Of a DNA stretch of 64,000 bases, positions 1 through 64,000 are shown piece by piece. A program made the translations under genes and the position numbers. The stretch spans positions 24,392,782 to 24,456,781 of the forward strand of contig NC_065535.1 in the NCBI RefSeq assembly GCF_932294415.1. The letters run 5' to 3'. Numbering within the stretch: position 1 is the stretch's first letter; the number at the start of each line of letters is the position of its first letter. This DNA is from Quercus robur. Lineage: Eukaryota; Streptophyta; Magnoliopsida; Fagales; Fagaceae. The notes beneath the pieces were generated by a model. That model saw only the letters and a program-made list of their open reading frames with translations, was not told where the DNA came from and did no database searches.

Positions 1-1900
1 GAAATGGAAAATAATCAATAAAATCTACAATGGAACTTATCTCACTGTGACCCAAAACTCGTGAACATTCAAACAAAATTCTTAGGAACTACAGTTTTAG
101 CTGATAGTTACAATTGGTATTGTGCATTTGGATCATTCACAGTGGTTTTATTTTTTTGGATTTTTCTATTCACTGATTTTTTTGGAATTTTTTTCTAAAA
201 AGTTAACCTCTTTTTAACTGAGAAGCTCTCTAGCTTTTTTGGCTTTTGAGTGTTTGACAAATTGCGTTAAACAATGCTTTAAAGTGGTAGATTTATAAAG
301 CATGATTAGTGAATTGTAGAGTTTTTTCAATAAAAGCTTCAAATTTTAGCTTCCTAATCATGAAGGTTGATGTAGTTAAGCTTTAAACTAGTTTTCTATT
401 GGGGAGGGTTTGGGAATTGGGATAAGCTTAGGTCTTAGTTTTTTTTTCTAAAATACATTGAAAATGCTATTACTATTAGTTGTATGCATAATTTATATGT
501 TTTTAATATATTTCATTCTTCTTTATTTAGGTTTTTTATTTATTAGTGCTCATTTAGATGGAGAAACAAATTTTTATAAATCTTTTCCCCTTTAAGAAAG
601 AAACCAAATAGAATTCTCTTTTTTTTTTTTTTCTTCTTTTTTTTGAGAGAGAATTTGATTGGGAGGCATTGACTCTCTCCCTCAACAACACATGATGAGC
701 CAATCCAGCCAAGGACTATAATATAAGCGAGTGAAACTTCCTCCAATCACAAAACATTGTATTCTGTATTATGGGTCCCAAACCTTCACCTTGATTCTCA
801 TTGGTGCGTGTGGTACACAAACACATGGTTGAGAGTGGAATTTTCTTACAAATTGGCTTGGGAAAAGATAGAAGAAGCAAAAAAAAAAAAAAAATGCATA
901 ATATAGTATAGTATAGAGTTTTTTTAAATAAAAGAGTGTCAGAGGTTAGGGTCAAGTGAACGTGCAATATTTGAAGCATAGATCTGGATCCACTCAAAGC
1001 ACCAAACTCAAATTAAACAACACAAAATCAGTACAATATACACAATACATCACAACACACCAACACTTCTCTCACTCACTGCCACTCTTACCGGTCTTTT
1101 GTTTTTATACTTTCAAAGGAAAGAGAGAGGAGAGAGTGTGTGTCTGTGTGAGGTAGTGTTTAGAAAGAGAGAGAATCTAGAGAGAGAGAGTGCTTAGGTA
1201 ACTAGCTTTCAGCTTCTTCACTGCTCACTTAATAGCCCTGACCCCAAGAAACAAAGCAGCAGTAGTGAAGCGATTGAATGGTTCTTCTCTGCTCCAACTG
1301 CTGCTGCTAGACTCTGCAAACCAGCATAGGAAGAAGGCGGTGGTTTGGCTTTTGTAGTAAAGATTGACACTTTGACTGCTATTATTTATGTTTGAAGAGG
1401 GAAAGAGAGAGAAACAGCAACAAGAAAGTACCTTCTTTCATGGGTAAGCCTAATATTTCTCTCATAATACCCCAAGAGCTGGCTCTTTCAACTTTCAACT
1501 TTGAAATTGGAAAAAAAAGGATGAGAAAAATGTAAAAGGGTTTATAAAGAGAAATACAAGTAACACTGCATGTCAATCTGTAACATTCAGTTCATTATTA
1601 GAAATTGAAAGAATACAAGGAATATAAAGAGAAATACAAGTAACACTGCATGTCCTTATTCTGTAATTTCATTTTGGATGCTATTAATGAGATTATTAGT
1701 AATTTCATTCAAAGAGATTATGCTGTAATTTCATACCAAATTCTTTTATTAATTTATTTATCATTTTGGTGCAAATATACTAGCTGCTGTGGGTGCGAGG
1801 GCTACCACTTCCATCACAACAAATCCATTGTGTGCTGTTAAGACCAGACTCCAGGTAAGTTGGGTGTGCTTCTCTTTGTAACGCCTTGTCTCCTTTCAAT

Positions 1901-1938
<38 letters not shown>

Positions 1939-3447
1939 CTGTTTGCACTCATGAGTTTGTAGTTGAAGCTGTTTTATATTTCATCTTGCATAACACAAAC
2001 TTGTGTGTTGTTTCTAGATATGCTTCCTTTGTGACTCACTCTTAGCTGAATTGCTTTGAAGTGAGTCTTGTTTGAAGATTAACTAAGGTTTATATATATT
2101 CTTTTCTTGTTGGCAGATTGCAAAAAGAAGAGGCACTACAAGTTTGTATAATCAAAGCAAATGAATTTGGTGAAAGACTTAAGGTTCTCTCTCTCTCTCT
2201 CTCTCTCTCTGTTTGTGGTGGGTTGTTGAATTGGGACAAGTTGGTGGCTTGCATGGAGTAATAAGGTGGTTTTAGCTGATATTGGGAGTGTTGACTGTTT
2301 TGTGTAATATTAGATGATTGTTGTTGAGTTGTTTTTTTGTTTTTGAGTTTTAATTCATTTTAAGGGCTTCTCTCTATCTTTTTCATACGTGGAACGCTAA
2401 AATGGAATTGCATATTTAAAGAGATGTCCATTCCTAAAGAATATTGCTAGTAATGATGTTATAGTTACCAAATGTATTGATAACTTCTCTATGCATTTAA
2501 ATTCATTGTTTGATTAGGAACATAGCTAAAAGTGAATTATTAAAGATGATTTGTTTCTTAAATGAAAGTGAAATTGTGTAAATGAAATGTATGTTAACTC
2601 TTGGTTTGTGTTTTCATGAAATCACATTTTTAAATTGATATATTTCAATTTGATGTTAGCTAATACGCATTTCTTTTTATTGTGGGGTCATTTGATTGTT
2701 GGATTACATAGCAAACTCCATTTTATTGTGGAAATGTTATTCTTACTGAGTTGAGGCCTTTATGTTCAGTTCCTTTGTTATATTATAGCATACCTAGTGG
2801 ATTGATATGACTTCCTTTTTTTTTTTTTTTTTTTGGAGAGGTTCATGTGATGAGTTGCTTGTAGAATGCCAATTTTCTCTTGAGGGTTACTGGTTGTTGT
2901 GGCAAAGTAGCACCAACAATTTTGGCACTGTTGCCTTTGGTTATGGTGAGGGGGACACTAGCTTTGTGTGCATAATTTTTGCATCATTCTGGGTTTTAAG
3001 ATTGTCTCCTTTACAAGATTCCCAATGGAGAATTTATTGTTCTACCGTCAAAAAATTGAAAGATAACGAAATTTTAAAGTGATATCGTACTATATGAAAC
3101 AATAATCATAATGTAATTTTTCTTTCTTTCTAGTGGCACCATATCATCTTGACAATTAGGCAATTTATCAATCTTATATATTGACATAAAGTGTAAAGAT
3201 ATTAATTAGTGTAAAGATATTCTTTCTTGTTATGCCTCTGCTTTGTAATTTCAAATTTTCAAAACTAGGAAGCTACAAAGAGAGGTGGTCCTCCCATAAA
3301 AGATCAAGACAAACTATAATGGTCAATCTAAAAGATCAAGAAACTATCTCTTCATTTAACTTGTTCCCATTTTTTACCTTGGTAATATTTTCTTGTCATT
3401 CTATTTCATTTATACGCACTTATTAAGTAATCATACTTTGTATGTAG
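1..3447. other. Unassigned AT-rich region, possibly transcribed
   Basis: I recognise no gene here. A GA-rich tract at about 1118-1190 resembles a plant 5' leader. A 32-bp direct repeat occurs at 1543-1574 and 1623-1654. Splice-like signals are present: a CAG/GTAAGT donor at 1855, an acceptor ending at 2116, a weak donor at 2184 and an acceptor ending at 3447. Together they could define a spliced transcript leading into the short reading frame at 3448-3522. A pure AT run lies at about 1905-1934 and a T run at about 2817-2835. Because a CACTA-type end follows at 4252, this may be the degenerate interior of a CACTA element whose left end lies outside the window. That is inference; no transposase motif was seen. 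Confidence 0.3.
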
Positions 3448-3522
3448 GATGCTCCTCTGATCGAACAATCTCCAGCTCTCCCCAAATCATCAGCCGCATC
3501 TCATCAACCAAGAAGCTTATAA
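3448..3522 (+). CDS. Possible terminal exon of an unidentified gene (24 codons plus stop)
   Basis: After a pyrimidine-rich stretch and a TATGTAG acceptor, a frame opens at 3448 with Asp-Ala-Pro-Leu and runs to a TAA at 3520-3522. The encoded tail is rich in Ser, Pro and Ala and has no domain I recognise. It lies about 370 bp upstream of the CACTA subterminal array, where the last exon of a CACTA-encoded protein would be expected. I cannot connect it to any transposase sequence. The reading frame is short enough to be chance. Confidence 0.2.
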   Translation, partial: DAPLIEQSPALPKSSAASHQPRSL

Positions 3523-3879
3523 GTTTTATCTTGGAGTTCTTGGACTTTTTTGTGTACAAAGAACTATAGAAGAAGAACCACATTTTTTCAAGTCTTGAAG
3601 GATATTTTTAAACACTTTGAAACTTTGATTATAGTATTAGATTAATTTCAGCGGTTGTTTTATTCAAATGACCACATCTTTTTTTTTGTTAATTTTAAGA
3701 TGGTGATTATAGACAATGTTATATATTTGATAATATATTTTTATGTTAATATTATGTTAGTTTCAAGACATTTGTGGTGTTGTTAATTAGTTACATTTGT
3801 GGTATTATGTTAGTAGAATTAAAACTATTACAGATTCTTTGTAATAGGTTTGTGAATTATTTATTTATTAGCAAACTGC

Positions 3880-4252
3880 GGTTTTAAAACCCACCTTGAA
3901 AAAAAAACGACTATAGCGGCGGTCAAAAAGCGCCGCTAAAGGTTAAAAAGTACAATTAATCTATTTCGGTTGATTGACTATAGCGGCGCCTTTTGCCCGC
4001 TGCTAAAAGTCAATTCCACAAATTTTGAACACATATAGCAGCGGTTTTATACCCGCCGCAATAAACCTTCACCCGCCGCTAAAAGATACATCTATAGCGG
4101 CGCTTTTTGTGACTGCCGCAATCGACCTATAGCGGCACTGCAACACTGGTGGGGACAGCCCGCCGCTATAAGTCGAATGTACCTTTAGCGGCGCTTTTTG
4201 GGGCTTTAGCGGCGGTTCTAGCCCGCCGCAATAGCCCGTTTTTCTTGTAGTG
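3880..4252. mobile_element. CACTA (En/Spm-type) transposon terminus with subterminal repeat array
   Basis: The last bases, read on the minus strand, are CACTACAAGAAAAACGGGC, the typical plant CACTA terminal inverted repeat. The 350 bp before it hold about ten direct and inverted copies of a short GC-rich unit (TAGCGGCGGT, AGCGGCGCTTTTTG, CCCGCCGCAATA) in an otherwise AT-rich region. Subterminal arrays of this kind bind the element's own accessory protein in En/Spm. A 3-bp target duplication would be ATT (4253-4255). The partner terminus was not found in the window, so the element either starts upstream or is a broken end. Confidence 0.75.
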
Positions 4253-4255
4253 ATT

Positions 4256-6174
4256 GGCCACTTTTTGTATTTTAGATAGGCTAATATAAGTGCTCTAAGT
4301 TCAAAAGGTTATTATCTTGTTTGTGAAGCTAGGAATTATTGTATAAAAGTATAAACATGTATATATATAATTATATAACAGTGTAGTTTGTAATATGTTT
4401 GATCTTACTTTAATCGCTATAAAAAATAAATCAAAAACTAGGTTTTAGTGGCTTGTTCAAGCGGTGAGTGAGATCTTCACAAAACTGAATAGTGCAATTT
4501 TCTCAACAAAAAAATCACTATTTTTTGAAAGGTGAAATTTGGGATCGATGTAAGGCTAAGTAAAAGGTGAGAGGGAAAGAAACGATAGCTATAGCCACAT
4601 GCAATTAGAATTAAGGCATAATTATAAGAAACTAGCATGTAACTCGTGCTTATGCACGGGAATGATGAATTGCAACAGTGCTATTGATATTAGCTTGGGT
4701 TATAAAACATATAAGATATTAGTTTGACCAGGACATTTGGAGATACTATAATAGTCTTTTCTTGCAATTTTCATGATATTGATTATGCCAAATTTCTCAT
4801 TATATTGCTATTATGTATATAATATTGAAAATCATTATTAGATATTACATATACAACATCAATTCACAATTATTGTCCGTGAAATTCTTCTAAATACAAC
4901 ACAAAATAAAAGAATAAACTGGTCCAAAAACATCTCCTAAATTAATAGGGATAAGTGCATGAGATCGTTCAGCTTAATTACAATTTGTTACATTCAAGAT
5001 CCAGGAATACAAAATATCTGAATAGAAATAGTATAAAAAATATGCTCATTAGTTCAGAGAACAGCAAAAATTTATACAATTTAATTTGTTTGGAAAGCTA
5101 ACAAAAACAAGATTCAATTTTGAATCTAATTGAATTTTCTCTAAGTATTGGTTATATGTGTGTGTGTGTGTGTGTGAGATTAGGTTTTTTATGGTTTATT
5201 TATATTGAACTCCTCATTTTTTATATTGAATTAACTCAGTTTGCACAAAAATTAAAAAATATATATTAGATAAGACAAGTGACGCGAAATTAAACTTTAA
5301 TTGAATTCTAATTTTTACACTGAATTAATTAATTTGGCACAAAAATTTAAAACGTTAGATTAGATAGGACACATAATGCAAAATTAAATTCTAATTAAAT
5401 TCCAATTTAAAATCTAAATACATTTTCTTTCAGTTTTGCCTATATATATATATATATATAATACAATATAATATATAGATGAGGTTATACTTTACAATGG
5501 CTTGCTCCAATGAGAATGCAAGATTGTGACCAAAAAAAAAAATTCTCCAAATATCAATTTACTAAAATTCATTAAGCCCAACAATTTTTTTTTTTTTTGG
5601 TTGAGAAGACAACAAAATTAATTTGGTTATTCATAACATCACATTTTTCACTGGAATTTCTTCAAAACTCTTATATTCATAACTAAACAAAATTATATTG
5701 CACAAATTACAAAATCAACACCGTTCTTTCAAATTATGAAAAGCGAAAATTTCACTTTATAGTAACGAGATTCTACTTCATGCTCATTTTCATGAATGTA
5801 TACAATCTGAGTCATATGATTAATATTGAAAAATATTATCAGTAATTTTACTAATAAAAAATATGATCAGTAATTTATTTATGAAAAATATTATCGCTGG
5901 TTTAATTTTTAGAAGAAAAACAAAAACAGACATATATGGCCATACCTCACAGTAAAAGCATTATACTTGTGAGTTTTGATTTCTATTTAGCATTCAAATT
6001 GGAAAACAAAAATATATAAAGTCTAATTAGAAATTCAAAAGATCCAAAAACAATGGGTGAAAAATGTTAATGTACGTACGTTTTCCCTCTCATTCCATAC
6101 GTTATCAATAGTGGCAACATCAACGTCTTAGTTGAGGAAGGAGGATATGGGCAAGTTTGAGTAAAAACTGAGAT
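4256..6174. other. AT-rich intergenic DNA without a recognisable gene
   Basis: No supported coding sequence. It contains a GT run at about 5155-5176, an AT run at about 5443-5460, T/A tracts, and a short CGTGC...GCACGGG palindrome at about 4645-4661 of a kind common near plant repeat termini. Two near-copies of a TTAATTGAATTC-type segment at about 5260-5410 suggest an old local duplication. Confidence 0.5.
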
Positions 6175-6197
6175 GAAAAAAAAAAAAAAAAAAAAAA

Positions 6198-9100
6198 CAA
6201 TGTTATTAATAACGTTTCGGAGCCTGTTTCGGTTCATCCAGTGGAATGGAATATTTCGGTATCGGCCGATTTCGGCATACCGTTTCAGGGTGTTTTGGGG
6301 TTTCTGAAAAAATAATTTATATATATTCTTGTAGAACATAAAATTGTCAATTCTAATAAATAAATAACTAAATATCAAATAATACAAATCATTTAGTCTT
6401 AACTCTTAAGTCTTAAACATTAATATAACATCAATTTAACATCATGCAATAAGAACATTTAACATAATATTACTCCTCCTCCTCATCATCATCCATGAGA
6501 AAAGGATCAAATTCATCATCAAAAGAACTTCCACAAGAACTACTAGCACCCATTGGAAGATTTGTCAGGCCATGTTCATTGTTGTTGTCATCATCATCAT
6601 CATCATCATCAACATCAATAGTTTCAAGTTCAGCATCCTCTTCCACATTCACTAGGGGTGCTGGTTCATTAAGACAGTCCCAATTTATGTCATCTGGATT
6701 AAGAAGTGCAGGTTCTTCAGCCACCCAATCTCCCATCAAGTCAATGTTATACAAGCTTATAAGATCCAATGCATACTTATTCCTTTGAATGTTCCTACCA
6801 ATGAGAATATTAAACATTAGTAACATTTTATAAATTATAATTATTTGAAAGTACATTTCATTTACATATGAATAACGATTATAAATTTACCTTTCTTGAA
6901 GCCTCAAATTATAATGGACAAAGACCAAATCATTTACTCGTTTATGTTCCAATCCTTTTCTCTTCTTTGAGTGAACATATTCAAATGTGCTCCAATTTCT
7001 CTCAGAACCAGTTGCACTACAACATTGACTTAGCACACGAATGGCAAATGATTGTAAGTCTGGAGCTCCAAGTCCAAATTGCTCCCACCATGAAACTACA
7101 ATAACAAATAAAAATGTAAAATAAGCATTACTCATGTAATCTTACAATAACAACTATAAAGGATAAATAGACATATTAAAAGGAAATACTATTAAATTAT
7201 TAATGTTTACCTGGATTTAGTCTCTCTCGTTGGCGGATTGCTAGTGATGTGTCAAAGTCACCAATTAACTTTTTGTACTCATCAAGTTGTGAACTTATTT
7301 TGTCTTGAATGTCAGGATCGGGAACCAGCCTCATTAGAGTGCTTAGCAACCCTCTTTGAACTTCATTTTGCCTTTTAAATGAAGACCTAAAGTAAATTGC
7401 AGGGTTAAGAAAGCAACCTGCTGCATGCAGAGGACTATGAAGTTGTTTGTTCCATCTAGCATCAATAACTCTAATATAATGTCCATACAAAGAAACTTTG
7501 TTCTTCAACCTTCTTTTTATTTCCTCTTTTGCTTTGTCCATTGCTTCATACAAGTACCCCATAGCAGGTTTCTCATCCCCATCAACAAGACGAAGTACTC
7601 TAACTAAAGGCCCACCAACTTTCACTATGTTCTTGCATTGAGACCAAAACGAATAATCTTCCAAAACAATTTTACTTATCTCCTTCCCAACGGCAATCTT
7701 AGCATGGGGGCATGAAAGCCATTTATCCCAAGTGAACATTTGTCTAAGCTCTTTTTTGAACCTTAGCATGCTCTATAGACTTAAGAAGTTAGTGGCAAAC
7801 CTTGTAATTGCAGGACGACATAACTCCCTTCCATTTGTAAAATCTTGCCTCATCAAGTCTAAAACAACTCCATGGTTGTAAATGAACTTTGTTATCTTTT
7901 TTGCCTTCTTAATTGCTTCATCAACAAAAGGGAACCACCTAGGATTAGCAATATTCTCCAACATCAAGTCTATGCAATGAGCTGCACAAGGAGACCAAAA
8001 TAAAGTACCATACTTCTGCTGTAATTTTTTTCCAAGTTTTTTATAGGCAAAAGCATTATCTGTAATCAATTGCACAATATATTCCACACCAATTTCTTGA
8101 ACAACATAATCAAATATATTGAATAAAGTTTCAGCATCCTTTGTAAGGCCTGAAGTGTCAATAGATTTCAAGAAAATGGCACCCCTTGGACAATACACCA
8201 AAAAATTCATTATTGGTTGTTGTTTTTGATTTGTCCACCCATCAGACATCATCACTGAACAGCCATATACTTTTCAATCATTTTTTATATCTAACAAAAA
8301 ATCATTAACTTCATGGACAGCATTTTTCAAAAGTGGTCCCCTCAACTCATAAAAAGAAGGCCCCTTAAATCTCGGCCCAATAGCAGCAATGCAATCTATC
8401 ATAAGTTGATAATAGGGTGACTGAGATGCATAAAAGGGTACATTAGAATGATACCACCATCTTGCCACATTCATTTTTGCATTATCAGTCATTGCTTTTG
8501 TAGCCAAAGCACTTCTTATAGAAGGTTGAGCACCAAGGGTTGTTCTAGGAGCAAAATAACTCTTAATTTTCTTCTTTCCTCTTAATTGACCCATATCAGT
8601 GTCAACATCCTTTGCCCTAGATTTTTGTTTACCTAATGTTTGAGTGGGACTCTTTTCAACAACCCTAACCTCATCATCCTCCTCCTCCTCCTCCTCATCA
8701 ACATCATATGGGTTCCCAATTTCTTATTGAATCCTCTTTTTAGTTTGTTTAGATTTTTTCAAGTCTTCAATCATTTGTTTCATTTGAAACCTAATATCAT
8801 ATGAAACCTTTTTACATGGTTCAACTTGACCCCTAATCCCAGCAAGATGATACTTAAGTCTAGTAATACCACCCTCTTTAATCAACTTATTACAATGCAA
8901 ACATATAGTGTTATTTTTTGCGTTAGGCACTGCACGGGCATGAGCCCATGCAGGATCCTCTGATCTTGCAGGGGCAAAGCCCACAGAAGCAAAAGAAGTA
9001 CCTGCACGGGCATGAGGCCATGCGGGATCCTCTGAACTATGATGAGCCATAGTTTACTGTTCAATGAAATGAAATGAAATTCAATCAAATGCATGAAGTT

Positions 9101-9800
9101 AATGAACAAACAAATCACATATCTTAAGAAAAAAAAAAAAAAAAACACGATTTGGCTGAAGCTTGAATCCGAGAGAGTGAGAGTAAAATTTATGAAGCTT
9201 ACACAATTTTTTCAATCACATATCTTAACAAACAAATCACATATCTTAGTAAGTTCTTAAATCTTAACCACAAAACAAATCATAAGAAAAAAAAATTTAT
9301 GATTTGGCTGAAGCTTGAATCTGAGAGAGTGAGAGTAGAGAAAGAATACCTGATTTGGCTGTTCAATACTTTAATTAGAGAGAGTGAGAGAGTCAGAGAC
9401 AGAGACTGAGAGAGCACAGCACAGAGCCAATGAAATGAGAGAGCACACTGAGCACAGAGACACCACAGAGAACACGACGGCGGCAGTGAATGAGGTATTT
9501 CAGAGTGAAAGAATGAAAGAAAAGAATAGATTTAAGAATCTGAGATTAGGTCTTTTAGTAAAGTCCAAAATGGTGTTGTTTGGACCTTTACTGTTTTATT
9601 TTTTTATTTATTTATTTTTATATATAATAATAGGCCGAAATTTGCGTACCGGCCGAAATTTGTCGAAATTTACCGGAATGGCCTGAAACTACCCGAAATC
9701 TAACCCAAGGTGGAACGGGGGGTATTCTGGTACCGGTTTGCATACCGGTACGAAAAATTTCTGCTGTTCTGGCCGGAACGGAACGGTATTAATAACAATG
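6198..9800 (-). mobile_element. hAT-superfamily DNA transposon, near full length
   Basis: The ends form an imperfect terminal inverted repeat: the left end reads CAATGTTATTAATAACGTTT and the right end, on the minus strand, CATTGTTATTAATACCGTTC. GGCCGAAA/ACCGG-type motifs cluster just inside both ends (6240-6300 and 9630-9780), a typical hAT subterminal layout. Both ends abut long A-runs (6175-6197 and 9801-9817), so an 8-bp poly-A target duplication is possible but not informative. The interior encodes a BED-finger hAT transposase on the minus strand with three premature stops. Length, 3.6 kb, suits an autonomous-size hAT element that is now dead. Confidence 0.85.
6470..9050 (-). pseudogene. 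hAT transposase (BED finger, DUF659, dimerisation domain), three in-frame stops
   Basis: Three exons fit one frame: 9050-7211, 7095-6891 and 6794-6470, joined by GT-AG introns of 115 and 96 bp. The N-terminus has a BED-type zinc finger (CLHCNK...RLKYHL). A DUF659-like region follows (MSDGWTNQ, then CAAHCIDLM), and exon 2 carries the hAT dimerisation signature (CCSATGSERNWSTFEYVHSKKR). The C-terminus is a run of Asp/Glu/Asn. The frame is interrupted at 8724-8726 (TAA), 8274-8276 (TGA) and 7773-7775 (TAG) without any frameshift. Each stop is one transition from a likely Gln or Trp codon. The start chosen is the Met before a Ser-Glu-Asp-Pro-Ala-Trp motif that is repeated twice ahead of the finger. 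As it stands it would make only a short finger fragment. Confidence 0.9.
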
Positions 9801-9839
9801 AAAAAAAAAAAAAAAAAGCCAACCTTATAGTAGCTAGTC

Positions 9840-10025
9840 AAAGATGCTACTCAATATTGTACCGTATTGGCTGGTATGGCCGGTATTTTCCCTACCAAAG
9901 CTTAAAACAGTACCGAAACACATGTGTTTCGTTCCAGTTCAAATACCGGTTATACCAGGTTGTTCCGGCTATATCGGATGAAATAGCATATTTCGGCCAG
10001 AAAAATTGTACTAGACCAGAACATG
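9840..10025. repeat. Fragment of a second hAT-like terminus
   Basis: Just outside the hAT element, this stretch is dense in the same kind of motifs (TACCGTATTGGC, GGCCGGTATTTT, AATACCGGTTATACC, TTTCGGCCAG) seen in the element's own subterminal regions. It has no transposase coding. It looks like a decayed non-autonomous relative or an older terminus next to the 6198-9800 copy. Its ends are not defined. Confidence 0.5.
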
Positions 10026-10294
10026 ACTTTCAGATCAAAAGGAAAGAAAAATTTTTAGATCCAATATCTCTTCCCTCTTTCAGGTACATATTAACTTCCA
10101 GTCTCTCACTATGCTACTGCCGTCGCCAGAAAATCACCGCCACGTTACCGGAGTCCCATTTCGTTGATCTCCTTCTCCTCCCACTTCTTCTTCGTTAAAT
10201 AACCCAGAACCTCTTTCTTGGCTTTTGTTTTGCGTTAGCTTGGCTTTTCAATTTCTTTTGTTTTGTCTTTTTTTTGTTTGAGGGAAGCTACGTT
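10026..10294. other. Intergenic spacer, nothing recognised
   Basis: CT-rich sequence and T runs. A reading frame crosses it from the hAT-like fragment, but it matches no family I know and is probably chance. Confidence 0.4.
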
Positions 10295-10434
10295 TACAAC
10301 ATTTTTACAACAAATTACAGGTGGTTAGTTGTTATTGGTTCAAATTTGAACCTAACACTAAGATTACTTTTTTGTCCCAACAATAACAACCAGTAATAAC
10401 CTGCCATTTAGGATTTGTTGTAAAAATGTTATAG
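10295..10434. mobile_element. Hairpin MITE, copy 1
   Basis: About 140 bp with terminal inverted repeats TACAACATTTTTACAACAAA at the left and the complementary TTTGTTGTAAAAATGTTATA at the right. The interior is also partly self-complementary (GTTGTTATTGG / CCAGTAATAAC). A diverged second copy lies at 15416-15566. No coding capacity; flanking target duplications are not clear. Confidence 0.7.
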
Positions 10435-10914
10435 ACATATCATTTCTCTTTTCATTTATGTGCTTGACAACTTTTACCCAACTTTTACTACTAATAAATT
10501 CCAAGTTCCAACTTCAGCCCTTTTATTATTAATTTATTTGAATAAAATAAGTTTATATTTTTTTTTTATTGTTTTGTGTGTCTAACACCTAGTCACGTGA
10601 AGATAAATTCAAACTTAACTTCCTTTTATTAAGTTTTTAATTTTTTTATGAATTTTTTTTTGGCAAAAATCTCATTTTCATCCCTATATTTTCACACGAT
10701 TCTCACTTTGATCCCTATTTTTTATTTTCACTGCTTTTAGTCCCTAAAATCAAAAAAGCAATCTCGTTTTTGTCCCTACCGTCAGTGTCCTAATAGCAAA
10801 GTCCTAGGTGGTAGACAGAACACCCTATTAACTGATGTGACGCTGATGTGACACTGATATGGCGATCAAAATATTATTTGGCATTTTTATATGCCACATC
10901 AACATTTTAATTTT

Positions 10915-12428
10915 GGCGAAAACTACATTTTTGTCCCTACATTTTCACGCAATTCCACTTTGGTCCCTAACTTTTATGACCACCGCTTTTAGTCCTTATC
11001 CTGAAAAACGCGTCTCGTTTTTGTCCCTGCCATTACATCAGATACAAAAAATGCACACATGGCAAACAGAGTGCACTGTTGGCACACTAAAAGCTGCCGT
11101 GGCCATTAAAATAATAATAAAAAATGTTATTTGGCATTAAAAAATGCCACGTCAGCATCTTAATTTAAAAAAATTAATTTATTAATTTTAACTAAATAAA
11201 AAAAATCAAAACAGAAATAAAAATCAAAATTCACAAGAAAAAAGATCTAAAAGTATCTTGACCAAGAACACCAATCCAGACTTAAGATCTCAAAATTAAA
11301 AACCAAAAATCACAAACCCAGAAACATAAACACAAACCCAGCAACAGATCAACCAAACCGAATCCTTCACCACCCAAAACTGAATCCTCCCACAACCTCT
11401 TCCCACACTTCCTCTCATTCACTGAGCAACTAATAACACTATCAGGAAACTTGGGCAGCCATTTGGGCACATGGGAAGAAGAAGAAGAAGCCCAGGAAGG
11501 AATGGAAGTAATTTGTAGGCATGGGATTGGCTTGGCAAATGGGATTTCGTCATTGAAGGAGACGAAGTCAGCGAGGTCTCTGATGATTCCTCCTCTGGAG
11601 GAAGAGATGAAGAAGAGAGTGGAGGTATGGAGAGTAACGAGGTGGTGGAGGGCAAGTATGAGGTCCAGCAGGTTCGACTGCGTGCGGTTGGAGGTGTTGG
11701 CCAAGGAAGAGGCCGACTTGGCTATGGCCTTGAGGTACTTGGTGGCCACCATGGTCAAAGCGTTGAGTGCGGAGAGCTGGGTGGCCTTGTACCCCACTGA
11801 CTGGCAGATCTGCGAGACTGCTATTTTGGGTATGGCGAATGAGAACTCTGATGGGTTTTGGGGTTCTTCTTGATGAAGATGAAGATGGGTTTTTGGTTTT
11901 GAAGGAGGCTTTGCTTTCATGGTGATTTGTTGTTGCAGAAGTAGAGGATGAAGAAGAAGGTATCAAACCCTAGGCCTCCTTTTTAATAGGGGAGATTTTA
12001 CTTTTGGTTGATCTGTTGCTGGGTTTATGGTTTTTGGTTTTCAATTTTGAGATCTTAAGTATGGGTTGGTGTTCTTGGTGTTCTTGTTCAAGATTCTTTT
12101 AGATCTTAATTCATGTGAATTTTTATTTTTATTTTTATTTTTGTTTTGATTTTTTTTTATTTAGTTAAAATTAACAAATTAATTTTCTAAATTTAGATGC
12201 TAATGTGGCAAATAACATTTTTTATTATTATTTTAATGGCTACGTCAACTTTTAGTGTGCCAACAGTACACTCCCTTTGCCACGTATGCATTTTCCATCT
12301 CTAATGTAACAGCAGGGACAAAAACGAGATGTGTTTTTCAATATAGGGATTAAAAGAGATGAAAATAAAAGTTAGGGACCAAAGTGGGAATTACATGAAA
12401 ATATAAGGACGAAAATGAGGTTTTCACC
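10915..12428. mobile_element. Inner Pack-MULE carrying a TAF8-like gene fragment, nested in the outer element
   Basis: A 1514-bp element with inverted arms at 10915-11359 and 12007-12428. It begins GGCGAAAACTACATTTTTG, and the right end read inward begins GGTGAAAACCTCATTTTCG. The 9-bp target duplication TTTAATTTT is perfect (10906-10914 and 12429-12437). Removing the element restores a continuous left arm of the outer element, which matches the outer right arm across the junction. The arms resemble those of the outer element, so both belong to one family. The centre (about 11360-12006) is a captured host gene piece on the minus strand. Confidence 0.9.
11282..11920 (-). CDS. Captured TAF8-like (Bromo_TP histone-fold) gene fragment, 212 codons, open frame
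   Basis: The minus-strand frame starts at Met 11920 and is open for 212 codons. Residues about 27-130 resemble the Bromo_TP histone fold of plant TAF8-type TFIID subunits: KIAVSQICQSVGYKATQLSA, then SNRTQSNLLDLILAL, then RDLADFVSFNDEIPFAKPIP, the hallmark Pro-rich end of that block. TAF8 pairs through this fold with another TAF inside TFIID in the nucleus. The C-terminal 50 residues or so read into the transposon arm and are unlike TAF8, so the product would be a chimera. No intron remains in the piece. Whether it is expressed is unknown. The family call is fairly safe; TAF8 versus another Bromo_TP gene is less so. Confidence 0.7.
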   Translation of the reverse strand: MKAKPPSKPKTHLHLHQEEPQNPSEFSFAIPKIAVSQICQSVGYKATQLSALNALTMVATKYLKAIAKSASSLANTSNRTQSNLLDLILALHHLVTLHTSTLFFISSSRGGIIRDLADFVSFNDEIPFAKPIPCLQITSIPSWASSSSSHVPKWLPKFPDSVISCSVNERKCGKRLWEDSVLGGEGFGLVDLLLGLCLCFWVCDFWFLILRS

Positions 12429-12664
12429 TTTAATTTTTTATAAAAAGCCATGTCAAACAATTTAAACCAAAAAAGAAAATAAGTTAAAAACAAAACTTTT
12501 TTTTTTTTTTTTTACTTTCATTATGTTTTCGTAAGAACTAAAGTTGTTCTTCGTGTTCTTCCTAAATCCATGAAATAAACCAATCTCTAGCAAACCCTAA
12601 ATCCAAATCCAACAACAAAATCTACTCCATCAAATCCAGAAAAACAAGAAATAAATCCAAGAAA

Positions 12665-13165
12665 CTAAACCAAACCATAAATAAATCGCAAAAATAAACT
12701 CATAAACCCAATAACCAATTCAATCTCTAGCAAACCCATAAAACCAAAATTTTTCTTCAGAAAGAAACATACAAAAAAAACCCATAAAAACAAACAACTC
12801 AACATTCTCTCCAAAAAAAAAAAACAAAAACACAAACAAACCCAAAGTTTGTGTGGCGGAGGTGGCAGGGAAGAGGAGTCAACAATGCTACACTGGCGAG
12901 GACTACGGGTGGAGGAATTGTTTGGGGAAGGGTTCGAGAAGTTTGTTTTGGCCTTAGCATTGCGGAACTCGCGAGTTGCGGCGTCGTAGGCACGCGCCAC
13001 CTCTTCGGCTGTGTCAAAAGTGCCGAGCCAGACTCAGGTCTTCTTCCCCGAGTCGCGAATCTCAACTGCGTAGCAACCCCATGGACGCTTCCTCACGCCT
13101 TTGTATCGGATCTCCTTAGAGTTCAGATCCAGGTTGACGGAGCCGAATCTGTCTTTGGGAGCCAT
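12665..13165 (-). pseudogene. Captured AP2/ERF transcription factor fragment with a stop in the DNA-binding domain
   Basis: Reading from Met at 13165, the frame gives MAPKDRFG, then an AP2/ERF domain ([12 protein letters not shown]...EIRDSGKKT, stop, [19 protein letters not shown]) and a short NFSNPSP tail. The TGA at 13034-13036 stands where ERF proteins have Arg (KKTRVWLG), a CGA-to-TGA transition at a CpG. The rest of the domain is intact, including YRG-like and RAYD elements, but the Arg and Ala usual at RWPWGRYAAEI are changed to Cys and Val. Homology ends near 12842; the remainder reads into the transposon arm. The C-terminal part of the parent (an EAR motif in many ERFs that begin this way) is absent. 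ERF proteins bind GCC-box promoters. This copy cannot make a complete domain. Confidence 0.85.
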
Positions 13166-13265
13166 TTGGGTTTGTAAAAGTTTTGGAGATTTGGATTTGT
13201 TTGGAATAAGAAGTGAAAGAGTCAAAAATAGTGTTTAAGGAAAGGAAGGAAGTGAGGGTGTGGGT

Positions 13266-13273
13266 TTTTATAG
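13266..13273 (-). promoter_or_regulatory. TATA box captured with the ERF fragment
   Basis: On the minus strand CTATAAAA lies about 100 bp before the ERF start codon, followed by a C/T-rich leader. The capture therefore took promoter, leader and N-terminal coding sequence as one block. Confidence 0.5.
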
Positions 13274-14001
13274 AGGCAGGTTAGAGAGAGAGAGTGTGTG
13301 TTTAAAAACTACGCTCCTTTTGGACAATTGTTGTGTATAGAGTAAGCAGGATGTGGCTTCTGAAGCACAAACCAGTTGGGTTAGATTCAGAACGTGGAGT
13401 TTTTTGTTTTTGAAGAAAAATTTTGGGTTTTTGGGTTTGCTAGAGATTGAATTGGTTACTGGGTTTATGGGTTTATTTCTTCAAGTTATTTATGGTTTGG
13501 TTTGGTTTCTTCGATTTATTTCTTGTTTTTCTAGATTTGATGGAGTAGATTTGGTTGCTGGATTTGGATTTGGGGTTTGCTAGAGATTGGTTTATTTCAT
13601 GGATTTAGGAAGAACACGAAGAACAACTTCAATTCTTACGATAAAATAATGAAAGTAAAAAAAAAATATATATATATATATATATTTTAAGTTTTGTTTT
13701 TAAATTTATTCTCTTTTTTGGTTTAAATTGTCTGACATGGCTTTTTATAAAAAAATTAAAATGCTGATGTGGCATATAAAAATGCCAAATAATATTTTAA
13801 TCGTCACATCAGCGTCACGTCAGCTAATAGGGTGTTCCATCTGCCACCTAGGACTTTGCCATTAGGCACTAATTGTAAGGACAAAAACGAGATCACTTTT
13901 TTTATTTTAGGGACTAAAAGCGGTGAAAATAAAATATAGAGACCAAAGTGGGAATCACGTGAAAAAGTAGGGACGAAAATGGGTTTTTCGCCTTTTATTT
14001 T

Positions 14002-15415
14002 TAGCTTCAACTATAGTACACCAAATACATAAATATCTAATGGATTTATCATTATAATAATTATTATTATTAAGCAAACCTACTACCATGTGTCATCTAA
14101 AAAAAACTTTGTATTATTAACAATAATAATTAAAAATAATATCAATGTATAATGAATTTTAAAAGATAGCATTTTAACTAAAATTTAAGGATCAAAGATA
14201 TTTAAATGAGTTTTTCAAAAAAAAAAAAGATATTTAAATGAGATGTCTTATAATTTATAAATACATTTAATAAATTGTGTGCACTTCAACTTTTACTAAC
14301 ATGAGTTTTACACTTCATCATTATAACTAAATTTGAGCTCTTTATAAAATAATGGTAATCTCAAGACGGTACACTGGTACCGAAATATTTCATTTTACTG
14401 ACTAAACTGGTACAATCTCCAGTACAAAATTGACTATTTTGATATGAAGAGAATCATTACCAAGATAGCCAACACATCAAAATGGAAAGAAACTTACGGC
14501 GACCAGAAATAAAAGGTGAATAGAATCTCATTGGTGAAAGCTTTGGCTTGCCCAAGCTCCTTCACACAAAAATTAAATTTAAGAAAACAATTATATAGTA
14601 GGTACATTACTGATTAGCCACAAACAAGAAGAAAATATAAAATTAATTGATACAAATTCGAAGGAGAAAGAAGTCAACGATCTAATACATTGCAATGACC
14701 AATGTAGATATTTGAACTCCTTAGATAGTCAACCCATATAAGTACTATATAGGGTGAATTATATGTAAGAGTAAATTAATTTGATGATAAGGCGCATGTC
14801 ATAAGTTAGAGGTTTAACGGGGATATAATTGCATATCTTTAAGTGTTTTATCAAATTGGTCAATTAGATAAGTAGTTTTTTAATGTGACTCCTACTTTAA
14901 TGAACAAGTAAAGATTAAAGTAAATTAGAAATCTAGTCATTTTAACTGAACTAGAAGTATACATCAAAAGAGTCAAAAGAGAGAAACCAATACTACATAG
15001 AATTACTATTTATTGAATCTCGAGATAATTGCATCAATGGATCTCGTCTTATGACTATTTAATTATTTGTAGTTGTTAAATGCTTAACAACATAAAGAAA
15101 TTATTAATTTACATCTATACATACCTCTATATATATATATATATATATATAAATATATATGATTTATTTAGCCTGCCATTTGAACATTGTAAAACACTTG
15201 GAAAATTTACCAAACAATTTGAGTGCATGTTACTAAAAGATTTTGTCGTTACCATTGGTGGTATCTGACACGGGAGGTTCCTCCTCATTCACGTTCAGCA
15301 CAGCATCCATCTATAGACTATAAACTGTCTGTAACTTTGTATTCCTATCTATTTTTGTCTTTCCCTTTTCTCTTATTTCGATCTCGCTGGCGATAAGCTG
15401 TAAGCCTTCTTCTAT
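14002..15415. other. AT-rich spacer without recognised genes
   Basis: Nothing coding is supported. It includes AAT/ATT-rich stretches, an A run at about 14219-14229 and an AT run at 15129-15151. Confidence 0.5.
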
Positions 15416-15566
15416 GTCCACAATATTTTCACAATAAATTTTATTTGGTAGGTTATTGTTAACTATTATTGGTAGATAGAAAATAATTTCAATGGTGGGT
15501 TCAAATTAGAATCAGTAATAACTTAATTAACATATAAGATTTGTTGTGAAAATGTTGTACATGTAA
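15416..15566. mobile_element. Hairpin MITE, copy 2
   Basis: Same family as 10295-10434: the left end CCACAATATTTTCACAATAA is complementary to the right end TTGTTGTGAAAATGTTGTAC, with a similar TTATTGTTAACTATTATTGG interior. It is more diverged and slightly longer than copy 1. No coding capacity. Confidence 0.65.
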
Positions 15567-15837
15567 CACTTCTAAAAAAAAAAAAGCAATACACAAAAAA
15601 CTTTATAACATTTTTCACAACCATTGAGTTGAGAATCTTTTACTAGTTCTCATCTACCACTAACATTACATTAATTTTTATTTACTACTATAAATCTGCC
15701 TCATCAATAGATGTGAAAAGTCTTGTCAAATTTTTTGTGTTCATAAACTTTCTTCAAAAAAAAAAAAAATCTATGTGGTTAATTAGTAATTTTGCATCTA
15801 AACGCAAGAGATTAGAGTTTAAATTATATATGTGCGC

Positions 15838-15963
15838 ATTTGGATATCGCTTATTTTGTTCAAAATTGAAAACTGAAAACTGAAAACAATAAAAAAATCA
15901 TTTCCGATGACCGGAGCCTATATATTTCACAATCTTGGACGCAGACGCCAATCCAAACGGGGC

Positions 15964-15965
<2 letters not shown>
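15838..15965. mobile_element. Short MITE of the TTTGGAT / ATCCAAAC family, copy A
   Basis: Starts GCATTTGGATATCGCTTATT and ends CCAATCCAAACGGGGCC, giving inverted ends. Its AAAACTGAAAACTGAAAAC stretch is the complement of the CAGTTTTCAGC-type segment near the right end of the 18470 copy, so this copy is in the opposite orientation and internally shortened. An AT run follows directly. Confidence 0.55.
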
Positions 15966-16000
<35 letters not shown>

Positions 16001-16384
16001 ATCTGAATTTAGCTCCAAAATGCATCATGTCATCCTTGATTATTGATAAATACAAAAATGATATTAATAGTAGATTCAAATAAAAACTAATAAAAAAATT
16101 TCAAATTGTATTATTAAAAATATTATAAAATAATATATGACTCATTAGTTGATATCAAATTGTGTAAAAGAAAAATCAGTTAGAACTTTTATACGTTTTC
16201 ACGCCATGATTTTCGGTTGTCTTATTGTTAGGGTTGGTGGTAGGGCAGAGGAAATGGACTGTCCAGCGGCGCAGGAGTCATGAAGACCTACGGGTCAACG
16301 AGTCGTTGGCCCATTGCACGAAATATTCTCCTTAATTAACGCAATAATTTCTCTTATATAAGGCAAATAGTTATCTCAATATAC

Positions 16385-16422
<38 letters not shown>

Positions 16423-16439
16423 CTTAACTACTGTTCATA

Positions 16440-16703
16440 ATGTGCGGTTTGGATTGGGCTGCGTTTACAAGTTTGCGTGTTTTTTTTTTTTTTCCTTTTT
16501 CCTGCACTTGTATCCGTTTTTAGAGACAAAATTCAATGAACGGTATGTGTACTGTTCATGCACTCACTGTAATAGTACTGTTCACTTGGGATCCATAACT
16601 ACTTTATTAAAAATGGGTTCCATAATACTATTCAAACATTTAAAAATTATTTTATTACAGTATTTTCAGTTTTAACAAAAATAAGTTCAATCCAAACGGA
16701 CCC

Positions 16704-16708
<5 letters not shown>
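16440..16708. mobile_element. MITE of the TTTGGAT / ATCCAAAC family, copy B
   Basis: Begins GCGGTTTGGATTGGGCTGCG and ends AAGTTCAATCCAAACGGACC. Interior phrases GTACTGTTCA, AAATGGGTTCCA and TTTAAAAATTATTTTATTAC recur in the 18470 copy. It is a roughly 270-bp non-coding element flanked by AT microsatellites on both sides. Confidence 0.65.
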
Positions 16709-16745
<37 letters not shown>

Positions 16746-16994
16746 TTGTCATTACATTTGTAAAGGAAATTATTAGATACTTTTAGAATATCATAAATAT
16801 ATGGTCCTCCCTCTCACATGAAATCTCATCATGAATTTAATTACTAGGAGTCACCATTCATGTAAGAAAAGAGAGAACACATTTATGGTACTTCAGGAGT
16901 ACACAATAATTTACTTGTAGCCCTTAAAAAAAAAAATCCTGTTACCAGCTGTTGAATCACATCTTAACTGTTGAATCACATCTTAACTACTGTT

Positions 16995-17031
<37 letters not shown>

Positions 17032-17122
17032 TTTGTCATTACATTTGTAACCAGTTACCAACTGTTGAATCACATCTTAACTAGTGTTCATTGTTGTCCT
17101 AAAACCAAATTAGATCCACAGC
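16709..17122 (+). promoter_or_regulatory. Upstream region of the EG45-like gene with repeated segments
   Basis: Three copies of GTTGAATCACATCTTAACT start at about 16951, 16970 and 17064. TGTCATTACATTTGTAA occurs at about 16747 and 17033. These show a local duplication immediately upstream of the start codon. AT runs at about 16705-16741 and 16999-17026 could supply TATA function, but no single TATA box stands out. Confidence 0.5.
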
Positions 17123-17978
17123 ATGCACAAGGTTCAACTTTTCTCTCAAAGCCTATTTGTAATTCTGGCAGTGCTGATTTATCTCTCTCAACTCTCTCTT
17201 GCTGATGTTGGCACATCTGCCCACTACAGAACCCCATATTTACGTAAGTAGCATTCGATAAATGTGGCTTCAAAAATAACTTCCATAACAGTTTTTCAAA
17301 ACTTTGAACTATGTTTTTTTTGTTCCTTTTACACAGCCACAGCCTGCTATGGAAACAATGCAGCACAGTTCCCTTCAAGCAACCTCTTCGCGTCGGCCGG
17401 CGAGGGGATATGGGACAATGGTGCTGCATGTGGGAGGCAGTATTTGGTGCGGTGCATAAGCGCGGCTCACCCTAGAACTTGCATTCCAGGCCAAACAATT
17501 CAAATAAGGATCGTTGATCGTGCACTCAGTTCAGTTTCTAGGCCTTCCCGGCATGGTGCTACCATTGTTCTTTCTAAAACTGCATTTGGGATGATTGCCA
17601 AACCTTCAGCCTCATGTATTAACATAGAATTTCAGCAGTGAGTCTCTATTAATACCTTTTCTTCATTTACTCTTTTTCCTCATTAGTTCTCATCTTTCTG
17701 GTTTTAAGTTTTCCTTTGTAACCAAACTTTGGGTGTGTTAGGAAAACACTATAACAAAATAATTTTTAAATATATGAACAGTGCTATAGGACCTAAATTT
17801 ACTTAAAAATCTATATTTTGCTGAATTTGGTGAAAAAGTAAATAATACCCATAAGAACCACTAAAAAACACAAAATGCACCGATTAGGCAAAACGCTCCA
17901 TCCAAATGCAAGCTTTGTCAAAGGGGGATACTGAATTATTCTTGACTTTGAAATTTTTATTTAATGTGCAGGGTTTGA
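17123..17978 (+). CDS. EG45-like / plant natriuretic peptide-type secreted protein, three exons, intact
   Basis: Exons 17123-17243, 17337-17637 and 17972-17978 join at GT-AG introns of 93 and 334 bp into a 142-residue protein. The tiny last exon supplies the final Val and the stop, completing the usual family ending EFQQV. Residues 1-27 form a hydrophobic signal peptide ending LSLA before DVGT. The mature part is a double-psi beta-barrel like expansin domain 1: TACYGNN, GIWDNGAACGRQYLVRC, then IVDRA and TIVLSKTAFGMIA. These proteins are apoplastic and lack the expansin C-terminal domain; plant natriuretic peptides of this group affect water and ion balance. The usual Cys after IVD is absent here. 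Length and exon structure are normal, so I regard it as a functional gene. An intronic MITE sits in intron 2. Confidence 0.9.
17738..17911. mobile_element. Diverged MITE in intron 2 of the EG45-like gene
   Basis: Contains AACACTATAACAAAATAATT, GAACAGTGCTATAGGACC and ATCCAAATGC. These match the complement or interior of the 16440 and 18470 copies in a decayed form. It makes up about half of the intron. Confidence 0.5.
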
Positions 17979-18170
17979 CTATTTGAAACACGGCTGGAGA
18001 CAAAGGGATTAAGGGGGGCAATTGCTATTACTTCTCTTCCTGCCAATGGTTTGCTATTTCAAGTGTGGCTATTGATGCGGTTTTATAGTTACCTTACACG
18101 ATTTTGTGGTATATGTATTGTTTTACGTAAAAGGCAAAATGTATGCCTAGCTAGCATGCTACCTATTACC

Positions 18171-18176
18171 AATAAA
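18171..18176 (+). terminator. Poly-A signal of the EG45-like gene
   Basis: AATAAA lies 193 bp past the stop codon, with T-rich and GT-rich sequence following. This is a plausible 3' end for the gene. Confidence 0.5.
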
Positions 18177-18469
18177 ATTTGCATTCTCAATTTATTAGTA
18201 TATTACCTTTTTGGTAAGTATGAATCTATTTTGTTGTTTACATTGTTAATAAGCGGTTATCATAGTTGTATAATAAACATATTTAGTGTCTGATTGACAT
18301 CAATTTATAAGCTCAATTTTTAGTTCTTTAAAAAAAATAATTATGTACAATTTTTTAAAACTTCGCTTTTCCCGCATTTTCTTATTTTTTCAACGTACAA
18401 GTATATTTTAGCACACTTTCAGTAAAAAAAAATTAAAAAAAGCTAGATAGGTTCCCAAATAGACACTTA

Positions 18470-18795
18470 ATGAGCATTTGGATTTGCGTTTTCTCCCCCT
18501 ACGTTTGCGTTTTTTTTTTTTTTTTTTTTTTTTTAGCGCCTCTGGCACTATTCATGGGACATGAACAATGCATTTAGGCTTATGAACAATAACCCACATT
18601 ATTCATGCACGCGGATTACACTGTACAATAGACATTGTGCATTATTCACGCACAGTTCACGGGACTCACAACTTCTTTGTTCAAAAAAAAATTTTTAAAT
18701 GGGTCCCACGGTATTAGTTACACATTTAAAAATTATTTTGCTATAGTGTTGTCAGTTTTCAGCAAAATAAGTTGTATCCAAACGGACCTTTAGTA
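18470..18795. mobile_element. MITE of the TTTGGAT / ATCCAAAC family, copy C
   Basis: Begins GCATTTGGATTTGCGTTTTC and ends AAGTTGTATCCAAACGGACC. The middle has repeated ATTCATGCACG/ATTCACGCAC phrases and AAATGGGTCCCACGG. At about 325 bp it is the longest family member here. The long T run near 18511-18534 is internal. No coding capacity. Confidence 0.65.
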
Positions 18796-19055
18796 TGCAT
18801 TTAGCATCTTTTTATTTAGCTTCTTCTCATTTAGCTTATTATTGATTTTTTTTTTTTTGGTTAAAAGCGTGTTAAAAATTAAAATATACTTTTTTAAAAT
18901 AATTTAAAATATACTTATACTTTGAAAATTAAAGTAAGATAAAGTGAGAAATTTGACATTTTAACAAGTACATAAAAGTTAAAAATTATCTAAATAAGTT
19001 GAACACAAGCAAACACTTACTTTCAAACGTGACATTTAAGCAAACACGATTTTTA

Positions 19056-19095
<40 letters not shown>

Positions 19096-19324
19096 CTAGA
19101 ATGTAATATATTTTATCAATGTCTTAAAACCATTTAAATAAATAAAACAAAAGGAAGAGAAGAAGAATCAAAAGTGGGTTAATTTATGACGTGTGTGGGC
19201 CTTGGAGATCACCACGTTTGCCTTGATTGTGCAGGCTTGGTACCAATTCAATTATGACGCGTGCAGATAATATATTATGACGTGTGTGGACCTAGGAGGC
19301 TAGGAAAGCTGCCATAATGCTTCT

Positions 19325-19381
<57 letters not shown>

Positions 19382-19444
19382 GAAGAAGGAGGAGGAGGAG
19401 GAGGAAATCTGCCATAATGGGCGGGCTTGATACTCAATTACTCA
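18796..19444. repeat. Spacer with microsatellites
   Basis: An AT run at about 19057-19094 and a compound repeat at about 19326-19405 (long A run, then AAAGA units, then GGA units). TTATGACGTGTGTG recurs at about 19184 and 19276. No gene is seen. Confidence 0.7.
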
Positions 19445-19527
19445 ATGATTTGCAGGGGAAAATGGGCTGCCCTTATTTTGTAAAAAATATAGTACAATCT
19501 CTTTATTTTGAAACTATTAAGTACTAT

Positions 19528-19627
19528 TGTGGTAGGCATTACACCAGTGACCATTGAAAGGAATTTCTACTTCCATGGTAACGCAAACAAATATCCAACT
19601 CCATCTAGACGAATCTACACTTCATCA
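19528..19627 (+). repeat. 5' LTR remnant (last 100 bp of the LTR)
   Basis: Matches the end of the 3' LTR (25270-25387) from TGTGGTAGGCA to CTTCATCA, except for an 18-bp gap after CCATCTAGAC. It starts with TG and directly adjoins the ACTAT target duplication although the full LTR is about 700 bp. Confidence 0.85.
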
Positions 19628-19630
19628 GTC

Positions 19631-19648
19631 TGGCGCTGTCTATGGGAA
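19631..19648 (+). other. Primer-binding site
   Basis: TGGCGCTGTCTATGGGAA lies 3 bp after the LTR. It differs by two transitions from TGGCGCCGTCTGTGGGAA in the Tat element at 42129-57058. The sequence fits the tRNA-Arg-type primer site described for Tat/Ogre elements. Confidence 0.75.
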
Positions 19649-19708
19649 TTGTGACATTTTCGTGCTCTGATTCGAAAACGTAGTTTCTACCAACTTTTAT
19701 ATATTCAG

Positions 19709-21120
19709 ATGGAATCTAATCAGGACTCAGCAGCATTGGTTCAACAAGTCCAAGCTCTAGTGGCCACCATTGAAGATCTCACTAGGCAGAATCAGGAAAT
19801 GAGGCTGCGGCTTCAACAGGAGGAGAATCGGTCCAAAGCCAATTAGGAGGATGAGGGAGATAGCTGTAGAAGAAGTGACCGTCGAGGGTCTGCTACTCCA
19901 GATAAACAGAACTCAGATCTTCTTCGAGAGATGAGGAAGGAGGTGGACGAGTTGAGGAACGCCATTAAGGAGAAGACAAACCGGAGCCTGGATAGAATGG
20001 TTAGGGCAACAGACTCTCCCTTCACCACTACCGTCTTGGAGTGCCCAATGCCATCAAAATTTCGATTGCCCCAGCTTGAACCATTTGACGGACTTAAAAA
20101 CCCCCAGAACCACCTCAACACCTTCAAGACGACACTAGGCCTTCAACAGCCTCCTGATAAAATATTGTGTCGTTCCTTCCCTACCACTCTCAAAGGAGCT
20201 GTAAGGGAGTGGTTCACAAAGTTGCCAACTTCGTCCATCGATAGCTTCGAGCAGTTGAGCAACACCTTTTTGCGCCACTTCATCGGGGGACAACACCCCA
20301 AGAGGCCAACAGACCACTTGCTTACTATTAGACAAGGGGAGAAAGAAACTCTTAGGTCATACGTGAAATGATTCACGAGGGAGACCTTGGAGGTAGACGA
20401 AGCTGACGATAAAGTGCAGCTGACGACCTTTAAGGTAGGGTTGAAGTCTAGAGAATTCATGATGTCACTCGCGAAGAATCCTCCTACGACGATGGCAAAG
20501 ATGCTCTTGAAGGCACAGAAGTACATGAATGATGAAGAAGCACTAGCCACCATAAGAGACATAGAGAAGCCAACAGACAAGGGAAAGAAGGAGGACGATC
20601 GTAAAGGACAAAAAAGGAAGCGTCCAGATCGCCGAACCAGTGACGGGAGTAAACGGAGAGACGAAAAAACTCCTCAAAAAGCAAAATTCACTCCTTTAGT
20701 TATGCTAGTTGACAAGATTTTGGCACAGATTAAGGATGAGCATTACCTCAAATGGTCCAAGGCCATCACATTCGTCCTCTAATGTCCGAGACAAGAAGAA
20801 GTACTGCTAGTTCCACAAGGACCATAGTCACTACATAGAAGATTGCCGGGACCTGAAGGAACAGATAAAGGAATTGATACGGAAAGGAAAACTGCAGAAG
20901 TATATCAAGAAGAGAGAATCCAGCAGGTTCAGAGACGATGATAAAAACCAGCGCGAGTTTTCGCTCAAAGATGAGGATCACGTATCTCAACGACCACAAA
21001 CCATGATAGGGGAGATAAGGACGATCACAGGTGGGCCATCCACAGGTGGGTCATTCAGGTCTCTCAAGAAAGCATGTCAGAGGCAGGTGAACAGCGTGCA
21101 CATGACACCCCCGTTTAAAT
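19709..21120 (+). pseudogene. gag of the Tat-type element (19528-25387), interrupted
   Basis: One frame runs from Met 19709 to 20782 with stops at about 19844 and at 20369-20371. It encodes the retrotransposon gag core (PSKFRLPQLEPFDG...AVREWFTKLPTSSIDSFEQL). A frameshift near 20780 leads to a Cys-His knuckle (Phe-His-Lys-Asp-His followed by His-Tyr-Ile-Glu-Asp-Cys) and a basic region to 21120. The stop at 20369 replaces a likely Arg (CGA to TGA). Gag would form the particle shell in the cytoplasm; this copy cannot. Confidence 0.8.
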
Positions 21121-21127
21121 AGAGACG

Positions 21128-22294
21128 GATGAACCAGGACATGTCTTTCAATGAAGAAAATGCTAAGGGAGTGAAGTAGCCTCACAACAACCCCTTGGTT
21201 CATCATCTACCTTCCCGCTTTCCAGCAGTTGAAGCTCGATCCAGAGAGATTACGCCCATTTGATTCCCCCCTCGTCAATTTCAGTGGTGACAGAGTATAT
21301 CCTAAGGGTATAGTAACTTTAACAGTGACGGTGGGGACCTACCCAAAGCAGTTGACACGTCAGTTAAACTTTTTAGTGGTAGACTGCCCCTCATCCTACA
21401 ATGTGATCATTGGGAGGGCCATGTTCAACTGGTGGAAGTCAGCCACGTCCACCTATTGTCGGCGAGGTAAAAAGAGATCAGGTCCTAACCAGAGAGTGCT
21501 ACCAGGTCGTGTTGGCCACAAAGGAGAGCCATACATGGATGATCGAGGAGAAAGAAGAGAATAAAGTGGAAACCCTGGAGACAGTAGAATTGGTTGAAGG
21601 GGAGGTAACAAAGATGACAAGAATAGGGACAACACTATGTCCCGAGATGAAAGCAAGGCTCATCCAGTTCCTTAAAGAAAACCTGGACGTCTTCGCCTAG
21701 ACTCACAAAGACATGCTAGGTATATCTCCAAAAGTTATTCAGCATAAGCTGAACGTAGACCCAGAGAGAAAGCCCGTCCAGCAAAGACGATGGGTTTTTG
21801 CCCCAAAACGGAACCAAGCAATTACAGATGAGGTTGACAAACTATTATCAACAGGCTTCATCCGAGAGGTCTACTATCTTGATTGGCTCACGAATGTCGT
21901 CCTAGTGAAGAAAGCAAATGGGAAATGGAGAATGTGCGTGGACTTCACAGACCTAAATAAAGCCTACCCGAAAGACAGTTTCCCTCTACCGAGAATAGAT
22001 CAGTTAATGAATTCTATGACCAGGCATAAGTTACTGATGTTCATGGATGCTTTCTCAAGATACAACCAGATAAAAATGGCTGAAGAAGATCAGGAGAAAA
22101 CCGCTTTCATCACAAGTCAGGGACTCTATTGTTATAAGGTGATGCCCTTCAGGCTGAAGAATGCAGGGGCAACCTACTAGAGGCTAGTGAACAAGATGTT
22201 CAACAAGCAAATTGGCAGGAATATGGAGGTGTATATGGATGATATGCTTGTCAAGAGTAGAGAAGAACTTGCTCATTTGGACAATCTGAAGGAG
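21128..22294 (+). pseudogene. Protease remnant and N-terminal half of reverse transcriptase
   Basis: Protease homology resumes at [20 protein letters not shown], but the segment that should hold the catalytic Asp-Thr/Ser-Gly-type motif is missing at about 21203-21215, a small deletion with a frameshift. RT runs from about 21713: VVLVKKANGKWRMCVDFTDL, FMDAFSRYNQI, and the catalytic box VYMDDMLVKS near 22230. A TAG at 22178-22180 replaces a likely Gln. Homology stops at HLDNLKE (about 22290), where antisense-ORF sequence begins. RNase H and integrase are absent. Confidence 0.8.
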
Positions 22295-24173
22295 TTGCTC
22301 GTCTTTCTCCACAGTCAACTGTCGTTCAGCCCTGAGGTCGTCACTAAGAGTCTTGGCCTTTTCCTTGGCAAGGTTGGCTTCTCCCATGACGGTTATCAAC
22401 TCTTTCTTCAACTTTGAATTTTCCGTCTCCAAGACCGCCACTCAAGACAGTGCAGGCTTGACCTTAGCTTCCTGAGCAAGATACTTAGAAGAAAGATGGA
22501 GGCTCTCCCCTAACACCTTTAAAAAAAAAAATTGAATAAAATAAATAAAAGAAAAAAAAGAAAAGGGAAAATGGAATTTGCACAAGGACATTACCTAGAC
22601 AAGCTTGTGGAGGTGACGACCCACAAGTGCGCTGGAGATGATCCCGAGAATATCTTTATCTCGTCCATAGTAAAAACCTCCTGAGCCCTAGCCATCGCAA
22701 CCCCAGCATCATCCCAGACGTTGGACGAATAAGAGTCGGCCTTCTCCTTCTCCTTTTCACCTGTCTGCTACCTCTTCCGTTGAGGAGGGATTTCTTCAAT
22801 TGAGGTGGTTGGGGAGGCCATCCTTGTCGTCTCTACACCAGGAGTAACCGGAGTTGCAAGTGTAATAGAGGCACCCTTATCCGTCACCTTCACATTTTTT
22901 GCCCCAAGATTGGACAAGGGCTCGTTCTTTTTTGCCCTCATCCAGGCATACAGACTCTGGTTAAATTTCGTCGTCATTCCTAAAAAAAAAAAAACCACTC
23001 ATAAGCAAGAAAATATAAAAAAATAGAGGAGTTAATAATGACGAGGCTAACACTTACTCTTTTTTTCCTCAATATTAATGTTTCGCAGGACATAGGCAGA
23101 CGGTTTTGGGCCCAGACAATAGAAGGCGAGAGTCCGTGGATCCACCAGATCATCCCAGTCCTCAATCGTCTTCGCGTGCTCAACCGCCTTCTCAACACAA
23201 CTCACGTACCTGCTTTTGAACTTAGGCCGTCTCTTAACTGCATCAGACAACGAGCAGGAGAGTTAGTGACGATCATTAAACACAACGAAAATTAAAGACG
23301 AGGAAGAATAAAGACGCACCTAAAGTCGGGGTACCCCACCGACGGAGCAGCCTTGGGAGATCACCCCAAAGTTCATTAGAGGGCATCTCCCAATCATCCC
23401 GGACACAAAGAAGAACCAGGACTTCTAGTATCTAAAGGACAAAGGCAGGTCTCGGACGATCCTAGCTCTCCTCTCCCATGGTACTAGCTTATAGTACCCA
23501 TGCTCCTTAGACTCCTTTAGACAATACAGGTAGACGAGCTCGTCCACTCTGATCATGTCTCCGTCCATAACAGCCAACCATATTCCCATTAGGCTGACTA
23601 CTATCCTCCACGAGTTGGGCATAAGTTGCCTAGAAGCAATGCCGAAATGGCTTAACAGCTCCATGATAAAAGGATGGACTGGGAGCCTAGGGCCACACAG
23701 GAAGGCAGCCTCGTAGAAGCATACCTCCCCCGGGAAAAAATGGCATGCCCGTTCCTCTTCACTGGGTAGATGAACCCTAACCCTATCAGGAAATTGAAAC
23801 ATATCCTTAAATCTAGACAGCGTTTCGGCATCTAAACCACACACCTTTTCAAGGGCATAAAAAGCCCTAACCCCCAGGGAGCAGAAATTGCAGTATCGCC
23901 CCTAACCTCCACAGGACCGTCATTAGAGGACAACCCAATCTCTAATTCACTCGACCTTACCTCAGACATAATCCCTTGTTCTCTCACCAAACCCTTAAAC
24001 CAATCAACGGATTGACAAAGCAAAGGCAGCAAATTAGCCAATGCGACGCTCAGACTATTACCCTAAAAAACAAAGTTCTCAAGATGAGGGAAAACCCCCA
24101 ATAACCCTCCTAAACACGCAAAAAGAAAGGAGATTGAAGGACAAGCTACCCTAATCGCAGAGACACTAGCCAT
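22290..24173 (-). pseudogene. Antisense extra ORF of the Tat-type element: putative gypsy-type transposon protein with coiled coil
   Basis: On the strand opposite to gag-pol, a degenerate gene runs from Met 24173. Pieces in order: an N-terminal leader, a conserved block at 23844-23425 (LDAETLSRFKDMFQFPDRVR, FYEAAFLCGPRLPVHPFIME), WFFFVSGDDWEMPSNELWGD near 23420-23350, a block at 23250-23047, a Ser/Thr-rich linker, and a coiled coil at 22441-22290. Introns and frameshifts separate them. The N-terminal block resembles PF04195 (putative gypsy type transposon). Its function in Tat elements is unknown. It ends where deleted RT begins. Confidence 0.65.
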
Positions 24174-24673
24174 GGAAGAACTAGAAAACAAAGGAAGAAA
24201 ATCCTAAAAGCCCCAAGACCCAAAAACAAACACAAAGGAAAAGGAAGGGAAAATAAAAAATTCACCATAGTATATATGTCTACGCTGAAAAAGAAAGGAA
24301 ACAGAAAGTAAGGAGAGGAACATACCTCAAGAGGAAATGTAGAAAGTCCGGCCAAGCACCAAATCGAAGAAGAATCACAAAGGAGGACCGGAGAAGAAGA
24401 CACTCGGAGTAATGATTGGAAGTGTGAAAAAAGTGAAAGGGAAAAATGGGGAGAAGTTTAAAAACCAAGGCTCAAAAAACTGAAAATCAGTAGGAAACCC
24501 AAGAGCCATACAATTGGAGCATTAACTCCACTGATCAAAACGTGCCACGTGGCCACGATGCGTGTGGCGCCGCCACTATACATTTAATATGGAGCGAAAC
24601 CCCAAGGGTCATGGACAGCTCATAAAAACCTTTCATCTTCTATGATCGTCCTGACAAGTCACAACGACCATAG

Positions 24674-24688
24674 AACCTCGGGGGCAGC
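24674..24688 (+). other. Polypurine tract of the Tat-type element (19528-25387)
   Basis: AACCTCGGGGGCAGC directly precedes the 3' LTR start TGATGGGA. It is short and not purely purine, but sits exactly where the plus-strand primer should be. Confidence 0.5.
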
Positions 24689-25387
24689 TGATGGGATTGA
24701 CAAAGTCAACCTGCTTAGACGAAGTCATTAATACTAACGAGATAACCTTGACAGACGAAAACAACTAAGCATCATCGATGACACAAACACGCCACTGACG
24801 AAGGCAGAAAAGCCATTCAATACAGCCAATAAATGAGTCGGACGGTTAAAATGCTAGCTGTGCAAACCGTTGGAAGCCCATTAAAACCCACATTTACTAG
24901 GGGTAAGGCGTTGCCCAAAGGGAATTATGACCACCATAACAACCACAACAGCTAGGAACTAAGGGAATGTATATATATATATATATAACCCTCACACCTC
25001 CAACAAAAAGGTACATTATTTCTAATGCAAAAACATCATCCCTAATTATTTTTACTCTATTATTTGCTATAAGTTTCTCATACTGACTTTGGCATCGGAG
25101 GGGTTGTGGCAGACACCACACCGGTAACCATTGAAAGGAATCTCTACTTCCACGGTGATGCAAACGAATATCCACTCCATCTAGACACGTTCGTTGTGAC
25201 TGACAAATCTACATTTTTACTCTATTATTTGCTATAAGTTTCTCATACTAACTTTGGCATCGGAGGGGTTGTGGTAGGCACCACACTGGTGACCATTGAA
25301 AGGAATCTCTATTTCCATGGTGATGCAAATGAATATCCAACTCCATCTGGACGTGTTCGTTGTGACTGACGAATCTACACTTCATCA
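24689..25387 (+). repeat. 3' LTR with an internal 166-bp tandem duplication
   Basis: The LTR begins TGATG and ends CATCA, perfect short inverted ends. Inside it a 166-bp unit is repeated in tandem: 25047-25212 and 25213-about 25380, with scattered substitutions between copies. The duplicated unit covers the part retained in the short 5' LTR. Confidence 0.8.
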
Positions 25388-25759
25388 ACTATGTTTCTAT
25401 TTTGAAACTTGATTTTTAAAAAATTGAATTATAAGTGGAACTCGACATTAGTAATGTCGAGTTTTATGCATATTTTGCCACTTAATTTTTTTTTTTTTTT
25501 TAAAAATTAAGTGAAACTCAACTTTAGTAAAAAATGACATATAACTCGATGTTGAGGATATCGAGTTTTATACAGAACTCAATTTTATTAAAATCGAATT
25601 TTAAAAACAAGGACACGGTGCTTAATAGTTTCAAAACAATGACATTGTGCTAGATTTTTTTTAAAATAAAGGCAAAAGCCCATTTTCCCGATGATTTGAA
25701 CTCTTCCGTTTATACTAGTCTAAGTCTCCTGAGACAATGGAGGCTTTGAGACCTATTTC

Positions 25760-26470
25760 TGTGACCAAATAATAGTAAATATATGCAAAATAGAAATAGA
25801 AAAATAGTAAAAAATGAAAAAATTTACATGGTTCTACTTATGCTTATGCTCACGAGTGGCGTTGAGGAAAACATTTCATTAAAAAAAAAGAGTTATTATA
25901 AAGATGACACCAAAAATACTCTCACAAAATCCAAACCCTAAAAAACATCTCTCACCAAAAGCATAACCCCACGGCTTGAACTCTAAACAATATTGCAGCA
26001 CACTCATATTGGAATTTGGAATAGTTGCCGCAAAACACAAATATATATAAGCCAAGGTATTTTAGCTAGGGTTGAGTTTGCTGCAACACCAAATAAAAGA
26101 CAGTCGACTAATATCCAACGCATATATTGGGATTTATGGCGCACATAATGTGCACCCATTTCAAGCCACCAATGAACAAATCTCTACCTTGACTTGAATC
26201 GGTCATTAAGCCATGCAAATGAAACTCCTCTAGTGTCTCTACGGCTCTACCAAAGCCCCTGAGAGATATAACATACTACAAACACCAATTAAGTACAAGC
26301 AATCCTTGAACTTGTGCAAAGGAACCGACTTGGTTATCATATTCTTTGGATTATCAATTATAACAACCTTTCTAACTGCAATGGTGCCTTAAGATACAGT
26401 CTCGCAAATAAAACGATATCTGACATCAATGTGTTTAGTTCTCCCATGATACATCTAGCATTACTTTTTG
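25760..26470 (-). mobile_element. 3' remnant of a Ty1/copia element (RNase H tail plus LTR)
   Basis: On the minus strand, about 26460-26300 encodes the end of a copia RNase H: RTKHIDVRYRFI, then DNPKNMITKSVP and LHKFKDCLYLIGVC. These are recognisable despite stops. A purine-rich GTAGAGA tract precedes TGTTCATTGG, and the sequence to 25760 reads as an LTR (TG...CA on the minus strand, about 419 bp). The rest of the element is not present. Confidence 0.65.
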
Positions 26471-27625
26471 TGAGAGAGATAATACATGCAACCATTACAT
26501 AAAATAATAAATTCAAATCTTAACAGGACACTGTCTTATCATAACACTAAGATTTTTTTTTCCATTTTTAATATATTGGTTTTCATTGATTCCTATGTCC
26601 AACGACTTCTCAAGAAACATCCCTATTACATTGGATGCAAGGACAAAACCAGAATTTTTTTTCTTTGTGGGTTCGATTATAAACAAAAAATTTTACCATT
26701 GAATAATTATAATAACACAAAGATTCAAGAAAAAAATTAATAAGGGGGAATAATAAAACAAACTTGAGCCTATGTTTATAATGGAATTACATATGAAAAT
26801 TAAAAAAAAAAAAATTAAATTTGAATCGCATATTTATAGTGTCAATCCCATGATTTTCTCTAGTAATCAATCCCATAATTTTCTTGAAATTAATATCTTG
26901 ATTTGGCCTTCAATGATATGGAAAGTGAAATATACTTTCTAACACTTTTCTGTTATCAAATGTCGTCAATTGGAGACCAGTTGTCGTACTTCGAGTTTTC
27001 TTTGATTGACAAGTTTTCGCCATTTTTTGGCTGATCCATGAGTTTCCGCCATTTTCTCTTTGAGTTTCCACCATTTTTTGGCTGATCTTTGAATTTCCTT
27101 CTTGATCTCACTTCTCTTCTTCTTCTTCTTTTTGTCGATTCAATTTTTTTTCTTTATTTGTTTGATTTTTCTTGTTAATGGGTGTGTGGGTTTGTTCAAT
27201 AATGGATTTGGATCTTCTTCTTCTTTTTGTTAATAATTTTTTTTTTTTTTGCATAAATATCCGGATTTGGTACGTGGAAATTTTATCATTTTACATTAGG
27301 TCAAACACTTGAAATTATTTTTCAAAGCATTTTCAGAAATACAACCCAACACTGGAAAAGCAAACATTTTCCATGCCAATGTTTTCAAATGAAACCATTT
27401 TTTACATTAGAAAACATTTTATAATGAAACAAACTAAGTATTAGTAAACAAACTTTGGGACCTTGATATAATTCCACCAAAAATTAATTATTATTCCCTA
27501 TTTTTTGGATTTTTTTTGGTACAATTTTGAAGACCTTTTGTTTATGTAAAACGGGGTCTAAAAACCTTTTTTTAATTTTTGGGGGATAAAGAGGGCCTTC
27601 GGCCTAGGTCTAAGTGGCCGAGGCC
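26471..27625. other. Spacer without recognised genes
   Basis: AT-rich sequence. TTTTCGCCATTTTTTGGCTGAT and GTTTCCACCATTTTTTGGCTGA-like phrases recur at about 27013-27090, a small local repeat. TTTTC/GAAAA-rich sequence at 27280-27430 resembles MITE interior but its ends are unclear. Confidence 0.4.
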
Positions 27626-27966
27626 TTAGGCTCCGTTTGGGAAAAGGGAATGGAATAGAATGGAATGAAAAGAATATTTTTAGAATATTCTTCCCTCCCT
27701 CTTGTTTGGGGTTTTAACGGAGGGAATGGAAAGTTCATTCCCTTGTTTGCGAGTTTAGGAGGGAGGGAATGGAATGGTTAAGAGGGAATACTCATTCCCT
27801 CCTAAGCTCTCAAAATTTCAAATTTTTGTTCCCCCCAAATTGGGAGGAATAGGAGGGAATGGATCTAGTTTTAATGAAAACTTTATTGAAATTCCTAAAT
27901 TACCCCTTGAATCTTAGCCCTCTTTATTCTCAACCAGCCGTACCAATATTTTTGCTCTCTCTTTAC

Positions 27967-28450
27967 TGCTCCTTCTTTCTCACGCTGTTGCTAATCACAA
28001 CCAGCCATACCCAATTGTGAGTTTTTCAGTTGTTTTGATTTCATTGATTTATTTACTATTAAAAAGTTTTTCAATTGTTTCAATTGTTTTGCTTTCGTTG
28101 ATTTTTTCTCAACTAGCCGTACTCAACTATATGTATTATGCTTGTGCATGTGTTCTTAATTCCTATCATTGATGCACAAGTAGCGTCGGGTCAGCATAGT
28201 GCAGTTTGTTGCTCCTTTCTCATGTTGCTACTAATCTCAACCAACCATACCTAATTGTGAGTTTTTCAATTTTTTTGATTTCATTGATTTATTTACTATT
28301 AAAAAATTTTTCAATTGTTTCAATTAAATTGCTTTCATTGACTTTTTCTCAACTAGCTGTACTCAACTATATGTATTTTGTTTGTGCATGTGTTCTTAAT
28401 TCCTATCATTGATGCACAAATAGCGTCGGGTTAGCGTAGTGCAGTTTGTT
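27967..28450. repeat. 243-bp tandem duplication inside the PIF/Harbinger element
   Basis: Copy 1 (27967-28209) and copy 2 (28210-28450) both begin TGCTCCTT and end GTGCAGTTTGTT, with about 10% differences by eye. It lies 5' of the transposase. No coding is apparent in it. Confidence 0.85.
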
Positions 28451-29288
28451 TCCTTTCAATGATACATGTAGTGTTTTTGATTTTTTTTCCTTTCATTCCC
28501 CTGTATTCGATAAGCTAAAACAGGGTTCATACTTTTGTGTAATACATGTGCTTTAATTTAATTTTGGTATACTGGAACAGGCTTATATCAATAAAAGCTT
28601 TGGGTAGACAATAGAGAACATGCTAGAACATGCAGGATCCTTATCAATATTACTTGTTGGTGGTTAAATTAAGTTCATTAGTTTCAATCAAATAGGTAGA
28701 CAATAGAGTTGAGTAGATGATAATGCTAAACTAAATTAAGTCCATTACGTGTGCTTTAATTCCTATCATTGTAGATTATCAAAAAATTCCTATCATTGTC
28801 TTTTGTGTTAATGAATGCTAGTATACCCAACTCCCTGCTTGCCTCAAACATATTGGTCTACTGTGCAACAAATTAAATCATTAGACTATTAGTTTTTGAA
28901 TTTAAAATTAAGTTCAAATATCTTAATAAAATGTGTTTGAGTTATGGGTCTATTGTGCAACAAAATTATGAATGTGTTATTAGTCTTTGAGAGATAATGT
29001 TATAGTTTAACTTTTCTAATTGCTAGTGTACGTGTACTATAACAGATAATGTACTTTGAGGGATAGTGTTACAGTTTATCTCTCAAAGACATTAATGTAC
29101 GTGTACTCTAAAAGATAATGTTATAATTTAACACTTTGAATCCCAGACAAAATTAATGTTTATAGTTTAACAGTTTTATTTCTAGATTAGTTGTAACACA
29201 TTCATAATTAGTTAGACGAATAACGTAACTATTTTTCTAGAACATGAGCCCCATAATTTTCTAAGTTGGACTGATAACATAAATATTT

Positions 29289-30652
29289 TTTTTACTTAGA
29301 TGGATTTGAATGATGAGGTACTTAAGACCATAATTTTTTTTGGACTTTATGCAAAAACTAGCATTGGTTCATGCTACATGCTGTTATTTGTGTTATATTA
29401 TCCATCAAAGGCAACGACTAAAAAGAAGACACGTTCCCCAGATTCCTACATAATCAACCATAGAAAGACAAAAAGTTTATGATGAAATAATGTCTTGACT
29501 TAGGAATAGTAAAAAATACTATGATGTAATATGCATGGGTTCACAAGCTTTTCAAGGTTTGTATGACATTTTGCGGAGAGATGATGATCTTTAAAACACA
29601 CAGCATGCCACGGTTGAAGAGCAAGTTGGCAAGTTTCTTCACATGCTATCACATAATGTGACGACTCGTACAATGTCCTTTCTTTTTTTCTTTTTTTTTT
29701 TGTCGTTCTGGTGAAACCATTTTCATAACGTGTTAAGATCAAGTGCCACTTGAAATACTACAAAGTAGTAGGTTTAACCCATATTTTAAGGTAAATATAT
29801 CATGCATATAATTTATATTTGATAGTAGTTTAGTACAAATATATTTTAAGGTAAATGTTTTTGAGAGATAATGTTAATCTCAGGATTGTATTGGGGCACT
29901 TGATGGAACACATGTTTGTGTCAAAGTGTCTAATGAGGATGCACCAAGATATCGGGGTAGGAAGGGTTACACAACACAAAATGTGTTGGCGGCATGCTCA
30001 TTTGATTTAAAATTCATATATGTATTACCAGGTTAGGAAGGAACTGCTTCAGATTCAAGAATAATAAAGAGTGCTTTAACTAGAAACGATAACTTGAAAA
30101 TCTCACAAGGTAAATTTAATTCAAATATGTTTTAGGGTGTATTCTTTATAATTAAAAAATTTGTAGTATATAATTAATGGTTGTTATTGTTTATTAGGTA
30201 AATATTACCTTGTTGATGCGAGATACATGAATAGAAGTCGTATGATTGCATCTTATAGGGGAGTGCATTATCATTTAAAAGAATACTCTATGCGTCCCCC
30301 TGAAAATGCTAAAGAATTGTTTAATTTACGACATTCATCACTACGCAATGCCATTGAAAGAGCATTTGGTGTACTGAAAAAGAGATTTTCTATCATAGTA
30401 AGTACTACAGAGCCTACTTATTATGTTGACACACAAAATGAAATCATTTTATCATGTTGTATATTTCATAATTATTTAATGGGTGTCTATCCTGATGAAA
30501 GTCTTATTGCTACAGTTGATGAAAAGGTTTTACATTCTCATCTTGGACGTGTGGCCCCCACTCCAAGAGAAGATGATGAGGATGCTAGGCAAGGAGATAT
30601 TTTAAGAGATTCTATAGCATCAGCCATGTGGCAAAACTATGTCCAAATATGA
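29289..30652 (+). pseudogene. PIF/Harbinger (HARBI1-like) DDE transposase, degenerate
   Basis: The N-terminal part (about 29480-29720) is recognisable (GLYDILRRDD, EEQVGKFLHMLSHN) but has stops and a T-run insertion. Exons 29884-30109 and 30198-30652 are well kept and join in frame across an 88-bp GT-AG intron. They carry GALDGTHV (first Asp), GTASDSRI (second Asp) and SLRNAIERAFGVLKKRFSI (Glu), the DDE_Tnp_4 triad. A TAG near 30033 replaces the Trp of the usual PGWEG motif. The protein would cut and rejoin the TTA-flanked ends in the nucleus; this copy cannot be made whole. Confidence 0.85.
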
Positions 30653-30888
30653 TAGCTTTTGGGTTTATTGTTATAATGTTGTTTAAAACTGTTATGTTTA
30701 AATCACTTAGACCTAATGTTATGCAAATTTCTCTTTTCAGTTTGATATTGGACTTAGATCCAATATCAAAGACTGAGGCCTACATATTTTTGATGGAAAA
30801 TCCAACATATAAGGAGATGTTCTTTGGTTGCCCTGATCATGAGTGCAAATGTGTCTTATTGACACTGATGTCTAGGCCTAAAAATTAA
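30653..30888 (+). pseudogene. Short ORF after the transposase, possible tail of the element's Myb/SANT partner
   Basis: An open frame in the same element runs to a TAA at 30886-30888 and encodes SKTEAYIFLMENPTYKEMFF and a short basic end. Plant PIF elements usually encode a Myb/SANT-like DNA-binding partner beside the transposase, and this tail sits where it could end. The Trp-rich SANT repeats themselves are not seen, so the identity is a guess. Confidence 0.25.
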
Positions 30889-31749
30889 AACAGTGTGGAA
30901 TTTTTTGGCCAACCTTAGTTTTGGAATGAATTATGTTATTTTGTTTTGTTTTGACAAGACTCATTACCAGAGTTTTTTTTAAAAAGATATTTGTTTGCAT
31001 TTTTAGACAATATTTATTTTGTTGAGAATAAATATGTGATGCGTGAATTGCTTTACAACATAGAAATATGCATAACTTATTTTTTAGCTACAATAAAATT
31101 TTCTTTTTCCTTAAACTAGAATTGTTTTAGTTTTATATCAAGAAATTGATATGTTAATAGTTCTATCACCTCTGGTCTTAGAGGGATGTTGCTTAGTATA
31201 AGAAATTGGGAGATGGAGATGTATTAAATTATCAAATCCATTGTAAAGCCCACCAGCCAAAAAAGATCCAATCTAAAACTAGCAGCCCCTAAAAAAAAAT
31301 TTGCAAATTGAAATAAAGAAATTGTGCTATTGTCAATTTTTCATGCCATTATCTTCATCTGTTAAATTATTGATTAGCATGATGCAATCTATTCACCTTG
31401 ACAAAATTATATTGTAATTCAATAATCTAACACAGACACAATTGTGGCTAACTAGTTTCACATCATCCACTAAATACTAAACATTTCAAAGCAATTATAA
31501 GTTCTCATTGATTATTTTTAATGTTCTTTCAAATGAGGAGTATAATAGTAATGTTATTATAAAATGATTCAATTTCATTCATTCCAATGTCACTTCCAAA
31601 CGATGTTACTTACATTCCATTCCTTTCTTTTATAACATCCAAACAAGATTTTTAAATTCCATTCCTTTCCCTGCTAAATCCATTCAATTTCATTCCATTC
31701 CTTTAATGATCATTCCATTCCATTCCCTTATGAACTCCCAAACGGAGCC
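30889..31749. other. 3' non-coding part of the PIF/Harbinger element
   Basis: AT-rich, then ATTCCATTCC-type repeats leading into the right terminus. No gene is seen. Confidence 0.6.
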
Positions 31750-32288
31750 TTAAGCCGACCCTGAACTCTATAAATACACTTTATTTTTCCACAAAAAACA
31801 CCACTACATATATTATTAAAGAAAAATTGTGGGGGCAAGGGGGACCATGACCTCCCCTAGTCTTAAGGTGGTTCGGTCCTTGGTCCCTGGTTAATTGGGT
31901 TATAAAAATAAAAAATAAAGAAATTAAAGAAGAAGAAGGAAAGAAAAAACGAAGCATGTAAAAGCAATCACATTAGTTTGTTTGCTTGAAAATAACCCAC
32001 ATCAGTCTGTGTATAATTATATAAATTTACAAATTTGCTACCGTGTAAATTTATACTGATACTATTCATTTTGCATTTAATTGTTTATACTTTCTTTACA
32101 TATCTCGAGGATAAAGAAAGAGAGTGAACGGTGGTTGTTGTGTGAAGAAAGAGAAACAATTAAAAAAAATTAAGAAAATTTGATATTTTAATAAAATATA
32201 GTATAAAATAGATAATATGATGTGTAGTATTTTAAAAAGTAAGTACTTAAAATTTAAAAAAAAAAAAAAAAAGTTCTTATGCTAAAAT

Positions 32289-32495
32289 AAACAATAATTT
32301 GTGGGTTCCAGTTAGCTCAATGGGTTCCAGTTAGCTCAACTGATAAAGTCTCTGATGGTTGTATAAGAGATCTGGGGTTCAATCCCCGCCTACACCAAAA
32401 ACAAATTGGTGTCTTGGTCTGATGATAAAGAGCTATCATCAGGAGCGGACGCCATAGGTTAAAACTCTCTCAAAAAAAAAAAAAAACAATAATTT
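32289..32495 (+). mobile_element. tRNA-derived SINE with perfect target duplications
   Basis: The head looks like a tRNA: an A-box (TTAGCTCAACTGATAAAG, about 32331-32348) and a B-box (GGGGTTCAATCCCC, about 32374-32387). A family-specific body (GGTGTCTTGGTCTGATGATA ... GAGCGGACGCC) and a poly-A tail follow. The 12-bp duplication AAACAATAATTT flanks it exactly (32289-32300 and 32484-32495), so the SINE itself is 32301-32483. The first 19 bp (TGGGTTCCAGTTAGCTCAA) are duplicated in tandem (32302-32320, 32321-32339), which also doubles part of the A-box. It is transcribed by RNA polymerase III if active and moved by LINE machinery. Confidence 0.92.
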
Positions 32496-34010
32496 TTGGA
32501 CGAACTATGCAAATGCCCTAAATCTAAAAGCGACATGTTGACAATGTAACAACATGAACATGATCCCATGTTACTGCTGGGACAGAGACAGGGTTGCCAA
32601 TTGCCCTCAAACAATCCCAATATTTCTGCCCCTGATGATGCTTAGAGTTAGACTGTTCCCAAATTTGCAATTTTGTATCGTTTGGCCCGTTATAGTGGGC
32701 TCAATGCACCTGCTTTTTTGTTCTTTTCCTAATTGATTGCCTGTTTCCCTTTTACCCCAATCGAGTTTTTTTTTGAAGTCTACCAAAAAAGAGTTTATTT
32801 TTAAAGAAGACACTGCAATACACTATGCCATTAGGGTGTGATAGCTAGGCATGACAAGCAGCACATAGCATTTTCTTTTCTTTTTTGTTCTCTTTTTAAA
32901 ATAAAGAAAGAAAACAAAAATTACAAATCTGTATTCTTTCCATTTCAAAGGTCCATTTTAAGGCTAAGATTTAGTTGAAATAAATTTGTGATTTAGAATC
33001 TACAACCTCATTTAAAAAGTCAAAAACTTTTTAAGGAAGAGTGTAAACACAAAATTCGAGCAATCTCAAAAGTTTTTATAATTGCAGAATTTCTAAATCC
33101 ATATGGAGTTAGGTTTACATCACAGGATGTTTCCGAAGCTCCGTCAGAGAATTTATGATTGCAGAGAAGAATTTCATACTAAATGGAATTGCCAGCTATG
33201 AATTTGAAGGTGGTGGAAAAGTAAATGTAGAACACCATGAGCGTAACGCTACGAGAGGATGATAATTATCGGAAAAAAAAAAAAAAAAAAGGAGAGGATG
33301 ATACTTATGACTTATGATCTTCTAATGTACAATCCAAACAACTAATAAGTGATTTGCACTCTACTCACCCTCGCATGTTTAAATTCTCAAGTGTTCATTT
33401 CTAACTTCTATTGAAAAAACACACACAAATCTCAACACTCAAGCGTTCATAAAATTTCACATTCCAAGTCATTTCATTTCCAATAAGAATTATCACAAAA
33501 GTTACAAGCTATAAGAATTATTACTCCTTTCTTCCAACTGTGTCAGCTAGGACTAATTTTGTTACTAGACTTATGCCAGCATCTTTTAGTCTTCCCCATT
33601 CCCTCCTCTTTCACATCGTGAGAAATTAAAACGAAAGCTTTCAACCAGTTTATTAAATTTAAAAAAAAAAATTAAGCTAAAATCTTTAAAAGAAAAAAGA
33701 AAAAAAAAAAAAAAAAGGAGTATCATTGTATCAATATACCCTTTATTGTTAAGCTTTTTTACTTGTTTCCTTTTTTTGAGATTTGAATCGGTGAAACTTT
33801 ATGATGTAAAAAATATGAAAGAAATAAATAAGTCAAGTTAATAGTATACCATAATAATTTTTTTTTTTAAATAAAGCTAATTGGTGAAAAGTAACGATAA
33901 TTTAGTAAACCCTATCTTTGGCACTTTGCATTCATTTGTTTGCATCTTTGATGTGTCTTCCTTTTATTTCTTTACTCTCTTTTTTTTTTTTTTTTGGGAG
34001 GGAGGGGGAG
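32496..34010. other. Spacer without recognised genes
   Basis: Contains long A and T runs (about 33273-33290, 33695-33717, 33980-33996) and a repeated GAGAGGATGATA phrase either side of an A-run near 33250-33302. No coding sequence is supported; the frame at 32554 has no recognisable domain. Confidence 0.45.
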
Positions 34011-34078
34011 AGAGATGTTAGGATATGTGCCCTTAAATCCTATTGTATGATGTTATGTATGATATTATGTATGACTTA

Positions 34079-34660
34079 GGTTTCGTTTGGAAGGAGGGAA
34101 CGGAATAGAATGAAAAGAATCATTTTAAAATATTCTTCCATTCCCTTGTTTGGGAGTTTTAATGAAAGGAATGGAAAGCCCGTTCTCTTGTTTAGGATTT
34201 TAAGACTTTAAGTATGAGAGAATGAAATGGGTAGGAGAGAATACTCATTCCTCTCTATTCCCTTAAAACCTCAAATTTTCATTCCCCTCGAAATCGGGAG
34301 GAATGGGAGGGAATGAAATTAAATTTAATGATTTTTTTACTAAAACTCCCAAAATATCCTTGTATATTCAACTTTTTATTTTAAAATAGGTGTCTATAGT
34401 AATATTATCATAAAATGATTACATTCAATTCCTTCCATGCTGCTTCCAAACAAGATTACTTACATTCCATTCATTTTTATTCCTTTCCATTCCTTTATTT
34501 TAAAACATCCAATCAAGGTTAATTAATTCCATTCAATTCCATTCTTTTATATTCTTTTCCCTTACTTAAATGCATTCCATTCCATTTTATTCCTTTCCAT
34601 TCCCTTATGATCATTTCATTCCATTTCATTCCCTTCCCTTATGAATTCCCAAACGGAGCC
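34079..34660. mobile_element. PIF/Harbinger-type MITE in the copia 5' LTR
   Basis: It starts GGTTTCGTTTGGAAGG and ends CCCAAACGGAGCC, with TTA on both sides (34076-34078 and 34661-34663). The ends and ATTCCATTCC subterminal repeats match the 27629-31749 element, which could have supplied the transposase. The corresponding place in the 3' LTR (around 41302) is empty, confirming the insertion. It is 582 bp with no coding. Confidence 0.9.
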
Positions 34661-35002
34661 TTAATGTTGTGATTAATAAAGTTGTTTTATTATTATCTAA
34701 AATAATGGTAATATAAATATTTGGACATTATCATATAGCCCATAAGATGCATAGTATGTAATTTATGTGATTTACTCACAGAAGATATATTTGGACATTC
34801 CATTCCCTTATGATCATTTCATTCCATTTCATTCCCTTCCCTTATGAATTCCCAAACGGAGCCTTAATGTTGTGATTAATAAAGTTGTTTTATTATTATC
34901 TAAAATAATGGTAATATAAATATTTGGACATTATCATATAGCCTATAAGATGCATAGTATGTAATTTATGTGATTTACTCACAGAAGATATAAATCACAA
35001 GT
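34597..35002. repeat. 203-bp tandem duplication across the MITE/LTR junction
   Basis: The right end of the MITE plus about 140 bp of LTR are repeated with period 203. Copy 2 begins CCATTCCCTTATGATC at 34800. The copies are almost identical, so the duplication is recent relative to the LTR divergence. Confidence 0.85.
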
Positions 35003-36207
35003 TCTTTATAAACTTAAAATTTTAGTTCGTAGTCAATGATGAAATTAAGTATTTCGTCTACGAAGACTATAACATATCAACTAAGATGATTTGTCTTGAT
35101 CATAGAAGTTGAGACTTCTAGTTGATATGTTAATATATTTTAAGAGTTAAGACATATTGAACTGGACCGCTGTGAGATTTATTATTCTCCTAACGATTGT
35201 CAAATGAATAACAAATCTCACGACTTCTATTTACATCAACTTTTTATCCTGAGAGAATAATGGACTTGATCATGAAGTGTAGGTTGTTTTGATATATCAG
35301 GAGTGAGATCTAAAGTCATGATCAAAACCTCAGTATGTTGAGCAACCACATTTAGTATTAATTGAACATATATTCTTAAGATGGAATTCATAATATCTTA
35401 ACAGAGATATAAAATATTCTCTTAAAAAAAGTTTGATGGATTTGGTTATTCAAAGTGTTAGACCTAACCACTTTAGTAATGAGTTACTAAAGTATATATT
35501 TATGAAATTGGATTTCATAAATATATGATGAACAACTTAAAGGATTAAACCGAGTACTCAAGGATTAAGATGGAGTAATCTTCAAAGTAGCAGTCTACAT
35601 TCATGCTTTTGTATTACTACGAATATTTTAATGAAAGGGTTGCATGTACAATAAAGTCTTGGGATATAATTTATTAATAAGGCTTAGAGTGCAATTATAT
35701 TTATATAATGATATTAAATATAATTAATGGTAACTTTGGACTTGTCAAGAGTTAACAAAAAAGCCCAAGGCCCATTGGAGCTAGTGTCTTATTTGTTACC
35801 TTTTGATCCCACTCCAAGTCACGTACTAAAACCCAATTGGAATGACCCATGAGGCTAGCCCAATTAGATAATCAGTTATAAGGAGAGAAACATACAGAAT
35901 TTTGAGAGAGAATGAAATGTTTTTGTATGTGAGTGTTGGACACTTTCTTACTCTCCCTTGAACATACACATATAAACTGATTGAGAGACCACACTTCTTA
36001 GGCATAAGTGGAATTTGAGTGAAGATTAAAAGTGTTCTCAAGTACTTCTAATCTTTATTTTTGAATTTCACCGTACCAAGGTACACTCTTTTATTCTTGT
36101 ATTCTGAAATTTACATAGTACATGTTATCAATTGTGAATGAAGTAGATTTGTTAATTTTCCGTTGCGTATGTTTTGTATACGATACAAACTATGTTTTTC
36201 CAACAAC

Positions 36208-36223
36208 TGATATCAAAGCAAGG
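36208..36223 (+). other. Primer-binding site of the copia element
   Basis: TGATATCAAAGCAAGG two bases after the LTR resembles the initiator tRNA-Met site TGGTATCAGAGC used by copia elements, with transitions. Confidence 0.65.
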
Positions 36224-37359
36224 TTTTCAATTTCAAATCTGTATAACATGTTTTGTGAGTTTTGGAATTAGAGATAGTAATTTCAAGATGTTAGAAGATT
36301 TAGTAATTAATTTTCTGCATGGTCATTGAAATTATTGTTTGATAAAAACTGATATTAATGTTAAGATGTTGTTTAAGTTTGATGTTAAGTATGTTAAATT
36401 GAACTTTAAAGCTATAGCATCAATGGAATTCAGTTTTGATATCAATCTCTGTATATTATGTTCTTTTTCAATCGATCGAGAAGCGATTGAGTACCAATCA
36501 AGCTAGATAGATTGCTGAGTTTGGTTCAATTGATATTCGATTGCTAGTCAATCGATCGAATGTTCTTTTTTGATCGATCGAGTACCAATCGAGCCAGGTA
36601 GATTGTTAGGTATGATCTTTTTTAATTTTTTCAACCGATCGAGATACATATTCGATCGATTGAAAACTGAGAATTTAGAATTTTTTCTAAGTGTTTTCAC
36701 ATATAAAGAGCAAGGCTTTGTGTGATTAGATTACATTTGTTTTCTAATTAAAAACCTTTATTTTAAAACATCTAGTGAGAGAGAGATACAAGGGTTGGAT
36801 CTCACGGCCTCCATTGTCGGTTTATAGTAGTATGATTAAGCACCTCACCTTGGCGTATATGCCTTGCTCCCTTCAGAGGATGTTTAATTCATGTTTCTAT
36901 AAATTAAACTTCTTTTTTTTTTTTTTTTTTGACTGTGAAGATAGATAAATTAAACTTCTTAATAATGAATGATATGTGTTTTTACATTAAGAATGACCAT
37001 GCTACCATGGAGTTACTTAACGACTCACATAAAATTCAAGCTATGGTGTACACTAGACTAAGTTTAATGTTAACCTCCCTTCGGAGCTATGTCATTATTA
37101 CTTAGAGGCTAAAGGAAATACAGCATATTATTAGGGTTTGATAAGAGTTATCATGATAGCACTAATAATGAGAATAGTTCTCAATCAGTCATAGTGTTTA
37201 TAATTTACTTGCTACCAAGGAATTTAAACATGGGATTGGGTTGTCATTGCTTATTTTATATTATGGTTTTATTAAGGTTCCATACTATATGTTTATATGC
37301 TAAATTGTTAATGTCTAGTTTACTTATTATATTCATGTTTATTGTTTTCAAATTTGTTC
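36224..37359 (+). other. Untranslated leader of the copia element
   Basis: No ORF is supported. Five CGATCG palindromes, most embedded in TCGATCGA, lie at 36473, 36553, 36575, 36636 and 36653. They stand out in a leader that is otherwise CpG-poor. A T-run insertion lies at about 36911-36929. Confidence 0.5.
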
Positions 37360-38241
37360 ATGGCATCATTTAACCCACTTGTTACTATTCTTAATCAAAA
37401 CAAACTGACTGGATCTAACTATGTTGACTGAAAAAGAAATTTGGACATTGTTCTTACTACTGAAGAGCACAAATATGTGCTTACTCAACCATGTCCATCA
37501 TTAGATGCTCCTTTTAAGGAAAAACAACGATATGATCATTGGCAGAAATCTAATGAGATGGCCAAGTGCTATATCCTAGCATCTATCTCAAATGTTCTAC
37601 AACATCAAATGCAAGATGTAGAACTATTTTCGGACATAATGCTAAGTTTGAAGGAAATGTTTGGTGAGCAAGGCCGTTCTACAAGGCAAGAAACTATGAG
37701 GCAAATTTATAATACCAAAATGACTAATGGCACTTCAGTGAGGGAGCATTGTCTTAAGATGATCTCTAATCTGAATACACTGGAAGTTTTAGGTGTCGAT
37801 ATTGATGGAGAATCCCAAGTGGATATGATACTCCAGTCACTACCAAAATCATTTAAGGAATTCAAACTTAATTATAATATGAACAAAAATATTTATTCAT
37901 TGTCTAAATTAATGAATGAATTGGTGGCAGCGGAAGGCATTCTTGGTACATTCAGTGTTGATGCTAATATGGCTAAAACTTCTACTTCTCAACCTAAATC
38001 AAAATGCAAAGGTAAGGAGAAGAAGAAGAAGAAGGACTTTACCAAGCAAGATGGTAAACAAATTGCCTTAAGAGTTACCAACAAAGGAAAGAAAACCAAA
38101 GGAAGGTGTTTAGTACAAAATCCCACGGATTCTTGGTTTGTAAAATCAGGTTGTACTAATCATATCTGCAATTCTTTGCAGGGGTTCCAAGAGACCAAAA
38201 AGCTGAATGAAGGCGAATTGTTTCTTAATTACTTTGGCTGA
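37360..38241 (+). pseudogene. copia gag and start of protease, one early stop
   Basis: Met 37360 opens the usual copia gag (MASFNPLVTILNQNKLTGSN). A TGA at 37429-37431 stands where the family has Trp (YVDW), a TGG-to-TGA change. The frame then runs clean to 38241 through QRYDHWQKSNEMAKCYILAS, a Lys-rich linker (about 38000-38060) and the start of the protease-like site SGCTNHIC near 38150. A frameshift near 38240 ends it. No clear CCHC knuckle is seen in the Lys-rich stretch. Confidence 0.85.
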
Positions 38242-39186
38242 TGGAAGCAAGATTCCAGTTGTAGCTGTTGGAGTGTTTAATTTATGCTTTGAATCTAGGG
38301 TTTTTAATATTGGAAAACTGTTTATATGTACCTAATGTTCGTAAGAATTTAATTTCTGCAACTTATTTAGGTAATCATGGATATTGTGTTATCCTAAAAG
38401 ACAATGTTGTAATAAAGAAGGGTAAAGTGTTTATCTGTTCTAGCAATATTGTTGATGGTCTTTATATTTTAACTCCTGATAAGCATGAATTATATAACTT
38501 TGAATTAGATAATGACTCTCATGTAAAATCATTAAAAAGAAATTTTCCTTCTACTAATGATGCATATCTTTGGCACTTGTATTTGGGTCATATTAATCCA
38601 AACAGAATTCAAAGACTAATCAAAGATGGACTTTTAAAGCCATTGGAATTTGATGAATTTCCAGTTTGTGAATCTTGTTTGGAGGGAAAAATGACCAAAC
38701 AACCTTTAATGCAAAAGGTAGAAGAGCCCAAGAATTACTTGAATTAGTTCATACGGATGTATGTGGTCCTATGTCAACCCAAGCAAGAAGAGGTTATGAG
38801 TACTTCATCACTTTTACTGATGATTACTCAAGATATGGTTATGTGTACCTAATGAAGCGGAAGTCCGAAACTTTTGAAAAATTCAAAGAGTTTAGGGTTG
38901 AAGTTGAGAATCAATTTGGTAAACACATAAAGGCCATTCAATCTGATCGAGGTGGTGAATACCTTTTTGGGGATTTCAAGGATTACTTAACTCAAAATGA
39001 GATTGTATCCCAATTGACTACACCTAGAACTCCCCAACAAAATGGTGTAGCAAAAAAAAGGAATAGGACTCTTTTAGAAATGGTTAGGTCCATGATGAGT
39101 TACTCAACTTTACCGATTTCTTTTTAGGGGTATGCCTTAAATACAACAATACATCTTTTGAATTTAGTTCCATCAAAATCTATTCC
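38242..39186 (+). pseudogene. copia integrase (GAG-pre-integrase and core)
   Basis: GAG-pre-integrase: YLWHLYLGHINPNRIQRL and CESCLEGKMTKQPL, the zinc-binding HHCC region. After a frameshift near 38700 the catalytic core follows: LVHTDVCGPM (first Asp), AIQSDRGGEYL (second Asp) and TPQQNGVAKKRNRTLLEMVR. In the last motif the Glu usual after VAKK (VAERKNR-type) is changed, so the catalytic Glu appears lost. A stop at about 39125 interrupts it. Confidence 0.8.
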
Positions 39187-39196
39187 TTAAACACCC

Positions 39197-41228
39197 ATGG
39201 AATTGTGGAGTGGGCGTAAGCCTAGTATGAGATACCTCCACATTTGGGGTTGTCCAGCACATGTGCTAAAAGGGAAGCTTGATAAACTGGAACCAAAATC
39301 AGAAGTATGTTTGATTGTAGGTTATCCAAAAGAAACTAGGGGTTATTTATTCTATAGTCATAAAGATAACAAAGTTTTTATTAGTACAAATGCTAAATTC
39401 TTGGAAAATGACTATATGAATAATTTTACTCCTAGAAGTAGAGTTGCTTTGGCTGAAATGAATGAACCTATGATTGAACAATCAATGGATGAAAACTAGG
39501 GATGATATGGCTGTATTAGATACACCACAAGATATTACTCATGAGATGACTAGTACATAGGAGCCTCGTCGTAGTGGGAGGATTGTTCGGCCAACTATAA
39601 GATTTATAGGTTTGGGAGAAACTTATGAAACTATCTCAATAAAGGTTGAAACTGATCCTTACATTTATGAAGAGGCAATGAATGCTATAGATGCACATCA
39701 TTAGGTCAAAGCTATGAAATTTGAATTAGATTCTATGTATTCCAATCAAGTTTGAGATCTTGTAAAGGTGCCTAACGACATTAAACATGTTGGTTGCAAA
39801 TGGTTACAAGAGGAAGAAAAGGATAGATAGAAATGTTGAAACCTTTAAAACAAGGCTAGTGGCGAAAGGGTATACACAAAAAGAAGGAATTGATTATGAA
39901 GAAACCTTTTCACCGATAGCAATGCTTAAATCTATTAGAATTCTCTTATCCATTGCTGCTCATTATGATTATGAGATTTGGCAAATGGATGTCAAAACTA
40001 CATTTCTAAATGGCAAACTTGAAGAAGAAATCTATATAATGCAACCGGAAGGTTTCATAGTAATGAACCAAGGGTATATGGTATGCAAGTTGAAAAGGTC
40101 CATTTATGGACTTAAGCAAGCATCTAGGTCGTGGAACATCAGATTTGATCAAGCAATCAAGTCATTTGGTTTTAAACAAAATCCTGATGAACCATGCGTG
40201 TACAAAAGACATCAAGATAAAATATTAATATTCCTAATGCTTTATGTTGATGATATTCTACTCATTGGAAATGATGTAGGGGTAATGCCATCGGTAAAGG
40301 TTTGGTTGTTAAGCCAATTTGATATGAAGGACTTGGGCAAAGCTAACTTTATTCTAAGGATCAAGCTTTGGCGAGATTGCAAGAATAAGATGTTAGGTTT
40401 GTTACAAGCTGGATATATAGATAAGATTCTAGAATGGTTTAACATGCAAAAGTCCAAGAAAGGATTACTTCCTTTTAGACATGGAGTTCCTCTATCTGAA
40501 AACCAAAGGCCTAAGACTTTCGAGGAAGAAAATATGATGAGACAAGTTCTTTATGCTTCTGCAATGGGAAGTCTCATGTATGCCATGCTTTGTACTAGAC
40601 CAGATAACTATTATTCAGTTGGCATGGTCTGCCGATATCAATTAAATCCAAGATCAAAACATTGGCAAGCTGTAAAGCATATTCTCAAGTATCTACGGAG
40701 AACAAGATATTATATTCTTGTTTATAGGCGTGAGGATTTGATTCCCATTGGTTATATAGATTCAAATTTTCAATTAGATCTTGATTTCAAAAAGTCCACT
40801 TTAGGTTGTGTATTCACCATAGGAGGTGGAGCCATAAGTTGGAGGAGTGTTAAGAAATCTTGTATTGCTGACTCCACCTGGAAGCTTAGTATGTTGCTGC
40901 TTGTGAAGCGGCAAAGGAAGCTGTTTGGCTCAAGAAATTCCTTTCTGATCTTGGTGTTGTGAGAATGGAGCAAGTTCCTATTACATTGTTTTGTGACAAT
41001 AGTGGAGCGGTTGCACAATCCAAAGATCTAAGGAATCACAAGAAAGGAAAGCACATTGAAAGAAAGCACCACATCATTCGAGACATTGTTGCTCAAGAAG
41101 ATGTAGTAGTAGCAAAGATTGATAGTACAAATAATCTAGTAGATCCCTTTACCAAAACTTTGCCCCAAAGGACCTTTGAGTCACATTTGGAGGGAATGGG
41201 AGTTAAATTAGTGCACAATAGTCTTTAG
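39197..41228 (+). pseudogene. copia reverse transcriptase and RNase H
   Basis: The integrase end (YLHIWGCPAHV) runs to 39499. RT lies in 39787-40962: [59 protein letters not shown], and the catalytic [11 protein letters not shown] near 40242. RNase H continues ([20 protein letters not shown]), is frameshifted near 40880, and resumes at 40959-41228 with CDNSGAVAQSK and HIERKHHIIRDIV, ending VDPFTKTLPQ. Most motifs are intact and only a few lesions separate this from an open pol. Confidence 0.85.
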
Positions 41229-41242
41229 GGCAATTGGGAGAT

Positions 41243-42128
41243 TATTAGGATATATGCCCTTAAATCCTATTGTATGATGCTATGTATGACCTTATGTATG
41301 ACTTATTAATAAAGTTGTTTTATTATTGTCTAAAATAATAGTAACATGAATATTTAGACATTATCATTTAGCCCATGAGATGCATAGTATGTGATTTAGT
41401 CACAGAGGATATAAATCACAACTTCTTTGTAAACTCAGAATTTTAGTTCGTAATTGGTGATGAAATTGAGCATTTCATATGCGAAGATTATAAAATATCA
41501 ACTAAGATGATTTGTCTTAATCATGAAAGTGGAGACTTCTAATTGATATGTCAATATGTTTTAAGAGTTAAGACATATTGAACTGGATCGCTGTGAGATT
41601 TATTATTCTCCTAATAACTGTCAAATCAATAATAAATCTCATAACTTCTATTTACATTAACTCTTAATCCTGAGAGATAGACCTGATCATGAAGTGTAGG
41701 TTGTTTTGATATATCCAGAGTGAGATTTAAAGTCATGATCAAAACTTCAGTATGTTGGGCAACCACATTTAGTGTTGATGGAACATATGTTCTCAAAATG
41801 GAATTCATAATCTCTTAATGAAAATATAAAATATTCCCTTGAGATAAGTTTAATGGGTTCGGTTATACAAAGTATTAGGCCTAACCACTTTAGTAAGGAG
41901 TTACTGAAGTATATATTTATGAAATTGCATTTCATAAATATATGATGAATAACTTAAAGGATTAAATCAGGTACTCAAGGATTAAGATGTAGTAATCTTC
42001 AAAGTGGCAGTCTACATTCATGACTTTGTATTACTATGAATATTTTAATGAAGGAGTTGCATGTACAATAAAGTTTTGGGATATAATTTATTAATAAGAT
42101 CTAGAGTGCAATTATATTTATATAGTGG
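41243..42128 (+). repeat. 3' LTR of the copia element, first part
   Basis: It begins TATTAGGATATATGCCC after a polypurine AATTGGGAGAT and follows the 5' LTR until it is broken by the Tat element at 42129. The remainder resumes at 57059-57557. The uninterrupted equivalent in the 5' LTR is near 35706. Confidence 0.9.
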
Positions 42129-42921
42129 TGTAAGGACCGAAAGTGGATTGGTCCCAAAACTAGATTGGGCTCAAGCCCCAACAGCTCAAACAATAAATTT
42201 GTAGAGCGTGGATAGAAGAACTAGATTTATCCCAGAAGAAAAACGATTAAATTTAATGGTTCAAGACGGTTAGATACAAGTAAGATTAGAAAATCCATCC
42301 TCGGAATCAATTAAGTAGTTTGTATTATATGGTTTTGTTGAATAATAAAATTGTACAAGAGTTCTAGTCCTTATCCTTGATTTCTTCCTCCTTTTTTAGT
42401 ACATCTTTCCATGTTATATATTCCAGCCTTGGTGCCGTCCCTACCATACACGTGTAGGTTAGATTCGGAGAACTCGTTCCTGTCCCATCTAGCACTTCCC
42501 AGAACCATCAACTAGTAGCTGTAAGGCTGCTTAGTCACTGTTTAGGCGTCACTTCCACATTAATGCGGCCAGAGAGTTGGTTGGGAATCATTTAATGCAG
42601 AGGTAGCAGCTTTTTCAAGATATTTCTTGCCCTTCTCCTTTCTTATCCTTTGTCCGACGTCTAATCCTTAGTGATGATGTAAATATGAAGTAAGTCCGTG
42701 ATGATATGGCACTCAGATCAACCTCGGACACATGTTGCCGAGAGGGCTTTTATCCTCTGACACTTGTTTGACCTATCTCATACTGCTTCTACTCCTCTCT
42801 TCATTCCATTCTCCTTTATAATCTTATCTGGACCTCCTCAAATGGTTTAACGTCCTCGGATTGGGTCATAGGCCCAGTTAACAATGTCTTAACAGTACTT
42901 CCTAATTAATTGGCCCCCACA
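42129..42921 (-). repeat. 3' LTR of the Tat element (42129-57058)
   Basis: On the minus strand it runs TGTGGGGGCC to TCCTTACA. The preceding polypurine tract reads TTTTGAGGGGTTAT (42922-42935). By eye, 16 differences from the other LTR occur in the first ~243 bp, all transitions. Confidence 0.9.
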
Positions 42922-43202
42922 ATAACCCCTCAAAATCTTGCTTTTCGACTCCTCGGAAGGAAATGAGGATTTTGACATCCTTAGTCCATCTTGCTTTTGG
43001 TCCTATTCTATATTCCTGACCTCTCATGCATTTTTTCGCCCGCTCAGGGCACGCTCCTGAAGCTTCAGCGTCCAGAGCATGCCAGCATTAAATTTTGGCA
43101 ACGACCTTGTCCCCCACGTTCAACGGTAAGATGTAAATCTAACGGTGGAAGGTTTTTCTTGTTTTGCGAGCGGGAATTTTCCCGCTTGTAACTTCTACGC
43201 CA

Positions 43203-43212
43203 CTATAAATAG
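43203..43212 (+). promoter_or_regulatory. TATA box for the antisense ORF
   Basis: CTATAAATAG stands about 30 bp before a C/T-rich TCTCTCTCC start region and about 200 bp before the antisense Met at 43414. A CATGTAAGT at 43341-43349 could be a leader-intron donor. Confidence 0.6.
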
Positions 43213-43413
43213 ATTTTCAAATCAATTCTCTCTCCTACTTTCAACAATCACACAATCCTAGAGCTCATACATTGAACCTCTCTTTCATTTCCTTGTGCGT
43301 CTACAAATACTAGAACTTTGTCCGAGGACCCTCTTTCAAACATGTAAGTCTTCTTAAAACCTTTTTAGTTTTCATCTTAAACTTGTTTATTTTCTTTGTA
43401 ACCTTTTAGAAAA

Positions 43414-45986
43414 ATGGGTAAATTTCAATGTTTGGTTGAGTCCGAGGAGGGTATGAGAAGTTTCAGGGAAAAATATAGGATCCCACCAACAGTGGGTGTG
43501 AGGTATGCAGCCTAAGGGGAGTGGGTCGGCGCTAGGAAAACAAGGGAGGTGGTCATTCCCATGATTACCTTCATAGAGGGTGGGATGACCATTCCCATGG
43601 GTACTATTACTAGGAATTACCTTAGGTTTTTTAGGTTATCTCCCACACAGTGCGCCCCAAACATGTTTAGGGTCTTGGGAAGTATAGAAGCTTCAAACAA
43701 GAGAATGAACCTAAACTTGACCCACCATAATGTGAATTGGGTGTACAATCTACACCATTTGAAGGGGCAGGGATATTGCCTCAAATCGAGGTATCCCGCA
43801 GTAAGGCTAATCCAGTGCCTTCCCACTTCAAACAAGAATTTAAAGGAGGATTTCCTTATCTTTTTCGGGGAATGGCACGATGGCCTGCCCTGTCCAACGA
43901 ATGAGGGAGAACCAAGTGGGAGTATAGCCGTAGATTCATGAATTTTGGTTAACATTTTTTTTTTTTTTGTGTCTCAATATTCTTATTTCTAATGAAACCT
44001 CATTTTAATTCAATGATTTTGCAAATAGGCGTTCTACCAAACCCAAACTTAACTTAGTCAACAAAACGAGCTTGGATAGGGTATTGCAAGTTGAAATATA
44101 TGTGAACGAGCTGACGGTCAACTCCGAGCAGCCCATTTAATCCTCGGATACACACCTCTCTCGTTCGCCTTTCAAGCTTCTAAGTGTGTAATCAAAGCTC
44201 GCGACCCTCGGCTCCGCCGTATCAGCGTTACCTACCAGGGGTTCGTCATTCCAAAGGGTGTTCCACTCCCTAGAGACACTCCCTGCACTTAGCCACTTTT
44301 CGTTGCCACTCCTTCAATAGGAGCATCCTCATCCCAACTCGTCCTCAGGGAAGAGGAGGATAGAAGAGAAGAAGAAGAAGAAGAAGAAGAAATAAATCCG
44401 GAGGAAGTTGTAGATTTTACAGATTCCTCGGACGAATTCGAGGTTTTTAATCAGACCATACACTTCAAGGACACTTTTGATGAAATGGGTGTCTAAAGGA
44501 AACCCCAAAGGAGTCTAATGGAGCTGATAGAGAACCAGCCTGGGAAAGGTGCACCGGGGAGATCTACACAGTCTCAAATTCCCCCTTCTCCCACCAAATC
44601 TCCTCCTCCTGCTCCTCACCAACCTCAGCCAGTCAGACCTGAACCTGTTAACCTAAAAAGGAGAAGGAAGCAGAAAGAGAAGGACGTGATTGATACTGGA
44701 AGATCCCATCCGACCTGAGAAGAAGAGGCCCAACGAGCTGCGAAGCAGCAAAAGGTCAGCCATACATCACAACGGGGCCTGGAGAGGTCGGATACTCAGC
44801 CTCTTGAGCCACAAGCCTGGCTCCCAGCACCCATGCACGGTGGGGAGCCCCTGAGGGATGATGCATCACTCAGGGACTTCAACGGTGGCATTGGGTGCCA
44901 CGTAGCCTCAGCCGTGGAGGAAGCCTTGTTGCTTCCAAGAGATATGGCCGAGCTGAAGAACATGAGGAAGAATGAAGTCTTCCTTAATTGCAAAAGATAT
45001 TTGGGAATGGTATAGTGTTAACTCTTTTCCCTCTTTTTTTTTTTTTATAATTATTATTTATTGATATGTACTTTTTATTGGCTATGGTGTTGATCCTTCC
45101 CTTTTAGGCTATCCAAAACACTTTCAAACTGGAAGAGATTACCAATAACTGCTACCAGCAGTTGGAGGATGAAAGGAAAAAACGGATGGCAGCCATACAA
45201 ACACTGACCATATCTGAGCATAATCTTGCCGAGTTGAAGAAAAAGTTGACTAATGAGGAGCAAGCTCGCCGTAGCGCTGACTCGGCCTTAGAAGGTGCAG
45301 AGAGGCAAGCCGAGGACCAAAGGAGGCGTCTACGCGAGGCAAATGATGAATTGAATGCTGCCAGGGAGCAAATAGCAGCCCTTAAAAAACAACTGGAGGA
45401 AACCCAAAGGCTAAAGGATCAAGCTGAGAAGTCCAAGGTTGAAGCTGAGATGGCAAGGGTTGAGGCCAAAAAGGCAAAGGACAAGGCCGAGCAGAAGGGT
45501 TATGACCTTGGAGTAGCTGAGACCGAGGAAACCCTTAAGGTAGAGGTCCCAGCGGTGTGCCGCATTTACTGCGCCCAAACTTGGGATGAAGCCCTTAACC
45601 GAGCTGGGGTTGAGGCTTCATCTGAGTTGAGGAAAGCAGAAAATGTGTTTTACCCTCCTGCAATTTGAGCCTCGGATCCTCCTTCCACTCAAGATGATGT
45701 GGCTTCTATAACTGTTGATCCAAATCCAGAAGTATTGCCTCAGGATCCTCCTCCCCCCAGCCAGCAAGGACCAACAAAAGAGACCGGTGCTTCCTAAGAA
45801 GTATCCTCGGATAAGGCTGCAGCTATTTCGGAGGTAGGGGCAGCTTCCCAAGGCTTTCAGCAAGACTTGGCTTCTACAGTCATGCCCGCTGACGGAGCTT
45901 CTAAAGACAAAGAAGGAACAACTACCTCAGAAGCAGATAACCCGACCAACAAAACTTCCAAGCTTCAAATTAAGCTGAAAAAATGA
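43414..45986 (+). pseudogene. Antisense extra ORF of the Tat element (42129-57058), with long coiled coil
   Basis: It runs opposite to gag-pol, between pol and the 3' LTR. Met 43414 (MGKFQCLVESEEGM) opens a block to 43941, with one TAA near 43510. It carries PMITFIEGGMTIPMGTITRN, SIEASNKRMNLNLTHHNVNW and FFGEWHDGLP. A Glu-rich, then Pro-rich middle (44340-44720) follows. A 168-residue coiled coil lies at 45162-45668 (KKKLTNEEQARRSADSALEG through KAKDKAEQK), then a Ser/Thr/Pro tail to 45986 with two stops. Introns fit at about 45016-45108. The layout parallels the antisense ORF of the 19528-25387 element. Its function is unknown; extra ORFs in either orientation are documented in the Tat lineage. 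Confidence 0.7.
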
Positions 45987-46546
45987 GCTTTCTTTTGTAA
46001 TACAATTAGGTCTTTTGCAAGGGATTTTGTTGTTTGTTGTTTTTTTTTTTTTAGACATATTTTAATGAAGTATGCATTTTTACTTTTTGGAATTCATTTG
46101 AGTTGCTGTTTATCTCATTTTTGTGTTATTCATTTTATCATTTTGGTTTTGAGTAGTTTCATCTTGATTGCCCTTTGTTTATACAAGAGAAAAAACATAA
46201 TTTACACACATTTTTAATTGCCAGCTAAAGTGGATGATAACCATTGAGTCTACAACATCACATAGATATATTTTGGATACATATATATCCATTCTAACAA
46301 GTTGAACCTTAAGAAAACATTCAAAAGCTGGATAAAGTTAAGTCTAGAGCACCTCAATATGCATTAAATGATGCTCGCAAGCTTATTGGGATTTATATCT
46401 TTACTAGGTAATTAGAAACCCTATGATTTGAGAATGGGACTTAAGGGTTTACTCCTTTGAAATGCCCAAGTTTGTGTGGCACTAGCATTTTAATAACAAG
46501 AGGCTGTATTAGTTTCTATTGAACCTATTTAATGCTCCAATAGTAG
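45987..46546. other. Spacer between the antisense ORF and the tandem array
   Basis: A T-rich 3' region of the antisense gene and AT-rich sequence; no coding. Sense and antisense transcripts would converge here. Confidence 0.5.
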
Positions 46547-46870
46547 GGTATTAATTTCCACTAAATTTATGGTCCTAGGAACCTGACATAACTTAGTTTC
46601 TGTTTAATACTTCAGTAGATGTCAAAGGGTATTAATTTCCACTAAGTTTGTGGTCCGAGGAACCTTACATAACTTAGTTTCTATTTAATACTTCAATAGA
46701 TGTCAAAGGGTATTAATTTCCACTAAGTTTGTGGTCCGAGAAACCTGGCATAACTTAGTTTCTGTTTAATACTTCAATAGATGTCAAAGGGTATTAATTT
46801 CCACTAAGTTTGTGGTCCGAGGAACCTGACATAACTTAGTTTCTGTTTAATACTTCAATGGATGTAGAAA
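46547..46870. repeat. Four tandem 81-bp repeats
   Basis: Units begin GGTATTAATTTCCACTAA at 46547, 46628, 46709 and 46790. Units 2-4 are nearly identical and unit 1 is more diverged. They lie just after the integrase stop in the sense direction, the hypervariable 3' region of Tat elements. Confidence 0.95.
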
Positions 46871-46924
46871 CACATGATGTATGATTGGCATAAATTAAAG
46901 GAAGACTAAGCAAGATTACTTTTA

Positions 46925-47998
46925 TTAATAATAATACCTCTTCAGATTGTTTACATTCCAAGGATGGATTACAGCTTTTTCATCTAAGTCTTCCAAATAA
47001 TAGACTCCTATTCCGGCCACTGAAGTAATCCGATACGATCCTTCCCAATTAGGCCCCAATTTTCCCCAGGCTAGATTCTTGGTGGTTCCCAAAACTTTTC
47101 TCAGCACCAAATCTCTTACAGCTAACGGCCTCAGCTTTACATTGGTATCGTAACTTTGCTTGAGTTTATGCTGGTAATAAGCTAGTTGGACCATTGCGTT
47201 CCCCCTTCGCTCTTCGATCAAGTCCAGACTTTTTTCCAACAGCCTATCATTACTGTCCGAGGTAAATGCACTAGTTCTTAACGTTGGGAAACCAGTTTCT
47301 AGAGGGATGACGGCCTCGGCTCCATATGTCATTGAGAAAGGAGTCTCTCCTGTTGATCGTCGAGGCATTGTTCGATACGTCCAAAGAACATATGGCAATT
47401 CCTCCACCCATTTTCCTTTTACATCATCCAGTCTCTTTTTAAGTCCATTAACTATAACCTTGTTGACAGCCTCAGCTTTCCCATTCCCTTGAGGGTAGGC
47501 CGGAGTGGAATATCTATTCTTTATCCCTAAGTCAGAACAGTATTGCCTGAAGGCTTTACTATCAAATTGAAGGCCATTATCCTAGATAAGGGTGTAGGGA
47601 GTTCCGAATCGAGTAACGATATTCTTCCAGATAAACCTTTTAACATCCACGTCTTTGATGTTAGCCAAAGGTTCAGCTTCGACTCACTTAGTGAAATAAT
47701 CCGTGCCGACCAGTAGATACTTTTTGTTCCCTAATACTTTAGGAAAAGGACCTACAATATCTAAACCCCACTGAGCAAAAGGCCAAGGGCTAGAAAGAGG
47801 ATTCAGAATTCCTTCAGGCTGGTGGATGTTTGGAGCGAATCTTTGACATTGGCCACATTTTCTAACATATTCTTGTGCTTCCTTCTGTATATTTGGCCAC
47901 CAGTATCCTTGAGTAATGGCCCGGTGAGCTAGGGACCTTCCCCCCGTGTGACTTCCGCAAATTCCTTCATGCAGTTCTTCTAAGAGTGACTCTGACAT
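46925..47998 (-). pseudogene. Integrase of the Tat element (42129-57058)
   Basis: Zinc-binding region YWWPNIQKEAQEYVRKCGQC, then the core WGLDIVGPFPK (first Asp), DNGLQFDS (second Asp) and GNGKAEAVNK (Glu), then a C-terminal part ending WEGSYRITSVAGIGVYYLED and NNLKRYYY. Stops interrupt it at 47684-47686 (TGA where Trp is expected) and near 47585 (TAG before DNG). The DDE triad itself is present. Confidence 0.85.
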
Positions 47999-48972
47999 CT
48001 CAAGATGTACACAGAGCAGATACGGCCCAGAAAAGAACGTTTATACAACTTTCTGTCCTCGGACAACCAAAACCGAGGAGCTTTCCTTCGTATTTTCTCA
48101 AATTTTGTTCTCTCCCCAGGCAATATATCACTTTCGAGGAATAAGAGTATGGGGTCCATCCAACTCGGCCCCAAGTTGACTTGATGAATCAGGAGCAAGT
48201 CCTTCCTTGTCAAGGTAGGGGTGCATAAGTTTTCAACAATTATTACCCATGGCAAATTCTGTGCCAAGGAGGTGGCAAGCATTGCCAAGGAATCTGCATG
48301 GGTGTTCTCACCTCTGGGGACATGTGACAAGTCAAAAGATTCAAACTTTGTTTGTACACGCCTGACTTGACCCAAATACTCTTGCATTCTTGTATCTCGA
48401 GCTTCCAGCTCCCTTTTTAACTGGCCGACGATCAGTCTTGAATCTGAGAACATTTCCACTGCCTTTCCACCCATTTTCTGAACCATAGTCATTCCCACCA
48501 ACAAAGCTTCATATTCCATTTCGTTGTTCGAAGCTGAGAATCTCAGCCTCAAGGACTTCTCAATGATGATCTTTTCAGGGGATACCAGAACTAGCCCCAC
48601 TCCTGCTCCCCGTTGGTTCGCTGCTCCATCGACATATACCTTCCAGGATGGGGGGTCTTGTGTGGAGATTAGGCCAACCGACTTTTCATCCATGCCATGT
48701 TGCTTCATCTTAGCTTCTTCTGGAAGCTCAGCGAACTCGGCTACTAGATCGGCAAGGACCTGACCTTTCATAGAGGTGCGAGGCATATACTTGATGTCGA
48801 AAGCCCCTAGGATCGTGCCCCACTTAGCGATCCTCCCAATATAATCTGCGCTCCTAAGAATGGACTTGAGCGGTAACTGAGTTAGAACTACTACGGTGTA
48901 CGCCTGGAAATAATGTGGGAGTTTCCGTGTAGCATACACTACTGCCAAGATGGCCTTTTCCAGTGATAACTA
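47980..48972 (-). pseudogene. RNase H regions of the Tat element (42129-57058)
   Basis: The first part (AVVYATRKLPHYFQAYTVVV, KWGTILGAFDIKYMPRT) is the usual Ty3/gypsy RNase H tail. A second RNase H domain follows: WKVYVDGAANQRGAGVGLVL, NNEMEYEALL, FSDSRLIVGQ and NTHADSLAML, with the acidic residues in place. The additional RNase H is a hallmark of the Tat lineage. A stop lies near 48970, at the junction with RT. Confidence 0.85.
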
Positions 48973-49001
48973 CCGCACCTCAGTTTCATGAAGTGACTTA
49001 C

Positions 49002-50111
49002 TTACATAATAAATCGGTCTCTGTCTTCTCGTATCAAGACAAAACTTACTGCATAAGTGACCACTACCACGTAGGCAAACAAGACCTCGTCCACTTCAGG
49101 ACTGGACATGATAGGCAGCCGAGATAGGTATTCTTTCAGCTGCTGAAATGCTACGGCACATTCTTCAGTCCACTCAAACCCTTTCCACTTATGCAGTAAA
49201 AGGAAAAAGGGTCTGCACCTATCAGCTGACCTAGAGATAAATCGGTTTAAGGCAGCAGTCATTCTTGTCAATTTCTGTATCTCTTTCGGATTCCGAGGTG
49301 CTTGTAAGTCATTAATGGCCTTAACCTGATCTAGGTTCACCTCAATTCCCCTGTGAGTCACCATGTATCCCAAGAACTTTCCGGAGCCTACACCAAAGGA
49401 ATACTTTGAAGCATTCAAACATAGCTTGTGCTTTCTCATAATTCCAAAAATGCTCATAAGATCTCCCACATGCTCGAAAACCACTTTGCTCTTCACAACC
49501 ATATCATCGATATAGACCTCAATGTTTTTGCCCAGTTGTGGTTCGAACATTTTAGTCATCATCCATTGATAAGTAGACCCTGCATTTTTCAAACCAAAGG
49601 GCATCACTTTATAATGATAGTTTCCAATGGGGGTGACAATAGCTGTCTTCTCTTGATCGTCCAATGCTAACAGTATTTGATGATATCCTTAAAAGGCATC
49701 CAAAAAACTCATTCGAGGATGACCTACTGTTGCATCCACCAACTAGTCTATCCTTGGCATAGGAAAGGGGTCCTTAGGACAAGCCTTATTGAGATCCGTG
49801 AAGTCCACGCATACTCACCACTTCCCAGTCTTCTTTTTCACCACCACCGTATTGGCTAACCATTGAGAATAAAAAACTTCCTTGATAGCCCTTGCATGCT
49901 TGAGCTTGGCCACCTTACTTCTGACTGCCTCGACGTGCTCTTTTGATGGGCGTTGAGGTGGCTGTCTCTTCAGAGTGACGGAAGGATTAACATTGAGTTG
50001 ATGACAGATGAAGCTTGGATCTATACCCGGAGCTTCATATGCACTCCATGCGAACACATCAACATTTTCTCTGAGGAATTCAATCAATCGCCCCCTCTCT
50101 TGCGAAGGCAA
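49002..50111 (-). pseudogene. Reverse transcriptase of the Tat element (42129-57058)
   Basis: 50111-49815 holds the N-terminal part (FLRENVDVFAWSAYEAPGID, SQWLANTVVVKKKTGKW). 49664-49002 holds GNYHYKVMPFGLKNAGSTYQ, the catalytic VYIDDMVVKSK and the thumb/connection. Between them stops at 49815-49817 (TGA), near 49755 (TAG) and near 49690 (TAA in DAF-stop-GYHQI) break the frame without shifting it. Each is one transition from Arg or Gln. Confidence 0.88.
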
Positions 50112-50402
50112 TTTAGCCCCAACTTGAAATAACTTCTCCGAATCATCACCAACGATTACCCTCTCCAGATCTTCGCATTTTGCCTCGTCGGCTGGTCCAC
50201 TTAAGGGTAATGTTGGGGCTTTTGATTGCTATAAACCATTATCGGCGATAGCCGAGGTCTCTGCCTCTGGCCGATGTTGGATAGCCGCTACCAGGCATTG
50301 TCGAGCTGCAGCCTGACTTCCTACTATCTCCAAAACCTGGCCTCTGGATGGGCATTTCACCTTCTGGTGTAGAGTAGAGGAGACGGCCCCCAGAGTGTGA
50401 AG

Positions 50403-50678
50403 TCAAGGTCTGCTCATAATAGCCGTGTATGAAGAGAAAACATCTACAATGAAGTCCACTTCCACCACATCCCTACCGGTCTGCACAAGTAATCTGATCT
50501 GACCTTTTGGGACGACCATTCTTCCCTCAAAACTCACCAGAGGGGAACTATAGGCCGCCAGGTTCTCAGACTTCAAACCTAGCCCCTTATACAAATCAGG
50601 GTACATTACATCAACAGCACTGCCTTGGTCAATCATCACCCTTTTCACATCGTACCCGCCAATTCTCAGCGTGACCAC
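50403..50678 (-). pseudogene. Aspartic protease of the Tat element (42129-57058)
   Basis: VKRVMIDQGSAVDVMYPDLY carries the catalytic Asp-Gln-Gly-Ser (usually Asp-Thr/Asn-Gly-Ser). LKSENLAAYSSPLVSFEGR and VDFIVDVFSSYTAIMSRP complete a retropepsin-like fold. It cleaves Gag-Pol in active relatives. The open part is short and ends in stops on both sides. Confidence 0.8.
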
Positions 50679-51190
50679 AAGAGCATCATCATGGGGCTAT
50701 ATGGTTCCAACCTTGTCCTCATCTGAAAAACCCAAAATCAACGGGATGTCCATCCTGGCTCTTTTAGACATTTAGCTATACTTCTCGGCTGGAGATCAGG
50801 ATACTAACATTACTCTGCAAGGACAAGATTCAGTCCTCCCCGGGCAGCAAAAATAACATTTATTGTGCTAAGGGGGAGTCTTGAAGAAGCATCTCCCCGC
50901 ATCTCTGAGCCTGCTTGGCTTACCCGACCACTGGAATGATGCAAAAGTTGCTTCAACTTCCCTTTTCGGACTAGCTAGTCCAAATGGTCCCATAAATTTT
51001 TGCAATTCTCAGTTATGTGTCCATAATCCTGATGATAGTGGCAATAAAGATTCTGATTGCGTCTCATAGGCTCTCCTGCCATCTTGTTTGGCCATTTGAA
51101 AAACGGCTCATTCTTGATCTTCTCCAGTACTTGTTGCACTGGCTCCCGAAACATAGCATTAATTGCCTGGGTGTTGGCAGAACCTAATTG

Positions 51191-54100
51191 TAGGGATGGC
51201 AATTTTTCCCCACCCCGCTTGACCCGCCCCTCCCCACTTCGTCCCGTGCAGGTTTTCCCTGCCCCGCAAAGGTGGTAGGGCAGGGATGAGGTGAGATTTT
51301 AGACCCGCACCACAGGGCAGGGCGGGGATGGGTTTACACTTTTTAGACCCACCCCGCCCCACATTAATAAGGGTTAAATTGTAATTTTATTGTACCCTAA
51401 AACCCTACTATTTAAACAAAAATATCATCAACTTATTTTTTTCTACCTAACGTGGCTCTACCTCTTTTTTCTCTCTAGCAAAGTTGGAAAAAAGGTACCA
51501 ATTTTAACTTTTTTTTTTGTCTTTATTAGAAACAAATTTATATACTATTGTGTGGGCATTTGGCTGCTTAACAATACTGTTTCTTTAAGCTTGTTAAATT
51601 CCATATCTATTTTACTGGGTTTTTGTTTTTTAAGTTTTGGAGACAAGATGATGAGGGTCAGGGATATGTTTCCCTATGGGTTTGATTGCCAATATGATTC
51701 TTTCTTTTTCTATTGATTCTTTTCTGAAATCCACTAGATGGACAGAAAGACTAACCCCTATGAATAGAATCTAAGTGATTTCTATTTTCTACGTCATACC
51801 CTTTACTGAGCTACGGACCTCCTTCATGCCTGCCTTACTTGACTGGCTCACTGGCCTGTTCCTAGAATTACTATTGGAATAATATATACTATTCGGCATT
51901 GTTTCATAACCCGGGTCATTGCTACTAGCTCTAGCTGTTCGTTCTTGTTCTCCATGCAAAACATACTCACAATTTAATTTTGTTTTATGTATTTTTATTA
52001 AAAAATATAAGTTACAGGTTTTTTTTTTTTTTTTTGAAAGGGGTACAGGTTTGAGACTTTGTCCCATTCTCTATGAAATAGTCACAAAATGGGAGGAATT
52101 AACTAATGCATACTACTGACTACTTAGTATAAAGGAGATTTGTTTTAGTGTTTTTTAGGCCAATGAAATATTAATACCCATTTGTGTATGTGCTACGGGT
52201 GCTATGATTTTTAATTTAATTGTTTAACGACGTTGCTAAATATATTTTAATTGTTTAACAATGTTGCCAAGGAGATTTGTTTTAATTTTTTTTTTTCGTT
52301 CCCATTATTTTATATTATCACTGTTGGAGAAATATAGTTTGTCCATTACTAAGTTGCTAAATTAACATCAGGAAAAAAATGACTTCACATGAAAACATTG
52401 GTAGCTCTAATCCATCTGGTAGCAATCAATTTCCTTTGATAGTAGATGAAGATAATGCAACCCCATCATCACCTCTGTTGAATATGCCAAACGATGTCCA
52501 AGCAGTCCAGCCTAGCAATGAAATAATTCAAGAAGAGGGGAAGTACAAATCAATTGTTTGGAATCATTTTAAGAGAAAGAGAGTTGATGAGAAAGACAAG
52601 GCTGAGTGCAATTATTGTAAGAAATTGCTAGTAAGGGGATCCAATTATGGCACTAAACATTTGCATGACCACGTGAAAATATGTCCAAGGAGAAAGTTTC
52701 AAGACATTAGGGATATGAATCAAAAAATTTTGGCGAGGGATCAAAATAAAGTGGATTCAATGGCGGGTGTGAATGCTTATAATTTTGATCAAAATGTATC
52801 AAGAAATGAACTTGCTCGTATGATCATCTTGCATGAGTATCCCCTCTCTATAGTTGACCACATTGGTTTTAGAAAATATTCAACTTCTCTTCAACCATTG
52901 TTCAGGATGGTTTCTAGGAACACAATCAAGAAGGACATTTTGAGCATCTATGAGAAAGAAAGGGAGAAATCAAAGCATGAAATTGATAAGAATCAGGGTA
53001 GAATTTCTATTACCACTGATATGTGGACTTCACAAAACAAAAGCGAGGGTTTATGGTTGTAACAGCACACTTCATTGATGGTTTGTGGAGATTACAAAGC
53101 CGAGTTATGAGGTACTTTTTTTTAAAGTATATATTCATTTTTATGTTTCAATTAAATTCTTTTCAAATGTTTTATGAACTTATATCATTGTTGGTTCTAA
53201 TTATTTAAATTTCTCATTTAAGGTTTATTTATGTGCCATCTCCACATACGAAAGAAGTGCTTTCTTGTGTCCTTCTAGATACTTTGTTGGAGTGGAATAT
53301 TGATAGGAAGTTATCTATTGTGACTATGGACAATTGCAGTATGATGTAGTTATAAAAATTATCTTAGATAAGCTTCGACGTGGTGCACTTATTATGCGTG
53401 GATCAATGTTGCATATGCGTTGTGCAGCACATGTTCTTAATTTGATTGTTCAGGATGGTTGGATGTAATTGGATCATGCATTGAAAAGGTTCGAGAAAGC
53501 GTGGGATTTTGGACTGCATCAACAAAGAGAAGGCAGAAGTTTGAAGAGACAGCTCGACAAGCACATGTTGAATGTACCAAAGAACTAGCCCTTGATTGTA
53601 AGACTCGTTGGAACTCTACCTTTCTCATGCTTTCTATTGCTATAAAGTATCAAAATGTCTTTTATCGATTGAACATATGTGAGTCATCTTATAAGTGCAC
53701 TCCAACGGAGGAAGAATGGGAGATGGCAAGTAATATATATGAGAGATTGGCAGTGTTTTACAAGGTTACAGAGCTATTTTCAGGTACCTCATACCCTACA
53801 GCTAATCTTTTCTTTCCTAAGGTATGTGAAATAAAAATAGCTTTGAATTATTGGTTTACAATCGCAAATGATGTGATTAGGAGTATGGCATTTAAAATGT
53901 TGGAAAAATTTGATTGTTATTGGAATGTGATTCATGGTGTTATGGTTGTGGCAACCATTTTAGACCCAAGATATAAGATTGAATTGTTAGAATATTATTT
54001 TCCTGATGAAGCTGATAATGAAATTCAAAGGGTTAGAGATATTTGTTATGAAATGATTCGTGACTACAGTTCTTGGAGAATGGGTAGGGAAGGTACTCGT

Positions 54101-55102
54101 GGCCCTTGTGTGGGAGAGGATCCGCAAGTTGATGACTCTCTTATGGACTTTGAAAGATATCTTAGTCAGAAAAAAAGGGGTGGGAATATTAAATTGGAGT
54201 TGGACCATTACCTTGAGGATGATTTAATGCCAAGAACTATGGATTTTGATATTTTGGCATGGTGGAAATCTAATGGGCCAAAGTATCCTACTTTGCAACG
54301 TATTGCAAGGGATATCCTTGCCATTCCAGTGTCAACTGTTGCCTCAGAGTCATCATTTAGCACAAGTGGTCGATTGTTAAGTCCACATCGCAGTAAACTT
54401 CATCAAAAGACTGTGGAGGCATTAATGTGTGCTCAAAATTGGTTATGGGCTGAAATTAATGGTAATTAAATTTACTAGTTTAATTATACAATGATTTATG
54501 TTGCTGCATTCTTTATTATATTTTTCAATTGTTTGATTGAATTTATTTTATCTTTTTTTTAGGTTCTTCATCTACCATAGATGGAATTGAAGATAAATTC
54601 CAAAATATCCTGGATGATTATGATGATGAAGAAGAAAGTGGTGTCACAATGATGGAAGAAAGTGGAGATTCTTTTTGAAGAACTAGGCAATTTTTATTTT
54701 GTTATGTATTAGGAGTTTGGATTATTTTATTGTGTCATACTATGAGATTTTTGTTGTGATATTGTCTTGTTAAACATTTAGATAATATTATTTAGTTTTT
54801 GCTAAAAATTAGTTTGATTTGATAGGATAAATTTATTTATAATTTCAAGTATATTTTTATTATTGAAACATGTCATTTTATTTGAAAAAATGGTAATAGT
54901 TGTAGGGAAAATTAACAAGAAATAAAGTTTTACGGTGTAGGGCGGGACTTCGCGGGTCTTCGTGGGGCCTTAAGGGGCGGGGATGGGGTAAGACATTTTC
55001 CCCATCATGCGGGGCGAGGCGGGGATGGGGCAAGAAAAATCCATGCGGGGCGGGGGCGAAGATCTCATCCTTCGGCCCCGTCCCGCCCCATTGCCATCCC
55101 CA
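51191..55102 (+). mobile_element. Ac-like hAT transposon inserted in the Tat gag
   Basis: Ends TAGGGATGGCAAT and, read inward from the right, TGGGGATGGCAAT. A perfect 8-bp duplication CCTAATTG lies at 51183-51190 and 55103-55110. Subterminal regions (51200-51365 and 54930-55100) are dense in GGGGCGGGG/CCCCGCCC motifs, striking in AT-rich DNA. It encodes one transposase on the plus strand. Length 3912 bp, autonomous-size but with frameshifts. Confidence 0.95.
52379..54678 (+). pseudogene. Ac-like hAT transposase with frameshifts
   Basis: Exons 52379-53111, 53223-54461 and 54563-54678 use GT-AG introns that join in frame. Residues about 55-105 form a BED zinc finger (ECNYCKKLLVRGSNYGTKHL, then HVKICP). 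ISITTDMWTSQNK marks the DDE/RNase-H-like core, RCAAHVLNLIV the next block, and IPVSTVASESSFSTSGRLLS the dimerisation domain. The C-terminus is acidic. One base is missing near 53037 (TSQNK), another near 53457 (QDG/LDVI), and the stretch near 53340-53360 carries stops. The long ORF 53459-54469 is otherwise clean. In active relatives the protein excises the element. Confidence 0.9.
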
Positions 55103-56245
55103 CCTAATTGCCCAACAAAGTCTTTCCAAGGTCGGTTATTGTTATACTGGTCCGACCTGAAATCCCTCCTCTCCTGAGGGATCACCTTAGTCTTCCCCTT
55201 TCCCTGCTGTTGGTCTTCTTCTACCCTTCTGTACTTGTCGATCCGATCCATCAATTGGCATACGCTAGTAACAGGTTTACCAGTTAGAGATTTCCTCAAA
55301 TCATGCTCGGCTGGAAGACCGGCCTTGAAAGTGCCTATGGCCACATCATCATGCTTTCAGTCTATCTTATTAAACATTTCCCAGTATCCATCTGAATAAG
55401 TTTTCAGAGTCTCACCCTCTCGCATGGACATAGACTATAAGGGCCCCAAAGGCCGAGGAACCCTACTGCAAGTAATAAAGCGAGCGCCAAAAGCCCGGGT
55501 GAGTTTTTTAAAGGAATCGATAGAGTTAGCCCTTAAACCATTGAATCATCTCATCGCTACCAGGCCCAAGCTAGATGGAAAGACCTTCCACATCAAAGCC
55601 TCATCTTTGGAGTGAATAGCCATCCTTTGACTGAAATGGCTAACGTGTTCTACTGGGTCTGTCTGACCGTTATATATGGTGAATGTAGGTCGATGAAATC
55701 GCCGAGGAAGACTCGCATCCTCTATGTTTCGTGTGAAGGGTGATTTGGAAACTTGACTCAGTGCCTTATTCATGGCATTGTTCCCCAAGCCTCTGCGAGG
55801 TGGGCTTTTGTACCTATGTCGATGATGGTGCTCCTCTTCATAGGAAAAAGTCTCACTAGGTAGAGTTCTGGATCTCCGTTTATAACTAGCACCATCTGTC
55901 TCTTCGGAGGACGGTTCGGAGCTAGTTAGGGAACATCTTTGCCGGGCGTGACGCAACTCTCTTCTCAAGTCGTCAATTTCACGTTGCATGTCTCTGTCAT
56001 TCTTTGCATGGGAGACATGACTCTTCCCTCGAGACTGAATTTTATTGGTATGAGTTATGCACACACTTCCCTCACGGCCCCCTCTCCGTTCGAGGCTCTG
56101 GCACGGATCGCCATGCTGGGAACCCCTTAATTCTGCTTGGTGTAGGTCAAGATCTATCTGGTGCGGTCCTGCTACTGCCTGGTGTGGACCTGCCTCCTCC
56201 ATCGTGAACATTGTAACCGGATTTCCTTTAGCCTAGATCAAGCTC

Positions 56246-56263
56246 TTCCCACAGACGGCGCCA
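56246..56263 (-). other. Primer-binding site of the Tat element (42129-57058)
   Basis: TGGCGCCGTCTGTGGGAA on the minus strand, two bases after the 5' LTR. It fits the tRNA-Arg-type site described for Tat/Ogre elements. Confidence 0.85.
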
Positions 56264-56265
56264 AT

Positions 56266-57058
56266 TGTAAGGACTGAAAGTGGATTGGTCCCAAAACTAG
56301 ATTGGGCTCAAGCCCCAACGACCCAAACAATAAATTTGTAGAGCGTGAATAGAAGAACTAGATCTATCCTAGAAGAAAAACGATTAGATTTAACGGTTCA
56401 AGACGGTTAGATACAAGTAAGATTAGAAAATCTATCCTCGAAATCGATTAAGTAGTTTGTATCATATGGTTTTGTTAAATAATGAAATTGTACAAGAGTT
56501 CCAGTCCTTATCCTTGATTTCTTCCTCCTTTTTTAGTACATCTTTCCATGTTATATATTCCAACCTTGGTGCCGTCCCTACCATACACGTGTAGGTTAGA
56601 TTCGGAGAACTCGTTCTTGTCCCATTTAGCACTTCCCAGAACCATCAACTAGTAGCTGTAAGGCTGCTTGGTCACTATTTAGGCGTCACTTCCACATTAA
56701 TGCGGCCAAAGAGTTGGTTAGGAATCATTTAATGCGGAGGTAGCAGCTTTTTGAAGATATTTGTTGCCCTTCTCCTTTCTTATCCTTTGTTCAACGTCTA
56801 ACCTTTAGTGATGATGTAAATCCAAAGTAAGTTCGTGATGATATGACACTCAAATCAACCTCGGACACATGTTACCAAGAGGGCTTTTATCCTCAGACAC
56901 TTGTTTGACCTATCTCATACTGTCTCTACTCCTCTCTTCATTCCATTCTCCTTAATAATCTTATTTGAACCTCCTCGGATGGTCTAACATCCTCGGATTG
57001 GGTCATAGGCCCAGTTAACAATGTCTTAACAGTACTTTCTAATTAATTGGCCCTCATA
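56266..57058 (-). repeat. 5' LTR of the Tat element (42129-57058)
   Basis: Pairs with 42129-42921 at equal length. In the plus orientation it begins TGTAAGGACTG and ends GGCCCTCATA. Confidence 0.9.
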
Positions 57059-57557
57059 AGTGATATTAAATATAATTAATGGTAACTTTGGACTTGTTAA
57101 GAGTTGACAGAAAAGCCCAAGGCTCATTGAAGCTAGTGTCTTATTTGTTCCCTTTTGGTCCCACTCCAAGTCACATACTAAATCCCAATTGGAATGGCCC
57201 ATGAGGCTAGTCCAATTAGATAATCAGTTATAAGGAGAGAAACATATAGAATTTTGAGAGAGAATGAAATGTTTTTGTATGTGAGTATTGGACACTCTCT
57301 TACTCTCCCTTAAACATACACATATAAACTGATTGAGAGACCAAATTTCTTGGGCATAAGTGGAATTGGAGTGAAGATTAAAAGTGTTCCCAAGTACTTC
57401 TAATCTTTGTTTTTGAATTTCACCGCACCAAGGTACACTCTCTTGTTCTTGTATTCTGAAATTTACATAGTACATGTTATCAATTGTGAATGAAATAGAT
57501 CTATTAATTTTCCGTTGCGAATGTTTTGTATACGATACAAATTATCTTTTTCCAACA
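57059..57557 (+). repeat. 3' LTR of the copia element, second part
   Basis: It continues the sequence broken at 42128 and matches 35710-36205 of the 5' LTR to the CCAACA end. It includes the LTR's downstream U5-like end. Confidence 0.88.
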
Positions 57558-57562
57558 AGGGG

Positions 57563-58450
57563 ACCTTTTCTCTAGAATGTTCGGATATTTCTTTTTTCCT
57601 CAAGTATTTATATCTGTTACGTATCATACTAGATACCTCTAAAATACATACCCAATATTTTTTGTTCAAAAAAAATAAAAATGTCGGTTCGTCCATAATG
57701 CACCCGTGATATAACTTGGATACGGTTGTAACCCGACCCCTCGATAGTAAGAGATAGCTCAAATTTGTAAGAATTTTTATTTATATTTTTTATATATTGA
57801 TTTTAATGCTAAAAACTTACTAGTTATTTTTTATTTACTTTTTTTAATTTTTTTTTTTTTTTGAGAATCTACTTTTTTTTAATCTTAATTTGAATTCTAA
57901 ACATTATTTAGTGAACATGGATTTACTTTAATATACATTATTTCTCTTAAAGTGATATTTGCTTAATAATATATAAAATATATTTAATAAGCAATTAATA
58001 CACACATTTCTGAAATATTATATCCTAGTTTTTCAAAAATGGTCATAACGTCACATCTCGTATCATATCATACCTGTACGTATCTGTGCATCTTAGGCTT
58101 TTCTATCTATGATTTTGGCTAACGTTTCTTATTACAATAGCTCTCTTTTTTGCTTACAACTTTTGGTCCAATCATGACTAAAGCAGATAATTAATCTTAT
58201 GTTTGGGATTGGGATTCCTCGTAGAGAGATTGTCTCAGCCCGATTTGGTGAGTATTGGTGAATCTGCTTTTTTGGTGAGACATTTGAGGTTGATATTTGG
58301 GCATGATTTGACTATAAAAGTGGGATTCACATCCTGTGCAATACCTCAATTCTCAGCCATAGATTTAATCTAATGGCTTAAATATTTGACACCTCACCTG
58401 TCCAGGTTGGCAATTCTTGTCTCACTTTTGTTTTCATTTTAGCTTCCCAA
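57563..58450. other. AT-rich spacer, possibly outer part of the next element's left arm
   Basis: No gene is seen. Since the right arm of the following inverted repeat runs past the window end, some of this spacer (for instance 58320-58450) may belong to the left arm. Confidence 0.4.
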
Positions 58451-58880
58451 AATTTGAATTTCACTAAAAATCTCTCTTCTCTCTCTCGCTCTCCTTAACG
58501 CTCCACGCTCTTTGCCTCTTCGTCAACCTGTCGTCTCCACGCTCTCTACCTCTCTGTCAACCTGTCATCTCCACTTCTAGCATACCCAACTCAAACCCAT
58601 CAACAAAAACAAAGAAAAAACATTAACTCACCATCATAGCTCTCGACACCCAAACACTCGCATCCTTTTTAGACCCAGATCAGAGAGAGAGTAAGGGTTC
58701 GGGTTTGGAGAGAATCAAGTGTGGAGAGAGACATTGATGCTTTTCAGACCCAAATCAGAGAAGGTTAGGGTTTGGGTTTGGAGAAATCGGGAAAGAGAGA
58801 AGTTGATGATCTTTCAAGTTTGATCTATGGAGGGAAATGAGATTGAGAGACAGAGAAAGAGATTTTGGTCAAAGGAGAGA

Positions 58881-59887
58881 AGAAGCCACCATCGGAGGTG
58901 GTGGTTGCAGTGAGCCAGCCTTGCCGATTTGGTTCAAAGACTTGGGCTGTCTTAGAGGGAGAACACCACCCAGTAGGTTTTCTTTTATCTCTATTTTTTT
59001 TTATTAATTTTTTTAATAAACTCTGTTTGGTTGCTAGGAAAGGAAGGAAAGAAAATAATGGTGTCACAATTTTGTTGATTGATTTATTGGTGCTGAATTT
59101 AATTCTATTTTCTCTTATTGTAAGGTGCCAGAACTGATGACTGGATTTTACTTTTTAATTTGTTGAATAAATATGTGGATAAACAGTTTTTTTAATATAA
59201 AAATTCTTTCCATTTTTGGGTCTTAAGTCAGTTATGTGGTTGATTGGCTAACCAGGCACCAAGCAGCAGGATCTCTAATCTGAAATCAGTTTCCTTTCCT
59301 ATTAGTGGGAAAAGCTTTACTACTCTAAGGATGCAGCCAGCACATTTCCGTATTTCTTGTGCGGTAATTTCTTCACTATTCCAGAACATATCCAATTTAT
59401 CAATATTTTGACCTCTCAACAATCATATTATATTGTTCTTTGCATTCTAGATATATCCACTAGCATTGTATTAGCTGATTCATCATTTGTTTGACAAAAA
59501 AAATCCTATCATAACCTTGACGAGGCTAACCTTATGATTCCAATGGCAATCAGTCAGAAAGTTTTCCTAAATGTCTAAAATGTGTATTGAACAATGTGCT
59601 ACATGTGATTGTCAGAGTTGTTCAGCTTCTCAGTCTGTCTTTTATACTCTCATTCTACTTCTTGGAAAAGAAATTAAGTTCATGGATTACTAGTCCAGAT
59701 AAGAAAGTGGGTGTTTCTCTCCCAACCTATTGTGTAAGCTGCTTTGTCTTTGGGCATGTGAACATTTTTTTTCTTTGGGCATACTATGTGGTTTTAAATG
59801 ATGAAACTAGTACATATATATAGATTTCAAGCATAGTGTTCGTATGTTGATGTAACTAGCAACAAGAATGCTAATGCTCCTATGCAG
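58881..59887. other. Element interior left of the ACP exon
   Basis: No exon recognised. Frames here have no known domain. It may be captured ACP intron or upstream sequence. Confidence 0.4.
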
Positions 59888-60010
59888 GCCAAACCAGAGA
59901 TAGTGACGATGGTGTGTGAAATTGTGAAGAAGCAACTAGCTCTACATAATGATTCTGCAATCACTGGAGAGTCAAAATTTGCTGCCCTTGGGGCTGATTC
60001 TCTCAACATG
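59888..60010 (+). pseudogene. Single captured exon of a plastid acyl carrier protein gene
   Basis: After an acceptor TATGCAG, 123 bp (41 codons) encode [18 protein letters not shown] ... [15 protein letters not shown], then a GT that may be a donor. This is the helix-1 to prosthetic-group part of type II acyl carrier protein, which carries growing fatty acids in plastids. The DSL serine that takes 4'-phosphopantetheine is kept; LNM replaces the usual LDTVE continuation. Neither the transit-peptide exons nor the following EIVMGLEEEF-type exon were found nearby, so only part of the gene is here. Confidence 0.8.
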
Positions 60011-63000
60011 GTACCCTAATATCTACCCAAGAAACATCTGTTATATTTTCCTATACATATTATTTTGTTCTGATGCAACTCTTAATTAAAGGCCCATTGT
60101 TTATTTTGTTACTGTACAATCATCAAGCAATTTTGATATTGCTATTGGACTTGTTTGGAAAGGTAATGCTTGAATATATCTGAAATGAGTTGGAAATCAA
60201 ACTCTTCGAATGTAGATGTGTTTGCTTAACCTTTTAACTCATACCTTCTCCAAGAATAACAAATAATATGCTTGAGCTTAGATATAAAGAACATGACTCA
60301 TATATTTTTGCTGGGATCATAATCAAGATGTGGCTATTTTGGCTCTCTTAATCTTGAAACATTGAAATCACATATCTACATTGTGAAGCTAATTTAGTTG
60401 GCTATAAAGCCTTTTTGTTTTGGATTTTGTTCATTTGGTTGGGGATAAAAATTACAAAGAAATTTTTTTGTTTATATATAACAAGTGAATTTGGTGGCCC
60501 TACTACTGAGTATAAATGGTTTTTTCTTCTTGTTATTACTAGATAGTATAAAGACCATAAATAGTAGCTTGTCTTTGAGAAAGAATTATTAGCTTTTATG
60601 TGCTCTGGTTGTGCCTTTCATATAGGAACTTATCCATAAACTTTCCTAGGAATTTATCAAGTTTACAGTATTGTAGATTAGATAGGAATTATGAGGAGCA
60701 ATTTCTCCACACTAATTTAACTAGTGTCTTTTGGAATGTAATTTTGCTTTGATGCCTTTTTTTAGTCTTGGTTCTCCTTAATGCAAAATGCATTTGTTAT
60801 TGCCTGATTGCCCCATTAAAATTGGGTTGTGCACCTACCATATTATGTCATTGATTACAAAGGAATTAAATGTATCTCATGAACATTCAAACTATATGAT
60901 CTGCTCTGTATTTCACTTTTAATGTTGGTCCCTTAGCTGAGTTCTTAAGATGGAAATTCCCAAGCTAAACCCTCAACAAACTTACATATTTAGTAGTAAA
61001 TAGTGATATTGATCTTATGGCTTCACTTGTGCTTGCTGTTAATTGGAAATTTTGATTTATGTTTATCATTGAAATCACGCTTTGTTCTTTTGTCAAGTTG
61101 AATGGCATGATTAAAGGAATGCTATTCTTGATGTCAAAAAAAAAAAAAAAAAAAGGAATGCTATTCTTCGTTTGATCACCAAGAGCAAGAAATGGCATCT
61201 GCTGGAGGGATTAGTGCTAAGTTTAGATTGTTTTATGTTAGTGAAGAATACATGTTCTCACACTTGTATAAGTTCTACCATTAAGAAGTATTGTACAAAT
61301 ATATATATTTTTTGGATACCTAAACTTCAGCCACTTGTATAATTCAAAAATTGTTTTGAATGGAAGTATTTTGCTTGGGTATAATCTTATTTATTACACT
61401 TGGGCTTCAACTTGCATCCTTACAGAATTTGTGAATGCAAATTTTAGGTTCTTTTTGAATGAAATAAATCATTGCCCATGACTGTTTTTAATTAGGGCTC
61501 TTGTTCTAATAGTCTTGTAATCAAAGTAGACATTTCAATAAAGTTTTGTTCATTATTGGATCAAACTCTTGCATCAATTCATGACCGTATAGGCAACATC
61601 AAAATTGTTCAATTTGAAGCATTACAAGATATTATAAATAAAAAGGCACACAATCAATTACATTATATTACACACTCAAACCAATATCAAGAAAAAAATA
61701 ACTAAATTTTGTTACATTTTTCTTGGTTTGTACGCTAAATCCTTGTAAAAGTTTTTGTAAATGAACAATGAAACTACCTAGTGTCAAAATAGAAAATACA
61801 TTTAATGTTTCACTTATACTGAAAATAATGGCCTATTGACAACAAGATATGGCTTCAATACATCATGGAGTGCTTGTAACAGGTTCTATGTTATGACTAG
61901 GTTTAATTTCTAACTGAATGGATAGTTATTTGGTCGTATTCAAGATGACCGGTATAAGAGAATAGAGAGGGAAATTGAGATAATAATTCTCTACTGCTTT
62001 ATTAATTGCATTCTATGTTAAATACAAGTCTTAGGAATTCAAATAACAATCAGATAACAATAGATACTCCTATGAATATTCAAAATACTAACAGATAATC
62101 CTAAAGGGACTCAACTTCTTAGAAACTCAAATACAAGTACCAAATCAGATATAACTTTATCTAAATAACATAATTCAAATATGAATGCAACAACAACTCC
62201 ATAGTAATCCAAATACTAATTTCAAATGCAATAGCTATCCACCCACGACAATAGCTATCCACAATGCTAAGTCTTCCACGTAATCTTCTCCCTTTCAGTA
62301 GTGCACTTCTTTCTTCAGACATCACATTCTACTTCGAAAAAATTCAATTACAAGTTACAACCGTAGGCCATCTTTGATAGAGCTACTATTTTCCTGGCAG
62401 AGTACCAACACTTCATATTCTTAGCAATTTTTATGTCAAGCTTTTCTTTATGTAGAACTGTCATGTAATGTGTCTTAGTTGCTATGCTCTTTTCTGAATG
62501 TGTCTTAGATCATGGAATGCTTCAAAACATTTTATCCTGTTAACAAGAAAACAAGAGACATATAGCTATTAATCCATCTAAGCTTTGGCCACAATAAATG
62601 GGGAAAAATGCATAAAACAAACTCTTGTTCATAAGCTCAATTGTGCCTAAATTTAAATGCAATTTCTGCTTTATTGTATAGATCAGTACAATATTTGTAT
62701 AATTTAGAAATGCCCAATTAGAATTAGAGTTCATAAATCAGTAACATATCTGTATAACATTGAAATGCCCAAGAATTAAAGTTCATCTAGAAATATTTGA
62801 AGATCTATTAAAAGAAAAAAAAAAAAACATCACCAAATTTTCAAACATTCTTTTGAACCAAAAACCCAGAATATTTGAGGGAGGCCTTAACATATAAAAA
62901 TCTAAATTGACTACTTAAAATTTGGGCTAAACTTGTTAAGTATGATTGGTAACAATTCAAGCAAGAAAAAATTTTCCCCTCAAGTTAGCCTATCAAGAGC

Positions 63001-63540
63001 CACAGTTTATACCTTTAAAATGAACTACAACACGCAAAATACCCATCTGCAATTTAGGAAAATAACAGGTACCTAAGAAAAATTAGGGCAAAAAGAGAAA
63101 TTTCATAATGATTTTTTTAGCATAGACCAAGCAACACAATTACTTTATAGATGTCAAAGACAACAACACACAACAATTACAAGCAGGCCACTTTCCCTTC
63201 AATCACAACACATTTGGCTGTACCCAAAAACCTCCATTGTTTTATGCACAAGGAAATCTAGTCACTAATAAAAATTGAAACAAAATGGGGGTTTCGGTCA
63301 TTTCTAAAAAGCAAATAAAAAGAGAAGAGACAATACAGAGAAAAAGAGGGGTACCAGCGGCCACCAATGGTGTAAACACTGACTATATGCATTGCCACCG
63401 ACAGTAGTGTGGGTGCAAGAAGAAGCTCAGCCAAGTGTGAGCTTTAAAGAACTTTTTTTTTTTTTTTTGAGAAAATTAAAAGAACGAAAAATCAAAGAGA
63501 AAGACAGAGGAACTTTACCAGAACCACCACCGGAATTGGT
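60011..63540. other. Element interior right of the ACP exon
   Basis: 3.5 kb of AT-rich DNA with no supported coding. An A run at about 61137-61154 lies between two copies of AGGAATGCTATTCTT (61117, 61155), which looks like a small retroposed or slipped repeat. CAAATACTAA/CAAATAACA phrases recur at 62038-62220. Confidence 0.4.
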
Positions 63541-64000
63541 GGAGCGGAACACGGTGATTGCTACCTGTAGCTATGGAGATTGAGCATCAACTTCTCTCTT
63601 TCCCGATTTTCTCCAAATCCAAACCCTAACCTTCTTTGATTTGGGTCTGAAAAGCATCAATGTCTCTCTCCAGACCCAATTCTCTCCAAACCCCAACCCT
63701 TACTCTCTCTCTGATCTGGGTCTAAAAAGGATGCGAGTGTTTGGGTGTCGGGAGCTCCGATGGTGAGTTAATGTTTTTTCTTTGTTTTTGTTGATGGGTT
63801 TGAGTTGGGTATGCTAGAAGTGGAGACGACGGGCTGACAGGGAGGTAGAGAGAGTGGAGATGACGGGTTGACGGAGAGGTAGAGAGCGTGGAGACGATGG
63901 GTTGACAGAGAGGCAGAAAGTGTGAAGCGTTAGGGAGAGTAAGGGAAAGAACCCAATTGAAGTGAGAGAGAAAAGAGAGATTTTTAGTGAAATTCAAATT

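Follow-up and report, generated by a model that had tools for sequence, protein, structure and literature searches.

Jiang et al. are said to have described Pack-MULEs in rice and other plants in 2004. Capture is the subject of a review (PMC13317346), Pack-TYPE elements assembled from the DNA of several loci have been reported (PMC8903248), and gap-filling and template switching have been discussed in a paper whose cited passages leave their role in Pack-MULEs open (PMC8277862). TIRs and target-site duplications (TSDs) are given as hallmarks in PMC6446971, which also presents aphid MULE regions where successive elements apparently inserted into each other. In maize and rice, over one third of the candidate coding (transposase-bearing) MULEs are reported to contain nested insertions (PMC3903597). 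Multiple-TIR MULEs, for which the absence of an inner TSD was used to exclude nesting (PMC3310237), and non-nested arrays of SaTar MULEs in guayule (PMC5907723) have also been described. Among the matches listed in a literature search, no title dealt with one Pack-MULE inside another, and that by itself does not show that such a case is absent from print.

We analysed a window of 64,000 nucleotides of the Quercus robur genome (C2:24392782-24456781 of a 785.7-Mb assembly, on which the genome searches were run). It contains two elements, one inside the other (Table 1), that are Pack-MULEs by anatomy: both carry host gene fragments (with Bromo_TP and AP2 domains, respectively) whose donors lie elsewhere and have no arms. 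An Rfam search of the window returned 0 families.

Table 1. Features of the stacked elements, in coordinates of the window
Feature	Positions	Strand	Remarks
Outer element	10662..13992		Inverted-repeat element; left arm split by the inner one
Outer left arm, first part	10662..10914	+	Terminus GGCAAAAATCTCATTTTCATCCC; aligns to reverse complement of 13752-13992
Outer left arm, second part	12438..12767	+	Aligns to reverse complement of 13403-13760
Outer right arm	13403..13992	-	Equivalent to the left arm, but not split
Possible outer duplication, left copy	10653..10661	+	TTTTTTTTT; 8/9 against 13993-14001, nearly homopolymeric
Possible outer duplication, right copy	13993..14001	+	TTTTATTTT
Inner Pack-MULE	10915..12428	.	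1514 bp; inverted arms; sister elements
Inner left arm	10915..11357	+	Inverted-repeat match
Inner right arm	12003..12428	-	3-nt overlap (AAA) with the capture at the junction
TSD of inner element, left copy	10906..10914	+	TTTAATTTT; outer right arm has the same site without insert
TSD of inner element, right copy	12429..12437	+	TTTAATTTT
Captured TAF3/TAF8-type fragment	11361..12005	-	85 bp upstream of ATG and ~186 codons, including Bromo_TP histone-fold domain
ORF, 212 aa	11282..11920	-	From the donor's ATG through the capture into the arm
Captured AP2/ERF fragment	12846..13388	-	Covers the AP2 domain and the 5' region but not the C-terminal DLN end; start codon (ATG) 13165, stop in frame (TGA) 13034-13036
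Capture/arm junction sequence	13389..13402	.	AGAACGTGGAGTTT; absent from donor; common to 3/3 sister loci on contig C35 through 13401

Anatomy of the nested elements

Long inverted arms, a hallmark of Mutator-like elements (about 100-500 bp), are present in both elements, at ~430 bp and 87% identity in the inner one (355 of 407 aligned bases, plus 34 gap columns; E = 4e-113 for the pair by blastn) and at 583 and 590 nt and 91% in the outer one once the insert is excised. The other hallmark, a TSD of 8-11 bp and usually 9, is perfect around the inner element (9/9) and around an outer-type sister on contig C35 (L061, 9/9). Around the outer element of the window the two copies agree at 8/9, and the nearly homopolymeric sequence makes this weak evidence. 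Sequence related to the outer left arm extends to ~12846 in other copies (matches to positions 1-67 of the search query).

An earlier note on this DNA had claimed that the inner element, with its perfect 9-bp duplication, interrupts the left arm of an AP2/ERF-carrying outer element of the same family, and had proposed excising the insert in silico and aligning the restored arm. The inner element and its place in the arm both stand: after excision of 10915-12437, the left arm aligns to the reverse-complemented right arm without a break across 10914/12438, at an identity of 90.7% (518 of 571 aligned bases) with 31 gap columns, and the misalignment that the note had envisaged as refuting its reading did not occur. 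The near-equal arms that it reported (586 and 588 bp) were also recovered, with lengths of 583 and 590 nt by our measurement. As for the single family, the inner and outer termini are 78-81% alike over the terminal 112-123 bp and the longest stretch common to an inner and an outer arm spans 246 columns at 72%; the two elements represent related subfamilies of one Mutator-like superfamily, so that the common superfamily is retained and the closer kinship is not.

The outer right arm reads through the inner insertion point without an insert. Likewise, no insert is present at this point in 6/6 further outer-type arms (both arms of L061 and one each of L062, L063, L064 and L065), the comparison being made with arms that have more than 400 aligned columns. 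The ERF piece was the reason for fetching L061; L062-L065, which supply 4 of the 6 arms, were picked from the full-length matches of the outer-arm search (2071 first-look candidates, of which the best 40 were scored) and were therefore selected for their uninterrupted state. The A/T tract at the insertion point varies in length by up to ~11 alignment columns among the arms. These empty-site arms are strong evidence for the nesting. The inner TSD alone is moderate evidence, because random pairs of 9-mers from the same 4.8 kb match at 9/9 with a frequency of 4.1e-5, which rises to 0.9% for pairs made up of A and T alone. The outer element is the earlier of the two insertions and the inner element the later.

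Captured gene pieces and their donors

The inner cargo contains a Bromo_TP domain (Pfam E = 1.1e-18). Used as a genome query, 11345-12000 has two matching places, itself and C40:18261482-18262136, the latter lying in a gene with a 297-aa frame that includes Bromo_TP. Compared with this donor (L011 4978-5641, contig C40), the captured piece shows 26 mismatches in 641 aligned bases (96% identity per aligned base; 4.1% divergence) and 27 gap columns. The arms of either window element have no match in the 9.9 kb surrounding the donor; the cargo alone matches there. By sequence, the best match of the donor protein is a TAF3 chain (E = 4e-6), and TAF8 chains match weakly (0.0057 and 0.035). Because the donor product is nearest to the TAF3 chain and then to TAF8, we name the cargo TAF3/TAF8-type; the histone-fold gene piece called TAF8-like in the earlier note is real, and TAF8 as its identity is not certain.

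At the right junction of this capture, 3 nt (AAA) are assignable to either the arm or the donor, and at the left junction base 11360 is unaccounted for. Both junctions are compatible with template switching during repair, short of proof. That the inner element moved after the capture is indicated by its TSD; the TAF piece has no genome match besides itself and its donor. Within the coding part, three of the four indels relative to the donor are multiples of three and the fourth is 1 nt at the capture end. Crude counts give 12 non-synonymous and 8 synonymous changes (dN/dS ~0.48), and 13 of the 20 are C>T or G>A. The still-open frame and the preponderance of indels in threes are allowed by pure decay and not required by it. 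Selection on the TAF piece was considered and dropped, 8 against 12 changes being too few to tell.

The outer cargo contains an AP2 domain (Pfam E = 3.9e-11 when X is substituted for the in-frame stop). Its top genomic match, C37:24265792-24266333, lies within an intact ERF frame whose product ends in LDIDLNNPPPPEVA, which we take to be an EAR-type motif. The copy and this donor (L052 4293-4834, contig C37) are identical at 490 of 538 aligned bases (91%; 8.9% divergence), with 9 gap columns. No terminal pair of arms was found at the donor, where one stray 39-nt match falls to the low-complexity part of an arm. With both donors located on other contigs (C40 and C37), the claim that two host regulatory gene fragments share 3.3 kb is borne out. 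The ERF copy has one in-frame stop, inside the AP2 domain, and 30 of the 34 coding differences from donor to copy are C>T or G>A, a pattern that fits methylated, decaying sequence and probably reflects silencing by methylation.

The sequence of the capture junction beyond the donor match is exactly the same in all three C35 loci, which retain 71 bp of the ERF gene only, according to a donor search of the fetched stretches. Among these, L061 (complete element, 970-3543) is flanked by its own perfect 9-bp TSD (TATCTTAAT). The outer Pack-MULE lineage therefore moved after the capture. The same ERF donor gene was found in three MULE groups, namely the outer element with its C35 copies, L054-L060, and L053, and the captured interval differs between the groups. 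A 5-bp segment common to L053 and the outer ERF copy is missing from the donor, which would fit either a deletion on the donor side after capture or a transfer between elements.

Sister copies and arm divergence

A genome search with the inner arm (10915-11360) gave 41 matches including itself, from the best 40 scored of 2524 first-look candidates; genome match counts are lower bounds throughout, the best candidates alone having been scored. From this family, 20 loci were fetched, 8 picked as visible arm pairs and 12 as single arms. The search for sister copies that the earlier note had suggested was productive, with complete elements in 17 of these loci; L020 and L030 have no second arm within the stretch and L031 is complex. 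With the ends allowed to shift by as much as 4 and the best TSD taken, five of the 17 sisters have a perfect non-homopolymer 9-bp TSD, one a perfect 8-bp TSD, five match at 8/9 and two at 7/9, and four are homopolymeric. Ten interior ORFs from nine sisters were compared with Pfam; two matched, to Branch (PF02485) and TAXi_C (PF14541), and the other eight had no match.

In 16 of the 17 sisters, one or both arms resemble an arm from a different element more closely than the two resemble each other. The arm tree has a clade of 22 arms that includes one arm, and not the other, of 12 of the 17 sisters; after rerooting, this clade is labelled with a support of 1.0 and the 20-arm clade next within it with 0.61. 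The arm divergence in the inner family seems to be inherited, and for this reason it is unusable for dating; its use as a measure of insertion age was ruled out. The arms of the inner element (87%) are more diverged than those of the outer one (91%), the wrong direction for a clock. This serves as a warning that in this family arm divergence misleads, the younger element having the more diverged arms. Divergence from the donor is smaller for the inner cargo (26/641, 4.1%) than for the outer cargo (48/538, 8.9%), which agrees with the order of nesting, provided that the rates of evolution of the two genes do not differ.

The best 150 of 1249 candidate MULE transposase domains in the genome were scored and 150/150 passed the cut-off; some sit in open frames of more than 700 aa. 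Domesticated relatives may be among them. None of these domains could be tied to the arms of the window, as would be expected of an autonomous partner with a MURA-type transposase. No transposase was found close to the listed arm or cargo places, the nearest pair being 53 kb apart when 115 places were compared with the best 150 of 1249 transposase matches. The 115 places were taken from 129 arm or cargo rows, leaving out the outer rows of the window, small sub-hits and the armless MCM2 rows, and both lists come from searches in which the best candidates alone were scored.

A second stack

Ten loci had been chosen by their ERF sequence, without regard to nesting. Seven of them (L054-L060) hold a smaller related element with ~165-205 bp from the ERF gene described above, and an inverted arm pair is present in 7/7. 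At L060, this ERF-carrying element is split by another element (2910-4318) whose arms are 95.9% identical and whose duplication reads AATTAAGAA/AATTAATAA; the site is unbroken in the other six of the seven loci. An MCM2_N piece (PF12619, E = 4.4e-8) lies within the insert. A PDB sequence search with its MCM2-like ORF gave 0 matches, as did a Pfam search with its second ORF. Three further full-length copies of the insert have TSDs that are perfect over 9 bp in each case (TTTTTTTTA, TAAAAGAAA and TAAAATCTA), differ in sequence and include one that is nearly homopolymeric. A locus on contig C3 matches the MCM2 cargo without arms in the 3.5 kb looked at.

Because the MCM2-carrying insert splits an ERF-carrying element, there are at least two cases of a Pack-MULE inside a Pack-MULE in this genome. 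The earlier note had called such nesting unusual; this is unsupported, since the second, independent stack was met unsought and nested insertions in MULEs have already been described (PMC3903597). The families concerned are also abundant (2524 and 2071 first-look candidates).

Origin of the stack

We are nearly certain that the locus consists of two related Pack-MULEs, an outer one with the ERF piece that inserted first and an inner one with the TAF3/TAF8-type piece that later entered the left arm of the outer one, most simply by chance, both with decaying cargoes. Each of these non-autonomous Mutator-like elements took up a copied fragment of an unlinked host gene between its arms, probably by repair with template switching, and transposase supplied in trans from elsewhere would have moved both. 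Once the outer element was in place, the inner one entered its left arm, in what would be ordinary cut-and-paste transposition, at an A/T-rich 9-bp target that was duplicated in the process. The nesting is most simply accounted for by chance insertion of an abundant family into A/T-rich DNA, and both cargoes would be decaying, probably non-functional copies.

MULEs with additional internal TIRs exist (PMC3310237), and the stack could in principle be a single composite element of that kind, with both gene pieces and the internal arm pair captured in one event. Against this, the inner arms bear a perfect 9-bp TSD, the very feature whose absence is used in the cited part of PMC3310237 to reject nesting of its own elements, and arms without the insert exist. 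As the genome matches of the TAF piece are confined to itself and its donor, they include no other copy in which it is joined to the ERF piece; the uninterrupted element with both pieces for which the earlier note had proposed a search did not appear, and among these genome matches there is no second copy of the stack nor any sign that it moves as a unit. A one-event composite, which we rejected on the TSD and the empty-site arms, is exceedingly improbable. Expression of the TAF3/TAF8-type piece as a functional chimeric gene, in which an arm promoter would drive a 212-aa product with a histone fold and an arm-derived tail, is likewise very unlikely. The frame is open from the donor ATG and includes Bromo_TP, three of four coding indels keep the frame and the crude dN/dS is below 1. 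However, a constrained donor lineage alone would push the ratio below 1, the 8 and 12 changes behind it are too few, 13 of the 20 are C>T or G>A, and the piece has no second copy.

Insertion at random may also be set against targeted self-insertion, in which the superfamily would prefer its own arms. The two stacks and the adjacent elements at L059, L021 and L031 would fit such a preference, but they come from a small, non-random sample, the insert of L060 lies beside the arm of its host and not at the matching place within it, and abundance together with A/T-rich targets suffices; we regard targeting as unlikely. Unlikely as well is the idea that Pack-MULEs, by stacking, hand cargo from one element to another. 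The presence of one ERF gene in three groups could reflect either repeated capture or such element-to-element transfer. Four arms within 3.3 kb would allow hybrid elements with new pairs of ends. If stacked Pack-MULEs were to exchange cargo, this would be a route to multi-gene Pack-MULEs. What the nesting of two Pack-MULEs in the window does provide is an internally controlled order of events, with capture and insertion of the outer element followed by insertion of the inner one, and with both donors known.

Comparison with known systems

The structure exemplifies ordinary transposon behaviour in a clean form. The features of Pack-MULEs in general, namely long terminal arms, 9-bp TSDs, copied fragments of unlinked host genes, sisters with other cargo and multicopy members, recur in these elements and their relatives. 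There is no difference in kind; here the arms measure ~430-590 bp, and an arm is often nearer to that of a foreign element than to its partner. The nested MULEs of maize and rice also harbour other elements, DNA transposons included, but those MULEs carry transposase (PMC3903597), whereas in the window gene fragments are carried by host and guest alike. The SaTar arrays likewise bring several non-autonomous MULEs close together, as uninterrupted elements (PMC5907723), whereas here one element splits another. With the multiple-TIR MULEs, the stack shares the presence of more than one arm pair at a locus. In those elements, as described in the cited part of PMC3310237, the inner arms lack a TSD and some move as units; extra arms without their own TSD and movement as a unit are not seen in the window, where the inner arms have a TSD of their own and the genome search found the stack nowhere else.

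Pieces of the ERF gene in different MULE groups

The 5' part of a single ERF gene (positions 4046-4834 of its donor locus, L052) is present in related MULEs that fall into three groups or more, and the captured interval of the gene differs between the groups. Besides the donor, the loci with this part are L053, which holds a piece of the gene and stands as a MULE group of its own, seven loci with a smaller related element (L054-L060), and L061, which has a complete element of the outer type. The occurrence of ERF pieces in several MULE groups may reflect either repeated capture or transfer from element to element.

Stacked and adjoining elements

A second Pack-MULE stack was identified at L060 (1577-4611), where the ERF-carrying element hosts an MCM2-carrying element (2910-4318) flanked by a 9-bp target-site duplication whose two copies differ at one base. 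The MCM2 element has three more full copies, each with a perfect 9-bp duplication of distinct sequence. At three further loci, elements of the same superfamily are neighbours, no more than a few hundred bases apart (see table).

In the family of the inner element (L012-L029), 16 of the 17 complete elements have at least one arm that resembles an arm from a different element more closely than it does its partner in the same element; therefore, the arms of these elements are not homogenised.

Other repeats and transposon pieces in the window

Three pieces of transposase type, at 7776-8273, 52361-54469 and 30167-30652, have DUF659, BED and hAT, and DDE_Tnp_4 domains.

Coordinates of adjoining elements (within the named locus) and of other features (within the window)
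Feature	Position	Strand	Remark
Adjoining elements	L059 1575-5138
Adjoining elements	L021 561-4314
Adjoining elements	L031 545-5477
Transposase-type piece	7776-8273	-
Transposase-type piece	30167-30652	+
Transposase-type piece	52361-54469	+
Small inverted repeat	10252-10439, 15413-15600		two copies (71%) bracketing the nested elements; first copy contains an imperfect palindrome
Copia pieces between direct repeats	34875-42922		gag and reverse transcriptase, 37432-40962
Solo-LTR-like copy	56266-57558		related to the preceding entry
Inverted repeat	58501-58811, 63582-63893		~312 bp, 93% identity, spacing 4.8 kb
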